NCBI RefSeq assembly: GCF_032854445.1
Contig: NC_088297.1
Location: forward strand, 3,161,991 to 3,225,990
DNA from: Liolophura sinensis
Taxonomy: Eukaryota > Mollusca > Polyplacophora > Chitonida > Chitonidae
Direction: 5' to 3'
Length of the DNA: 64,000 nucleotides
In this document: positions 1 to 64,000 of the stretch, piece after piece
Layout: each line of letters begins with the position of its first letter
Position numbering within the stretch: position 1 is the first letter of the stretch
Made by a program: the position numbers and the translations under genes
Notes under the pieces: generated by a model
The model's input: the letters and a program-made list of their open reading frames with translations, nothing else
The model's database searches: none
What the model was told of the DNA's origin: nothing

Positions 1-236
1 CCACTGTGACAGTCTTTTGCACACTCAACATGACATACACTTGTGAACACCACTGTGGCAATCTTTTGCACACTCAACATGACATATATGTATATGTGAA
101 CACCACTGTGACAGTCTTTTGCACACTCAACATGACATATACATGTGTCAACGCCACTGTGACAGTCTTTGGCACACTCAACATGATATATATATGTGTC
201 AACGCCACTGTGACAGTCTTTTGCACACTCCGTTAA
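1..236. repeat. Minisatellite, 49-53 bp unit, about 4.6 copies
   Basis: Units start at 1, 50, 103, 154 and 205, each opening with CCACTGTGACAGTCTTTTGC or a close variant and followed by CACACTCAACATGA. The spacer between cores is a variable TA/TG-rich stretch, so unit length drifts. The array is cut by the window edge. The open frame running through it is a by-product of the repeat. Confidence 0.9.
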
Positions 237-543
237 TGCTAACTTGCCCGTTTTTGCTTGCTTGAAACAGGAATTTATGAAATTCTTTTTTCTCTGATTT
301 TGTCAGTCTGAAATGAAAAGGAAAGAAATTTACATTTCCCGTCAAAACAAAATCAGGTTTAAATGAACTATGAGAACAGTATACACAGCATACAGGGAAT
401 TTGCTAAAACAGCTAACCCATTACATAAACATTTATCTTACACTGTAGCTTGTTGAAAATGGAGGACGCATCCTGAAGCTTCAAGATGATATGTAACTTG
501 CCATGGTTAAGCCATTTATCAAGTTTCACTTCACCACAACCGT
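237..543. other. Unique AT-rich spacer
   Basis: No repeat, exon or RNA gene could be seen here. Confidence 0.5.
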
Positions 544-772
544 GCTAGCCTAGCATAATGACCCAGGAGCCTCTCTTGAGAGCAGTCGTTCTGAGTTCAA
601 GTCCAGCTCATGCTGGCTTCCTCTCCGGCCATATGTGGTAAGGTCTGCCAGCAACCAGCGGACTGTCGTGGGTTTTCCCCGGGCTTTGCCCAGTTTCCTT
701 CCACAATAATGCTGGCCGCTGTTGTATAAGTGAAATATTCTTGAGTATGGCGTAAAACACCAACCAAATATA
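544..772 (+). mobile_element. tRNA-derived SINE, head-truncated
   Basis: It matches the window's main SINE from the AATGACCCAGGAG segment through the central GCTCATGCTGGCTTCCTCTC block to the conserved 3' domain (AAGTGAAATATTCTTGAGTA, then GGCGTAAAACACCAA). It lacks the first part of the tRNA-like head and ends in a short TATA tail. Confidence 0.85.
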
Positions 773-1018
773 TATACACTTCATTACAATGAACTGCTTT
801 GAAAACCGTCTGGAGGACAGGTTTATGAGGGACTGACAGACGTTACGAGGTGTAACTCTATGATCTCGCTTGGTACGGCTAAGGGACTGTAACTACATAA
901 GTGAGATCCTTCAGATACTACTTAGTGTGTGTTTCTATCCCAGTCTTACCCAACTGTATTCCTAATGATGTTAGGATTCTTCCATACAGACGGATGTACA
1001 CCAACCCGAGGATATTCC

Positions 1019-1665
1019 AGAGTCTCTGCAAAAACAACCGCAAACTTTATAGTCAATGAGATCTATCACCTGAGGCTGAAGACAGAGTCTCTGCAAAAAC
1101 AACCACAAACTTTATAGTCAACGAGATCTATCACCTGAGGCTGAAGACAGAGTCTCTGCAAAAACAACCACAAACTTTATAGTCAACGAGGTCTATCACC
1201 TGAGGCTGAAGACAGAGTCTCTGCAAAAACAACCACAAACTTTATAGTCAATGAGATCTATCACCTGAGGCTGAAGACAGAGTCTCTGCAAAAACAACCA
1301 CAAACTTTATAGTCAACGAGATCTATCACCTGAGGCTGAAGACAGAGTCTCTGCAAAAACAACCACAAACTTTATAGTCAATGAGATCTATCACCTGAGT
1401 CTGAAGACAGAGTCTCTGCAAAAACAACCACAAACTTTATAGTCAACGAGATCTATCACCTGAGGCTGAAGACAGAGTCTCTGCAAAAACAACCACAAAC
1501 TTTATAGTCAACGAGATCTATCACCTGAGGCTGAAGACAGTCTCTGCAAAAACAACCACAAACTTTATAGTCAATGAGATCTATCACCTGAGGCTGAAGA
1601 CAGAGTCTCTGCTAAAACAACCACAAACTTTATAGTCAATGAGATCTATCACCTGAGGCTGAAGA
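1019..1665. repeat. Minisatellite, 65-bp unit, about 10 copies
   Basis: The unit begins AGAGTCTCTGCAAAAACAAC and ends CACCTGAGGCTGAAGAC. Copies differ at single sites (AATGAG or AACGAG, GAGGCTG or GAGTCTG), and one unit near 1538 has lost 4 bp. Near-identity across copies points to recent expansion or homogenisation. Confidence 0.95.
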
Positions 1666-1754
1666 GGTGATATTTTTATACCATAACAGATTAATTTTAT
1701 ATTCCTACTGTACATGTGACCATCATCCTTTAAAATCATCATAGTACATGTATT

Positions 1755-1915
1755 TTGTTATTTATCTGATTGGTGTTTTAGGCCGTACTCAAGAATACTT
1801 CACTTGTATGACGGCGGCCAGGATTATGGTGGGAGGAAACCGAACAGAGCCCAGGGGAAACCCACAACCATCCACAGTAAAACGCCAATAAAATAAACAA
1901 ATAAATAAATAAATC
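1755..1915 (-). mobile_element. SINE 3' half, minus strand, joined to a plus-strand SINE tail
   Basis: 1755-1880 is the reverse complement of the SINE 3' domain (TTGGTGTTTTAGGCCGTACTC, shown here only as far as the family match). It is followed directly by TAAAACGCCAATAAAATAAA and (AATA)n, which is a plus-strand tail. Two SINE pieces of opposite orientation are fused. Confidence 0.75.
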
Positions 1916-1937
1916 ATTCATTAGACATAATTCCTCT

Positions 1938-2020
1938 GCCTTTTCACACATGAAAGAGCAACTTTCAGGTTGACCTATGCACCCTTTAAATTTGATTTTG
2001 GAGACAAAACTACATTGGTT
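1938..2020 (-). repeat. Dispersed repeat arm, inverted relative to 4303-4385
   Basis: The reverse complement of this stretch aligns with 4303-4385 through AATGTAGTTTTGTCTCCAA and then a CTCTTTCA(C)ATGTG block. The two form an inverted pair about 2.3 kb apart. Confidence 0.6.
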
Positions 2021-2209
2021 GGGTGAGTCAACTTCAGGGCTTCACAAAATATAGAATTTTATCAGTATACAGAAAAATGCCTTCAGAATATGCTTTAATA
2101 AACACCTTACAAACTTGTGAAAATGTTGAAAAATTACAGTAATAATGAAAAAAAAAAACCCAAAATTGGGTTACTTTAATAAATATGGCCTGAGCCCTAA
2201 TTTGCTCCT

Positions 2210-2467
2210 ACTCAGTTGGTTAGTGCGCTAGCACAGCGTAATGACCCAGGAGTCTCTCACCAATGCGGTCGCTATGAGTTCAAGTCCAGCTCATGCTGGC
2301 TTCCTCTCCGGCTGTAAATGGGAAGGTCTGTCAGCAACCTGTGGTTGGTCATGGGTTCTTCCCGGGCTTTGCCCGGTTTCCTCCCACCATAACGCTGGCC
2401 GCCGTCGTATAAGTGAAATATTCTTGAGTAAGGCGTAAAACACCAATCAAATAAATAAATAAATAAA
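2210..2467 (+). mobile_element. SINE, nearly full length, with target-site duplication
   Basis: The body runs from CTCAGTTGGTTAGTGCG in the tRNA-like head to an (AATA)n tail. It is flanked by a perfect 12-bp duplication TAATTTGCTCCT at 2198-2209 and 2468-2479. This shows insertion by retrotransposition. Confidence 0.92.
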
Positions 2468-2479
2468 TAATTTGCTCCT

Positions 2480-3602
2480 CCACCTACCTGATTCCCAATC
2501 TTCTGTGGGTTCTGGAATCTTAAAGTCATACTCATAGCTAGGGACGTCTGTACATCCTTTTAACACTTGTGATTTGCTGTTGTTTTTTTTCTGCTCTGTA
2601 ACAACACAAACCACAATAAAATAGCAAGGCGTGAAAGTCTCAAAGACAACTATTTGAGGTCAAGGCCATATCTAGCAAAAACACTAAAGGGTTCTTATCC
2701 CAAACTTTAATGGTGACATTGTGACTGTGCATAAAGAAACTTTAAAAACGCAACTCCAAATGATGCTTTCTAAGAGCTTTTAAGCCTGTGAATGAAAGAG
2801 ATTTGTATGAACACTTAACTTTCTGTTGGTAAACCTTCATATGTTTGTTTAATTTACTTGCTGGGTTTAATACAGCTTATTTAGTTTTGATGACCAACAG
2901 TTTGGGAGCCCACATGTTTTCCAGAAGCAAAGTCACTCTAGCCATGGCCCTGGTAGCATGCGTTCAGCCACGGTCATGTATATGCGGCTCTTTATATAAA
3001 AGATACAGACCATAACAGCTGGATTTAAACATGCCACGTCACTGTGTGGCCTAACCATCTGAGCCTTCAGTGGCCCTGTCAAGGTCATACAGTCATAGGT
3101 ACAAAGTCAATCTGAATGCATTTGTCTGAGAGCATGTTATCTGTCATCTTCACTTTATTCAGTCAGCCATTTTGCATATAGCTATGCTTACTGCCTTGCC
3201 TTGATCCAACAGGAAGAAATAGCCAATCCATCCCACTCAACAGCTGATGAATATTAATGAAAATACAGTATCCAATCAAATAGAGGATTCCCGAATGACT
3301 GACAGCAAGGATGACACAACAGCAATGAGGCATAAGTGAAAATCAGTGGGTAAAATCTGATAACACAATCTGCCTCTATGTGAATGTGGACATACACGGC
3401 AGAAACAATGACATTTTTTTTTGCTGCTGATTTCCCGTCATACTCAAAACGTTCCTTAAGTGTTTAATCATCTCCTCATGTTGGCCCCCAGTGAGCTTAA
3501 CGGCTTTCAGTTATACACTGCACTTCACGGATATATCAGAAAATTTCAAGATGTATAAACCCTTTGCCACTTCAAGCTGACAAATACTTTGCTGGATAAC
3601 GA
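2480..3602. other. Spacer without recognised genes
   Basis: It is AT-rich with short homopolymer runs. I see no exon with matching splice borders and no repeat shared with the rest of the window. Confidence 0.45.
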
Positions 3603-3810
3603 GTGAGTGAGAGAATGAGTGCTTGGGGTTTAACGTTGTACTTAACAATTTTCAGTCATATGACGACCTTAGAGTGCATGTGATGTGACTCCTTGTTGCA
3701 GGATGGATTGCCACTGCTCTTTTAACCAGTGCTTCTTCTCTGAGACGCCTTACCCAAGGCAAGTAAGCCGCCCTGCCCGAGCCATCATATTGATGCGGGT
3801 CAACCAGTTT
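3603..3810 (+). repeat. Dispersed repeat beginning (GAGT)n then GCTTGGGGTTTAACG
   Basis: It shares GTCATATGACGA, CTCCTTGTTGCAGGA and GCCCGAGCCATCATA blocks, in the same order, with 17388-17600. A short 5' piece recurs at 62585-62650. The copies are diverged and same-strand; the class is unknown to me. Confidence 0.7.
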
Positions 3811-4032
3811 GAGACCTATCTCAAACTGGACCAAATCAGTGATGAATTTCTTGGTCCTTCAAAGTACTTTGTCACACTCACCATACAATAAATCTGCGGC
3901 TATCCTTCCTCGATCCTCACAGGTGCTGACGTGATAACGTAGTTCTGGCTTAGGCATTTCATGATTGGCATTGAATGGACACGTCACAAAGTCTTGGCCA
4001 ATGTGTTGCTGTGAAAACCAATAAACAATACC

Positions 4033-4187
4033 TCTTCAAAATACTGTGATTCTTCAAAAATACTGTAATTCTTCAAAAATACTGATTCTTCAAAAATACT
4101 GTGATTCTTCAAAAATACTGTAATTCTTCAGAAATACTGTGATTCTTCAAACATACTGTGATTCTTCAAAAATACTGTAATTCTTCA
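4033..4187. repeat. Minisatellite, 19-bp unit, about 8 copies
   Basis: The unit is ATTCTTCAAAAATACTGTG or ATTCTTCAAAAATACTGTA, the two variants partly alternating. One unit is shortened. Confidence 0.9.
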
Positions 4188-4302
4188 ACCTTTTCGCATG
4201 TTTGCAAGCTGTTTATTCACGCACATTCTGAAGGCATTATTCTGTGTTGACTGATAAAGTTATACTTTTTGTGAAGCCCAGAAATTCCAATGCCAGCCCT
4301 GC

Positions 4303-4385
4303 CAGTCCAATAAATGTAGTTTTGTCTCCAATATCAAATTAAAAATGGTGCACAAGATGCTATGAATGTTACTCTTTCACATGTG
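4303..4385 (+). repeat. Dispersed repeat arm paired with 1938-2020
   Basis: This is the plus-strand partner of the inverted arm at 1938-2020. They share AATGTAGTTTTGTCTCCAA and a CTCTTTCACATGTG end. Confidence 0.6.
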
Positions 4386-4703
4386 AAACGGTTGAAGAAG
4401 TAGGGTATATTTGTTTCCCATAACCCTACCTACCCATCAAAGAGGGACCTACTCAATTAGTTTTATTGAGTCAGAAAAAATCAAAATTCACCCACCCTTT
4501 TTTCCCCCCACCAAGGACTGAGTTACTTAAAACATTTTTTTAAGGATGTCCTGATAAAAGTCAAGAAAATGAAGTTAGGACAGCAGAGTGATCATCCCAC
4601 AGTGAATATGACTTATCTGCACATGCAGAAAATGAAGAGTATCCAGGATTTTTAATAGTCTGTGTGTTCTCATGGCTACGCTGATATTTCGACTTTTTAT
4701 ATG

Positions 4704-4882
4704 ATTTATTTATTTATTTGATAGGTGAAAAGAATATTTCACCTACAGATGAGCAGGCAGTAGTATGGTTGGAGGAAGCGAGCAGAGCCCAGCGGAAAGC
4801 CAGGACCATCCAAAGGTTGCTGGGCGACCTTCCCACTTAAGTCTGGAGAGGAAGCTAGCATGAGCTGGACTTGAACTCCAGT
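4704..4882 (-). mobile_element. Diverged SINE, minus strand
   Basis: (TTTA)n leads into a degraded 3' domain and then GAGAGGAAGCTAGCATGAGC, the reverse complement of the central SINE block. The head is missing. Confidence 0.8.
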
Positions 4883-5239
4883 TTTCATATGTCAAAATAT
4901 TAGAAATCTTTCTTTTTTTTGTTTTTCAAACTTGTTTCAAAGTTTCCTCGTATTACAGTCAAATTCTTCTTAATAGATATATGATATTCAGTTCGTAAAA
5001 CTGAGTTTAAAACTGAATTTGTAACTGGGAAATGAATATTTTCAGCAAAGAAAAAATTTTACACCGCAAACAACTATACTCAATTCTGGTGGCAAAAACT
5101 GAATTTTCAAACAGCATGGCAAACTTTTTTCTCTCACCTTTCAGAATACAGGTCAAAACTGAATATTTATTTTAAAAGGCAGTCTGTGACTCACAGCTGT
5201 CAAGAGACCGCTTGAGGCTCATATCCTACTTATATGATC

Positions 5240-5560
5240 CATTAACACATACCTTTATTTGGTTGGATTAAATTAACTTCAAATACCCATACATGACCAT
5301 ACATTTCGTCCATGACTAACCTGAGCATTTTTTTCTGATTCCGAGAGCTCTATTGATTTTAGAAAAAGTGTTTTGAGGTTTCCTTGGAACATGGGATGAT
5401 ATTCTACTGGAAAATTGTAAATTTTTCAGAATCCAAAATCATATTTTGTGATGCTTATATACATCTAAAAATGCAATTTCGTGGGAGAAATTTCAGGTCA
5501 TTTAGGGTAGATATTAGAGTTGTCTAATACTGGAAAGATTATCAACCACATCTGCAATAA
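5240..5560 (+). repeat. Diverged dispersed repeat, also at 26270-26530
   Basis: Shared segments in the same order are a GAGAG(C/T)TCTATT block, a GTGTTTTG(A/G)GGTTT block, an ATGATATTCTA or ACGATATCCTA block, and CATCTAAAAATG. Both copies are on the plus strand. The class is unknown. Confidence 0.55.
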
Positions 5561-5712
5561 TTAGATAATTAGAATTGAGAAAATTTCTGCGGCATATTTG
5601 TCAAATTTGCCTTGGTTCATGCAAAAATAAATATTAACTCGATTCATATTCCAAACTGGACTATTCACATTTCCATTTTGGTCTGTAAAATTTGGACTTT
5701 TACGAATCCATG

Positions 5713-5805
5713 CCCCGTTGCATGTGAACTGTTCTAAGGGAAGATAACTCTGCCATTCTACCTACCTGTCTGCATTTCATCAAATGATATGGCATCCTCT
5801 TCACC
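5713..5805 (+). repeat. Outlying unit of the 92-bp tandem repeat
   Basis: It carries GCATGTGAACTGTT, AAGATAACTCTGCCATTCTA and GGCATCCTCTTCACCTCTAT, matching the array at 6254-6597 with more divergence. A dispersed element now separates it from the array. Confidence 0.75.
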
Positions 5806-6245
5806 TCTATGGACACAGACACCCATTACAACTTCCGTTTTTCGGTAGGGACAAATGTAATTCTGTGTATTTTAGGGTATAAAGTCTTTTTTTGCTTACA
5901 GGCAGCCATTTTTGGTGTACAGGTGCATGCTTGGTATTAAAATGCTGGAAACTGTCTAAACTTTGAGGAGGTATGAGCTTTACTGATGAAAGTTTGAAAT
6001 TCTGGGCAAGAGGACGCAAGGTGTGAGGTAGTGATGAGGCTGCGAGTGACGTCCCCTTGGCGTTACTAGGTACGCCTCCCAGCTGCTGGCATGGAAAGGT
6101 CCAGATTTTGACGGTCAAACTATGTCAAGATTTTTATGGCTTGTTTCTCACAAGCTGGGCCAAAGCTTATTGGCCACGGAATGTTTGGGACTGAGCTACA
6201 GCGCTAGACGTTAACACTGTCGCTTATGGTAAATTAATGGGGGTC
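5806..6245 (+). repeat. Dispersed element, second copy at 61530-61895
   Basis: The two copies share ATGAAAGTTTGAAATTCTGG, AGATTTTGACGGTCAA and AAAGCTTATTGGCCACGGAA blocks in order. This copy lies between units of a 92-bp tandem array. No coding potential is evident; the open minus-strand frame has no recognisable product. Confidence 0.75.
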
Positions 6246-6253
6246 TGAGGCCA

Positions 6254-6597
6254 GATGATAAGGCATCCTCTTCACCTCTATTGCATGTGACCTGTTGTAA
6301 GGGCAGATAACTCTACCATTCTACCTACCCGTCTGCATTTCATCAGATGATAAGGCATCCTCTTCACCTCTATTGCATGTGACCTGTTGTAAGGGCAGAT
6401 AACTCTACCATTCTGCCTACCCGTCTGCATTTCATCAGATGATAAGGCATCCTCTTCACCTCTATTGCATGTGACCTGATGTACGGGCAGATAACTCTAC
6501 CATTCTACCTACCCGTCTGCATTTCATCAGATGATAAGGCATCCTCTTCACTTCTATTGCATGTGACTTGTTGTAAGGGCAGATAACTATGTCATCT
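6254..6597. repeat. Minisatellite, 92-bp unit, about 3.7 copies
   Basis: The unit begins GATGATAAGGCATCCTCTTC and ends CGTCTGCATTTCATCA. Later copies differ at a few sites. Confidence 0.92.
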
Positions 6598-7033
6598 GGT
6601 GCAGGGACTGCGTATGATAATGCATCCATCTTCAGTCTCTCTCTTTTAATACTCTTCACAGGATACTTCTGTAGAGGTGAAGGAAAATAATGTCATAATG
6701 TTGCACAAAAAGCAGTAAAAACAGCAAGGGACACAAGTATGCACGGCCAAATCAAGGGCCATACATACAGCTGTATTATAACTGACATGTACAATAAACA
6801 AGAACACTATGGTTATCAATATCAAGTTAGTTTACATACAAAGTCTTTTATTCACAGACCTAAAAGTTCTCCGAACGCTTCTTTTTGAGTTGTATTGTCA
6901 CAATGTCGTCTTTAAAGCTCGGGATCAGAATGATCAATTTTCTTCTCTAGATATGACCATGGCATCCAATCAAGGACCAAAGCATCAACAGAGCCTCAAG
7001 CATAGTACTGCATATACATCTAACAGACCATGA
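6598..7033. other. Spacer without recognised genes
   Basis: Nothing coding could be supported. The 74-codon open frame near 6809 lacks splice context or a family match. Confidence 0.4.
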
Positions 7034-7126
7034 TGTTCATTTATTTCAGTAATGTTTTATGCCGTACTCAAGAATATTTCATGTATACCACGGTGGCCAG
7101 CATGTTGACAGACCTTCCCACATACA
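7034..7126 (-). mobile_element. SINE fragment with internal deletion, minus strand
   Basis: The reverse-complement 3' domain (GCCGTACTCAAGAATATTTC) is followed, after a deletion, by GACAGACCTTCCCACATAC from the centre of the element. Confidence 0.8.
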
Positions 7127-7690
7127 GTAGGCATTACAGCAAAATATTTAAATCCTGCTCTCGGTGTCCAGATTTAATTCCTACGGTTTCTTCCTTTGTT
7201 GGGACAGGCCTTGTAGTCCGTGTATGGTGAAAACAAAGTTACATAATCGAAACAGAAAAATCAATCAAGGGACCATGCATATTTCACCAAAAATAAAATA
7301 ACATCCATTACACTCATAGCTGTAAAATAAAGACAAACAGCAATAAGAACATACGGTCCCTAGAATAGTTTGCCATCTTTGATTCTGGCATCCTCTCATT
7401 CATATTTCTAAACTAGGGGGAGGAGAAGACAAGATGGGAAAGACACCGCTTCTAAATGTCCAATTTCATTCTATTTTCACATATACTTATTACTGTAAAA
7501 GATGTACATAGAAGCTTGTCACATGAAATTCTGTATCTTTACGCACGTGTAAAGGCTCCTGAATATGGGATTGGCTGGCAGTGCCAAAGCGTCCAATCTA
7601 ATTTTCGACGATGAGCGGTAAGGATCTGTAATATCTGAATGCAGCCAAACAGGAAGCCTACTTCAGGTTGTAACAGCCACAGTCAATGAT

Positions 7691-7773
7691 ACCTGTAAAA
7701 TATCTCTCTTCCCCCCATCCCACATGTCCACAAAGTGACATGGTGGAGGGGGGAAGAGAGAGATTTTACCGGT
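7691..7773 (+). ncRNA. Long imperfect hairpin, pre-miRNA-like candidate
   Basis: The left arm 7691-7728 starts ACCTGTAAAATATCTCTC. The right arm 7737-7773 ends GAGATTTTACCGGT. They pair over about 33 of 37 positions, with three or four mismatches and one bulged A, around a loop of about 8 nt. Size and pairing are like a metazoan miRNA precursor. A snap-back repeat remnant is equally possible without small-RNA data. The arms have a strong pyrimidine/purine strand bias. Confidence 0.35.
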
Positions 7774-8339
7774 AACTTTTTGCGCTGAGCAACAGGAAAA
7801 GATAGTATTTTGACATCAGTCAACGATCTGGAATTGGCCAAAACTCCCAGTAAATAACAGTGTAACTTTTGTAACTTTTGTAACTAAGTGAATAGCTGAA
7901 GACTTCCCATAGCATTAGCATGATTACCGTGTCCTGCACAAGTTTATAAATCATTTCCAGACTATCACGCTTAAATACCCAGTTTAAATGAAACACATGG
8001 GTGTACGTCAACATTCTGACACAGGCCGCCAACTCCACTTGTTTCGAAGCTGAGAGAAATTGGTGACACTTGGGTTGGTAGCAAACAAAACAAACCACGA
8101 TCATGACCAGGACATACATGTGCGTATTACGTTGTTACTATAGGCTGGCATATTGGGACACTTTCAGCACAAAACTTGGTTTAGTCCCTCACTTAAATCG
8201 TCTCAGATGCGTACTTTACGTTAACGAGGGAACGCTAGCTATTTCGTATACAGTTAAACTGGAAAATTACCTTTTCACCGCGTAGTTGTGACTCAATGAT
8301 CACTACGAAATCTGGGGTATGTGAAAACCACGATCACTG

Positions 8340-8560
8340 TTGATTATAGGTGAGGCCAACAGTTTTCGTCAGCCTACATCCACGAGGGGAACGGAAGTAC
8401 ATCCACCAGGAAAACGGACATCCATCACGAGGACGGTGTAGTGCGCATGACCACACATATGGCGCGAAATGCACCATGGCTTGACCGCAAATTGTTGGAC
8501 TCAATCAGATCGTATCTTACAAACCTGGCTGTTTCGTCCAATCACAGCAGTTCTTACTCA
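8340..8560 (-). repeat. Dispersed repeat, inverted copy at 37800-38010
   Basis: Its reverse complement shares GATCTGATTGAGTCCAACAA plus TTTGCGGTCAA, and a run of CGTGGATGT-type short repeats ending GTGGATGTAGGCTG, with the 37.8-kb copy. The internal piece differs in length. Confidence 0.7.
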
Positions 8561-9771
8561 GGCACTCGGGTCGATCATTGGCACATGTAACTTCAGTTCA
8601 ATGGAAGGTGTTGCTACCTCAGCTGATGTAAGCTCACTTATTTTTACTATTTTTTAGGTAAAATTTTATACGCATCATAATTAATCCAAACAGTGCTCGC
8701 CAATCTATGAATTACGCTTGCCATTCTGTGCCATTTGAGTTCATCAGTGTATAATGTACTTGTAGGCTAGTTACAACAGCGCAAACTGTCAAAGTTGTTG
8801 TTGTGCTCTTTATTTTAGCAATGTTAGTGCATGACGTACTCATCCTCAGTATTTAATAAGTCCAACTTAGTAGTTGCAAACGTAAAGTTGGTGGTAGCTC
8901 TATGTGGCTAGGTTTGTGCAGAAATATATGTAAGCATTTACTTTCCCAGCACTCTTTGGTTCTCAGTGTGCTATCTTCAACACACTGGTGTTGTCCACAG
9001 TTAGCCCGAGACCTCGGTCTAAGAGTGGCTTATATATAGTGGACCGCTAGCCATCCTTAGCCCGAGAGTTGTCTGCACCCGATTTCGGAATATTGCTTAC
9101 AAAGAGCTACAACCTCATTCAATTCAAATGCATGCGTTTTAGATTCGTCCTGAATACACATAAAGCACGGCTATTCTGAAAGCTAAAATATTTACGCACA
9201 TCTTGCCACAGCCGCTACTCGACTTTACATCCCCACTCTCCTGTAAATCTTAGCTGAAGTCAAAAATATGGTTATATTTGGCAGGTCGCCATGCGCTGGC
9301 ATGTTTTTAAAATCTGGGTTAGCGAGGCACGCTTGCGCAGCAGTGGATAACCTTTCCGGAAAATTTCCGGAAATTGAAATTCTGACGACTTGCCAGCTGT
9401 TGCTGTCAACAGCAAATGGTAACAGTCAGGGAGCGTTTTGTCTTTTCTGACGTACCTGCCACATCCTTTGGCAAAAAACTATCAAGGCCTTCACGCACCG
9501 TAATGCCTATGGTACCCAATTTTGAATGAAGCGGATGTCGAAGGTAACCCCCGTTTTTCATTTGCTAAAAAAATAATTTTAATCTGATAGTTTGCACAAA
9601 CTGTGAGGTCTGTCATTTTGTGCCATAGGCTTCTGTCAAATTTGAATCTCCTCAGTCACATGGCTTTGTGCCTGTCAGAACTGACAGCCAGCTCAAAACA
9701 TAGTGACGTAATGAAAGGTCAACCATGAATGCACATGGGCGGGTAGCAGTAACATGGTTTTGTAGGTCAAA
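8561..9771. other. Spacer, somewhat richer in CpG than its surroundings
   Basis: No exon or known repeat was recognised. A small repeat of TAGCCCGAGA occurs at about 9003 and 9059. It could hold a promoter for the plus-strand exon candidates downstream, but no core element is convincing. Confidence 0.3.
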
Positions 9772-9792
9772 ATGTCAACACGGCATGTGAGC
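9772..9792 (+). CDS. Possible first coding exon of an unidentified gene
   Basis: ATG followed by six codons (MSTRHVS) runs straight into GTAAGTCA, a near-consensus donor. The evidence is only start codon plus donor, so chance is a real alternative. If real, it ends in phase 0 and could begin the plus-strand gene suggested by the exon candidates at 13.2-18.5 kb. Confidence 0.2.
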
Positions 9793-10003
9793 GTAAGTCA
9801 CAACTGTGAATTATCTTAGATTTACTGGCCGTAAAGGGTACAGAATGTTGGAAAACTTGGCAGAGGATGACTCGGTGAACATAATTCATTGGAGTTTTGT
9901 CCTGTTAATGCATGTACTGGTACATTTTGCACAGATTTTTGTTGCACGTAGTTTCTCCGCGCTTGGCTATTTTTACATACCACTGTTTTAACCTGGATGA
10001 CTC

Positions 10004-10051
10004 CTCGGCTGTGATCTATGCCTAACCCCATATTAAAAGATCACAGCCGAG
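10004..10051. repeat. Perfect 13-bp inverted repeat (hairpin)
   Basis: CTCGGCTGTGATC at 10004-10016 and GATCACAGCCGAG at 10039-10051 pair perfectly over a 22-nt loop. The function is unknown. Confidence 0.7.
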
Positions 10052-10389
10052 ATCCTTGCCTAGTTCGCAGTAGGCCCAGTGTATGATGTGGTTGCTCGTA
10101 ATGCCTGTCCTTTTCTGCGACCGATGTATGTCAGTTTAGTGATATGCTACGTTTTGGAAGTATGCACTGCACCCTTACTTCTATGTGTACATCACCTACT
10201 GGCATCATCTGCCATTCATGCACCATGTTTCAAATTTCAGTATAATCACTCGGAAGTACTTCTTTACATGCATGTTAAATTTCTGTTTGTGCAACCCATC
10301 AAACCTACAGCCATTGCATATGTCACATATCCTTTTTTTAATACCATTGAAACAAGATTGGCCTTCTTGTCTGAGGGAGTTAGGGAGTT

Positions 10390-10590
10390 AGCACGCCAGT
10401 GCTGCCATGTGACCCAGTCGCTAAGAGATCAACTCTAGTTCATGCTGGCTTCCTCTCTGGCCGTACATGAGCAGGTCTTCCAGCAACCTGCGCATGGTTG
10501 TGGGTTTCCTCCTCACTCTGCCCAGTTTCCTCCCACCATAATGCTGTACTGGAATGCTCTTGAGCATCAAACACCAATGAAATAAATAAA
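10390..10590 (+). mobile_element. Diverged SINE
   Basis: Degraded head (GTGACCCAGTCGCTAAGAGATC), central TTCATGCTGGCTTCCTCTCT, shortened 3' domain and an AATAAATAAA tail. Confidence 0.85.
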
Positions 10591-12267
10591 TTTATCATTT
10601 ATACAGTATGCCAACAACATGCACCATTTCCAGCATGCACTTGTTCCCTTCTTTAAATGTTGCGTGCATCAAGCTCCCATAACATTCCCCTAATGCATGT
10701 TTATGTTATGCCATTCTCGGCTTCACACTGTCTCAAAAATGCATTTGTGTAAAACCTCTAATTGTGTTTTTGTGTATGGTTAGCAAAAACAGAATGCTGT
10801 GAAGTACTTAATTTTTGCATAGAACTAATTTTCGTATCAATAATTTACCGCAAAAAATAATTTCAGCGAAAAATATCCAATATTGAATGATGTGCTACAG
10901 GTCGAAGGTAAATTATGGTTTAAATATGTACAAACTCTGATGCTAAGGCTTTGTTGGTATAAAACAAAGTGGGAGTTCATTCGTCTGTAGTTAGATTAGT
11001 CTTCACTGTGCCAGTAAAGTGAAAGAAAAGTACATTCTAGCATGTGCTGGCTTCTAATGAATGTCGCTGTGATAAGCGCTATGTCATTAGCTGTGTCTCT
11101 CTTGTGATCCAATAAGTTCTAACAAACTGTGGAGTGTGTATAACACAATGGCCGTTTGACAGCTACAGCAATGTTTGCGGTTTCTAACCTGCTACAGGGG
11201 ACGATTAAAACTGAAAACAGTGCAAAACTTACCGTGTTGCTTGATAAAGAATGAGTGATTGGCGCCGATAATGGTGAATTCACATGTTTTGAAGTAAACT
11301 GCTCAAAAGGTGACAGGTCACTTTGCCAGAAGTTGATGAGTACTTTAAAAGTACTCATCAGTGAATCAAAAAGAAGTGACACCTGTTTGAGTACTGCTCA
11401 CAGTAGGTGCGAAGATAATCTTCTTACGTAGTGTTAAAGCATCCACCATTGTTTTAATCTATGATCCAGATCACAAGGATTAGTGACACTGCAGGAAACA
11501 AAGGAGAATTAAAGCCACCCATGATGATTCAGGTTTGACGTGCTTGAATAATTTGGGCCATATCTTGGAAAATTTAAGATTTGTCTTTCAGTATTCTCTT
11601 AAATACACAAAAATTAATTCCAGCAAACATAGTTTTGGAGAAAACCCACAAAAATAAATTCCAGAGAATAATAAGGACTTTACAGTAATCCCTTGTGTTC
11701 CAAGTTCAACTGCTTGAACATTCCGTCTTATTCCTCAATATTTTAATCTCAGATGTGTTTGTGTTTCCATCACACTTGTATATTCCTTTAGATCATGTTA
11801 CATGAATGTCTATTTTACGCCTGTGCCACTTTTGTGTTTAAGTTTTATACATGTAAACTATGTCCAGAAAATCTATGCTAAGCTTAACTCTTTGTACAGA
11901 AACTATATTATTCTGGTTCCCAAACCATTAACTAGGCCATCATATGGCTATAAACTTGTCATGTGTTACCAATGCAGATTCTAATCAACATACTGCTTCA
12001 GTTGTTTTTCCTCAGTTCTGTTAGTATTTGTGTATTATTTCAATCTCATGGCTGTATTAAAATCATACAAAATTTCCAGGTTCTAAACATATTTTGTTTT
12101 CATGTTCACACATCTGTGGCTTGTGCATAGCTGTATATATGTACATCTTTTACATGTTGAATTTTTGTTATTTTTTTCCCCCCTAAAATGGCTTTTGTTG
12201 CTCTCTGGCATCAGTATGCTCATGTATTGCAGCTTCTGTTATCAGCAGCCTCTATGGTTAAACTTTG
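10591..12267. other. Intron or spacer, no feature recognised
   Basis: It is AT-rich. If the plus-strand exon candidates are real this is intronic. An inverted AAGTACTCATCA-like match near 11335-11360 is too short to call. Confidence 0.35.
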
Positions 12268-12600
12268 TAGCTTATGTCGTACCCCGGGCGTCAGCATCTG
12301 CATCTGATAATGGAGAAAACGATGTTAAACAAAATGTTAGGAGGTGGTATCTTAAAAAGTACTGCGGGTATTGAGCTCAGGGTTTGCCCACTTGTAGAGC
12401 ACAGTATAGGGTTGGTATCTTACAAAGTATGTCATGTATTGACCTGAAGTTTTACATACATATAAATCTCCTTGAGCATATTAATTACTGTAAATTACCA
12501 AATTCACGATTTCAGTTCTTTATGCATTGGGCCGAAGTTTTGCTTTCATGTGTCTCATACAGGCGAGCCCTTTGGTAGCAATTATAAGTTTAGCATAACA
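12268..12600 (+). repeat. Dispersed repeat also present twice in MRNIP introns
   Basis: It aligns in order with 44580-44995: AACAAAATGTTAGG, GGTGGTATCTTAAAA, GAGCTCAGG, TGAAGTTTTACATACATATA, TTGCTTTCATGTGTCTCATA and GTAGC. A short related piece lies at 17690-17760. The class is unknown. Confidence 0.75.
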
Positions 12601-13151
12601 TGTTGTTGTTCATTTGTTTTTATTGCATTCTTACACCATTACACTTTTTCTCTAAGCCTCATACTGTTTGTGTTGCTCATACATGCTCTTGATTAAAGCC
12701 TTCTCTCATAATATATCGATAGTGTGCCAATTGTTTTATGACCAGAGGCTTGGTCATTTTCCTAACTAATCTAAAGTATGCAACTAATCGTTGCATACTT
12801 CATTGTTATCACATTGATTAAATGATGTAAAGTTTATCTTAAACACAAATCTCTTATAACATTACTTGAGTTTCCTTTTATCATACATGTAGTATGTGTT
12901 CAGTGAAAAAAAGCATAATTTACATGTACCTTTTTTAAATTTCAGGTTTACTTATCCTCAGCATTCTTGTCAATATGGGGTAGGCCAATCTTTTCACCTT
13001 TTATGCAACATTGGTAAGGACACATCATCTTTCAAGTTTATCAACAGCCACCTATTTTGCCATTTCAACCTTAAACTCCTGTTACATTATCTGTTTATGT
13101 TCTTCGTTATGCTGTTGCAAATCATTGTAAAATACATAGCAACATGTAAAC

Positions 13152-13271
13152 ATGGCCACAGTCAACAAGTGTGCTACAATGTCTGTATATGCTACTAGTT
13201 TTGCAAACAAAGGCACTTCCCAATTGCACTCAAAGTTGCAACAAGTGGTCTACACCACTCCTGGTGCTGAG
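13152..13271 (+). CDS. Candidate exon of an unidentified plus-strand gene
   Basis: Forty open codons from an ATG in good initiation context (AAACATGG) end GGTGCTGAG followed by GTAATACC, a plausible donor. An acceptor-like CACAG at 13157-13161 would allow an internal exon instead. The peptide is polar, rich in S, T and Q, and contains YATSFANKGTSQLHSKLQ. I do not recognise it. It ends in phase 0. Confidence 0.3.
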
Positions 13272-14603
13272 GTAATACCTAAGGTTGGTTTCAAAACATT
13301 TGCCTTCATCCAGTATATTGTAGTTTGCAGGCAGTGGCCCAGTGGTTAAGATACACAAGATACATATAGCCACCCCAGTTTGGAAGGCAATTGTACACAT
13401 CCCGCTCTTAATTTTTATGGCTCCTTAAGCATGACAATAATCCGTCGACCATGCTTGTGTGGTCGTCATCAAAGAAGTTGGTTTCAGAAGTAAAATTCAC
13501 ACAACACAGAATGCACTTGTCTAGCACTGCCAGTCAAAACCTGTGTGTTGCATGTGGCAAAGCTCACCAGCTGCTGACCAAAGGCCTATGTTTTTTTGTT
13601 TTTTTTTGGGCACAGCCATGGTCTCAGTGAAATGCACAAATAATTAAATATTATGCAGTATCAAGGCCATATGTAGAGCCATTTAATGTCCACAAAACAG
13701 TTTGTCTCTGAAACTGTTGCACACCCAAACTAATCAAACTGTTATTAAAACTAGCTGACATACTGAGCAAAAATATCACAGTTTACCAATAAAAAGCTTT
13801 TGTTTTCATACCAATTTCTCTCATTCACACACTCCAAAACTCCCAAGCATGAATTTTAGTTGCATTTCATAAAATGTTATTTTTAATGTTTGGCATCACA
13901 ACCTTCTAGTTTTTTCTACACATGGCCTTCGGTATTGCTTCAAACCAAAATCAAATAAGGTCACTTTCATATGTATATCATTGTTTCACTGTTTATCATA
14001 TTGCCTCTCCATCAGTGCAACTTCGTCATGGTTCTTCTTATCAATCATAAAATTGGGTCAATTTGGTTAAATGTGTATATGTAGATCAAAGAAACTGTGT
14101 ATTAGTAACCCATTTTGTTAACTTATCTCTTTGCACTGATTTCCTCCTCACAATTTTATGTTCCTTGTTGCTACATGTACATGCACTGTGTAGCTGCAGG
14201 TGTTTCAGTTAATTAGTAACAATAGTTCTTGTTTACTGCCAATTCTCAAACCAAACCAGTTAATTTAAATAAAATCCTTTCAAAATATGTGGTTAACTGT
14301 GCATGTAGTTACATTTTTGTAATGGTAACACATTAAATATTATTCAAGGCACAACCATTTGCAGCATCAGCGGTCATCTCATGCCCTCCCTTAGCATAAT
14401 GTATGTAAATCATGTAGGCAACACTTTTACAAAATATATGTGTAATCAAGCTAACAAATACATAAATACACCAAAGCGATCTTTTGACTTAAGCTTATCA
14501 TGTCTTTTCTGATGTATATATATATGCACTACATAATATTATTCCATTTGCCAAAAAAATTGTTGTACATAGTTATCTTACCTCCAACTTTATTATATTC
14601 CAG

Positions 14604-14689
14604 ATTCATTCAAAGGCATCTTCAAGATCCTTGTCAACCATGATGCAAGCCAAGTGCTGACATTCACCTTTCGTAAAACACAAGTACAT
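14604..14689 (+). CDS. Candidate internal exon, unidentified gene
   Basis: TATTATATTCCAG precedes and GTGAGTGAG follows, so both splice borders are strong. The only sensible frame needs one base from the previous exon and ends in phase 0. It reads SFKGIFKILVNHDASQ then VLTFTFRKTQVH, a composition typical of a folded beta-rich segment. Family unknown. The phase joins to the candidate at 15913. Confidence 0.4.
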
Positions 14690-15044
14690 GTGAGTGAGTT
14701 ATGTAAATAAATTATCCCACCACCGGTACTTCCAAATGTCATTCTTGTAATAAAAGTGTGACACAGTTGCTTTAATCTGTTACAGTTTAGCATTTAACCC
14801 ATTATTGCAAGCCATAGAGTATAAAGTGTAATGGTTGCCAATGCATTTACAGTATAGACAGTAAAACCACAGCAGCCATCAGTGTTATTGTTTGCAGATG
14901 CGAACAAAATTGGTGTCTTTAAATTGCACTTGCAGATGGTGCGTATATTTGGTCTGTGAAACAGTTTGTTCATCTGTGTGTCTGTTCAGTCAAAACTTGT
15001 CATCAAATAATTGGCTTATATTTGTGAACTAAGTTCCCTTTGTA

Positions 15045-15137
15045 CTCTCACTGGTTTCCACCATAATGCTTTCTGCTGTTAAATACGTAAAATATTCCTC
15101 AGTCCATTGCAAAACACCAATCAAATAAGTAAATAAA
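15045..15137 (+). mobile_element. SINE 3' fragment
   Basis: CACCATAATGCT, a degraded 3' domain and AACACCAATCAAATAAGTAA are present. The head is missing. Confidence 0.8.
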
Positions 15138-15299
15138 CTAGCAGCATCATAATACTCACCCATCTCGATCTCCTCTCAGCTACAATATACACAACACAAT
15201 ATCTGTACTGTAATACTGTACATTACTGTACAAAGTATATGTACACAGAGGTATAACAGAGTTCATGTATGGCCCTAGTCGGCTGCCTGTATTCAGAGC

Positions 15300-15484
15300 T
15301 ATTCGCCTGTCACCAATGCAGTCGCAGTCAGTTCATGTCCTCTGCGGTCCTAGGTGGCAAGGTTTGGTAACAACTGGCAGATGGTTGTGGGTTTTGAGCC
15401 CAGTTTCCTTCCACCATAATGCTGACCGCTGTCGTATAAGTGAAATATTCTTCAGTATGGCGTAAAACACCAAATAAATAAATT
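15300..15484 (+). mobile_element. SINE, head-truncated
   Basis: From CACCAATGCAGTCGCAGTCA to CGTAAAACACCAAATAAATA, with the centre rearranged. Confidence 0.85.
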
Positions 15485-15912
15485 GTGGTTTTCCATGGGC
15501 ACTCCCATTTCATTAACCCATAATACTCATGAACATTATACGAGTCAACAAGTCTTCGGTACAGCATTAACAAACTATCAGATAAATAAATTAGAAGCAT
15601 TCTGCCAAATTCAACAAAACATGCAATTTACTTGCAAATCCTAAAAGCCAAATTAAATTATGTACTGCACAACTGACTCTTCATCTCCTGGGTCAGTGCT
15701 CATGATTGCCTCATTAGCTTCAGTTAAGTGCATTCCTCTAGAGCTAGTTGTTTTTATGTAGTGCACACACTACCCACATTATGTGTTCTTATTTATTTTT
15801 GATACCTGTTCACATCAGCCCAATGCCAGATGGTTTTAGATATAAATGCTGTTCATGCAACAAATTCTGCTTGGTTATTATGCTTTAAAGCACCATCTAT
15901 TCTTCTTTTCAG

Positions 15913-15959
15913 ATCCTCTCCATTCCTCCCATGAGTACAACAGAAGACAACATTTTGGG
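15913..15959 (+). CDS. Candidate internal exon, unidentified gene
   Basis: A good acceptor (TTCTTCTTTTCAG) and a GTGACT donor bracket 47 bp. Entered in phase 0, as the exon at 14604-14689 would require, it reads ILSIPPMSTTEDNILG and leaves two bases. Agreement of phase with the previous candidate supports a real gene, but a second frame is also open. Confidence 0.35.
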
Positions 15960-17387
15960 GTGACTAGAGACAGATAAATCCATCATCTGCAATTAATCCT
16001 GCCATCTTTGATGAACACTTCACACTTCATTTTATATTTTCACCATTTGTGACGCAAACCTTGTTTCTGCACAGGTAGTCTAAATCACCTCTGTTGAGGC
16101 TTGTTGTCTCAATTGGTTTTAATCTTGGTGCATGCAATGCAATCCATCAGTTTTCTTGTAAATCATCACTTCATTCGAATAAAGTTTGTCATTTTATTTA
16201 AAATAATAATCGAATATAATATTCAATTTTGTTGTCTTGAGTGAACAAATCATTACTCAGTTCTTCATCAGGTTGCATGGTCATTAACTTACTGGTATTC
16301 TTTTATATTATCAAATTAGAAATACAACAGTTAACTATTTCTGCCGTCTGTTTCTCCTGTACATCTTTGGAGCAACTTGGAGGTCTCTGAACTGTATCCA
16401 GATGTACAATACTTTTGAGTCTTTAGGCCTCATCAATTAATATTTCTGTTTTACGGGCAAAATCTTCTTTTTTTTCTAATGTTTTAAGGCAGTGCAAATA
16501 TAAAACTCAAAAATCATCTAATTTGTGGCACATGTGGATTGTCCCAGTAATTGTTTAAGACATATTTATGTTATCCAAAAGCCTTCAAAAACAGGAAAAT
16601 CACAAAATAAAATGGTTAATTTTCAAGTTTATTTTTGTTCCATCTTTCAACCTTTATTGTTGGCTCACCTGTAAAGCATAAATATAATTGCTGTATCCTT
16701 ACATTCCAGGTACATGTACTAGTATACTTAATCAGGTACTCTTCATTTCTGTGGTCAACACATACCATTCAGTCATCATCCTTCATACATATGGCAAGCA
16801 TCAATGGGGACAGTTGTGGGTGGTGCAACTACAACGTACCCACAGATGGATGCCTCAAGTTGTCTTGTAATAGCACACAGCTACATGAAGCATGGTTAGC
16901 AGCTTGTCTCTAACTCACAGACAAACAAAGTGTAGGTTCAATCCCGGTGCTCGCAGGCAATCTCTGCTTTCCCAAACATCATAGGCACTTGGTATAGGTC
17001 ACGGTATGCAGTATCTCAGGGTGCTGTTGGGCAGTCTTTCATTCATTCAATACCCTGTGCCTTGCATTCTAACATAATATAAACATGCCCAAGGCTGGTG
17101 GTTTACCCTGGACAGTTTCCTCGAACTACAAAACTCGGTGCCATTGCGTTAGTTTATTAGTCAACATGCAGGCATATGTACGGCATGTACTAAGCTCAGG
17201 TTTTACTCACATGGGGAACACAACACAAAGACATGTTCCATAGCTCATGCTCTGTTAACATTTTAGCTACCCAAATTCTTGTAATTTTTGGGACATTTAT
17301 TATAAGTGCTGAAAGCATAATATTAAATTTCTTTCCTGGCTTTTTGGAAAAGTAAAGATATGTTGTTCGTTAGATGGTATAGCCATG
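15960..17387. other. Intron or spacer, no feature recognised
   Basis: Several short open stretches occur, for example near 16790-16912, but none has both splice borders and phase support. A tRNA-like box B (TAGGTTCAATCCCGG) at about 16932 suggests an old SINE head. Confidence 0.3.
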
Positions 17388-17600
17388 TGAGTGAGTGGCT
17401 TGGGGCTTAAAGTCATATTTAACAATTTTACAGTCATATGACGATGAGGGAATGCTTAGCGTGTAGGTACTGTGCCTCCTTGTTGCAGGACGGAATTCCA
17501 CCGCTCTTTTATCTAGTGCTGCTTCACTGAGTCGCTTTACTGAAGGGAAGTAAGGCACCCCGCCCGAGCCATCATACTGATACGGGTCAATCAGTAGTTG
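17388..17600 (+). repeat. Dispersed repeat, second copy of the 3603-3810 element
   Basis: It begins TGAGTGAGTGGCTTGGGG and contains CAGTCATATGACGA, CTCCTTGTTGCAGGACGG and CGCCCGAGCCATCATACTGA, collinear with the 3.6-kb copy. Confidence 0.75.
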
Positions 17601-18382
17601 CACTATCCCCTTCATGCTAAAAGTTACAACTTCCTCTTTTAAGGAGACACTTGTTTAAGTTCATATCCTTTGTGCTTTGTAAGTGTATTAAGTACCGTAA
17701 ATTACCAAATTCACGACCTCAGTACTTTACGTGTTGAGCTCAAGTTCAATAGGCAGGAAACTCTTTCATAATTTCAAATCCCAAACAAACAATTGTCACA
17801 CTGTACATTTTTTTTCTCATGTTACCTTTACATGTTAAATTACATGTATTATCAGGGCAAGCTTTCAAACCAGCCCCAATGGTTAACTGTTGTACCAAAT
17901 GTAGGATACCCGTGGGGAGCATTCTCTCTGACCTGAGCTTGGTACTTGTTGTAGAACAGCATTACATGACTATGTTTCCAGACAGTCCCTGGGTATCATT
18001 CTCTCAATATATTTATTAAAAAGCTTTTATTTTCTATTAATATATAAAAGAGTAAAATATTAAACATGTGTCCAGTACTGCTAAAACAAATTAACACAAC
18101 TATAATTTTATGCCTTATTATAAGTAGTATTAAATATAATGTGTGCATATAAACAATGGCATTGTTATTTATGTGACCAAGTGCAGTTTGCCATGTAATA
18201 CTGTGCAATTGTGCAAGTCAGTTAGTGTAGAGCACTATGACGCTGTATACCAACTGTAAGTACACACTAATCGTTACATATGTTTATTGTGAAGCCATAG
18301 TCCCATTCAAAGTGTCCCACTGCACTACAGTCATGCTTACAATGGCTTTAGTCTGTGCCATCCTTACTAACAATATTCACAG

Positions 18383-18570
18383 GATACAAGAAGTAGTGTA
18401 TTGTTCCATTTTATAGAAACTGTTTATCCCAAACAACTGGACCAAGTTGATGGAGCCATTGAGCTTGAGTGGAATGTTGAGAAGATGCTGAAGCAGTCTG
18501 CCGTGTTTTCTCATCAAAACACAGCTCTCCTCTCTATGGAGAATCATCTGCTGCCATCACATGCCATTTT
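18383..18570 (+). CDS. Candidate exon running up to the satellite
   Basis: ACAATATTCACAG is a fair acceptor. The phase-0 frame is open for about 96 codons and starts DTRSSVLFHFIETVYPK, later IELEWNVEKMLKQSAVFS and LLSMENHLLPSHAILH. These first 60 or so residues look like genuine globular protein. From about 18570 the sequence becomes satellite-like, with a stop at 18671-18673. No clear donor lies before the satellite. The satellite may have expanded at or into the end of the gene. The family is not recognised, and it does not join in phase directly to the 15913 candidate, so at least one exon is missing. Confidence 0.4.
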
Positions 18571-20992
18571 ACACACCGTCTACTCAATATTCTCTCTGTA
18601 TAATGCACACACTACACCAGACCTTTCAAATCCCACCCAGTTCTCTGTACAATCAACACACTTCACATATTAAACCCACCTTCCGTAGCTCATCCAAATA
18701 TTCGCACAATGCACACTCTTTAGCCCACCCAGGTCACTACACACCTACTTCCATATCCCATTCAACAGTGTACAGACACTACAACCCACTGCCCATAACC
18801 CACCCTGGTCCCTCTACACACACTACAACCCACCTTTTCACAGCCCACCCCAGGTATGTATAATAAACACACTCCAACCCACCTTCCACAGCCCACCCAG
18901 GTCTGTGTAACAAACACTTGACAACCTACTTTCCACAGTCGACCCAGGCCTGTATAATTAGCGCACTACAACCCACCTTTCACAGCCGACCCAGGTCTGT
19001 TTAATAAACACACTACAACTGCCCTTCCACAGCCCACCCAGGTCTGTATAATAAACACACTACAACTGCCATTCCACAGCCCACCCAGTTAAGTATAATA
19101 AACACACTACAACTGCCCTTCCACAGCCCACCCAGGTCTGTATAATAAACACACTACAACTTCCCCTCCACAGCCCACCCAGGTCTGTGTAACAAACACA
19201 CTACAACTGCCCTTCCACAGCCCACTCAGGTCGGTATAATAAACACACTACAACCCACCTTCCACAGCCCACCCAGGTCTGTATGATAAACACTGTACAA
19301 CCCACCTTTCATATCCCACCCAGGTCTGTTTAATAAACACTCGACAACTGCCCTTCCACAGCCCACCCAGGTCTCAGTACAATAAACACACTACAACCCA
19401 CCTTTCATAGCCCACCCAGGACTGTGTAACAAACACTCAACAACCTACCTCCCACAGTCCATCTGGGTCTGTACCATAAACACACTACAACCCACCTTCC
19501 ACAGCCCACCCAGGTCCATACAGTAAACACACTACAACCCACCTTTCATATCCCACCCAGGACTGTGTAACAAACACTCAACAACCTACCTTCCACAGTC
19601 CATCTGGGTCTGTACCATAAACACACTACAACCCACCTTCCACAGCCCACCCAGGTCTGTATAATAAACACTCAACAACCCACCTTTCATATCCCACCCA
19701 GGTCTGTGTAATAAACACTCAACAACCCACCTTCCACAGCCCACCCAGTTCTGTACCATAAACACTCAACAACCTACCTTCCACAAACCACCCAGTTCTG
19801 TATAATAAACACACTACAACCCACCTTTCATATCCCACCCAGGTCTGTGTAATAAACACTCAACAACCTACCTTCCACAGTCCATCTGGGTCTGTACCAT
19901 AAACACACTACAACCCACCTTCCACAGCCCACCCAGGTCCATACAGTAAACACACTACAACCCACCTTTCATATCCCACCCAGGACTGTGTAACAAACAC
20001 TCAACAACCTACCTTCCACAGTCCATCTGGGTCTGTACCATAAACACACTACAACCCACCTTCCACAGCCCACCCAGGTCTGTATAATAAACACTCAACA
20101 ACCCACCTTTCATATCCCACCCAGGTCTGTGTAATAAACACTCAACAACCTACCTTCCACAGTCCATCTGGGTCTGTACCATAAACACACTACAACCCAC
20201 CTTTCATATCCCACCCAGGTCTGTATAATAAACACTCAACAACCCACCTTCCACAGCCCACCCAGTTCTGTACCATAAACACTCAACAACCTACCTTCCA
20301 CAACCCACCCAGTTCTGTATAATAAACACACTACAACCCACCTTTCATATCCCACCCAGGTCTGTGTAATAAACACTCAACAACCTACCTTCCACAGTCC
20401 ATCTGGGTCTGTACCATAAACACACTACAACCCACCTTCCATATCCCACCCAGGTCTGTATAATAAACACTCAACAACCCACCTTCCACAGCCCACCCAG
20501 TTCTATACCATAAACACTCAACAACCTACCTTCCATAGCCCACCCAGTTCTGTATAATAAACACACTACAACCCACCTTTCATAGTCCACCCAGGTCTGT
20601 ATAATAAACACTCAACAACCTACCTTCCACAGTCCATCTGGGTCTGTACCATAAACACACTACAACCCACCTTTCATATCCCACCCAGGTCTGTATAATA
20701 AACACTCAACAACCTACCTTCCACAGTCCATCTGGGTCTGTACCATAAACACACTACAACCCACCTTCCACAGCCCACCCAGGTCCATACAGTAAACACT
20801 CTACAACCCACCTTCCACAGCCCACCCAGGTCTGTATAATAAACACAGTACATCCCACCTTTCATATCCCACCCAGGTCTGTGTAATAAACACTCAACAA
20901 CCTACCTTCCACAGTCCATCTGGGTCTATACCATAAACATTATACAACCCACCTTCCACAGCCCACCCAGGTCTGTATAATAAACATAGTCT
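18571..20992. repeat. 47-bp satellite, roughly 50 units, higher-order organised
   Basis: The consensus unit reads CACACTACAACCCACC, TTCCACAGCCCACCCAGG and TCTGTATAATAAA. The left edge (to about 18840) is degenerate. A diagnostic variant TCCATCTGGG recurs at 19458, 19599, 19881, 20022, 20163, 20398, 20633, 20727 and 20915. Spacings are 141, 282, 141, 141, 235, 235, 94 and 188, all exact multiples of 47. Most units carry AATAAA or ATAAAC on the plus strand. Confidence 0.95.
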
Positions 20993-21067
20993 GTACAATG
21001 CTGAAGATGGAGTGGCGTATTATTTCAGCACACATGGAAATCATGTACGACAGCTGCCATCCTACAC

Positions 21068-21207
21068 CATTGGCATGAAGCAAAACTATGACTTCTCCAT
21101 CGGATGACCAGAAGTGTGAGAAGCGCTGTACCAAGGTGTCTTGAGTAGGCTGGTCCCACTTGTTCCTGTGGTTTAGTCCTATGGTCATGATCTCTTTCAT
21201 GAATTTT
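21068..21207 (-). CDS. Candidate minus-strand exon, unidentified
   Basis: On the minus strand an acceptor-like TTTCCTAATTTGTGAG precedes about 140 open bases ending at a GTGTAG donor. One frame reads MKEIMTIGLNHRNKWDQPTQ followed by DTLVQRFSHFWSSDGEVIV, which looks like real protein. It would need a two-base carry from the previous exon, whereas the exon at 21327-21373 ends in phase 0. The phase-0 frame is open too (KIHERDHDHRTKPQEQ). So the exact border is unresolved. Confidence 0.35.
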
Positions 21208-21326
21208 CTCACAAATTAGGAAACAATTACAGGTCATCTCACATAACCACATTGCAAGGGGTAAATACTGAGAAAAGTGAACAGTTCAACTCCTTTCTCC
21301 AATGCATAAAATACATACGAGCTCAC

Positions 21327-21373
21327 CTCAGCCAGTCTCATTTCTGATTCTTTCTGCAACTCATGATTTATAT
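21327..21373 (-). CDS. Candidate minus-strand internal exon
   Basis: CTTCCTTTCATTCCAG is an excellent acceptor and GTGAGC follows GCTGAG as donor. Only one frame is open, needing one carried base, and reads INHELQKESEMRLAE. With the G left by the candidate at 21646-21667 the split codon is GAT (Asp). The segment is charged and probably helical. Confidence 0.45.
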
Positions 21374-21645
21374 CTGGAATGAAAGGAAGACAAATATTTT
21401 TAGTTGTAGAGTCAACGTAGCCCTCACTGGTGCGGACAGTATATAGGTTCAAATTGTCTTATCCCACAATATCACAATCCACAAATGATCATGCATGCTC
21501 AGTGACTCCCTGTCTGTGCGTATAAACTGTGTACCAGTGGATAGCAACAGAGATATATGCTCAGTGACTCCCTGTCTGTGCTTACCTATTTCTTTGAATC
21601 ACAAAAACTTACACTTATATCTACAATTTTTGTGCACTGACCTAC

Positions 21646-21667
21646 CAAGAACGATATTGACAGCCAT
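21646..21667 (-). CDS. Candidate first coding exon, minus strand
   Basis: ATG GCT GTC AAT ATC GTT CTT G is followed by GTAGGT, a good donor, and leaves one base, exactly what 21327-21373 needs. The joined N-terminus is MAVNIVLDINHELQKESEM. Family not recognised. An upstream acceptor-like TTTACAG at about 21696 means the ATG might also be internal. Confidence 0.35.
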
Positions 21668-22984
21668 GATTCCCTGGCATTTTTCTGTTTTGTGGACTGT
21701 AAACAAATATTTCTATAAACCATCCAAGTATGGTTACAGTTTCTCAGACAAACACCAAACTAGAGAAGCTCACTGTCTCTCTAGCAACTTTACCACATTT
21801 GTGGAGTGTCAAAGCTGTCCACACCTGTATTATTACTAGGAGCCTGTTACACTAGCCCATACCTATACCTCGACCGAATATTTAAACCATTCACACAGTC
21901 AGTGACTGTTGTCATGTACAGCTAATCATAGGCTTGCGGTGGCCACCCATAGGACACGGATAGCCAATCATGCGTAGAGATTTGCATATTATAAATTACT
22001 CCTGCGAGTCGACTTTGGAACTCCTTACAAGGAATTTTTTTTACTATCATAGCTCAACATATGCATATCAAAGACCATTACCAACTTCCCACATTGGTGT
22101 CGTTTTCCACCTCAACGGATTACAAGTGGCTGCTCTGCCATCTTAAGCATACCATAAACAGTTATAATTATGATAGTATTATAATTTTGCCGTTTGTTGT
22201 TGAATCAATGACAAATTCTTATAGCACTATCTAATGAGAGAATGATATCTGTGTATGATGATGTCATTCTCTTTTATTTTGGTTTAGACAGTATTTGATT
22301 GTATCACCTCACTTAAACATCATGCGTTTTACGAATTGTTCAATCACGCGAGCAGTCGGTGTTCCCTGAATGCCTTATTAAACTTGTCTGTAACTTATGC
22401 GGCTCACAACTGAGTCGTATCCCAGACTGCAGCTGAGTTATACAGGTGAAAAAGTTTTGTTTTAGCTTTTGTACACTTTTATGCTGTGTACAAATGTAGA
22501 CGCAAAAACCTTCATATCCAATATCTTCATATTGTTTGATAAATGTTTAATAAAGGAACATGTTTGTGTCATCATGTAGGCTATACTGGATTTATGCAGA
22601 TTACTTAGAAATCTATGTTGCTTACATCTCACGGTGCATATTACTGTGGATTATTCATTGTGGCAAGACCCACACTAGCTGTGACATAGGCCTACTTGAT
22701 ATACACTATATCATTCTGTTGTACTTTTATCAGCATACTGAGACTGACTATATTGTAAGACTGCAAGCTCTCAGTGAAATAGGACAAGAATGTTTATAAA
22801 ATTTATCATGGACTTTGTATTCCTTGTTTACATATTTATTTCAGAGCTTTTTGTACAACGTGGTTAGATTAATGTTATTGATGTGTAATAAACATGCAAT
22901 TACTAACTGCTCTGGTGTTTTGAAATGTCTGGTTTTGTTTAATATGTCATAGCAATGGATATTATAAACGAAAACACGGCGCAC
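21668..22984. other. Spacer without recognised genes
   Basis: TGCTCAGTGACTCCCTGTCT occurs twice just before it (about 21497 and 21558). A mildly GC-richer stretch at 21880-22020 could be the promoter side of the minus-strand candidates, but no element is convincing. Confidence 0.35.
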
Positions 22985-22992
22985 TGAATATC

Positions 22993-23251
22993 GGGGCCTC
23001 CTTGGCTCAGTTGGATAGCGCGCTAGCGCAGCGTAATGACCCAGGAGCCTCTTAAGCTGTTCAAGCACAGCTCATGCTGGCTTTCTCTCCGGACGTACAT
23101 GGGATGTCTCCCACCAACCTGCGGATGGTCGTGGGTTTCCCCCTGGCTTTGCCCGGTTTCCTCCCATCATAATGCTGGCCACCGTCGTATAAGTGAAATA
23201 TTCTTGAGTACGGCCTAAAACACCAATCAAATAAATAAATAAATAAATGAT
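22993..23251 (+). mobile_element. Full-length SINE with target-site duplication
   Basis: It starts GGGGCCTCCTTGGCTCAGTT with an A-box-like TGGCTCAGTTGG and ends in (AATA)n. It is flanked by TGAATATC at 22985-22992 and 23252-23259. The B-box region has been altered (AGCTGTTCAAGCAC). Confidence 0.92.
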
Positions 23252-23311
23252 TGAATATCTGATAAACATTGGTTGATGTTAATTTAGGGGTCTCATGGCA
23301 GGACATGCTGT

Positions 23312-23764
23312 AGTAAGCCGCTTTATTGACTGATTGCTATTTAGCGTCATATTTAAGCAGTTTTGCCACGTTACAAACGTTGCTTGGTGGTCTTTTTCCT
23401 TCGCGAACATCCAGAAAGGAGAATCAACATTTTACCCGTCTGAAGATGACAGTGAATGCAGTTAGTTTGAATAGTGATATATATAAATATATATATATGC
23501 CTAAAACGTTAGAGTATGTAACATTGATCTGCGCATTTCAAAACAAGAGGTACCAAATATAGATACTGATTCTTTACACGTTAAAGTCGTAAATATTTGC
23601 GTCAAATTGCATATATAATATCTGTCATCAATTATTTTCTGAGGAAAACACCACGTACAACGTTCATATGTTATAGCACTTCGTTGGCAAATTTAGTTAT
23701 TTATCTAAAAAATTGTGAAGTACGACGTTAAACCGCAAGCATAGATGCATACATAGCTATTTAT
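23312..23764. other. Spacer with a faint dispersed-repeat relic
   Basis: TTTAGCGTCATATTTAAGCA near 23340 resembles the start of the 3603/17388 element but is too diverged to be sure. Short TA runs lie at 23478-23500. Confidence 0.3.
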
Positions 23765-23960
23765 CTCTTTGGAAGTTTACATTGTACTCAAGAATATATC
23801 ACTTATACCACAGGGGCCAGGATTATGATGAGAGCCCGGGAGAAACCTACGACAGTCCTCAGGGTGGTCCCAGGTCTTCCGAATTAAAGTTGGAGAGAAA
23901 GACACCAAAAGCTAGACTCGAACTCACAGCTATCAACACTGGTGAGAGGGCTCTTGGATA
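23765..23960 (-). mobile_element. Diverged SINE, minus strand
   Basis: GTACTCAAGAATATATCACT (3' domain), AGAAACCTACGAC (centre) and CTCGAACTCACAG with AGGGCTCTTGG (head) are in minus orientation. A 5' truncation or divergence obscures the A box. Confidence 0.8.
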
Positions 23961-24099
23961 ATAATGCTGCACTAGCTAACATTGGAGATCTCAAGGGCAT
24001 TCCGAGAGATGAGCTAGCGGTCCTCAGTGGTACTAAGCCACGTGCTGCTCTATATGGATTGTTTATCCAATTAATATATTGCATATGCCGTGTATTTCT

Positions 24100-24560
24100 T
24101 TAATTTCACCGGTATGTCGAATTTCAAATATAACAGGCTAACAATGACCCAACCCTAACCCATATATACGCACTGCGAACTGAGTTATAAGCTGCCACTG
24201 CTGACTCGTGCTAGTGCTGCTGAATTTATACTTTATGTAAGTAATGTGGACACAGTATGTCACACCTTTTCTTAATTTGAATAAAACATCGCATTTCAAT
24301 AGGAAAAAAGGTAGCATTCACCTAACCCTAGCCTAACCCTAGCCTAACCCTGGACAGAGACACCTGCTATTTGAGTGATGAACTGGCACTTCGGGCTCCT
24401 CAGCCACTTGTTACCGAGTCCATTCTTCATATACGTAGGCAGAATAAGTTGTGTATTTTCTTGATTTTATATGAATATAGTTTTGGAAACAGGAAAAGGT
24501 AGATTTACCTAACCTAGACATATGCGCACTGCTATCTGAGTGAAAACCAGTGTATAAATA
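24100..24560 (+). repeat. Diverged tandem module containing telomere-like CCTAACCCTAG
   Basis: Three loosely similar modules of roughly 200 bp share a poly-A/GGTAG block, a CCTAACCC-type block and CGCACTGC(G/T)A-CTGAGTKA. The middle one has (CCTAACCCTAG)2-3 at about 24322-24349. Confidence 0.5.
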
Positions 24561-24662
24561 TCAGCCCTACCTCACATTATAAGCAGGGCTCAAATTAAAC
24601 AAATTCTGTATCACACGTACTTTCATCCATTTTCTTGCTGTAGATAACATACTATATATTCC

Positions 24663-24812
24663 TTTGGAAGGTCTGCAGCAACCTGCGAATGGTCGTGGGT
24701 TTCGACTGGGATATGCCCCGTGTCCTCCCACCATAACACTTGCCGCCGCCCTACAAGCGAAATATTCTTGAGTGCGGCGTAAAACACAATTCAAATAAAT
24801 AAATATATAATC
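24663..24812 (+). mobile_element. SINE 3' two-thirds
   Basis: It runs from GGAAGGTCTGCAGCAACCTG to GCGTAAAACACAATTCAAAT and (AATA)n. Confidence 0.85.
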
Positions 24813-25861
24813 AGGCACAGTGTCAGAGAAATAGCGCATATTGACAAATAAATTTCGATTTGGTTATGTTTTGGTTTGAAGTGAATTTGGACTCGCAACA
24901 TCACCACTTCACAGAACCGTTAAGGACGAAGGAACATTAACATGAAGAATATATCAGGTAAAAAATCCATGGACCTATTTTGCTGGACAGCGTTTCTTGT
25001 AAATGATTTCAGCCTTTACTTTGACATGAAAACATTTCTTCATTGAAAACACGAATATAAGCCAACAGAGTGAGCGCAGAAAATTGTATGAAACTTGACG
25101 TACTTCTTCTTGATATTCTTTATTTGTTTCGATTTCACACGGTCAAAGGTTGCATAAAACTTAGAGAGAAAAGCCTGGTTTATGGTATGCACAAATAATG
25201 GGGATATAGTTCTCTTTTTGCAGATTAAAACTTTGAATTCGAAACTTTTAACAGTATTAGTTAGTAATTAATGATACAGTAATTATTTATTACACTGGAA
25301 TGGCGTTGTTACACATCGGATGTACATGATGTAAATTTTAAAAGTTTGTGATTCAGGTGGCAGATTTTCTGCTAAACAGTTTCTTCACTGGGGTGACCGG
25401 CCTCTGAACACCAAATAATGGAGAAATAGTGAATACATCAGCCTTACAATTCTTTTAAATTATTTCCTAGTTTTTATTTTTACAGCTTGTTACAACCACA
25501 CTGAAATACAGTTAGTTTTAATGACTACTTATGCCTAAGTATATGTATGGCGTAACATTAAACACCGAAAACACAGGGAGTGGTAAGGCCTTTATTCAAA
25601 CAGCTTCCTTGTCTTGTTTCCATTGGTCCCATTTCCATTGACCAAGTTGAAATATTGTGAAGGCATTGAACTACAGATAAAATGACATGCATTTAATATG
25701 CTAAGTTTCAGTATATATTTGCTGAAGTATAGACCACACATACACACCAAACAGGATACAGTAGTCACTGGGAAGAAGTGCCTGAATGAGCACAATCCTC
25801 ACAATATACATATTGTGAGGTATGATATATATGTGCAGGTATGATATACATATGCAGTTTA
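24813..25861. other. Spacer without recognised genes
   Basis: AT-rich. Short direct repeats of ATGATATA(C/T)AT(A/G)TGCAG lie near 25822-25858. No exon could be supported. Confidence 0.4.
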
Positions 25862-26062
25862 TATTTATTTATTTGGTGGTAGGAAAATGAGCAGAGCCTG
25901 AGCCTGGAGAAACCAACTGGCCTCTGCAAGTTGCTGGAAGATCTTCCCACATATGGTCGGACAGGAAGCCAGCATGAGCTAAACTTGAACTCACACCGAC
26001 CTCATTGGTGTGAGGCTCCTGGGTCATTGTGCCGCTAACAATCTCGGCCACGGAGGCCTTAT
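25862..26062 (-). mobile_element. SINE, minus strand, with tRNA-like head
   Basis: (TTTA)n, a deleted 3' domain, GGAAGCCAGCATGAGCTAAA, then GAGGCTCCTGGGTCATTGTG and GGCCACGGAGGCC, the complement of the SINE start. Confidence 0.88.
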
Positions 26063-26269
26063 CAGTTTACCTTATCTGTTCTGACACCATTGTGAAAGGG
26101 ATGAAAGGATACTGTTGTCAACTGAGCATGCACACTCATGAAGAAATAAATTAATTTGATCACAACACAAATAAACTTTGAACCCTTTATTTATACTTAT
26201 TTAACCAAAAAATATTACAAATGAACATGGACAAAGACATATTATTTGAACATTTACACCGATAAGGCA

Positions 26270-26530
26270 GTTAAAGTACTTTGGAAATTCATGGTATATG
26301 ACCTTAAATTTGGACCATCACAAAAATTGTACCTTGTGTCTTATTCTGAGAGTTCTATTAATGTTATAAAGGTGTTTTGGGGTTTGTTTGGAAAGTAGGA
26401 CGATATCCTAAGGAATAGGAAAGTTATCGCACCAAAAGTATATCTGACAACATTTATTTGCCTCTAAAAATGAACTTTTGGGGTAAAATTTTAAGTCATT
26501 CACCTATATGTAATATATATTACACAATTT
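26270..26530 (+). repeat. Second copy of the 5240-5560 dispersed repeat
   Basis: Collinear with the 5.2-kb copy through GAGAGTTCTATT, GTGTTTTGGGGTTT, GACGATATCCTA and CTCTAAAAATG. Identity is low, so both are old. Confidence 0.55.
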
Positions 26531-27232
26531 AAATATTATCACTTTCTACCTTCACTTTAACAAGTGGGCAAGAACTTTGCAATTTCTGCATTGATGTACT
26601 CATACTATCAGCAAGAATAATATGTAATGAGCTGATTATTACAAATATGTTATTAATGTTTACTCTTCTCCATATTTGGAAGTTCCCGAGTATAGTCATT
26701 CGAGCATTACTGCACACAGTACATTTAGGTCTGTGAAAGGTGTAGGATGCATTTCTGTAGGAGGTCCTGGATTGATGGCTTGCATTTTGCTTGAAGTTCA
26801 ATGAGATGAAGACAACGATGACAGTGCAAACTGTTCCACCATATCAGAAAATGGAGTTGTCAATCTGCCAATAAATATCACAGATGTTAATGAGAAAATA
26901 TATATTTGGCAGAGCTGCATGAAGAAAACATTTTTCATCAGGCAAATCAAACACTAGAAGGAAAATGATACACCCATATATGTTTCATACACACTGAATG
27001 CAAATCCTTGTTTACGCAAACCAGAATGCCAGTTTGAAGACATGCTGTGCACTTGGTGTTGAAAGTGTCCACATCATGTCTACTGACAGCAGGTAATGCC
27101 TCTCACTGAATTAATACCCATAATCAGGAGAAATTAAGAAAACATGACTGCTTTGGTTCACAAAAAGTATACTTTTTGGTAACATTTATGGCATTTACAA
27201 CTGGAATGTGGTATTCCTCTTAAAGTAAGAGA
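26531..27232. other. Spacer without recognised genes
   Basis: No coding or repeat signal beyond AT richness. Confidence 0.4.
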
Positions 27233-27345
27233 AGGTTGTGGTTTCCCTCAGTCCGGTTTCCTCTCATCATAACACTGACTGCCATCATATAAGTGAAATA
27301 TTCTTGAGCATGACATAAAACACCAATCAAATAAAATAAAAAAAC
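27233..27345 (+). mobile_element. SINE 3' fragment
   Basis: TTTCCCTCAGTCCGGTTTCC through AAGTGAAATATTCTTGAGCA to ACACCAATCAAATAAAATAA. Confidence 0.85.
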
Positions 27346-27639
27346 TCAGTCATGTGACATCAAACATAACCTGTACACAGTTAGATTGAAGTTTTGCCTG
27401 ATGAACTTAAATATCGTTCCATTTTTTTCTGTGATGCCCAGAGAACAGCAGATAACACTAAAAATCTGCTGTTTTTCTCATTCTTAAAAGTCACACAACC
27501 AGGACCCATTGCTACAGTGAGGCTAAAAAGTGGTAAGCATGTAGATAAACTAACACTCTTTATTTTAGTGTGTTGTAACTATTTTGCCACACTGGACAGT
27601 TTTGCCTTTTGTGTAGCCTTTGTGCCATAGTTTCTACAC

Positions 27640-28260
27640 TGTCTGATTTAGTTCTGGCAATTTGTATAAAACTGAAATTGACATCCTAAAAGCTGGAGGT
27701 GGGTACATCTCCTTAACAAATGATGTCCCAGCATAATGCCAATGCAAAGACACAAATTTTACCTTTGCAAACCAAAAGTAGGACATAGAAAAAAAACAAA
27801 CAAACAACTTGCACTTTCTGCAAAATAATTGTATGTGTAGCAGTTTTGGACAATGATTGTAAATATACAAACACATAACCTGAAGTGACATCCTTGAAAC
27901 CAGAAGTGGGTATATCTCCTTATACTCCTATATTTAGCACATGTAACATCCCATCAGCTGATGCTATTTGGAGGAAAAAAAATGCAATATGTCCATCAGC
28001 AAACTGGGTAATGTGACTTGGTGGCCATGTTGAATTTAGTGCAAAACCTTTAATAGCATGCTAGTCTATATAAGTCACTAAAATTTGGAAATTGTGAAAT
28101 CCTTTTTATGTTTTTTGCAGCCAGTTATTAGAAAACATTACATAAAAACTATGCTATCTGATGAACTTTGAGATGCTGATTGCAAGTCACCAGAAGTTAG
28201 CAATTTTATTTTACTACAAGTGGAAAAAATGCAATGAAAATAATTGAAAATGGATCTTTT
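27640..28260 (+). repeat. Dispersed element R, copy 1
   Basis: CCAGAAGTGGGTATATCTCC (about 27900) is the complement of ACCCACTTCTGG at 31.16 kb. GTGACTTGGTGGCCATGTTG at about 28013 is a relic of the GTGAC-ATGGCGGCCAT motif of this family. A related AGGTGGGTACATCTCC occurs at about 27701. Confidence 0.55.
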
Positions 28261-28998
28261 GAAACTAAGCAAACAAAGGGTTTATACACCGGTAGCTGAC
28301 ACAGACTGAAGCAAAGAAAGTATAATAAACCTTCAAATTTGTTTGTAAACTACAATTGTAAGTATTGTAGATCGAAGAAAAGCAAAAGAACAATACAATG
28401 TGAGAATAGGAAAAAAAAAGAGAAACTTGTCCCCTAAATAAATAAAGATTTCAATACAATTGCTCATCAAAGTAATTAGTGTGCATGAAATGTGGAACGC
28501 TGAAGTATTTACATTATCTACACTCACAGAGCTTTGTTGAGTAAGCTTGGATGGGCGAGGTATATGTACGATAAATGTACCCTTTAGGGGTAAATTATAT
28601 GAATGGAATTAATAAACAAACCTGTTAGGACAGTGGCCAAATATGATGAAATTCATGAATATTTGTTATTCAACCAGACAGCTACTACAAAAAAAAAGCA
28701 AAAAAAACGAAAAATGAATGTAAAAATGAACATGCTTTGTTATTATTTGTGTATTCTGTAGCTTTTATTATGTAACTTTCTTTTTTAACCTTGTGTATTT
28801 ATTTCTTTACTAACTTAACTGTTGTTTAATGACATACTAATGTGATGGCAGTAACTTTTATGGGTGGAGGAAGCTGGAGAAAACCCATATGTTGTCAAAT
28901 GCTTACTGTTACCAATGTGCCCCAAGCTGTGAGCGAGGGAAAAACCTTTTTAAAAAAGCAAGTTGGCGTGACGTTAAAGACTATTTATAACATTACCA
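28261..28998. other. Spacer without recognised genes
   Basis: Poly-A rich; nothing else seen. Confidence 0.4.
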
Positions 28999-29130
28999 TT
29001 ATTTATTTATATAACTGGAGCTTTATACAGTATTCAAAAATATTTGACTTACATGATGATAGCCAGTATTAAACCGGGCAAAGCTTGGGGAAAACTCACG
29101 ACCATCTTCAGCTTGCTGGCAGACCTTCAA
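28999..29130 (-). mobile_element. Diverged SINE 3' half, minus strand
   Basis: TTTATATAACTGGAGCTTTA is a degraded tail, followed by AGTATTCAAAAATATTTGAC, GATAGCCAGTATTA and CTTGCTGGCAGACCTTCAAG. Confidence 0.75.
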
Positions 29131-29679
29131 GGATACGAATATAACATTAAGAATAAAGTTAACAGAATCAATGATATGCATGAAGTTGAAAAGTAAAGCA
29201 CCCTTCAAGGTCATAATTATGGCAAATTAAGATTAATACGACACACGAAATATGCAACAATTATTCATGGAGTAAGCTGGATTTCAAACTTGATGTGAGG
29301 TTACACAAAATGAACACATGCACACAAAATTTTATGAGAATGACACAATGAGACCTGTGTGACAGATAGGTGGACAGAGTACGGGTGAGCAGACAGAATG
29401 ACAAATCAAAATTAATGTCTGTTGCTGATTTTGAAGAATGTGATTAATGGCAAACAAGGCAGTCAGTGAACACCTGTAGCTCTCCTGACTGAGCAGTTCA
29501 TAAAACTGTATAATGTTCAGCGAGATATGTTCAAATCCTGTCCTCTAAACCAAAATACAGCAGAATGACACAGACACATACACATGTCATTCATACATTA
29601 GATAGTACTAAGATGTCGGAATTAAATTTAAAAAAAAGGCCAAAATTATTATGTACTGTCAGAAATATGACTGTTTATT
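29131..29679. other. Spacer with possible tRNA-like relic
   Basis: TAGCTCTCCTGACTGAGCAG and, 45 bp on, ATGTTCAAATCCTGTCC (29477-29545) resemble A and B boxes of an old tRNA-derived SINE. Nothing else is visible. Confidence 0.3.
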
Positions 29680-31640
29680 ATATACATAGCAGATATAGGT
29701 TTCAGAGCAGCTTTGTGGTCAGGTCATCAAACTACATAAAGTAGAATACAGAAAATATTTAAATTCAGAAAATATTGATTCTGTGACAAATTCAGTGATC
29801 AGCGCATTTCCACAGTTTTCAAGATAAACAACTAATTTCTGCACCCTTCATTTGTTCGAACATGCTCTATCTGCATTTTAAATTTCAGCTTAATCGCATT
29901 AAACCTTGTCAAGAAAATGACACATAAACACTTTCTGTCAATCGTAATATTGCAGAAACAGTACATTAATTGAATGGTGTCTATGCATTGATAGAAAGCA
30001 CATATTCTTCGTAACCATCAATGCACTGTACATACACTACATAATATGTACATATAAATGTGTCAAATGTAGTCAATCAACCTGTGGGCAATGTTTAAAG
30101 GCGTGTATGTCCTCTTCTTTTCCACACAGCTCAAGGATTTTCAGCATACTTACAGAACATACATAGCCCTTATTATACAGTCATTTTCAGCTTACAACTA
30201 TAGCAGTTTTCTGTCTAGTGTCCAGCAAATACTGGGATAATTGCGATTTTTCACAGCTTAATCACAATTTAGGTCAAAAGTATACACATCAAGAAAAAAA
30301 ATAAGACCGGGTTCGAGATAAGAACATCAAACTATGTTGGGTGGCATACTTACAATATTTCTACATTCATTCTAGACACAAACAGATTGTACATGCATTA
30401 TGTAACATGTCTTGTAAATGTGCCAAAAAATCGTAAATCGACCTTTTATCAAATTTTGAAGCCCTGTATATCCTGCCTTAAGACAACTCAAACATTTTCA
30501 GCATACATACAGTACATATATAGTCCCTTTCAATCAGCAATCTTGAACTCTACAGGTGTATCAGTTTTCTGTCACAAGACCTACAAATATGGGGAAATTG
30601 CAAATTTCTGATCACAATTTGCAACATAACTACATCTTACAGGGAAAAAATAAGAACAAATTCGTGATCTGGACATCAAATTATGTCAGATAGCATATTT
30701 AGAATCTTGAAATTCCAAAAAACACACACACACAAAAAAACGTGATATCACTTCCTCTGTATCATGTAAAACCTAATTTGCATAAACATTGCATTCTTTC
30801 TTCCAAACAGTCTCCAGGGAACGCTTGTTACGTGTGCTAAATTTCAAGACAATCAGCCAGGGTTCTGGAGAAAATGACTCTCAAACATTTTCATGTCAAA
30901 TGTATATGGCCGCCACATCACATGACTTGAGGACACCCAAATCTTTACTCAAAAGAGCACATCTCCAAGTCTGTCACCTATCTAAGTTTCACGCATTTCT
31001 GTCAAGCCTCTTTCGCTTAGAAGTTTTTCAATTTTGAGAATGAAAAAACTGCAAATTTTTTGGCATGTACTACTTTCGGGTTGTTGACGTCACTTCCGGT
31101 AATGTAAAATTTGTCTGCCTGCCTTGGGATGATTGCATCTCTAGCTTCACTGGTTAAGGAGGTATACCCACTTCTGGTTTTGATAATGTCACTTCCGGTT
31201 TTGCAAAAATTGCATTTTCGGAATCAGCGTCAAAAACTGCATATGACAGGACTATTTGCAGAAAATCACCTGAACAAGTGTAGACATTATTAGCAAAAAA
31301 CGAAATTTGGGGTTACAAGACAATTTAACCCAATAGCAAGCTTGTACAATTTTCAACCAAGAAAGTTCTCATTCTCAAACTTAACAAGCCTAGGCTTTGT
31401 ACACATTCAGTTGAAATTTCTGCTCAGTCACATCAGCCGTTCTGGAGAAGAAGATTTTTTTCAGGTTTTCATCAAAATCCAAGATGGCTGCCAAGTCACA
31501 TGACAAAATCTACCTAAAAGTTAGGATGCACAACTTCAAGTCCTACAGTCCCCCACAATATGCCTGAAATATTGCCAATGCAGCTTTATGCCATAATCAT
31601 TCATTCGTTCAAGTCCTACAGACAAACATGTTAAAATTTC
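29680..31640 (-). repeat. Dispersed element R, copy 2, with internal tandem modules
   Basis: Two or three internal modules (about 29.7, 30.1 and 30.4 kb) share TTTTCAGCATAC, CAGTTTTCTGTC and ACATCAAA(C/T)TATGT. Further on come GGCCGCCACATCACATGAC (30908), ACTTCCGGT (31.09 and 31.19 kb) and CAGCCGTTCTGGAGAAGAAG with AAGATGGCTGCCAAGTCACA (31437-31504). The order matches the reverse complement of 39060-41720, so the two copies form a diverged inverted pair. Confidence 0.6.
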
Positions 31641-32916
31641 ATAAACTTCAGAATAACCATTTTCACCAGAAACGCGGCACAATTTTGGTGAGAATAATAA
31701 TAAAGACAAATAATCTTAACGAACACAAGAGGGAATCAACCCGGAAAGAATGCAGAGCAGTGACTTCTTATGTTATAGATTTGTAAATCGTTGTGGTTGT
31801 AAAAGATGCCACTGTGGACTGTGGTATTTGTATACACATGGTGAACTGCATTTGGCAATCCGTGTACTGTTTGTGGCAATTGCAATCCTGTGATTGGTCA
31901 AGTCCATGTTACAGGCACTACATTCAGATTGTTTTTTTTTATTAATTTTTTCAGTGGGAATATATGAAAAGAGCCAATGATATTAAGAGACATTGACTAA
32001 TCATAATAGAGGCTAGTTTGTATAGTGTGACGGGTGCTGCAGACAACAGTGACTACTGACGTGTCACTTTGACATCTTCCCAGATTCCTGTGATTTGTTG
32101 TAAGACTGAACCTTAATTTTATGGTTGAACTGACTGACTTGACTGAAACTTATGCTGCTTTAGCACAAGGAAGCACCAATCAAATAAAACTGTCAAAAAG
32201 GAAAACTTGAGGTTTTAAATGTAAATGTTTAACTGTCAAGTGGTGCATAAGTGATAGGTTCTGAAGGTGTCAATGGATGTCGGGGATACATAACAGGTAA
32301 GTGCTTTTGGTGCATATAAACTCTGAAACTGGATATGCCTGGCAGAATAAAATTATTCAGTGGAGCTCACATTAGATATGAGATTTTGTACTTTTTGAGA
32401 AACACAGTGTTTGCCATGGCAAAAGGACAGAGAAAGAGACAGGTGTCAAGGTTTAGGAAAAGAAAAAAACTATTCAATCAGAGGCAATAAAGCAACACTC
32501 AGGCTGGTAGGAATGTGCCAAAAACATATGTACATATGAGCAACAGCAGCTGTGTGAGATTGCATGGATTGGACAAAAATTGAATGTGTGAACTTGTTGG
32601 ACTGCGATCTACAGCCCTATGATGTTGGTGTACTGGCCCATTCGCTCCCACTGTCATGGACTCTTACCAGCAGGCTGAATGCCAGAGATCAAAAGCTGAG
32701 TAAAACACCTACAGACTGCTGCACCTGGGAAAGACCGCCGAGCTGTAGAATACCGCATTTGCCTACCACTGGACCACAACATCATACTGTCCTGAAGGGC
32801 TGAACTGAGATTTGAACAGCGAGGTGCCTTGGGGTGTGTGCGTCACAGAGAGGTTTGCCTGTGCTGAGTGCGGCTTCTCTTCTAAAAGTAGAAAGTTGTA
32901 CCATGGAGATACTATC
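31641..32916. other. Spacer without recognised genes
   Basis: AGCACCAATCAAATAAAAC at about 32171 looks like a stray SINE tail. The 79-codon frame at 32564-32803 has no recognisable features. Confidence 0.35.
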
Positions 32917-32924
32917 AGGCAAAA

Positions 32925-33112
32925 ATTTATTTATTTAATTTATCTGATTGATGTTTTACGCAGTACTCAAGAATACATCACTTATACGATGACAGCCAGC
33001 ATTATGGTGGGTGGAAACTGGGCAGAACCTTGGGGAAGACAGACAGACCTTCCCACTTACGGCCAGAGAGGAAGCCAGCATGAGCTGGACTTGAACTCAC
33101 AGCGACCCCAAG
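32925..33112 (-). mobile_element. SINE, minus strand, with target-site duplication
   Basis: (TTTA)n, complement 3' domain, GAGGAAGCCAGCATGAGCTG and ACTTGAACTCACAGCGACCC. CAGGCAAA flanks it at 32917-32924 and 33113-33120. The tRNA A-box end is missing. Confidence 0.9.
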
Positions 33113-33120
33113 CAGGCAAA

Positions 33121-33619
33121 GACAATGAAAATGTCTGCTAGTTGGAATGAACCCACACTAGCAATGAAAATGGGTCAGTTACTGAACATGCTGAACTTGC
33201 ATGCCGTTTGTTGCACTCATTGCAATGTAGTTTGAGACAGTCTAGTCAAGCACAATGAGGCATCAATAGTACAGATAAGGTGAAACACATAACAACCGAT
33301 GCGGACAGTTCATTATACGCAGTAGCCATGGACCACTGAGTCAGTGCACCATCTGGACACACCACTTGGGGAAAAGCCATTGCAGCAGGGTGAAAGTGAT
33401 GGCATTCTGTGACAATGTGTTCCCCACAAGGACAGCGGAGTGAAAGAAAGACAGGAAACTGGCTTTGTGGACGACTTTGCATCTAGGTGAAACAGTGAGT
33501 GTACAGAGGCCTACTGACAGACTCCAAGTGACATACAGGACTTCATATGTAGAAACCTGACTTGCGTAACAGATGCCATTGTCCTGTGTTATCAGGGAGA
33601 TCACTGTTTGTGCAAGCAG
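33121..33619. other. Spacer without recognised genes
   Basis: No repeat or exon recognised; it may be the 5' remnant of the retroelement that follows. Confidence 0.3.
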
Positions 33620-34511
33620 TATTTGGCTATGACTGAGAAGGATGGCAATTTAATAGATGATCCAGCTAAAATTTTCCATATTTTCAATACTTTCTTCTCA
33701 ACTGTCCCCATTCTTTAATAGATATTAATAATATAAACAAGGACAATTTTGTTCAAAGTCTTGAAAAACTCAGGGAACAAGTTGAGGGAAAAGTTCTTCA
33801 TGATACTTTTTACTCCATACCAAATATGTTGTATGTTTCTGTTTTACAATACCTTTTAAGGCTTGATAAAGATAAGGCTAGTGATCTGGACAATGTCAAT
33901 TCTAAATTTCTTTCATCATCTGCCCCTATTATTGCAAAATCTTTTACCATGCTAATAAACAAATGTGTTATGACCAGACATGGTTATCCCTCTTCACAAA
34001 AGGGGTTCAAAGTTGAAAACTATCATCCAATATCTGTCCTACTCAGTTTTTCAAAAATCACTGAACGACATTTACATAACTGTTTATACGAGTATCTCTC
34101 AAATTTTAAATTATTGAGCAAAAATAAATGTGGTTTTTGCCCCTCTTACGCTCTTGTGGAACTGTATTGCTGAAAATGGTTGAACACTGGTTTACGGCGA
34201 CAGATAACACTGAAGTTATTGGAACTGTACCTGTAGACTTCAAGCAGGCATTTGATACTGTTAATCACAATATATTACTTAAAAAACTTAAAGCATACAA
34301 ATTCACTCAACTGCTCTTACATTCTTCCAGTGATACCTATCTAACACACAACAAATGGTTGTTTGTGGAGGAGAAATGTATAATGCTAAGGATATTAAAG
34401 CCAGTGTCTTGCAAGGCTGGCTCCATATTGCAGCCTTTACTTTTTATACTATACATAAATGATCTACCATTATTTCTAAAGAACAATTTTATTATTTCTA
34501 ATTATTTCTAA
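33620..34511 (+). pseudogene. Broken non-LTR retrotransposon reverse transcriptase
   Basis: Relics of a LINE-type reverse transcriptase lie in at least three frames. An upstream linker (DDPAKIFHIFNTFFSTV, from about 33653) ends in two stops. Then come LRLDKDKASDLDNVNSKFLS and VENYHPISVLLSFSKITERH. A frame change near 34130-34170 follows, then VDFKQAFDTVNHNILLKKL (34233 onward, the first catalytic-Asp block) and SILQPLLFILYINDLPL (34421 onward). The stretch between HGYPSS and the NYHPIS-like block is shortened. The YxDD block is not seen, and no endonuclease or RNase H domain is visible. It cannot encode a working enzyme. The sequence style fits the Jockey/CR1-type clades; the exact clade is not assigned. 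Confidence 0.88.
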
Positions 34512-34744
34512 AGGGGCAATCTTCCACTCATTTGGCTTGTTCTCTGTATATGCGTTTCAGGGTTCCAGCCAGCATGAGGGCAGAAAAGGGTCGATAATGG
34601 GGCGTCTTCCACTACCCTACTATCATATTATTAATATGTGTGGGGAGGAACCAAAGGAGATAACTGCATTAAAAACAGTGTTTAGTGAGTGACAATTTTG
34701 AACTTGTTGCTAGCCCTTAGACTGACTATACAATCAGGCAACGT

Positions 34745-35011
34745 ATGGCTTTTAGCCTTGGACAATCTGCTCTGAGTAAAACAAGCCACTTGCTGAGTAC
34801 TAACAAGGCAGAGGCTTTTAACCTGGCCATCATTAAATGAGTTCCCAAAAACAAACTTTTCTCTCAAAATTTTGAAGAGAGAACACACAGCTGCCTGGAA
34901 GGGAGGAAAACAGACAGAGCTAAACCCTCTGCCACAAAGGCCATTGTGAAATGCTTAGGCCTGAGCAACATACACTTTTATGGGAGACTTGAGGATGAGC
35001 TACACACAAGC
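34745..35011 (+). pseudogene. Decayed coding relic, probably transposon-derived
   Basis: One frame is open for about 89 codons with a single internal TGA near 34839. It contains LLSTNKAEAFNLAIIK, then after the stop VPKNKLFSQNFEERTHSC and TDRAKPSATKAIVKCLGLSN. The N-K-x-F-S-x-N-F-E-x-R pattern recalls uncharacterised transposon-linked proteins in invertebrates, from memory only. It directly follows the reverse-transcriptase relic but has a different character. Confidence 0.35.
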
Positions 35012-35756
35012 TCTCAATGACACTAAAATGCACTGTTTTCTTCTGTCCCTGACAACTGTGTTTTAATAAAGGAAAGAACAAAAAATAAAGGAGTTCATGT
35101 TTGGGAATGTTTTCATTCATGCGTGAACGAGTTCCCCACTGATGCAGATAAGAAAATTTTGAGGGGAGTGTATGAACAGAAAATTACATTAGCAAAAAAC
35201 ATTTAAATGGATTATAATACCCCAAAGAAATGTGAAGATACTAGGTATGACCCAGTTATTAATATGTATACTGAAAGCAAATACATTAAATGGCACACTT
35301 GTATGACAAATACTGATAGCCAAAAATTTTTAAACCTAAATTGTTAAGATGAGTATTGATTACAGATGTACTTACAAGACAAACAACCTTACAAACTAAG
35401 TAATATGTAAAAATGAAGCACAAACAATATGAATGAATAGGTGAAAACCAATTAAGTGACTACCCCCTGTATCAGTCAATGTTGAACTCTCCAAGAACAA
35501 GCTTGCACAGCTCCACCACTTGTGAGCACTGAGTAGTTAGACACATCAGCTTAGAGAATTGGTGGGCTCCATATGAAGGGGATAACCTGTAACAAGAGTA
35601 ATTATTTTGTCACCCAAGAATTTGAAACACTGTTTAGACATTAAAATGATATTGGCAGCTGAATTACACGTGCATACAAAACAAATGATGAAATGGTAGA
35701 AAAGAAAATATGTGTGTAATAAACTGATTATTAGCGTTAGTAGTATGTAAAGTAAC
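35012..35756. other. Spacer without recognised genes
   Basis: AT-rich; short fragments in several frames could be more of the preceding relic. Confidence 0.35.
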
Positions 35757-35769
35757 ACTCTAGGTTATA

Positions 35770-35936
35770 TTTATTTCTTTATTTTATTTGATTGGTGTTT
35801 TATGCCGTACCCAAGAATATTTCACTTATACGACGGCGGTCAGCATTATGGTGGGTGGAAACTGGGCCGAGCCCGGGGGAAATCCATGACAATCCGCTGG
35901 TTGCTGACAGACCTTCCCACTTACGGCTGAAGAGGA
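35770..35936 (-). mobile_element. SINE 3' two-thirds, minus strand, with target-site duplication
   Basis: It runs from TTTATTTGATTGGTGTTTTA to GACCTTCCCACTTACGGCTG. A perfect 13-bp duplication ACTCTAGGTTATA lies at 35757-35769 and 35937-35949. It is 5'-truncated, as LINE-mobilised insertions often are. Confidence 0.92.
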
Positions 35937-35949
35937 ACTCTAGGTTATA

Positions 35950-36583
35950 GGCAGGAAAGAAAACAGCGATGGAATACACAGTATTTAAATGCTTAACATA
36001 ACTAGACATAGTTCAACTACTACGTTTAAATTATACACACAAAAAAAAATAAAGAGTACAAACAAGCCTGAGTTTTTGACAAGGTGCATCGATGTGACTT
36101 TAGAGTTGACAGCGTGAACTTCACAGCGCATTTGATGAGAGTGCACATTGTATGGTCCTACTTCATGCACACTGAAACAGAGAACAATATGAATATCACA
36201 GAAAGCTTGATATAAAGGAACTTGAGGGTAAATTTTAATATTTGTGAGTGAAATTTACAGCAGATAACTGCCCATGCACATAACAAAATGAGAAATGAGA
36301 AGTGATTATTGCAAAATGGCTGTCATTTCCCCTTTGACCTTTATGAAACTGAATTTGAAAGAAATGTGTAGTGGTAATTTTGTAACATAACTTCATACTT
36401 ATTTGCAGAATGCTGAGGTAGTTTCCAGCGAATTGAGATTACAGGTACAAGTGTGAAATACACAGAAAGTTTTCGTTTGGCCAGGATAAAATATGGTAGC
36501 CTGAATGTAATGTATGATAACAATACATCAAGTTAAGAATTACCAACTTGGAATGAGTGTACAATTTGCTTACATGTACTTAT
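35950..36583. other. Spacer without recognised genes
   Basis: Nothing supported. Confidence 0.4.
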
Positions 36584-36735
36584 GTAATCGCTGAAGAATT
36601 TCCCTACGTGGGTGACACAAGGATTCGAACTTGGGTCTCCGCAGCCGACGTCCAGCGCTCTACCAACGGAGCTAAAGGGAAATTTCCACTAGCTACTGCT
36701 AGTATAAGCACTGGAAAGCTGCTCCTGTTACACTC
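36584..36735 (-). repeat. tRNA-derived repeat, unit 1
   Basis: On the minus strand TAGCTCCGTTGGTAGAGCGC is a good A box and AAGTTCGAATCCTTG a perfect B box, spaced as in a tRNA. The acceptor arms do not pair, so it is not a working tRNA. A 3' extension (AGTAGCTAGTGG-type plus GCTTATACTAGCAG) is shared with 36832-36978, showing a second SINE-like family. Confidence 0.7.
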
Positions 36736-36831
36736 CTCCCCACTTAAATCCTCCCCTCTCTCCCAAAACACACCCAAGATCACTGGCCCAGAGCTCCACG
36801 CTTCTTAGAACCTGTTGGGTCAAGGTACCAG

Positions 36832-36978
36832 TGGAATGGTTGAAAGATTTCACTACGTCGGTCACATTCAAACTCGGGTTTCTGCAGCTGATGTCCAGCG
36901 CTCTACCAACTGAGCTAACGGGCAATTCCTGCTAACTACTGCTAGTATAAGCACTGGAAAGCTGCTCCAGTTACACAT
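36832..36978 (-). repeat. tRNA-derived repeat, unit 2
   Basis: Same orientation and layout as 36584-36735, with TAGCTCAGTTGGTAGAGCGC and a mutated B box (GAGTTTGAATGTGAC). The flanking GCTAGTATAAGCACTGGAAA is identical between the units, which lie about 247 bp apart in direct orientation. Confidence 0.7.
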
Positions 36979-37799
36979 ATACACTGCCGTGGAACCCAGT
37001 TGTCAATGAAACATATGTTTGTTTACACAGCCACTCAGAACAACACCCGGTGACCTAAAGCCCCTGACTAATGCACCTTACCTACAAGATTTGTAAGTTA
37101 CCGTGCCAACATACATGTACGCAAACATGTGTTGATTATATTATTCATTTGATTCGTGTTTTACGTTGCAAACAAGTATTGAAAGCCAAACTGAAGTTGA
37201 AGTATAGCTGTGAAGGGCAGTGATTGCAGGAATATGCTCTGTGCGTTGTACATGAATTATAACTAAGTTAAATTGTAATTATATAATTATAATTAAATCA
37301 TAATTTAACTCAGCGACCCCACGGTGTCTTGCAATTACACTGTCTTGTAATACTGCACCCACTGATAAAATTGGGGGACGAACAGGAGTTACCAGATAAC
37401 GCCCCCTAGTGGCAAAATGGGAAACTAAAGTAATTGCTGCACCAGAAAAATCAGCATTTAGGTCCATTTACCTCTCTGTTACTTATGACGTACTGGTCAC
37501 TGCCAGGATCCCGGGTGCTCGAAACTATATATGAATCCTGATCCCCAGTCGGAATTTCAAGGTTTAAAATTCACACGTTTAAAGGCGAACCAAATGCGAT
37601 TAAATGATTTTTTCATGCTATAAGGTACATGCATTAATAAAAATATGTTATTATTAAACTATAAATGCTCGGTACCATACCGGTACTGCACACAGGTACC
37701 TAATCTATAGCTGTACGTATGTGTAAATAATACACACGTGGTTGTTGTTTCACCATTTTCTACTTCGCTGTGAATTTGGGCTTTGTATTGTGGCATTTG
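36979..37799. other. Spacer without recognised genes
   Basis: Contains a TAATTATA-rich imperfect palindrome near 37275-37305. No exon supported. Confidence 0.35.
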
Positions 37800-38010
37800 A
37801 TTGGTCGAATGACGCCCTGCCATGCTTTGTTTGTAAGATGTGATCTGATTGAGTCCAACAATTTGCGGTCAATCCATACTGAAATGTAAAGTAGTGGGAC
37901 ATAGTCTCGTACCTTGCCCAATTATTCGTAAACGAACAAGTTACATGTTCCGTTCTGCTCATGGATGTCCGTTCTCCTCGTGGACGTTCTTGCTCATGGA
38001 TGTAGGCTGC
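37800..38010 (+). repeat. Dispersed repeat, inverted partner of 8340-8560
   Basis: TGTAAGATGTGATCTGATTG, AGTCCAACAATTTGCGGTCA and, after a longer insert, ATGGATGTCCGTTCTCCTCG and CTCATGGATGTAGGCTG are collinear with the complement of the 8.4-kb copy. Confidence 0.7.
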
Positions 38011-38537
38011 CCAGTGCTACTCCTCTTTTCTCGTATTTTTAGAATGCAGAGTATGAGTCATTTTGGCGGGAATAGGAAAAGTTGGTTTTGTGGCGGTTAC
38101 ATTGTTGCAGGCTAAAATTTGTGATCAGAAATTAATGTCATGACGAAAGCGAAGCTTTTAACAAAAGTAAGTAGAGCTTTCAGTGTAAGTTAAAGTAATG
38201 ACTAACTGTCTTACGTACATGAAAGTCAGTTAACAACAACAACACATACACAGCAGTTTGTAGTCTGTATACATTGCTGTGTGTAAATAAACGACGTAGC
38301 CCAGTTTATAAGTGTCGAATATCCAGGTTCCTCGCAGTGAGCAGGAGGTGATATAGTAGAAGTGAATGATAAATAGATAGCTAAATGGGTGAAATGGTGA
38401 TTTTTGCCGCTTCATAAAGCTTTTGGCCAGGTACTATGTGCAGGGCAATTGAAACTGTTATATTTGAAGGTACATAGTCCGAGATTGTTCTAATGTTAGG
38501 ATTTCCAAAATTTTGTTCTGCCAAGGATGGCCCCAAT

Positions 38538-38762
38538 CCAACGTCAGAGCACACTCCATTTAAAAACCTGATGCAGTTACCTGCCCTTGTCAAACATGCC
38601 GAGACTGTCAGTATAACCATTCGCTTTGAGCATATCACCAAGGAATCTCAGACCCATGTGACCTAGGACACATATTTGATAGATAATTTTTTTTTCAAAC
38701 ATTATTACACACCGCCATGGTAACTGCATCAGGTTTGTAAATGGAGCTCGCTCTGAGGTTGG
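38538..38762. repeat. Foldback with 44-bp arms
   Basis: 38538-38581 (CCAACGTCAGAGCACACTCC onward) and the complement of 38719-38762 agree at about 39 of 44 positions, both ending AACCTGATGCAGTTACC. The loop is about 137 bp. It could be a MITE-like or snap-back element. Confidence 0.7.
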
Positions 38763-39059
38763 CTTGAGGACTACCTGCAAATATGACAGTTTCTAGTATC
38801 CTGCACAGCCTAAAACTTTAAGAACCTGCAAAAACTCAGCATTTGACCCATTTAGCTCTCTGCTTAGCACGTTTCTATGTTATCACCTCTTGCTCATTGC
38901 TGTAACATTGTAGGAGGACAAATTCTTTTGTACCATGCTGTCTAGATTACTACATGTCTCTAGATTAAATATGTTGACAGATGTTTGAATGAAGGACAAG
39001 GCCCCAGGAACACGAATCAGTCATAATTAGGGGTTGAAGCCTCGTGACGAAAAGCCCTT

Positions 39060-41721
39060 TTTTATGATTTTTATTATTCCTCGCGATTTTGTATCTGAGT
39101 TGTAGAAAAATTGGTAAGAGCTAGAAAGCTGAAATTTTAACACATGATGGGCCAAGGCTTAAACCTGTGCGCTGTAACTTTTGGTGACGATTGGTCACGT
39201 GACATGGCAGCCATATTGGATTTTGTCCAAAAACCCGACCCTGCTTTAAAAATCTTCTTCTGGAGAACGGCTGGACCAATTTGCTTCCAATTTTTACTGA
39301 ATGTTGTCCATTGGCGTACCATTCTACAATCATGCATTTTTAGGATACATAGATAACACCAGCATTAAAAGCGTTTGTTTTTGTTTCGTACAGTAGACAA
39401 ATGTATGGCATATCTTGGTGTATGAAGTTTGTGAAGTTTGCTTCCAGAAGTCACGTGACATGGCGGCCATTTTGAAAACACGTGAGATCGCTGTGAACGT
39501 CTTAACGTGATAAAGCGCAAATAATTGACTCAAAAATATCAAAAAAGTATCGAACAATTTTGATACAATATAGCCCATGGATAGCGATAAAATTTGAGAA
39601 CATAATTGAAATTCATTTCCAAATTACTTCCGGTGGCCATCTTAAAAAATGCCACATAAGAGAATGCATTAAACTTAATCTGATTTAAATGAGCAAGGTG
39701 TGTAGTCATATGTTATTTCCCATGCTGTACACGAATATGTGCTTAGTATTTTCCTAGATGAAATAGTTTTCTGTATAATGAGGAAAAAACAACCCTAGAA
39801 ATGCCCCATTTAAGTCACATGAGCCATGGTAAAGATATATGCTGCAGTATTTCTAATGTTCTAGGCCGGGAAACACATGTATCATTCTGATAGAAAGCTG
39901 AAATTTCGCCATATGAAAGGCGTTGGCATATGTATGTCAGCTTTAACTTGAGGGTATTGCTCATGTTAGAAAAGCTCAATACTAGTTGTGGATGAAAATT
40001 GGGAATTTTAAATGTGCTTAAATATGCAAATTAGGCTACAGAGATAATTCTGTGCAATAGACAAATGTATGGTCTATGGTATATGTGAAGGTCATTTCCG
40101 GAAGTCACGTGACATGACGGCCATTTTGAAAACGTAAAAATGCTTCAAACATCTGAAGATGAAAAAGCGCTCAATGAATTACTCAGAAATTTTGATACAA
40201 CGAAGCCCATAGACAGTGCATTAAAGTTCGAGAACAAATTTGAAATCCATTTGCAAAATACTTATGGCTGTTTTCTTGAAAATGTGGGCATGTATTAAAT
40301 TTTATGCGATTTTCATAATCAAGGAGTATAATCATATCTAATTCAGCATGCTGGATTTTTCTTATGGTTTGCTGAAAGCCTTTGGAATGTTTAAATAGCT
40401 GTAAGAGGAAAAGCTTTCCTTAGACGTTGAAATTTGTTAGGATGTAAATTTTGGCCGTTTTTGATTATGTGACATGTAAGCCATCTTGGATTTTGATCAA
40501 ACCCTTTAAAAATTTTCTTCTCAAGAACCAACAACAGATTCTTTTGACATTTGACATACGTTTAGAGTGATCCCAGTTACCCAGTTAAAGCAAGTTTGAA
40601 AAAATCTTGGACATTCATTTATTTAGTTATTTATTTGTTTGATGGGTGTTTTATGCTGTACTCAAGAATATATCACTTGTACGATGGCGGCCAGCATTAT
40701 GGTGGGTGGAAACCTGGCAGAGCCCTGGGGGAAACCCACGACCATCTGCAGGTTGCTGGCAGACCTTCCCACATACTGGACATTCATCAAAAGCTTTGCA
40801 GACTGGCCACTGGTTGAATTTGTGAACTAGTTTTGAAATGTCAGGTTTTTTTCTGGAATTAGAACTAGAATATAGTCATGTAATTTAATGAGCTATAACT
40901 CGAGAACTATTGGAGCTGGAAGTGTGAAACTTTTGCCAAATTATAGCCCAAGACATGCTCTTTCATTGGCATGGCAACAGATTTGAGCTATGATCAATAG
41001 TTTCCTCGCTAAATCCATGTAAACGAATCCATCCAAAAGTACCCAATTCAAATGATACAGGTTGAATGAAACCCATTGATTTTTCCTGGAGACATATATC
41101 GTGTGTATGGTTTCTTGATTGTCTTGTGATTGGTTAACTTTGTCTACCCACTTACCCGCCGTGTGGTATGATGCAGATGTGTCTCAGGCAGTTGAACGGT
41201 GAAGATTGTTGCTGTCGGGGAAATTGACATGTGGCAGATTGCACCTGGCTTGTTTTACTCACGCTAGTCAGTCATGTCAGACTTCGATCCCAGCTTACCA
41301 AATTTGTCACGTGATTAAAATTTTCTGAATTTAAATATTCTAAGTATGCTGTGTGGCATAGTTTGATGTTCTGATCACGAATCTGGTCTTTTTTCTTTTC
41401 GATGATGCAAAGTTTTGTTGTGAATTGTCATAAAAGTCCGAAAAAGTGCAATTTCCCCCACATTTGGAGGTCGCATGACACAGAACCACTATAGCTGAAA
41501 AGCTGAAAATGGCTGAGTGCAAAGGGCAATATGTGTACTGTATGTGTGCAGAAAATCGTTGAAGTGTCTTAATAACTGGTGAGTTGCAGTGATTATCCAA
41601 AGGGTGATCTACTGTATCAGCACTTTTACGTTTTTAATGCATTTATATCCAGGATGAATATACAGATATTGTAAGCATGCTACCTCATGTAATCTGATGT
41701 CCTGATCATGAATCTGGTCTT
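39060..41721 (+). repeat. Dispersed element R, copy 3
   Basis: Direct modules at about 39.19, 39.45, 40.10 and 40.47 kb carry GTCACGTGAC followed by ATGGCGGCCAT or variants. ATCTTCTTCTGGAGAACGGC (39250) is the complement of the 31.44-kb block. 41340-41600 matches the complement of the 30.48-30.68 kb modules (TTTGATGTTCTGATCACGAA, CTGAAAATGGCTGA). SINEs have inserted at 40619 and 41734. Confidence 0.6.
40619..40776 (-). mobile_element. SINE 3' two-thirds, minus strand, with target-site duplication
   Basis: (TTTA)n to TGGCAGACCTTCCCACATAC, inside element R. The 11-bp duplication TGGACATTCAT lies at 40608-40618 and 40777-40787. Confidence 0.92.
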
Positions 41722-41733
41722 ATTTCTTTCCTG

Positions 41734-41990
41734 GGGGCCTCCGTGGCTCAGTTGGTTAGCGCGCTAGCGCAGCATAATGACCCAGGAGTCTCTCACCAAT
41801 GCGGTCGCTGTGAGTTCAACTCCAGCTCATGCTGGCTTCCTCTCCGGCCATACATGGGAAGGTTTGTCAGCAACCTGCGGTTGGCCGTGGGTTTCTCCCG
41901 GGCTCTGCCCGGTTTCCATCCACCATAATGCTGGCCGCCGTTGTATAAGTGAAATATTCTTGAGTACAGCGTAAAACTTGAATCAAATAA
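41734..41990 (+). mobile_element. Full-length reference SINE of this window
   Basis: It starts GGGGCCTCCGTGGCTCAGTT (A box TGGCTCAGTTGG) and has a B-box-like GTGAGTTCAACTCC about 60 bp on. A central block CTCATGCTGGCTTCCTCTCC and GTTTCTCCCGGGCTCTGCCC follow, then a conserved 3' domain AAGTGAAATATTCTTGAGTA and an AATAAA end. A perfect 12-bp duplication ATTTCTTTCCTG flanks it at 41722-41733 and 41991-42002. It inserted into a copy of element R. The conserved internal domain suggests one of the tRNA-SINE superfamilies with a shared central domain; which one needs a library search. Confidence 0.95.
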
Positions 41991-42002
41991 ATTTCTTTCC
42001 TG

Positions 42003-42859
42003 TGAACGTATAGTTTTGCTGCAGATTACAATAAATGCAATTTCCACCATATTTCGTGGTCGATTTACTCCGTTCGGCACATCCACATACATATGATATA
42101 CAATGTACTTACAACACACGAATGACTACGAAGAATGTAGGCTTTCTAATTAAGTTGGTTATGTATCTACATGTATACATGGGCACCCATTAAGGTCACC
42201 GGAAATGACACCGTATAGAACCCCGTCATCGCTAACGGCTCTGATCATGCACTGTCATCACATTTAAGGTTGCAAGTGCAAGAAGCTTCTGTTATTTCTA
42301 GCAGCCATATTTAGACTTATGTCAGACCTACATGTAGTCTTAACTTCAAAACAGCTCACTGGGCTAAAATTGTGATGAAACTTCAGAATCTTAAGTGATT
42401 CTTAAAATTGTGATGCAACTTAAGTTTCTTAGACCTACATGATAAAAAAAATGAAAATTAGCATTTAAGTGGAAATGTAAGTCCAGAAATAATACCACAA
42501 TTTAAGACTAAAGCTGAAATACATGTAAGTCTATGACAGCTTTGCTATTCTGATGCCAGGCTTATGAACATGCATAGGCAAATGGGGGACAGTAATTTAG
42601 GGTGATTAATAATAAAACATTCTTGTAGCATCTAAATGCTTGTTTGTCTTTAATTAGGACACATTGGTTGTGGGTTCAAAGCCAGCCTTGGGCAGGAAAT
42701 TGGTGGATTCGCCAGCACACAGTGTTCATCAGGCTGTGTTGACCATAAGGGGTCATTAGTGCATGTGTGGACATTTGTGCAGTCTAATGTTGGGTGAGGA
42801 CATATTCCATTTCTTTTTGTGAATATTCGTTTAATTTTTTGCTCATGTGTTTATTTCAG
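42003..42859. other. Upstream region of MRNIP
   Basis: No TATA box or CpG-dense promoter is apparent. TGTGGGTTCAAAGCC at about 42669 is box-B-like, an old tRNA-derived fragment. TTATTTCAG just before 42860 looks like an acceptor, so a non-coding first exon probably lies in or beyond this stretch. Confidence 0.35.
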
Positions 42860-42875
42860 GCTTGATTTACCCATA

Positions 42876-42995
42876 ATGCCACAGGAGTTTCAAGTTTTAC
42901 GCTGTTATTCTTGTGACACTTTTCAAGTACATCAGGTGAAAAAGGCCAAGAAATGGAACTGCAAAGTTTGTGGTGAGAAGCAGTCTTTGATAAAG
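42876..42995 (+). CDS. MRNIP: MRNIP coding exon 1
   Basis: Forty codons carrying both CxxC pairs. The donor is AAG followed by GTGAGTGG, phase 0. The exon probably begins at 42860 after TTATTTCAG, giving 16 nt of 5' UTR in this exon. That 16-nt stretch has no in-frame stop, so an upstream coding exon is not strictly excluded. Confidence 0.88.
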
Positions 42996-45900
42996 GTGAG
43001 TGGAGACTACGTGACCATATGTGACATTACTTATATCCTTGTATGTCTGTTAACATTTCCTTTTCTGGAGTTGGTTAGCACGCTAGCGCAGCGTAATGAC
43101 CCAGGAGTCTCTCACTAATGCGGTCGACGTGAGTTCAAGTCCAGCTCATGCTGGCTTCCTCTCCGGCTGTATTTGGGAAGGTGTGCCAGGAACCTGCGGA
43201 TGGTCGTGGGTTTCCCCTGGGCTCTGCCCGGTTTCCACCCACCATAACGCTGGCTGCCTTCGTATATAAGTGAAATATTCTTGAGTACGGCGTGAATCAC
43301 CAATCAGATAAATAAATAAATCTTTTCTGGAAGCAGTCTGTCTGTAGACATGATTTTGTGCACACAACTCACCAATTTCCATAAAAAAATTGCATATTTT
43401 TCATGCTGTCGGCATCAATATTTTTACAAAATATCAACAAAAAAGAAATAAACCTAGCATAACCACCATTTTTAGCTCACCTGTCTAAAATACAGGTGTA
43501 GCTCATGTTGTACCCTGAGCATCATTGTCCAATAAAAGGGAAAGCAGTGTTAAGCAAAATGTTAGGGGTGGTATCTTTAAAAGGGTCGCAGGGTTAGCTC
43601 AAGACTTGCTCGCATGTAGAGTACAATAGCACAAGGGGGATATTCCATCGATATGTGCATATTAAGTAATGTAAATTACTAAATTCCTGACGTAATGTAT
43701 AACAAAATGTTAGGGTAGGTATCTTAAAAGATATTGTATGTATTGACTTGAAGTTTTACATACATATAAAGCACAATGGCATAGAGGAATGCTCTTTCAC
43801 TGATGCGTTGTGAGTGTATTAAATACTTACATGGAGGTTTAGAGATCTGGCACTTCTCGCTTGTTAGTATCCAGTTATGTGCAGTGGATAATTTTTCACA
43901 TACGTAGAACATCTTTAGTACTGTTACTATGGGACAATTTACTATGGAGAATCGACTCAGTGTTCCAAAAGCAATTTGTAGTCATCCTCAGGGAATACAT
44001 CGAGCCACTCCAGTCAAGTTGCATGCACTGCTCAGTTTGTACAGCAGTGGGGATAGACACCTTAAGTCGTGAGTTCAAGTCTCACTTGAGCCAGTTAAGT
44101 ATTGTCGCTGATTATGTCTCCTTAACTTGAATGAATGAATGAATGTTTATGGCTTAACGCCACATCGGCAATATCTTTACCATATCGTGGCGATCTCCTT
44201 AACTTGTGTTGTAGTCACTAACGATGATTGAAATTTTTCCTCGTACAATTTGTTTGGTTTAATTAGGTGTTTGGTCAAGGCACCGGGGCTGAATGTCGGC
44301 GGCACACGCAGAAGCTGAACATGGTACAGGGAGAGGCTCGGGAGTGGGGGACTGTCCAGCAGGAGGAGGGTCACAAGGCTGGGGCTCAGACTTGTGAGGA
44401 ATCTGTCAAACAGGTTTTGATTTAATGTTATATTTGTGTAGTAAATTTGTCCACTGGTACCATGCCATACCACCACATGCAGCTTGCATTTTCCACCTCA
44501 AAATATCAACAACAAAAAATAAACCTAGCATAACCACCATTTTTTTGCTCACCTGTCTAAAATACAGGTGTAGCTTATGTTGCACTCTGAGCATCATTGT
44601 CCAATAAAAGGGAAAGCAGTGTTAAACAAAATGTTAGGGGTGGTATCTTTAAAAGGGTCGCAGGGTTAGCTCAAGACTTGCTCGCATGTAGAGCCCAATA
44701 GCACAAGGGGGATATTCCATCGATGTGTGCATATTGACGTAATGTATAACAAAATGTTAGGGTAGGTATCTTAAAAGATGTTGTATGTATTGACTTGAAG
44801 TTTTACATACATATAAAGCACAATGGCAGAGAGGAATGCTCTTGATGCCTTGTGAGCGTATTAAGTACCGGAAATGAACAAATTTACAATTTCAGTTTGT
44901 TATGCATTGAGCTGAAGTTTTGCATTCATGTGTCTCATACAGACAATCTCTTGGGTAGCGTTACTACCATTTCTAAGTTTTTAGCTGTGGTTGCTGGAAG
45001 TAAAGTCATAGCATTTGTTACCCTGGCAGGGTTATATCAAGAATCAGAAAGTTATGTCCGCATTCTGAAAAAACAATAACCAAGCACAGAGAGGCCCAGG
45101 CTCCAAAATCCACCCAGACCCTTGGCGGATGAAAGACTTCATCTTAATAATATTAAGCTTTGCAGTGCATTTAATTTTTGGATGAATTTGAGTGGTTTGT
45201 CTTAGTTTTGGTGGCACAACCCCAAAGACAGGAACAAAACCACAATCTGTTATGACCACCTGCCATCAGTAGTTTTCGCCAATCTGTACACATTATTTCT
45301 TAGGTGAGGAGATTTTCAGCCTTCTTGTTATTCTGAAGTTACCTCCCCTTGGCTGGTGAGGAATGGCGAACTCAGTGATTGATGATTACTAAAGATAAAG
45401 CCCTCTAGTTCAAGTTTAAGTAATTTCCTTTGATTGTTTGAAAAGAGGTGCTTAGTTTTTTTTTTTTTAAAAATCATTCCTTTGATTTTTTAAAGCATCT
45501 GTTATACGGACACAGAAAGGCCCTAGATCTAACATAGCTTTGCTATGGTAGCCTCTGATATTTTTAATTCTGTCCAACACAGACAAAACTTAACTAGGTG
45601 CAAAATGGACCTGGTATGGTAAGGCAGAGAATTGGCCCCAGAGAGGTACAATAAGACACTGCAGATTTTTCAGAATCTCAGCACAGTTCTGTAAATTTCA
45701 AAATCAAAAGTACAAAACTTGGTCAAATCCCCTGTAAAAGTTATGTGGCCATAGAATGGATGGTTACTTCGTAATCACTCGCCAAAAATACACTCTTGAG
45801 CAAAAACGCCATTTTTCGTACAAGCGAGAGACTTTGATTTACAGTATGAAGATCAATGTTAACCAGAAAAATATCTTTACTGAAAGTTTCACGTGTGTAT

Positions 45901-48900
45901 TTCTACGTGTTGTCAAAGTTTCGTTTTGGTTAATGTTTGTCTTCATATGAAAAAAATAAACTTTTTTTTTTTTTTAAACAGTTTTGATATGTTTGGCATG
46001 TTTAAAGTCCGTATTTCTGCCACACCCTGCTTTGTCCATGGGATAACTCCGGGAATTGGTTTGAAGCTAGATGATGAGAACTGATCCGCTTGTGTATTTT
46101 GTCTGCTATTTTGTTAGTTCGTCGCTGTTTCGATATTGTAGTAGACATTAACCGGATTGGTATCTCCAGACTATGTGCTGCGCCTGAATTTGACTAACTT
46201 TGCTTTGAGGCTTGATTACATTGTGGGGCCTCCTTGGTGATTGGGTTAAATCACTGACTCAGAGCAGGGCTTGGCCAAAACGGTAGTGTGTTCAAACCCA
46301 GCTCAAGTCCATGTAACTGGCGATGGTGGGCTATTTATTCATGCATCCCAGTTTCTTCCATCCAAAAATCTGAACATGGTGCCATGATATATAAAAATTC
46401 TTGAGCAAATTATTTTGTTAAACACGGCCGTAAGTGGGAAGGTCTGGCAGCAACCTGCGGATGGTCGTGGGTTTCCCCCGGGCTCTGCCCGGTTTCCTCC
46501 CACCGTAATGCTGGCCGCCGTCGTATAAGTGAAATGTTCTTGAGTACGGCGTAAAACACCAATCAAACAAACAAACAAACAATTTGTTAAACATCAGTCA
46601 GTTCAAGTAACTACATTGCACATTGGATTTGTGACCTTTAAGGCTCAAAATGTTTGATGTTTCGAGCTGTGCATAGTGATGACCTCAACAAAAATTGAGA
46701 TCATCCAATATTATTTAAAGATTTCAAATGTATATGTATTTGATTTGATTAATATCATTGTAAAACTCAAAGAAAGTAGATGAAATACAACAAGCAATCT
46801 TTTATCTGTCTGATAGTGTATGAATGTTTGCATGGTAGAAAGTAATCATTTTGATGAACTGGGCTTAATTTGAGGTCATCATTTTCATTTTAAGGTCTTA
46901 AAAAATGAGTGAATGACCAAATATTTTAAACACCTTTTAAGTTACGTTATATTATTTTAGTCCGACAACCCTTGGAGCCTGAAAAATATGTCAGATGGAT
47001 GGTTTGATTGACTCCCAGTTGGAACAGATGGTATAAATAAAACAAATTACACAGAAATTTGAAAAGATAGCCCATAAATTACACAGGAGCATCCAGTCTG
47101 CCATTTGAGAACCTTGTGTTAAAGGGATACAGCTTTGACTCTGATTGGCTGACAGTTGAGATAGGATTTCCTAGGTTAAATCTTTCAGCCTTGGTCACAT
47201 TTGAATAAATGTACCATACCTTAAATTAAGCTCAGGCAAGGCATAGCCTGGACTTGCCTGGATCTCTCACATCAGCCAATCAGAATCGATTCTGTATGCC
47301 TTTACAGTGTACTTTGAAACAACCTCATGAATAAACATGTATTTCCAGGATGACTATGACTTTATGGACCCAGAAATACAGGAGAGCTCCCGTAGTCGCT
47401 GGTCCCTGTATCTTGATGCTGAGGTAGAGGAGGACGAGCTGGACACAAAGACAGGAGACGATATGTACACCACAGACTGGAGGGAATACAGATCATCCAA
47501 GAAATCATTCAGGTTAGGTCTCAGTCGCAGAATTATTGTACTTTTCCCTAATGTTTTGCTCAAATAAGTGCATTTTTAATGGCAAATTAAAAAAAACATA
47601 TAATGTTACTTTTTGTATTTTCCCACTAAAATACCATCCTACCTGGAAACAAATCTCAGAATGCTTTTTAAACATGTATGTGGTCTGTAGAAATCCCAGG
47701 ATCAGGCAAAATGATTACCTTGTGAGTAATTTATGCTCTCCCTCAGAAAGATTCACCTTTTGTTCAGGTAAAAAGACATACGTGGACAGATCTGCATGCA
47801 AGTATTAACCCGCCGATGGTCATGGCTCTCAATATCATTGAAAACTGTTGACTGCTTCTCTTTGCATGATTCCGTCTCTATTTTCATACTTTATATAAAC
47901 AGTGCAACAAAAGTAAGTTCCCCCCAAAACGTTGTTGTGATAAAATAAAGAATTGTCGTTGAAAAACCTGGTTGACTCCTTTTATGAAATTTTCAAAATC
48001 GACCGATTTTCAGTTTGCGCATGCCCATCAGCGCACAACTGCACCTGCACGTTAATCCTCGATATACAACGTCCGCCGGATTACTGGGATAGTGTGTGCA
48101 GAATTTCATTGCGATCTGGTACATACCACAGAAGAGATCAAACAACATTTTTGGGGGAACTTACTTTTGTTGTACTGTATACTTTCTTAGTACTTTGGTG
48201 GTTTGTGTTTTACGTCGTGTTTGGGAATTGGCCTTACGATTATGAACCTCGTACTTTCTTATTGATTCACGGCTGGTATACGAATGTCTGTTTCGACGCA
48301 TGGATCTTCCATCGTAATGATGCACAATGTCGTATAAGTGAAATATTCCAACGTAGGCATAAATTGCCAATCAAATAAATAACAGATACATGTGATATAC
48401 AGAAGGTATGGGAAAAAAAAAACAAGCTCATATCGTGCATTTATTTGAAACAACAGGAATGAGAAGTATGAGTCAAAGATGCAAAGGAAAAGGCAAAGAA
48501 CAACTGATTACAGGGAGACACATCGTAGTTATGAGAAGACAGACTTCGAAGTGAGTTCTGCCATAAGGAAAGGTGATGCAGAAGACAATATTCCAAGGAG
48601 CTACCCACTTGGTGCTCAGCTTCATGAAAGATTTGGTGTCAGAAGTGGGAGGAATTTATTTCCAGGTGGTAGCGGAGTACACGCCCTTAGGGAAGCTTGT
48701 ACAAACTCAGCCCAGACTGAGGATATGTCTGGCTATCATCATGACAAGCCAGTTAAAAATGTCTTACAAAGGCCTGAAATTGGCTCAGATAGGAAGAAAA
48801 ACTTGCCCAAACCAGTGGCTTCCATGGCTAACAATCAGCAGTCGAAATGGGGAAAGTTTCTGGCGCCAGAAGCAGGAGACAGTGATAGTTCAGAAGAACA

Positions 48901-49309
48901 AAACGGTAACTATGTTGAAAAAGCAAAGACGGTAATCCTTAATATCAACAGCTACAAGCATACAGAAGTTGAAACATTGCAAGAGCACAGTCCAGATTTA
49001 CACTCAGCCAACCAGGAAAACATCCCTCTGTTTGAAGCAAGCAGTGAAAATGGAACTTTCGCGAATAATATTAATTTTTCAGAACAGAGGGACCACAGGA
49101 AGGGATGTTTCCCATCAGTTGGTCACATACGGTCACGTGAACCACCTGGAATTGATTCTGTTTCCGGTAAGAGAACGTGCAGCGATGTTGTGATTCCAGA
49201 TAGTTCTTGCAGCACACTTCCTGTAGCAAGAAATCCAACCATTAACTCGGCTTCTATATTTTCTTTGGGTGAGACTTCAGATGATGATGATTTCACTTTT
49301 AATATTTGA
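42876..49309 (+). CDS. MRNIP: MRN complex-interacting protein (four coding exons, 427 aa)
   Basis: Coding exons are 42876-42995, 44267-44413, 47349-47512 and 48457-49309 (1284 nt including stop), with intron phases 0, 0 and 2 and GT-AG borders throughout. Residues 7-13 are VLRCYSC. Cys10/Cys13 and Cys29/Cys32 form the family's zinc-ribbon-like pair, followed by VCGEKQS and, from exon 2, [14 protein letters not shown]. Residues 272-279, QSKWGKFL, match the conserved SKW-F motif. The tail ends [12 protein letters not shown], like the acidic C-terminus of vertebrate MRNIP. In vertebrates MRNIP is a nuclear protein that binds MRE11-RAD50-NBS1 and supports ATM signalling and fork protection. The ATG is chosen because it gives the short N-terminus typical of the family. 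At 427 aa it is longer than the roughly 340-aa human protein. The last exon is duplicated downstream. Confidence 0.88.
43070..43321 (+). mobile_element. SINE in MRNIP intron 1, with target-site duplication
   Basis: Head truncated, beginning at GTTGGTTAGCACGCTAGC; it ends AATAAATAAAT. The 10-bp duplication CTTTTCTGGA lies at 43060-43069 and 43322-43331. Confidence 0.93.
43430..43800 (+). repeat. Dispersed repeat in MRNIP intron 1, partner of 44503-44870
   Basis: It shares AATAAACCTAGCATAACCAC, TGTCCAATAAAAGGGAAAGC, GGTTAGCTCAAGACTTGCTC and GGGGATATTCCATCGAT with intron 2 at over 90 percent identity by eye. A small palindrome AGCTCACCTGT...ACAGGTGTAGCT sits near its start (43474-43503). Confidence 0.85.
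43801..44266. other. Rest of MRNIP intron 1
   Basis: A tRNA-like B box (GTGAGTTCAAGTCTCAC) lies at about 44070. At 44128-44193 a (GAAT)n run leads into GTTTATGGCTTAACGCCACA, another dispersed-repeat start. A pyrimidine-poor acceptor TTTAATTAG ends the intron. Confidence 0.5.
44267..44413 (+). CDS. MRNIP: MRNIP coding exon 2
   Basis: 147 bp, phase 0 at both ends, encoding 49 residues from [13 protein letters not shown] to EESVKQ. Skipping it would keep the frame. The donor is CAG followed by GTTTTG, weaker than the others. Confidence 0.85.
44503..44995 (+). repeat. Dispersed repeat in MRNIP intron 2
   Basis: Direct copy of 43430-43800, continuing further (TTGCATTCATGTGTCTCATA, GGGTAGCGTTACTACC) as in the copy at 12268-12600. 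With the intron 1 copy it brackets exon 2. Confidence 0.85.
44996..46424. other. MRNIP intron 2, central part
   Basis: AT-rich with poly-T runs at 45459 and 45963. At 46205-46330 a tRNA-like head (GGGGCCTCCTTGGTGATTGG, then GTGTGTTCAAACCCAGC) is the start of an older SINE. No exon was found, although the family would not need one here. Confidence 0.45.
46425..46582 (+). mobile_element. SINE in MRNIP intron 2, with target-site duplication
   Basis: 5'-truncated (starts CGGCCGTAAGTGGGAAGGTC) with an (AAAC)n tail instead of (AATA)n. The 11-bp duplication TTTGTTAAACA lies at 46414-46424 and 46583-46593. Confidence 0.93.
46594..47348. other. MRNIP intron 2, 3' part
   Basis: An inverted pair of about 15 bp (CTCTGATTGGCTGA near 47140 and ATCAGCCAATCAGAA near 47272) lies just upstream of exon 3. 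It ends in the acceptor TGTATTTCCAG. Confidence 0.5.
47349..47512 (+). CDS. MRNIP: MRNIP coding exon 3
   Basis: 164 bp, entered in phase 0 and leaving AG (phase 2) before GTTAGG. It encodes an acidic stretch [20 protein letters not shown] with an RW-x-LYLD segment resembling the family's SRWLKYL-type motif. Confidence 0.85.
47513..48456. other. MRNIP intron 3, crossing the duplication breakpoint
   Basis: The tandem duplication begins at 47936 inside this intron. A degraded SINE tail (TAAGTGAAATATTCCAACGT, then GCCAATCAAATAAATAA) lies at 48331-48383. The acceptor is TTGAAACAACAG. Confidence 0.6.
48457..49309 (+). CDS. MRNIP: MRNIP terminal coding exon 4
   Basis: 853 bp. It completes the split codon (AG+G, Arg144) and encodes a long, polar, probably disordered region with [11 protein letters not shown] near residues 272-282 and an acidic SDDDDF end. 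The exon carries about two thirds of the protein. A nearly identical exon lies at 55464-56316. Confidence 0.88.
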
Positions 49310-49384
49310 AAACAGTCTGTTATCGGCCCTCAGATTGTTGGTTTTCCGAGCGTCCCTCTAAAAGCTTGTATTTGTTGTCAGGGG

Positions 49385-49612
49385 TTCCTCCGTGGTTGAG
49401 TGTAGCACAAGAACTCAAGAGCCTCTCACCAATGCGGTAGCTGTGAGTTAAAGCTCATCCTGGTTTCCTAGCCGGTCGCATGCCGGTCATAACAGCAACC
49501 TGCAGATGGTCATGGGCTGCTTCTGTCCGGTTTCCTCCCACCATAATGCTGGCCTCGGTAGTTGGAAATATTGTTGAATACAGCATACAACGCTAATTAA
49601 ATAAATAATTAC
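49385..49612 (+). mobile_element. SINE variant in the MRNIP 3' flank
   Basis: TCCGTGGTTGAGTG head, CACCAATGCGGTAGCTGTGA, GGTTTCCTCCCACCATAATG and a degraded tail AATTAAATAAATAA. The AATAAA here is the first good poly(A) hexamer after the MRNIP stop. Confidence 0.8.
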
Positions 49613-49654
49613 TTTAATTAAAAAAAATTAAAAATAAATTACTTTCACGGCCCC

Positions 49655-49990
49655 CGCTCCGTCAGACGGTTAAAGAGTTGGCTCGGTGTGGCCGTCAGGG
49701 CCTCCATCAATGTGATTGCGTGTTGAAATCCACCTCTCGCGGCTTTGAATCAGGAGGTTTGCCTTTATCCGCCCGAAGGATGTCGTTTACTCCGGACACT
49801 GGTTACCACTGATTAACCGGACTGCCGTCATACAAGTGAAAATTCTTGAATCTAGGCGTCACGGACATTAACCTGGGGATCGTCGTGGGTTTCCCCCTGG
49901 CTCTGCCAGGTTTCCTCCCACCATAATGTTGGCCGACGTCGTGTAAGTGAAATGTTCTTGTGTACGGCGTAATAAAATAAATAAATACAT
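49655..49990 (+). mobile_element. Composite tRNA-SINE remnant
   Basis: A diverged head (GCCCCCGCTCCGTCAGACGG) and a degraded 3' domain (ACAAGTGAAAATTCTTGAAT) are followed at 49875 by a second SINE 3' half ending GTAATAAAATAAATAAA. Confidence 0.75.
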
Positions 49991-50034
49991 AGATTTATAA
50001 ATCAAAACAGATATTAGTTAATTTAGTACACAAA

Positions 50035-50300
50035 CAATTTCAAAGCTGATCACCGCGATGTGGCTGCAATACTTCTGAAATGGTGTGCAGTGTGAAACCA
50101 TGATCATTACTTCAAAGCTGATCACCGCGATGTGGCTGCAATACTTCTGAAATGGTGTGCAGTGTGAAACCATGATCATTACTTCAAAGCTGATCACCGC
50201 GATGTGGCTGCAGTACTTCTGAAATGGTGTGCAGTGTGAAACCATGATCATTACTTCAAAGCTGATCACCGCGATATGGTGCAACACTTCTGAAGTGGTG
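50035..50300. repeat. Minisatellite, 72-bp unit, about 3.6 copies (duplication unit 1)
   Basis: The unit begins TTCAAAGCTGATCACCGCGA and ends GAAACCATGATCATTAC. Because 72 is divisible by three, an open minus-strand frame persists across units; I regard it as incidental. Unit 2 of the duplication has exactly one repeat fewer. Confidence 0.93.
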
Positions 50301-50989
50301 TTAAACCATGTTGCTGTAAGTTACCCTCGATCTCACGGTCTTGGTTCAGAATTCTTTCCACTTTCTTTACACATGCTAAAGTTTTCCAGTATAACCGGTA
50401 AGTAACACTATTATAATTTTTTTAAAAAGTGGCTTCAACATTATGACGATTAGTGTCGCTCTAATGCAGGAATATAGTTCTACCTTTCTTTTGCGACGTA
50501 GTTATTCAATCGGTCACAGTAATCAAATATGTGTTTGAGCATGACGTATTAAACGACAGTCAAATCAAACGTTTAGGACGGTCTTTGTGTTATTTATTTC
50601 AAGCATGGAACAGTATTGCGATGGGCAAGGTTCATTTACGATCTCTTTATTCAAGTCGTTTGCATGTCAGTGGAATTCTGAAAAACCGATATTTCTTCAT
50701 GATACTGTACGTGAATAGATACCGTTACAGTCTACAGTTTCACGAGCGCAACTCGCGGCATTCGCGCATATACATGGTACACTTCCAGCCATCATAGCTA
50801 TATTGTCCTACTTTCCGATAGGCTGGACCGATGATCCACCAAACACTCCGATATCAGCACACTGGTACAAATATGGCGACCCCGTTCCTGTGTTCTTCGT
50901 GTGCTTTACCTGATGGGAAAAAGAAAAGCTGTTTTCTTGAACTCAGACCATTCGTTAGTGGGATGCATTACAACAGACTACCAATGCCG

Positions 50990-51160
50990 TCGCAGTGAGT
51001 TCATGCTGGCTTCCTCTCCGGTCGAAAGTGGAAAGGTCTGCTAACAACCTGCGGATCGTCTTGGGGTCCCCCGGGGCTCTGCCAGGTGTCCACCCACCAT
51101 AATGCTGGCCGCCGTCGTATAAGTGAAATATTCTTGAGTACGGCCGGACTAATGAAATAA
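50990..51160 (+). mobile_element. SINE 3' two-thirds (duplication unit 1)
   Basis: GAGTTCATGCTGGCTTCCTC to AAATATTCTTGAGTACGGCC, ending GAAATAAATAAACAAATAAA. Confidence 0.88.
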
Positions 51161-51174
51161 ATAAACAAATAAAT

Positions 51175-51247
51175 ATGAAAGACTACACCATTGAGAGCAA
51201 AACTAGAGTAGCGACAACAGTGGTTTGTAGTTAACGAACCATATATG
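51175..51247 (+). repeat. Diverged relative of the 84-bp satellite unit
   Basis: TGAAAGACTACACCATTGAG followed by AGTAGCGACAACAGTGG matches the 63.5-kb array unit (AAAGACGTACAGCATAGAGAG, shortened in comparison, and AGCAGCGACGACAGTGTG). Confidence 0.6.
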
Positions 51248-51299
51248 GGTGAAATATTCTTCAGTACGGCGTAAAACACCCATCAAATAAATACATAAA
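51248..51299 (+). mobile_element. SINE tail (left recombination partner)
   Basis: GTGAAATATTCTTCAGTACG then GCGTAAAACACCCATCAAAT. It is the left partner in the 617-bp difference between the duplication units. Confidence 0.88.
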
Positions 51300-51764
51300 T
51301 AAGCGATCACATGGAAGTAATGCAAGTAATTGGGCCTCTGGAACTTTTTAGTTTTTTGACCTTAGTTAAAACATAACACCTGTATATTAAAATTTGATCG
51401 TCCGGCCCAAGTAAACAGGATGTCACAAATTTGATCGTCCGGCCTATGTAAACAATTAGGATGTCACAAACTTGACTGACAAACGGACAGGCAGACAGTG
51501 CCTGTGCTGCTTGTGGCAGCTGACTGCGGCACAGGGAAATGCCTCCGGCCAGGAGTAGTTCTCGCATCGAAACCTTCATGTACATGTGTGCTCCAGCGTT
51601 CTTATAATTAATGTTTTCGTATGCCGATTACCGAGTGTACAGTTGTGCATTACACTCAATTCGTAAGGAGAAAGAAGATAAGCTTACAGGTCATCCATTG
51701 AGGTTTCGTCAGTATGCCACGTAACAGCGAAGTCACAACCGGAACACAAAGTGTCATGAGCCCG
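51300..51764. other. Sequence present only in duplication unit 1
   Basis: It contains a short direct repeat AATTTGATCGTCCGGCC (51391 and 51429) and no recognised gene. It is absent from the second unit. Confidence 0.6.
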
Positions 51765-51912
51765 GCCGTACGTGGGAAGGTCTGTCAGCAACCTCCGGAT
51801 GGTCGTGGGTTTCCCCCAGGCTGTGTCCGGCATCCACCCACATAATGCTGGCCGCCGTCGTGCAAGTGAAATATTCTTGAGTACGGCGTAAAACACCAAT
51901 CAAATAAATGAA
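51765..51912 (+). mobile_element. SINE 3' two-thirds (right recombination partner)
   Basis: CCGTACGTGGGAAGGTCTGT to ACGGCGTAAAACACCAATCA and AATAAATGAATAAA. Confidence 0.9.
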
Positions 51913-52637
51913 TAAAACGAGTCAGTCATGACCGTCGCTTCAGGCGAAAAGCGAGCTTATCCTACTGATAATAATACTTTCGCCAGAACATTCCCGTATT
52001 CGGGTTGGCAAACTGTTGTCATTTGTGATGAAAGTAAATGGCACAAAGACTTACCTGAAGTATATAATTCTGAGAGGCATCTCTGAAATGATGAAACACA
52101 TGCACATACATGTTACGTAGAATCAAACGATTTTTGGTAAATTTCACCTTTTTTTTTTTTCGTTTTCCAGTATTTTCGGCCTATTGATTAACATGCAAAC
52201 ACTTTTTCTTATTTATTATTGTTACGATTTACGCTTCTTGCTTACGCCATGCACAAATCAGACCTAACTGGGGCACAATCATCTACAGAAACAGTACACA
52301 GTGACCGTGATTCTGATTGGATAACTCACAGCGTGGCCGGTATTGTCACGTCCACGGAGTAGATGAATATGGCGGGGTCCCCGGGATCCGTGAATCTCTT
52401 CAGTTCAGTCAGCGAGCCATCCTCCTTACCAATACTAATGGTGTAATACCCCTGAATACACGGATGAATACGCAAGTGAATCTCAAGTTGCATGTGCAAG
52501 ATCGACGACAGTGTAGATGACTGGGCGAAACGTAGTGCTTTTTGCATATGTACATGTAACTTTCAGTCATTATTACAAAGCCCGTTGACTGTTTCTTCTT
52601 CCATGTAACTAACAGTAAACCTTCATGGAAACATATT
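51913..52637. other. Spacer in duplication unit 1
   Basis: No gene recognised. The open frame at 52317-52520 recurs in unit 2 with one substitution but has no family match, and both strands are equally open. Confidence 0.35.
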
Positions 52638-52875
52638 TATTTTTTTATTTATTTATGTATTTGATTGGCGCATTTTTACGCCGCACTCAAGGATATTTCA
52701 CTTAAATACGACGGCGGCCAGCATTACGGTGAGAGCAAACCAGGCAACCCACGACCATCTGGTGATTGCTGAGAGACCACGCCCCCGTACGACAGGAGAG
52801 GAAGCTAGCATGAGATGGACTTGAACTCACAGCGCCCAATTTGGTGTCATTGCGCTACGCTAGTAACAGAGGCCC
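52638..52875 (-). mobile_element. SINE, minus strand, near full length (unit 1)
   Basis: TTATTTATTTATGTATTTGA, GGAAGCTAGCATGAGATGGA, GTGTCATTGCGCTACGCTAG and AGAGGCCCCT, the complement of the head. Confidence 0.88.
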
Positions 52876-53009
52876 CTCATGCGGAAGATAGTAAGTTGAG
52901 GTAATATGATTAGTTTAAATACAACAATGTGGCCATCTATTTTCCAAAAAAATAATAATAGTTGTATTAGTGGAAGAATAGATGCCCCATTATCCTATTA
53001 TCAACAACA

Positions 53010-53168
53010 TTGGCTTCCTGCCCGGCCGTACGTGGGAAGGTCTGCCAGCAGGCTGCGGATGGTCTTGGGTTTCCCACGGGCTCTGCACGGTTTCCGCTCA
53101 CCATAATGCTGGCCGCCGTTTTATAAGTGAAATATTCTTGAGTACGGCGTAAAACATCAATCAAATAA
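53010..53168 (+). mobile_element. SINE 3' two-thirds (unit 1)
   Basis: TTGGCTTCCTGCCCGGCCGT to GCGTAAAACATCAATCAAAT. The unit 2 copy has lost about 11 bp (CTGGCCGCCGT region). Confidence 0.9.
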
Positions 53169-53538
53169 TTAAATGTAATGAAAAAAGAAATCGAAGCACG
53201 CGTGAAACCGGTTGTCTTTTTCTATAATCTTTCTTTAAAATTTCCTCAGAAGTATATTTTATTCATCAGCTGGTTGATTTTTGTTGAAAATCCCTAGCTA
53301 TAACAGTAGGCCGTATTTAATAATGAACAGTTTACGACGGTGAATCGCCGGAAGTTTGACCTCCTAATGCATCTAAGATGATTTTGCAAACTGACCAACA
53401 AGGACTTGAGCTTCTATGTTGGACGTAATTAAGGCTACCTGAATCCATTACGTCATTAAAATTATTTTCAAAACTTTGAAGCTTTTCACGCGAAGATGCC
53501 CATTTCCTTGGCGTCGTCATATTTTCTGCAAAGTAATC

Positions 53539-53540
<2 letters not shown>

Positions 53541-53620
<80 letters not shown>
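53541..53620. repeat. (TA)40 microsatellite
   Basis: Eighty uninterrupted bases of TA. In unit 2 it is shorter and broken by a CGG. Confidence 0.98.
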
Positions 53621-53623
<3 letters not shown>

Positions 53624-53749
53624 GTCCATCTGACACATACCAACAACGCAAAAGTAGTCCACTACCCATGCTTTAATACTATCTAAATTTGCCTAACGTT
53701 TCTAAAGTTTGTCCAGGCAACAACCCATGCATGGTCATAAGTTTCTTCC

Positions 53750-53865
53750 AATATGAAATATTTATTTATTTAAATATATATTGATTAGTGTTTTACACGG
53801 TACTTGAAGTCACAGCGATTGTATTGTTAAGAGGCTCCTGTGTCATTAAGGCGCGCTGACAATCA
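53750..53865 (-). mobile_element. Degraded SINE, minus strand (unit 1)
   Basis: TTTATTTATTTAAATATATA, TAGTGTTTTACACGGTACTT, then with the centre deleted AGAGGCTCCTGTGTCATTAA. Confidence 0.75.
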
Positions 53866-54299
53866 AATAATGATTTAAATTTTATAAAGTTCGTCCAAGG
53901 GTATCTCGCAAGAAACGCAAGAGTTGACTTTCGAGTGACAACGAATATTTGCGACACAATGATATAATAATTATGTTATATAAGTTATATAATTATGACA
54001 ATAAGAAAAGTTTTACCGGATTATCTTTGTTGAAATGCGCCATGTTTTTCTCAAAGACGACCCGAGTAATGCCACCAGCCCTGGAAAATGCAGAAGTGTG
54101 AATATATTTGCCCAAACTACATGTATATGGTTGAGTCCATGTTATTGCATGCTTTATACTGGCCTAAATAATTATCAAAGACACTCAACTATTGAGTAAG
54201 ATATCAGTAGTATATCAGTGAATGTTTGAATAATTAAATAATTTATTTATTTCATTGCTTGTTAAACGGCGTGTTTAAGAAATTTTAACTATGATGACT

Positions 54300-54420
54300 A
54301 AGGTCAGATTTAGGGTATAGTGGGAACAGTTCGAACTCGTGACCTCATTGGTCATTGGCGTTTGTATAGACTTAGCGAGCCAGCGCTTTAACCAACATCT
54401 CAGCAACGTTGGTGACATTG
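54300..54420 (-). repeat. tRNA-like repeat (unit 1)
   Basis: On the minus strand GAGATGTTGGTTAAAGCGCT resembles an A box and GAGGTCACGAGTTCGAACTG a good B box. No cloverleaf forms; it is tRNA-derived. Repeated at 60562-60682. Confidence 0.6.
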
Positions 54421-55463
54421 TCATAAGAAAATCTACTCTGTACCAGAGTTGGAGACGAAAGTATTTTTTTCGTGCACGATACCTCAATTGCCAATGTGGT
54501 AACAACTGCAATGAGAGCAACGTTTTAAACGAATGAGCCAGCGATAGCCGCTAGGCAAAAGTGCATTAGGTATATATTTTGGCCACTTTGACAACTTAGC
54601 CAATGAGTATTTCTGGACGAGTATTTGATGCTGAATGTGCAGATGAACACTGTGTTACCTGATTCTCACCTGTACAATATAATGATAGATATCAATATAC
54701 TTTGTAAAATGTATGTTGCAGTTTCGGTTTCAGTGACTAAATATAAACTTATATTTCGGCAATGATTTTTTTTGTCTTCATCTGTGAACGTCTTTCGTGT
54801 ATCATATTTGAATTTGCAACGTCTTTCGCAAAGGGTAGACACTCGGTTGATTTATTTCAATGGCGTTTAACATTACGTTACAGTCTGGTGGCGGCTACAC
54901 ATGATATTGATAATTACTGGTCATCGAGTGAAAATGATGGAATTCTGTGATAAAATAAAGAATTGTCGTTGAAAAACCTGGTTGACTCCTTTTATGAAAT
55001 TTTCAAAATCGACCAATTTTCAGTTTGCGCATGCCCATCAGCGCACAACTGCACCTGCTCATTAATCCTTGATATACCACGTCCACCGGATTAGTGGGAT
55101 AGTGTGTGCAGAATTTCATTGCGATCTGGTACATACCACAGAAGAGATCAAACAACATTTTGGGGGGAACTTACTTTTGTTGTACTGTATACTTAGTACT
55201 TTGGTGGTTTGTGTTATACGTCGTGTTTGGGAATTGGCCTTAATTCGATTATTAACCTCGTACATTCTTATTGATTCACGGCTGGTATACGAATGTCTGT
55301 TTCGACGCATGGATCTTCCATCGTAATGATGCACAATGTTCTATAAGTGAAATATTCCAACGTAGGCATAAATTGCCAATCACATAAATAACAGATACAT
55401 GTAATATACAGACGGTATGGAAAAAAAAACAAGCTCATATCGTGCATTTATTTGAAACAACAG

Positions 55464-56316
55464 GAATGAGAAGTGTGAGTCAAAAATGCAAAGGAAAAGG
55501 CAAAGAACAACTGATTACAAGGAGACACATCGTAGTTATGAGAAGACAGACTTCGAAGGGAGTTCTACCATAAGGAAAGGTGATGCAGAAGACAATATTC
55601 CAAGGAGCTACCCACTTCGTGCTCAGCTTCATGAAAGATTTGGTGTCAGAAGTGGGAGGAATTTATTTCCAGGTGGTAGCGGAGTACACACCCTTAGGGA
55701 AGCTTGTACAAACTCAGCCCAGACTGAGGATATGTCTGGCTATCATCATGACAAGCCAGTTAAAAATGTCTTACAAAGGCCTGAAATTGGCTCAGATAGG
55801 AAGAAAAACTTGCCCAAACCAGTGGCTTCCATGGCTAACAATCAGCAGTCGAAATGGGGAAAGTTTCTGGCGCCAGAAGCAGGAGACAGTGATAGTTCAG
55901 AAGAACAAAACGGTAACTATGTTGAAAAAGCAAAGACGGTAATCCTTAATATCAACAGCTACAAGCATACAGAAGTTGAAACATTGCAAGAGCACAGTCC
56001 AGATTTACACTCAGACAACCAGGAAAACATCCCTCTGTTTGAAGCAAGCAGTGAAAATGGAACTTTCGCGAATAATATTAATTTTTCAGAACAGAGGGAC
56101 CACAGGAAGGGATGTTTCCCATCAGTTGGTCACATACGGTCACGTGAACCACCTGGAATTGATTCTGTTTCCGGTAAGAGAACGTGCAGCGATGTTGTGA
56201 TTCCAGATAGTTCTTGCAGCACACTTCCTGTAGCAAGAAATCCAACCGGTAACTCGGCTTCTATATTTTCTTTGGGTGAGACTTCAGATGATGATGATTT
56301 CACTTTTAATATTTGA
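55464..56316 (+). pseudogene. Duplicated MRNIP terminal exon, intact frame, no upstream exons
   Basis: 853 bp matching exon 4 without indels. The acceptor TTGAAACAACAG is preserved and the frame, if spliced from exon 3, is open to the stop. Relative to exon 4 the encoded changes are Y148C, R163K, V176G, A179T, G196R, A220T, A328D and I406G, with one silent change (AAG to AAA at codon 151). The QSKWGKFL motif and acidic end are unchanged. Exons 1-3 are not duplicated, so it cannot stand as a gene. It is either a pseudo-exon or an alternative terminal exon reached by splicing from exon 3. I call it pseudogene only for lack of transcript evidence. Confidence 0.75.
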
Positions 56317-56391
56317 AAACAGTCTGTTATCGGCCCTCAGATTGTTGGTTTTCCGAGCGTCCCTCTAAAAGCTTGTATTTGTTGTCAGGGG

Positions 56392-56619
56392 TTCCTCCGT
56401 GGTTGAGTGTAGCACAAGAACTCAAGAGCCTCTCACCAATGCGGTAGCTGTGAGTTAAAGCTCATCCTGGTTTCCTAGCCGGTCGCATGCCGGTCATAAC
56501 AGCAACCTGCAGATGGTCATGGGCTGCTTCTGTCCGGTTTCCTCCCACCATAATGCTGGCCTCGGTAGTTGGAAATATTGTTGAATACAGCATACAACGC
56601 TAATTAAATAAATAATTAC
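56392..56619 (+). mobile_element. SINE variant (unit 2 copy of 49385-49612)
   Basis: I see no difference from the unit 1 copy. Confidence 0.8.
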
Positions 56620-56661
56620 TTTAATTAAAAAAAATTAAAAATAAATTACTTTCACGGCCCC

Positions 56662-56997
56662 CGCTCCGTCAGACGGTTAAAGAGTTGGCTCGGTGTGGCC
56701 GTCAGGGCCTCCATCAATGTGATTGCGTGTTGAAATCCACCTCTCGCGGCTTTGAATCAGGAGGTTTGCCTTTATCCGCCCGAAGGATGTCGTTTACTCC
56801 GGACACTGGTTACCACTGATTAACCGGACTGCCGTCATACAAGTGAAAATTCTTGAATCTAGGCGTCACGGACATTAACCTGGGGATCGTCGTGGGTTTC
56901 CCCCTGGCTCTGCCAGGTTTCCTCCCACCATAATGTTGGCCGACGTCGTGTAAGTGAAATGTTCTTGTGTACGGCGTAATAAAATAAATAAATACAT
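56662..56997 (+). mobile_element. Composite tRNA-SINE remnant (unit 2)
   Basis: Copy of 49655-49990, apparently identical. Confidence 0.75.
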
Positions 56998-57041
56998 AGA
57001 TTTATAAATCAAAACAGATATTAGTTAATTTAGTACACAAA

Positions 57042-57240
57042 CAATTTCAAAGCTGATCACCGCGATGTGGCTGCAATACTTCTGAAATGGTGTGCAGTGT
57101 GAAACCATGATCATTACTTCAAAGCTGATCACCGCGATGTGGCTGCAATACTTCTGAAATGATGTGCAGTGTGAAACCATGATCATTACTTCAAAGCTGA
57201 TCACCGCGATATGGTGCAACACTTCTGAAGTGGTGTTAAA
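57042..57240. repeat. Minisatellite, 72-bp unit, about 2.6 copies (unit 2)
   Basis: Same unit as 50035-50300 with one repeat fewer. It carries ATGATGTGCAG in place of ATGGTGTGCAG in one copy. Confidence 0.93.
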
Positions 57241-57929
57241 CCCTGCTGTCGTAAGTTACCCTCGATCTCACGGTCTTGGTTGAGAATTCTTTCCACTTTC
57301 TTTACACATGCTAAAGTTTTCCAGTATAACCGGTAAGTAACACTATTATAAATTTTAAAAAAAAGGGGATTCAACATTATGACGATTAGTGTCGCTCTAA
57401 TGCAAGAATATGGTTCTACCTTTCTTTTGCGACGTAGTTATTCAATCGGTCACAGTAATCAAATATGTGTTTGAGAATGACGTATTAAACGACAGTCAAA
57501 TCAAACGTTTAGGACGGTCTTTGTGTTATTTATTTCAAGCATGGAACAGTATTGCGATGGGCAAGGTTCATTTACGATCTCTTTATTCAAGTCGTTTGCA
57601 TGTCAGCGGAATTCTGAAAAACCGATATTTCTTCATGATACTATACGTGAATAGATTTCGTTACAGCCTACATTTTCACGAGCGCAACTCGCGGCATTCG
57701 CGCATATACATGGTACACTTCCAGCCATCATAGCTGTGTTGTCCTACTTTCCGATAGGCTGGACCGATGATCCACCAAACACTCCGATATCAGCACACTG
57801 GTACAAATATGGCGACCCCGTTCCTGTGTTCTTCGTGTGCTTTACCTGATGGGAAAAAGAAAAGCTGTTTTCTTGAACTCAGACCATTCGTTAGTGGGAT
57901 GCATTACAAAAGACTACCAATGCCGTCGC

Positions 57930-58093
57930 AGTGAGTTCATGCTGGCTTCCTCTCCGGTCGAAAGTGGAAAGGTCTTCTAACAACCTGCGGATCGTCGCGG
58001 GGTCCCAGGTGTCCTCCCACCATAATGCTGGCCGCCGTCGTATAAGTGAAATATTCTTGAGTACGGCCGGACTAATGAAATAAATAAATAAAT
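57930..58093 (+). mobile_element. SINE 3' two-thirds (unit 2)
   Basis: Copy of 50990-51160 with a short deletion after GATCGTCGCGGGGTCCC. Confidence 0.88.
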
Positions 58094-58099
58094 AAGTAA

Positions 58100-58170
58100 A
58101 TATAAAAGACTACACCATTGAGAGTAAAACTAGAGTAGCGACAACAGTGGTATGTAGTTAACGAACCATA
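58100..58170 (+). repeat. 84-bp-satellite relative (unit 2)
   Basis: Copy of 51175-51247. Confidence 0.6.
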
Positions 58171-58174
58171 CATG

Positions 58175-58225
58175 GGTGAAATATTTTTGGGTACGGCGTA
58201 AAACACCAATCAAATAAATGAATAA
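58175..58225 (+). mobile_element. Chimeric SINE tail formed by deletion
   Basis: The left side (ACATGGGTGAAATATTTTTG) matches the 51248 tail and the right side (CACCAATCAAATAAATGAAT) matches the 51765 SINE. This places the deletion inside the shared GTACGGCGTAAAACACC. Confidence 0.9.
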
Positions 58226-58959
58226 AACGAGTCAGTCATGACCGTCGCTTCAGGCGAAAAGCGAGCTTATCGCATTGATAATAATACTTTCGCCAGAACA
58301 TTCCCGTATTCGGGTTGGCAAACTGTTGTCATCTGTGATGAAAGTAAATGGCACAAAGACTTACCTGAAGTATATAATTCTGAGAGGCATCTCTGAAATG
58401 ATGAAACACATGCACATACATGTTAAGTAGAATCAAACGATTTTTGGTAAATTTCACCTTTTTTTTTTTTTTCGTTTTCCAGTATTTTCGGCCTATTGAT
58501 TAACATGCAAACACTTTTCTTATTTATTATTTTTACGATTTACGCTTCTTGCGTACGCCATGCACAAATCAGCCCTAACTGGGGCACAATCATCTACAGA
58601 AACAGTACACAGTGACCGTGATTCTGATTGGATAACTCACAGCGTGGCCGGTATTGTCACGTCCACGGAGTAGATGAATATGGCGGGGTCCCCGGGATCC
58701 GTGAATCTCTTCAGTTCAGTCAGCGAGCCATCCTCCTTACCAATACTAATGGTGTAATACCCCTGAATACACGGATGAATACGCAAGTGAATCTCCAGTT
58801 GCATGTGCAAGATCGACGACAGTGTAGATGACTGGGCGAAACGTACTGCTTATTGCATATGTACATGTAACTGTATGTCTTTCAGTCATTATTACAAAGC
58901 CCGTTGACTGTTTCTTCTTCCATGTAACTAACAGTAAACTTTCATGGAAACATATTTAT

Positions 58960-59190
58960 TTTTTTATTTATGTATTTGATTGGCGCATTTTTACGCCGCA
59001 CTCAAGGATATTTCACTTAAATACGACAGCGGCCAGCATTACGGTGAGAGCAAACCAGGCAACCCACGACCATCTGGTGATTGCTGAGAGACCACGCCCC
59101 GTGCGACAGGAGAGGAAGCTAGCATGAGATGGACTTGAACTTACAGCGCCCAATTTGGTGTCATTGCGCTACGCTAGCAACAGAGGCCCC
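58960..59190 (-). mobile_element. SINE, minus strand (unit 2)
   Basis: Copy of 52638-52875. Confidence 0.88.
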
Positions 59191-59324
59191 TCATGCGGAA
59201 GATAGTAAGTTGAGGTAATATGATTAGTTTAAATACATCAATGTGGCCATCTATTTTCCAAAAAAATAATAATAGTTGTATTAGTGGAAGAATAGATGCC
59301 CCATTATCCTATTATCAACAACAT

Positions 59325-59475
59325 ACTGGCTTACTGTCCGGCCGTACGTGGGAAGGTCTGCCAGCAGGCTGCGGATGGTCTTGGGTTTCCCACGGGCTCT
59401 GCACGGTTTCCGCTCACCATAATGTTGTATAAGTGAAATATTCTTGAGTACGGCGTAAAACACCAATCAAATAAT
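59325..59475 (+). mobile_element. SINE 3' part with small deletion (unit 2)
   Basis: Copy of 53010-53168. CACCATAATG joins directly to TTGTATAAGTG. Confidence 0.88.
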
Positions 59476-59846
59476 TAAATGTAATGAAAAAAGAAATCGA
59501 AGCACGCGTGAAACCGGTTGTCTTTTTCTATAATCTTTCTTTAAAATTTCCTCAGAAGTATATTTTATTCATCAGCTGGTTGATTTTTGTTGAAAATCCC
59601 TAGCTATAACAGTAGGCCGTATTTAATAATGAACAGTTTACGACGGTGAATCGCCGGAAGTTTGACCTCCTAATGCATCTAAGATGATTTTGCAAACTGA
59701 CCAACAAGGACTTGAGCTTCTATGTTGGACGTAATTAAGGCTACCTGAATCCATTACGTCATTAAAATTATTTTCAAAACTTTGAAGCTTTTCACGCGAA
59801 GATGCCCATTTCCTTGGCGTCGTCATATTTTCTGCAAAGTAATCGG

Positions 59847-59882
59847 TATATATATCGGTATATATATATATATATATATATA
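59847..59882. repeat. Interrupted TA microsatellite (unit 2)
   Basis: (TA)4T, CGG, then (TA)12. Allelic in position to the (TA)40 of unit 1. Confidence 0.95.
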
Positions 59883-60561
59883 CATGTCCATCTGACACAT
59901 ACCAACAACGCAAAAGTAGTCCACTACCCATGCTTTAATACTATCTAAATTTGCCTAACGTTTCTAAAGTTTGTCCAGGCAACAACCCATGCATGGTCAT
60001 AAGTTTCTTCCAATATGAAATATTTATTTATTTAAATATATATTGATTAGTGTTTTACACGGTACTTGAAGTCACAGCGATTGTATTGTTAAGAGGCTCC
60101 TGTGTCATTAAGGCGCGCTGACAATCAAATAATGATTTAAATTTTATAAAGTTCGTCCAAGGGTATCTCGCAAGAAACGCAAGAGTTGACTTTCGAGTGA
60201 CAACGAATATTTGCGACACAATGATATAATAATTATGTTATATAAGTTATATAATTATGACAATAAGAAAAGTTTTACCGGATTATCTTTGTTGAAATGC
60301 GCCATGTTTTTCTCAAAGACGACCCGAGTAATGCCACCAGCCCTGGAAAATGCAGAAGTGTGAATATATTTGCCCAAACTACATGTATATGGTTGAGTCC
60401 ATGTTATTGCATGCTTTATACTGGCCTAAATAATTATCAAAGACACTCAACTATTGAGTAAGATATCAGTAGTATATCAGTGAATGTTTGAATAATTAAA
60501 TAATTTATTTATTTCATTGCTTGTTAAACGGCGTGTTTAAGAAATTTTAACTATGATGACT

Positions 60562-60682
60562 AAGGTCAGATTTAGGGTATAGTGGGAACAGTTCGAACTC
60601 GTGACCTCATTGGTCATTGGCGTTTGTATAGACTTAGCGAGCCAGCGCTTTAACCAACATCTCAGCAACGTTGGTGACATTG
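60562..60682 (-). repeat. tRNA-like repeat (unit 2)
   Basis: Copy of 54300-54420, apparently identical. Confidence 0.6.
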
Positions 60683-61224
60683 TCATAAGAAAATCTACTC
60701 TGTACCAGAGTTGGAGACGAAAGTATTTTTTTCGTGCACGATACCTCAATTGCCAATGTGGTAACAACTGCAATGAGAGCAACGTTTTAAACGAATGAGC
60801 CAGCGATAGCCGCTAGGCAAAAGTGCATTAGGTATATATTTTGGCCACTTTGACAACTTAGCCAATGAGTATTTCTGGACGAGTATTTGATGCTGAATGT
60901 GCAGATGAACACTGTGTTACCTGATTCTCACCTGTACAATATAATGATAGATATCAATATACTTTGTAAAATGTATGTTGCAGTTTCGGTTTCAGTGACT
61001 AAATATAAACTTATATTTCGGCAATGATTTTTTTTGTCTTCATCTGTGAACGTCTTTCGTGTATCATATTTGAATTTGCAACGTCTTTCGCAAAGGGTAG
61101 ACACTCGGTTGATTTATTTCAATGGCGTTTAACATTACGTTACAGAATTCTTGAAAAAGCTTCGAAGAATTCTCGAAGAAAACCTTCGAGCCTGAAAACA
61201 TCTTGACTCAAAGCAGCAGCTGAA

Positions 61225-61320
61225 ACAACGAGTAAGTCCTCGCTAGATTCGAACTTGCGACCTCATTGCTGAAAGGTCGTTATTGTCGCAGTGAGCCATC
61301 TGAGCCAACGAGGTCAATAT
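61225..61320 (-). repeat. tRNA-like sequence
   Basis: On the minus strand TTGGCTCAGATGGCTCACTG (A box) and GGTCGCAAGTTCGAATCTAG (B box) are well spaced. The acceptor stem is not evident, so this is probably a SINE head rather than a tRNA gene. Confidence 0.55.
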
Positions 61321-61529
61321 TCAGAATAGGAGAGTTCTGAGTTCGCACTCTTTCGTCTGTAAAGGTAAAAAAGAGTCACACTGCACGAGGCAAATGTTAG
61401 GCAATAATTTACCAATCACCAATTCAGGCGCTCATCCCCATCGTTTGTCTAATCTAAATACCGTTTTGTGAAACATTTTTCAGAAGCCAATGCTATGATA
61501 GCTGAAAGATGTTATACTAAATGGAATCT

Positions 61530-61895
61530 GTGCCTTACGAATATAATTCTCTGTATTTTAGGATGTAGTCTTCTTTCGCTGGCAGCCTACCATTTTTAGT
61601 GTACAGATGACTGCTTAGTATCAAAATGATGGAAATCGTCTAAACTTTGGGCAGGTATGAGTTTTAATGATGAAAGTTTGAAATTCTGGGCGAGTTGGAC
61701 ACAAGGAGACATGGTTTTGTTGAGGTTCCTTCCGACCAGTTGGCATAGAAAGGTTCAGATTTTGACGGTCAACCTATGTTAAGATTTTTATGGCCGCTTT
61801 CTCACAGGATGGGCCAGATATGCACCAAAGCTTATTGGCCACGGAATGTTTGGGACTGAGCTACAGCACTAAACGTTAACACCGTCGCTAATGGA
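61530..61895 (+). repeat. Second copy of the 5806-6245 dispersed element
   Basis: It starts near TCTGTATTTTAGGATGTAGT and ends near CGTTAACACCGTCGCTAATG. Collinear with the 5.8-kb copy, with small indels. Confidence 0.78.
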
Positions 61896-62181
61896 ATATG
61901 TTCAAGAGCAGAAGCCCAGTTTGTTCGTCAGGTAACATGGTACGGTTGGACTTTTTTACCTTCTGCGATAAAAGAGGTCGAATTCGAAACTCCCTTTTGA
62001 CAAAATACCGACCTGACTTCGAGGTTTGGGGTGGACGCCGTGGTGTTCCCACATGGAGCCGTGTTCTGGTAGCAAGCTGGTGCCACTGTGGTTGTACAGA
62101 AACAGTTCAGCAGTTTGATGTATCATTTCTATCAAAGGCAGTATCAAGATATCATTCCGATATAGATAGATCGAGTTTATG

Positions 62182-62372
62182 TTATTTATTTATTTATTTA
62201 TGGGAGGAAACCTGGGGAAACCCACGACTATCCGCAGGTTGTTGACAGACCTTTCCACGTACGGCCGGAGAGGAAGCCAGCATGAGCTGGACATGAACTC
62301 AACGCATCGCTGTGAGGCTCCTGGGTCATTGCCCTCCGCTAGCGCACTAACCAAGTGAGCCACGGAGGCCCC
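62182..62372 (-). mobile_element. SINE, minus strand, with target-site duplication
   Basis: (TTTA)n joins the centre directly, so the conserved 3' domain is deleted. The tRNA-like head is complete (AACCAAGTGAGCCACGGAGG, CCCC). TCGAGTTTATG flanks it at 62171-62181 and 62373-62383. Confidence 0.93.
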
Positions 62373-62383
62373 TCGAGTTTATG

Positions 62384-62880
62384 AGTGCAGGAAACTGAGA
62401 AACACATAGGAAACCATCGCTTCAGGTCAGGCAACTGCTAAACATAGGCTCCTCTGATTGAAAGCCGCAACCCAACGGACGAAAGATGGATTCGAGCTTG
62501 CGACCCCATTGATCAGAGTCCGATCGTGTCCTTTGGCCATTGATAATGAACACCAAATCTATCTTGGGTGAAACATCTGAGGTTTAATATTGAGTGAGTG
62601 AATGAGTGAGTGAGTGAGTGAGTGAGTGCTTGGGGTTTAACGCGGTTTAATATTGAGGTACATGTATAATTATCGAATCAATAAATAAATAAATAAATGA
62701 TTCATTGATTGAGGTTCATCGTCGCATTAGCGCGATTCCTTTTCTCAAAAAAATCTGCACTCTGCACAGTACAGGAGGGCGGTTACAGCGAAAATAGCAG
62801 TCAGTAATAATGTTTATGAATTTATTCACGTCATCGCTTGAGTGTATGTATGCATGTACCATATGTCTATACTTCAGTCA
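62384..62880. other. Spacer with short repeats
   Basis: A B-box-like GGATTCGAGCTTGCGACC lies at 62489. (GAGT)n at 62593-62627 leads into GCTTGGGGTTTAACG, the start of the 3603/17388 element, then a short (AATA)n. No gene seen. Confidence 0.5.
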
Positions 62881-62884
62881 GATA

Positions 62885-62950
62885 TTATTAAAGACGTACA
62901 GCGTAGAGCGGTGATGTGAGTGTGATAGGTGGCCAGTGGTCACTCGTAAC
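62885..62950 (+). repeat. Isolated diverged 84-bp satellite unit
   Basis: ATTATTAAAGACGTACAGCG then GTGATAGGTGGCCAGTGGTC resembles one unit of the 63.5-kb array. Confidence 0.55.
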
Positions 62951-63524
62951 CGGGAAATACAGCCTCTTGTCAATTTACAGCAATCAGGGTTTTATTCTAA
63001 CTGTTCATGTGAACAGTAGCAAATTACACGCCCCCCCCCCACTCCCATTCCATTACTTTAGCGAGACTACGTAAAAAATGCAGTGATTCTAATTGCAATT
63101 TACTAGATGTGATTAGATAATCAGTTTCCTGGACTGTCAGTAGAAAAATTTCATAAATTTCAAAATATTAAATTTTATAATATTAAATTTTATATGTGGA
63201 TATATGTTATATGGATATAATGCAATTTATTGTTGTGCCAATTTAGACGATGACTTGGATCAGTGGACCCAAGGTGTTAATGACTAACATTTTTAAGTAA
63301 CTTAATTAGTCACAAGTTATGTCAAAAGAATCGCTGAATCTACATTGACTCACGTCGTGTTTCCACGGATCCGTACCTCTTTTGATTTTTGGGATAAAAG
63401 TGTGGAACTTACAAAAACGCCAAAGACTTTCGAGCTATAAGAAGATAAATGTGCTATACTTCCTTCTCATCTGTTGTGATTTCACAAAGATAACACAGCG
63501 ACTTTATGCTACCGTTTTACAATA
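62951..63524. other. Spacer without recognised genes
   Basis: Poly-C run at 63032-63041 and AT-rich short repeats near 63160-63200. No exon supported. Confidence 0.4.
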
Positions 63525-64000
63525 TAATTAAGACGTACAACATGGAGAGTAAGACCAGAGCAACGACGCAAATGGTCATATGTAACCGGTATAATTAAAG
63601 ACGTACAGTATAGAGAGTAAGACTAGAGCAACGACGCAAATTGTCATATCTAACCGGTATAGTTAAAAGATGTGCAATAACCGGTATAATTAAAGATGTG
63701 CAGCATAGAGAGTAAGGCCAGAGCAGCGACGACAGTGTGATAACTGGCAAATGGTCATATGTAACCGGTATAATTAAAGGCGTGCGGCATAGAGAGTAAG
63801 ACCAGAGCAGCAACGACAGTGTGATAACTGGCAAATGGTCATATGTAACCGGTATAATTAAAGACGTACAGCATAGAGAGTAAGACCAGAGTAGCGACGA
63901 CAGTGTGATAACTGGCAAATGGTCATATGTAACCGGTATAATTAAATGCGTACAGCATAGAGAGTAAGACCAGAGAAGCGACGACTGTGTGATAACTGGC
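63525..64000. repeat. 84-bp tandem array, running off the window
   Basis: The unit begins TAACCGGTATAATTAAAGAC and contains AGAGAGTAAGACCAGAGCAG, CGACGACAGTGTGATAACTG and GCAAATGGTCATATG. The first units are shortened; the last three are near-identical. The array continues past the window end. Confidence 0.95.

Follow-up and report, generated by a model that had tools for sequence, protein, structure and literature searches.

Probable young partial tandem duplication of the last coding exon of MRNIP in the chiton Liolophura sinensis

Gene content of the locus

The window, i.e., the whole stretch of 64,000 nucleotides of Liolophura sinensis contig NC_088297.1 that was analysed, carries a four-exon gene identified as MRNIP by its N-terminal MRNIP domain (PF15749), together with a duplicated block that includes a second copy of its last coding exon (Table 1). 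The PF15749 match to exon 1 occupies contig positions 3204884-3204997 with 60 bits. In the profile search of the genome one PF15749 site each was found for exon 1 and exon 2, and two more matches elsewhere (16.4 and 16 bits with a cut-off of 27) were weak and were taken as chance. A TAG inside the exon 2 match precedes the exon and sits in the acceptor. Exon 3 gave one genome match among the best 40 of 1564 candidates. By these searches exons 1-3 are single, as the earlier note on this DNA had claimed; the other entries in the exon 3 match list correspond to the repeat at 47826-47900. The last exon, to which Pfam assigned no MRNIP domain, occurs at two places in the genome (2/2 candidates scored).

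Comparison of ten open frames of the window with Pfam yielded one weak match to a fragment of reverse transcriptase, which scored 27.3 bits against a cut-off of 29.6; three further matches with E from 0.036 to 0.13 were taken as chance. The tRNA scan and the Rfam search at gathering threshold found nothing in the window, and the literature search returned no paper pairing MRNIP with Liolophura or with "exon duplication."

Table 1. Features of the MRNIP locus (positions are those of the window)
Feature	Position	Strand	Remarks
MRNIP coding exon 1	42876..42995	+	ATG to donor GTGAGT; PF15749 60 bits, above cut-off
MRNIP coding exon 2	44267..44413	+	PF15749 24.6 bits, under 27-bit cut-off; collinear with exon 1
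MRNIP coding exon 3	47349..47512	+	One genome match; frame runs on into exon 4
Copy-1 transposon, Tc1/mariner-like, in MRNIP intron 3	47898..48181	+	Both ends present, internally deleted
Duplicated block, copy 1 (part alignable to copy 2)	47936..54883	+	
MRNIP last coding exon, copy 1 (original position)	48457..49309	+	
Mismatch-free tract	49243..50226	+	0/912 aligned, one 72-bp array-unit gap; covers exon end and 3' flank
617 bp in copy 1 only	51249..51865	+	From alignment; flanked by two similar SINE-like tails
Tract without differences between copies	53597..54883	+	From alignment; 0/1287 mismatches
Duplication junction	54879..54883	+	TACAG, common to 61141-61145
Copy-2 transposon remnant	54879..55191	+	5'-truncated at junction
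Internal transposon part	54884..54945	+	Kept in copy 2, absent from copy 1
Duplicated block, copy 2 (part alignable to copy 1)	54946..61145	+	
MRNIP last coding exon, copy 2	55464..56316	+	Acceptor as in copy 1; frame open; protein differs at 8 positions

Structure of the tandem repeat

Self-BLAST revealed one long direct repeat, head to tail, in which 47936-54883 corresponds to 54946-61145 in four collinear blocks, the ends of the repeat being sharp. The tandem duplication, including the block of about 7 kb from MRNIP intron 3 proposed in the earlier note, is thereby confirmed far beyond chance. Copy 2 ends at 61145, not at 61150 as proposed there, and is 6262 bp long when counted from 54884. 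In global alignment the copies differ by 84 mismatches in 6180 aligned columns (1.36%) and by 16 gap events, of which the largest measure 617 and 72 bp, followed by a length difference of 44 bp within a TA run; the 617-bp indel appears to be a deletion in copy 2. The intron part diverges by 3.11%, the first 234 bp of the exon by 2.99%, the exon remainder by 0.48%, and the 3' flank by 0%. An identical run as long as the 1287-bp tract was obtained in 0 of 10000 random placements; consensus building during assembly is a conceivable cause of the identical tracts. In 140 kb of flanks one other direct pair (about 0.8 kb at 94%) passed the filter of more than 700 bp in length, more than 93% identity, and more than 700 bp of separation.

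Seam and border transposon

At the seam copy 1 ends and internal sequence of a Tc1/mariner-like transposon follows directly. Because TACAG is found both at this junction and at the right-hand border of copy 2, so that a few identical bases stand at both ends of the unit as in microhomology-mediated duplication, a microhomology of 4-5 bp is considered to have been used. The fifth base is uncertain since only 4 of the 10 family copies listed read TACAG, the others reading TACAA (5/10) or TACTG (1/10). The junction had previously been placed at 54945/54946; the actual seam is the TACAG motif, and at 54946 the sequence merely becomes alignable again with the shortened transposon of copy 1. The idea that 54884-54945 is random filler was rejected, since this stretch is transposon sequence: the 67 bp of 54879-54945 match 38 other places with 88-95% identity (best 40 of 286 candidates scored). 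The 10 listed family copies share sequence upstream of the TAC motif that is absent from the window.

The border element has a TA target site and terminal inverted repeats as in Tc1/mariner-like transposons, the arms of copy 1 (47896-47936 and 48141-48181) being 41 nt long and 90% complementary. Its insertion site is TA-rich and lies within another repeat, which is free of the insert at 7/7 loci listed (of 9), where the uninserted site reads TTTATATA in six loci and TTTATGTA in the seventh (L008). The frames of the family presumably resemble Tc1 transposase; HTH_23 was matched with 22.1 bits, below its cut-off, in the frame of one family copy (L048), and the frame of another (L046) had no domain match at E 0.01.

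When nine family copies were aligned (L020 was left out as too short), the copy-1 and copy-2 transposon pieces were found to share states unseen in these nine, and at their 8 differing sites the derived state belongs to copy 2 in five cases and to copy 1 in three. The right flank of copy 2 has no transposon sequence after TACAG. Owing to these shared states and to the transposon-free right flank, both pieces must descend from one insertion, and a homologous exchange involving two distinct insertions was rejected.

Duplication or assembly error

The assembly was produced by hifiasm from HiFi reads and then purged; according to the genome report the mean read length was 8.3 kb, which barely exceeds the unit, the coverage was 14X, and the heterozygosity of the sequenced individual was 1.24% (PMC11068029). 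Genome assemblies are known to suffer from false duplications (PMC9516828), and two haplotypes of a single-copy region laid head to tail would agree with the low coverage, the short reads, and a copy divergence of 1.36%, which is close to heterozygosity and is expected both for two false-tandem alleles and for a young true duplication. Against this reading, the window is without any N and no gap lies at or near the seam, the single N run in 204 kb of window and flanks being a 200-base gap at window-equivalent position 120374, about 59 kb beyond the duplication. Overlap assemblers are not known to join sequences through 5 bp. The seam also holds transposon sequence absent from copy 1, and the flanks contain just the one other direct pair described above. 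The match lists show no leftover haplotig: beyond the two places of the last exon, the sequences 47340-47825 and 61146 to about 61534 each have one place among the best 40 candidates. Taken together, the anatomy argues for a real duplication over a misjoin, and the uncollapsed haplotype, previously named as an alternative, has become an unlikely explanation with a small residual probability. Since the divergence approximates heterozygosity, the duplication should be young or still segregating.

The two last exons

The last exon is 853 bp long in both copies, which are homologous neighbours of the same phase with the acceptor kept, as in tandem exon duplication. Ten nucleotide differences fall in nine codons, eight of which change the amino acid and one is silent, and copy 2 has neither a stop nor an indel relative to copy 1. 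The proteins predicted from either exon have 427 aa each and differ at 8 positions, six within the first 76 codons of the exon and two in the remainder. The 40 bases upstream of the acceptor are identical, and all of the 5 AATAAA and 3 ATTAAA motifs of the copy-1 3' flank are also present in copy 2. These data bear out the earlier description of a second last exon with intact acceptor, frame, and 3' flank and the count of eight differences, which are, however, unevenly distributed along the exon.

The ratio of 9 nonsynonymous to 1 synonymous changes is indistinguishable from the site ratio (p=0.70), a test with little power because there are just 10 changes. The intact frame was rejected as a sign of selection, as a neutral copy with 10 random substitutions stays open in 70% of trials. 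Indels are absent from the exon versus 16 outside (P about 0.08), which leans slightly to constraint and is weak alone. The last exon is not more conserved than its non-coding flanks, and no exon-specific sign of constraint or divergence was found in the two copies.

Splicing of exon 3 to either copy would give two MRNIP proteins with eight differences in the C-terminal part. The intact acceptor, frame, and poly(A) motifs of copy 2 agree with such a role, as does the report that in human MRNIP both condensate formation and the binding of MRE11 depend on disordered region 1 (PMC9098523); however, copy 2 sits 7 kb on, behind an intact copy-1 exon with its poly(A) motifs, its acceptor gives it no advantage because the last 40 intron bases are identical, and the exon-specific signs are lacking. 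The use of copy 2 as an alternative last exon is thus possible but unsupported, and functional alternation appears quite improbable. A route to mutually exclusive last exons, as once suggested for this locus, has no support beyond the anatomy, the exon being no better conserved than its flanks and its frame one that chance would mostly leave open; the suggestion of a pseudo-exon caught early fits best.

Proposed origin

The most probable reading, with a probability of about 0.7, is a real, young, partial tandem duplication of the MRNIP last exon, in which copy 2 would be an unused or rarely used spare. A Tc1/mariner-like transposon was already present in MRNIP intron 3, as shown by its two ends remaining beside copy 1 and by the uninserted form of the host repeat elsewhere. 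A break or replication slip may then have joined ACGTTACAG, about 6.7 kb downstream of the transposon, to TACAG/TACAA inside it through the 4-5 bp of microhomology observed at the junction, so that the duplicated segment took in the transposon 3' part, the last exon with its 3' flank, and intergenic DNA. Later deletions, as the alignment suggests, probably removed the middle of the copy-1 transposon and, from copy 2, the 617 bp between the two SINE-like tails. Gene conversion, or origin from two allelic haplotypes, may have caused the observed pattern of two long identical tracts and about 2-3% difference elsewhere.

A version of this reading, tentative and rather doubtful, assumes unequal exchange between two divergent homologues, which would have brought former alleles together in cis as copies 1 and 2. 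In its favour, copy divergence roughly equals heterozygosity, the alternation of blocks with 0% and with about 3% difference resembles an allelic mosaic, and the transposon is in different states in the two copies; yet gene conversion combined with ordinary divergence after the duplication accounts for the data equally well. It is very improbable that a transposon-seeded duplication placed two divergent alleles of the MRNIP C-terminal half in cis and that alternative last exons now yield two isoforms of the repair factor, in which case heterozygosity for a condensate-forming tail would have been fixed on one chromosome.

Returning to the partial duplication with a spare exon, the gene is expected to work unchanged because exons 1-4, the nearer acceptor, and the poly(A) motifs are all retained with copy 1, and since the whole gene is preserved there the duplicated exon is most likely a neutral bystander. 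Provided that the duplication is real, copy 2 is likely to be an unused or rarely used terminal exon. The locus would then document the origin of a spare last exon at a young and still readable stage, with an intron transposon, a microhomology seam, and a gene left complete, and a clean place for asking whether such exons ever get recruited. If copy 2 is unused, the partial duplication is an ordinary one and calls for caution with gene models.

Comparison with known systems

By its anatomy the duplicated piece of 6-7 kb looks like an ordinary partial gene duplication. Microhomology-mediated tandem duplications and copy-number variants have 4-5 bp of microhomology, a blunt seam, a copied gene part, and a complete original; chiton MRNIP likewise has 4-5 bp at a blunt seam and a complete original gene, and it differs from such events in general by one breakpoint inside a transposon. 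With haplotypic false duplication (PMC9516828) it shares a copy divergence at the heterozygosity level, but it is distinguished by the ungapped microhomology seam and the extra transposon sequence there. Drosophila pip is a cited case of mutually exclusive terminal exons in a tandem exon duplication and is described with eight alternatively spliced clusters (PMC9013439). As in chiton MRNIP, the upstream exons are single and the last one forms a head-to-tail repeat; unlike those eight clusters, the chiton exon has two near-identical copies, known from sequence alone. In Drosophila hydra the initial exons adjoin the transposon DINE-1 and duplication is recurrent according to the same source (PMC9013439); chiton MRNIP resembles it in the duplication of an end exon with a transposon at the repeat border, and differs in that the last exon is concerned, in a single event.

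Duplicated block and MRNIP exons

The earlier note had claimed a tandem duplication with a second open last exon of MRNIP, and this was confirmed by self-comparison of the window, by alignment of the two copies (6180 columns, 84 mismatches, 16 gap events) and by in-frame joining, where either last exon gives a predicted product of 427 residues, the two products differing at residues 148, 163, 176, 179, 196, 220, 328, and 406. In the searched genome (609,464,459 bases, 632 contigs; the window is G000:C3:3161991-3225990) PF15749 gave one match each for exons 1 and 2, with two further weak matches elsewhere, both under the cut-off (16.4 and 16 bits); exon 3 had one match (40 of 1564 candidates scored) and the last exon two. 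A 110-codon open frame downstream of MRNIP is retained in both copies, and its copy-1 version had no match in Pfam. Elsewhere in the window, a minisatellite of 46 copies of a 47-bp unit shows a strong C-over-G strand bias (GC skew is -0.48 at 18001-20000), and a reverse-transcriptase fragment fell short of the Pfam cut-off (27.3 against 29.6 bits).

Coordinates of features in the window
Feature	Copy 1 or single	Copy 2	Remark
MRNIP coding exons 1-3	42876-42995, 44267-44413, 47349-47512		single
Last MRNIP coding exon	48457-49309	55464-56316	
First AATAAA	49600	56607	
Duplicated block	47936-54883	54946-61145	head to tail; window self-comparison
Transposon of copy 1	47898-48181		both ends present, without internal piece retained in copy 2
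Host repeat family of copy-1 transposon	47826-47897 plus 48178-48306		
72-bp array	50039-50301	57046-57236	3.7 vs 2.7 units
110-codon open frame	50465-50797	57401-57733	
TA run	53541-53620		44 bp shorter in copy 2
Minisatellite	18818-20986		
Reverse-transcriptase fragment	34128-34508		

Transposon at the junction

The junction, placed by the earlier note at 54945/54946, was corrected to 54879-54883 (TACAG), and the same motif is the final shared stretch before the right flank (61141-61145). The adjoining sequence, 54879-54945, has matches at at least 38 other places, all of one Tc1/mariner-like transposon family (best 40 of 286 candidates scored), and ten loci around such matches were fetched for comparison. 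In six of them the match extends as far as the position corresponding to about 55191, and in the other four it stops earlier (query ends 378, 357, 356, and 158 vs about 390 at full length); the junction motif is TACAG in four copies, TACAA in five, and TACTG in one. Upstream of TAC all ten loci, read by eye, continue with related sequence, but in the window this place is taken by the end of copy 1, which indicates that the seam is inside the transposon. The ends of the family are apparently inverted and long (about 200-250 bp), and some of its short copies form palindromes (L017, L019, L021, L023, L047).

The copy-1 transposon sits within another repeat, which is insert-free in all seven loci displayed (of nine). 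The eight differing sites in the shared transposon part were polarised with nine family copies (L020 was excluded as too short); the derived state is in copy 2 at five of these sites and in copy 1 at the other three. The simplest history would be a single transposon insertion, then one microhomology duplication, and then an internal deletion within the copy-1 transposon. Copy 2 lacks a further 617 bp that are bordered on each side by a similar SINE-like tail, and this points to a deletion in copy 2.

Real duplication or assembly artefact

According to the Liolophura japonica genome paper (PMC11068029), the assembly (GCA_032854445.1) was produced with hifiasm, purge_dups, and YaHS from HiFi reads averaging 8,347 bp, with 14X coverage, and heterozygosity is 1.24%. 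Such short reads and shallow coverage, together with a copy divergence about equal to heterozygosity, speak for an assembly artefact, which is nevertheless the less likely reading. A real duplication, to which we give a probability of about 0.87, is favoured since the window is free of N bases and the sole N run within 204 kb (window plus flanks) is about 59 kb past the block, since the seam carries sequence missing from copy 1, and since its 4-5 bp are unlike the joins of overlap assemblers, which are not known to join through so short a seam. Only one other direct pair in the 204 kb passed the filter (>700 bp, >93% identity, >700 bp apart), namely L034:8331-9259 and L035:4335-5175, which share 94% identity over 0.8 kb and are separated by about 6 kb.

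Mosaic divergence

Divergence between the copies is 3.11% in the intron part, 2.99% in the first 234 bp of the exon, 0.48% in the remaining exon, 0% in the 3' flank, 3.17% and 1.8% in the middle, and 0% at 53158-53593 and at the right end, with three more mismatches in the TA run. The longest and second-longest mismatch-free runs (1287 and 912 aligned bases) were equalled in none of 10000 random placements. This mosaic may be explained by gene conversion and equally well by two allelic haplotypes brought into cis, the data not separating the two. The 72-bp array and the TA run would help to assign reads to one copy or the other.

Possible use of the duplicated last exon

The locus had been interpreted as a route to mutually exclusive last exons or a pseudo-exon caught early, and this is supported in part. 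Nothing shows that the second exon is used. The splice acceptor is identical in both copies and poly(A) motifs lie downstream of both last exons. From what is generally known of splicing, the copy-1 exon, which lies closer to exon 3 and is followed by end signals of its own, would be expected to be chosen. Conservation between the copies is not specific to the exon, and the reading frame was still open in 70% of neutral trials; the one point in the other direction, a weak one, is that the exon carries no indels (P about 0.08). The locus is probably best described as an ordinary young partial tandem duplication, and a route to alternative last exons is unlikely, though testable.

In human MRNIP, according to PMC9098523, condensates and MRE11 binding depend on disordered region 1 (residues 123-176 of 343); the chiton last exon covers about residues 145-427, so that its exchange would affect the half of the protein that corresponds by position. 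Exclusively spliced duplicated terminal exons are already known, as described in PMC9013439, and thus even alternative last exons at this locus would add a new example to a known class.
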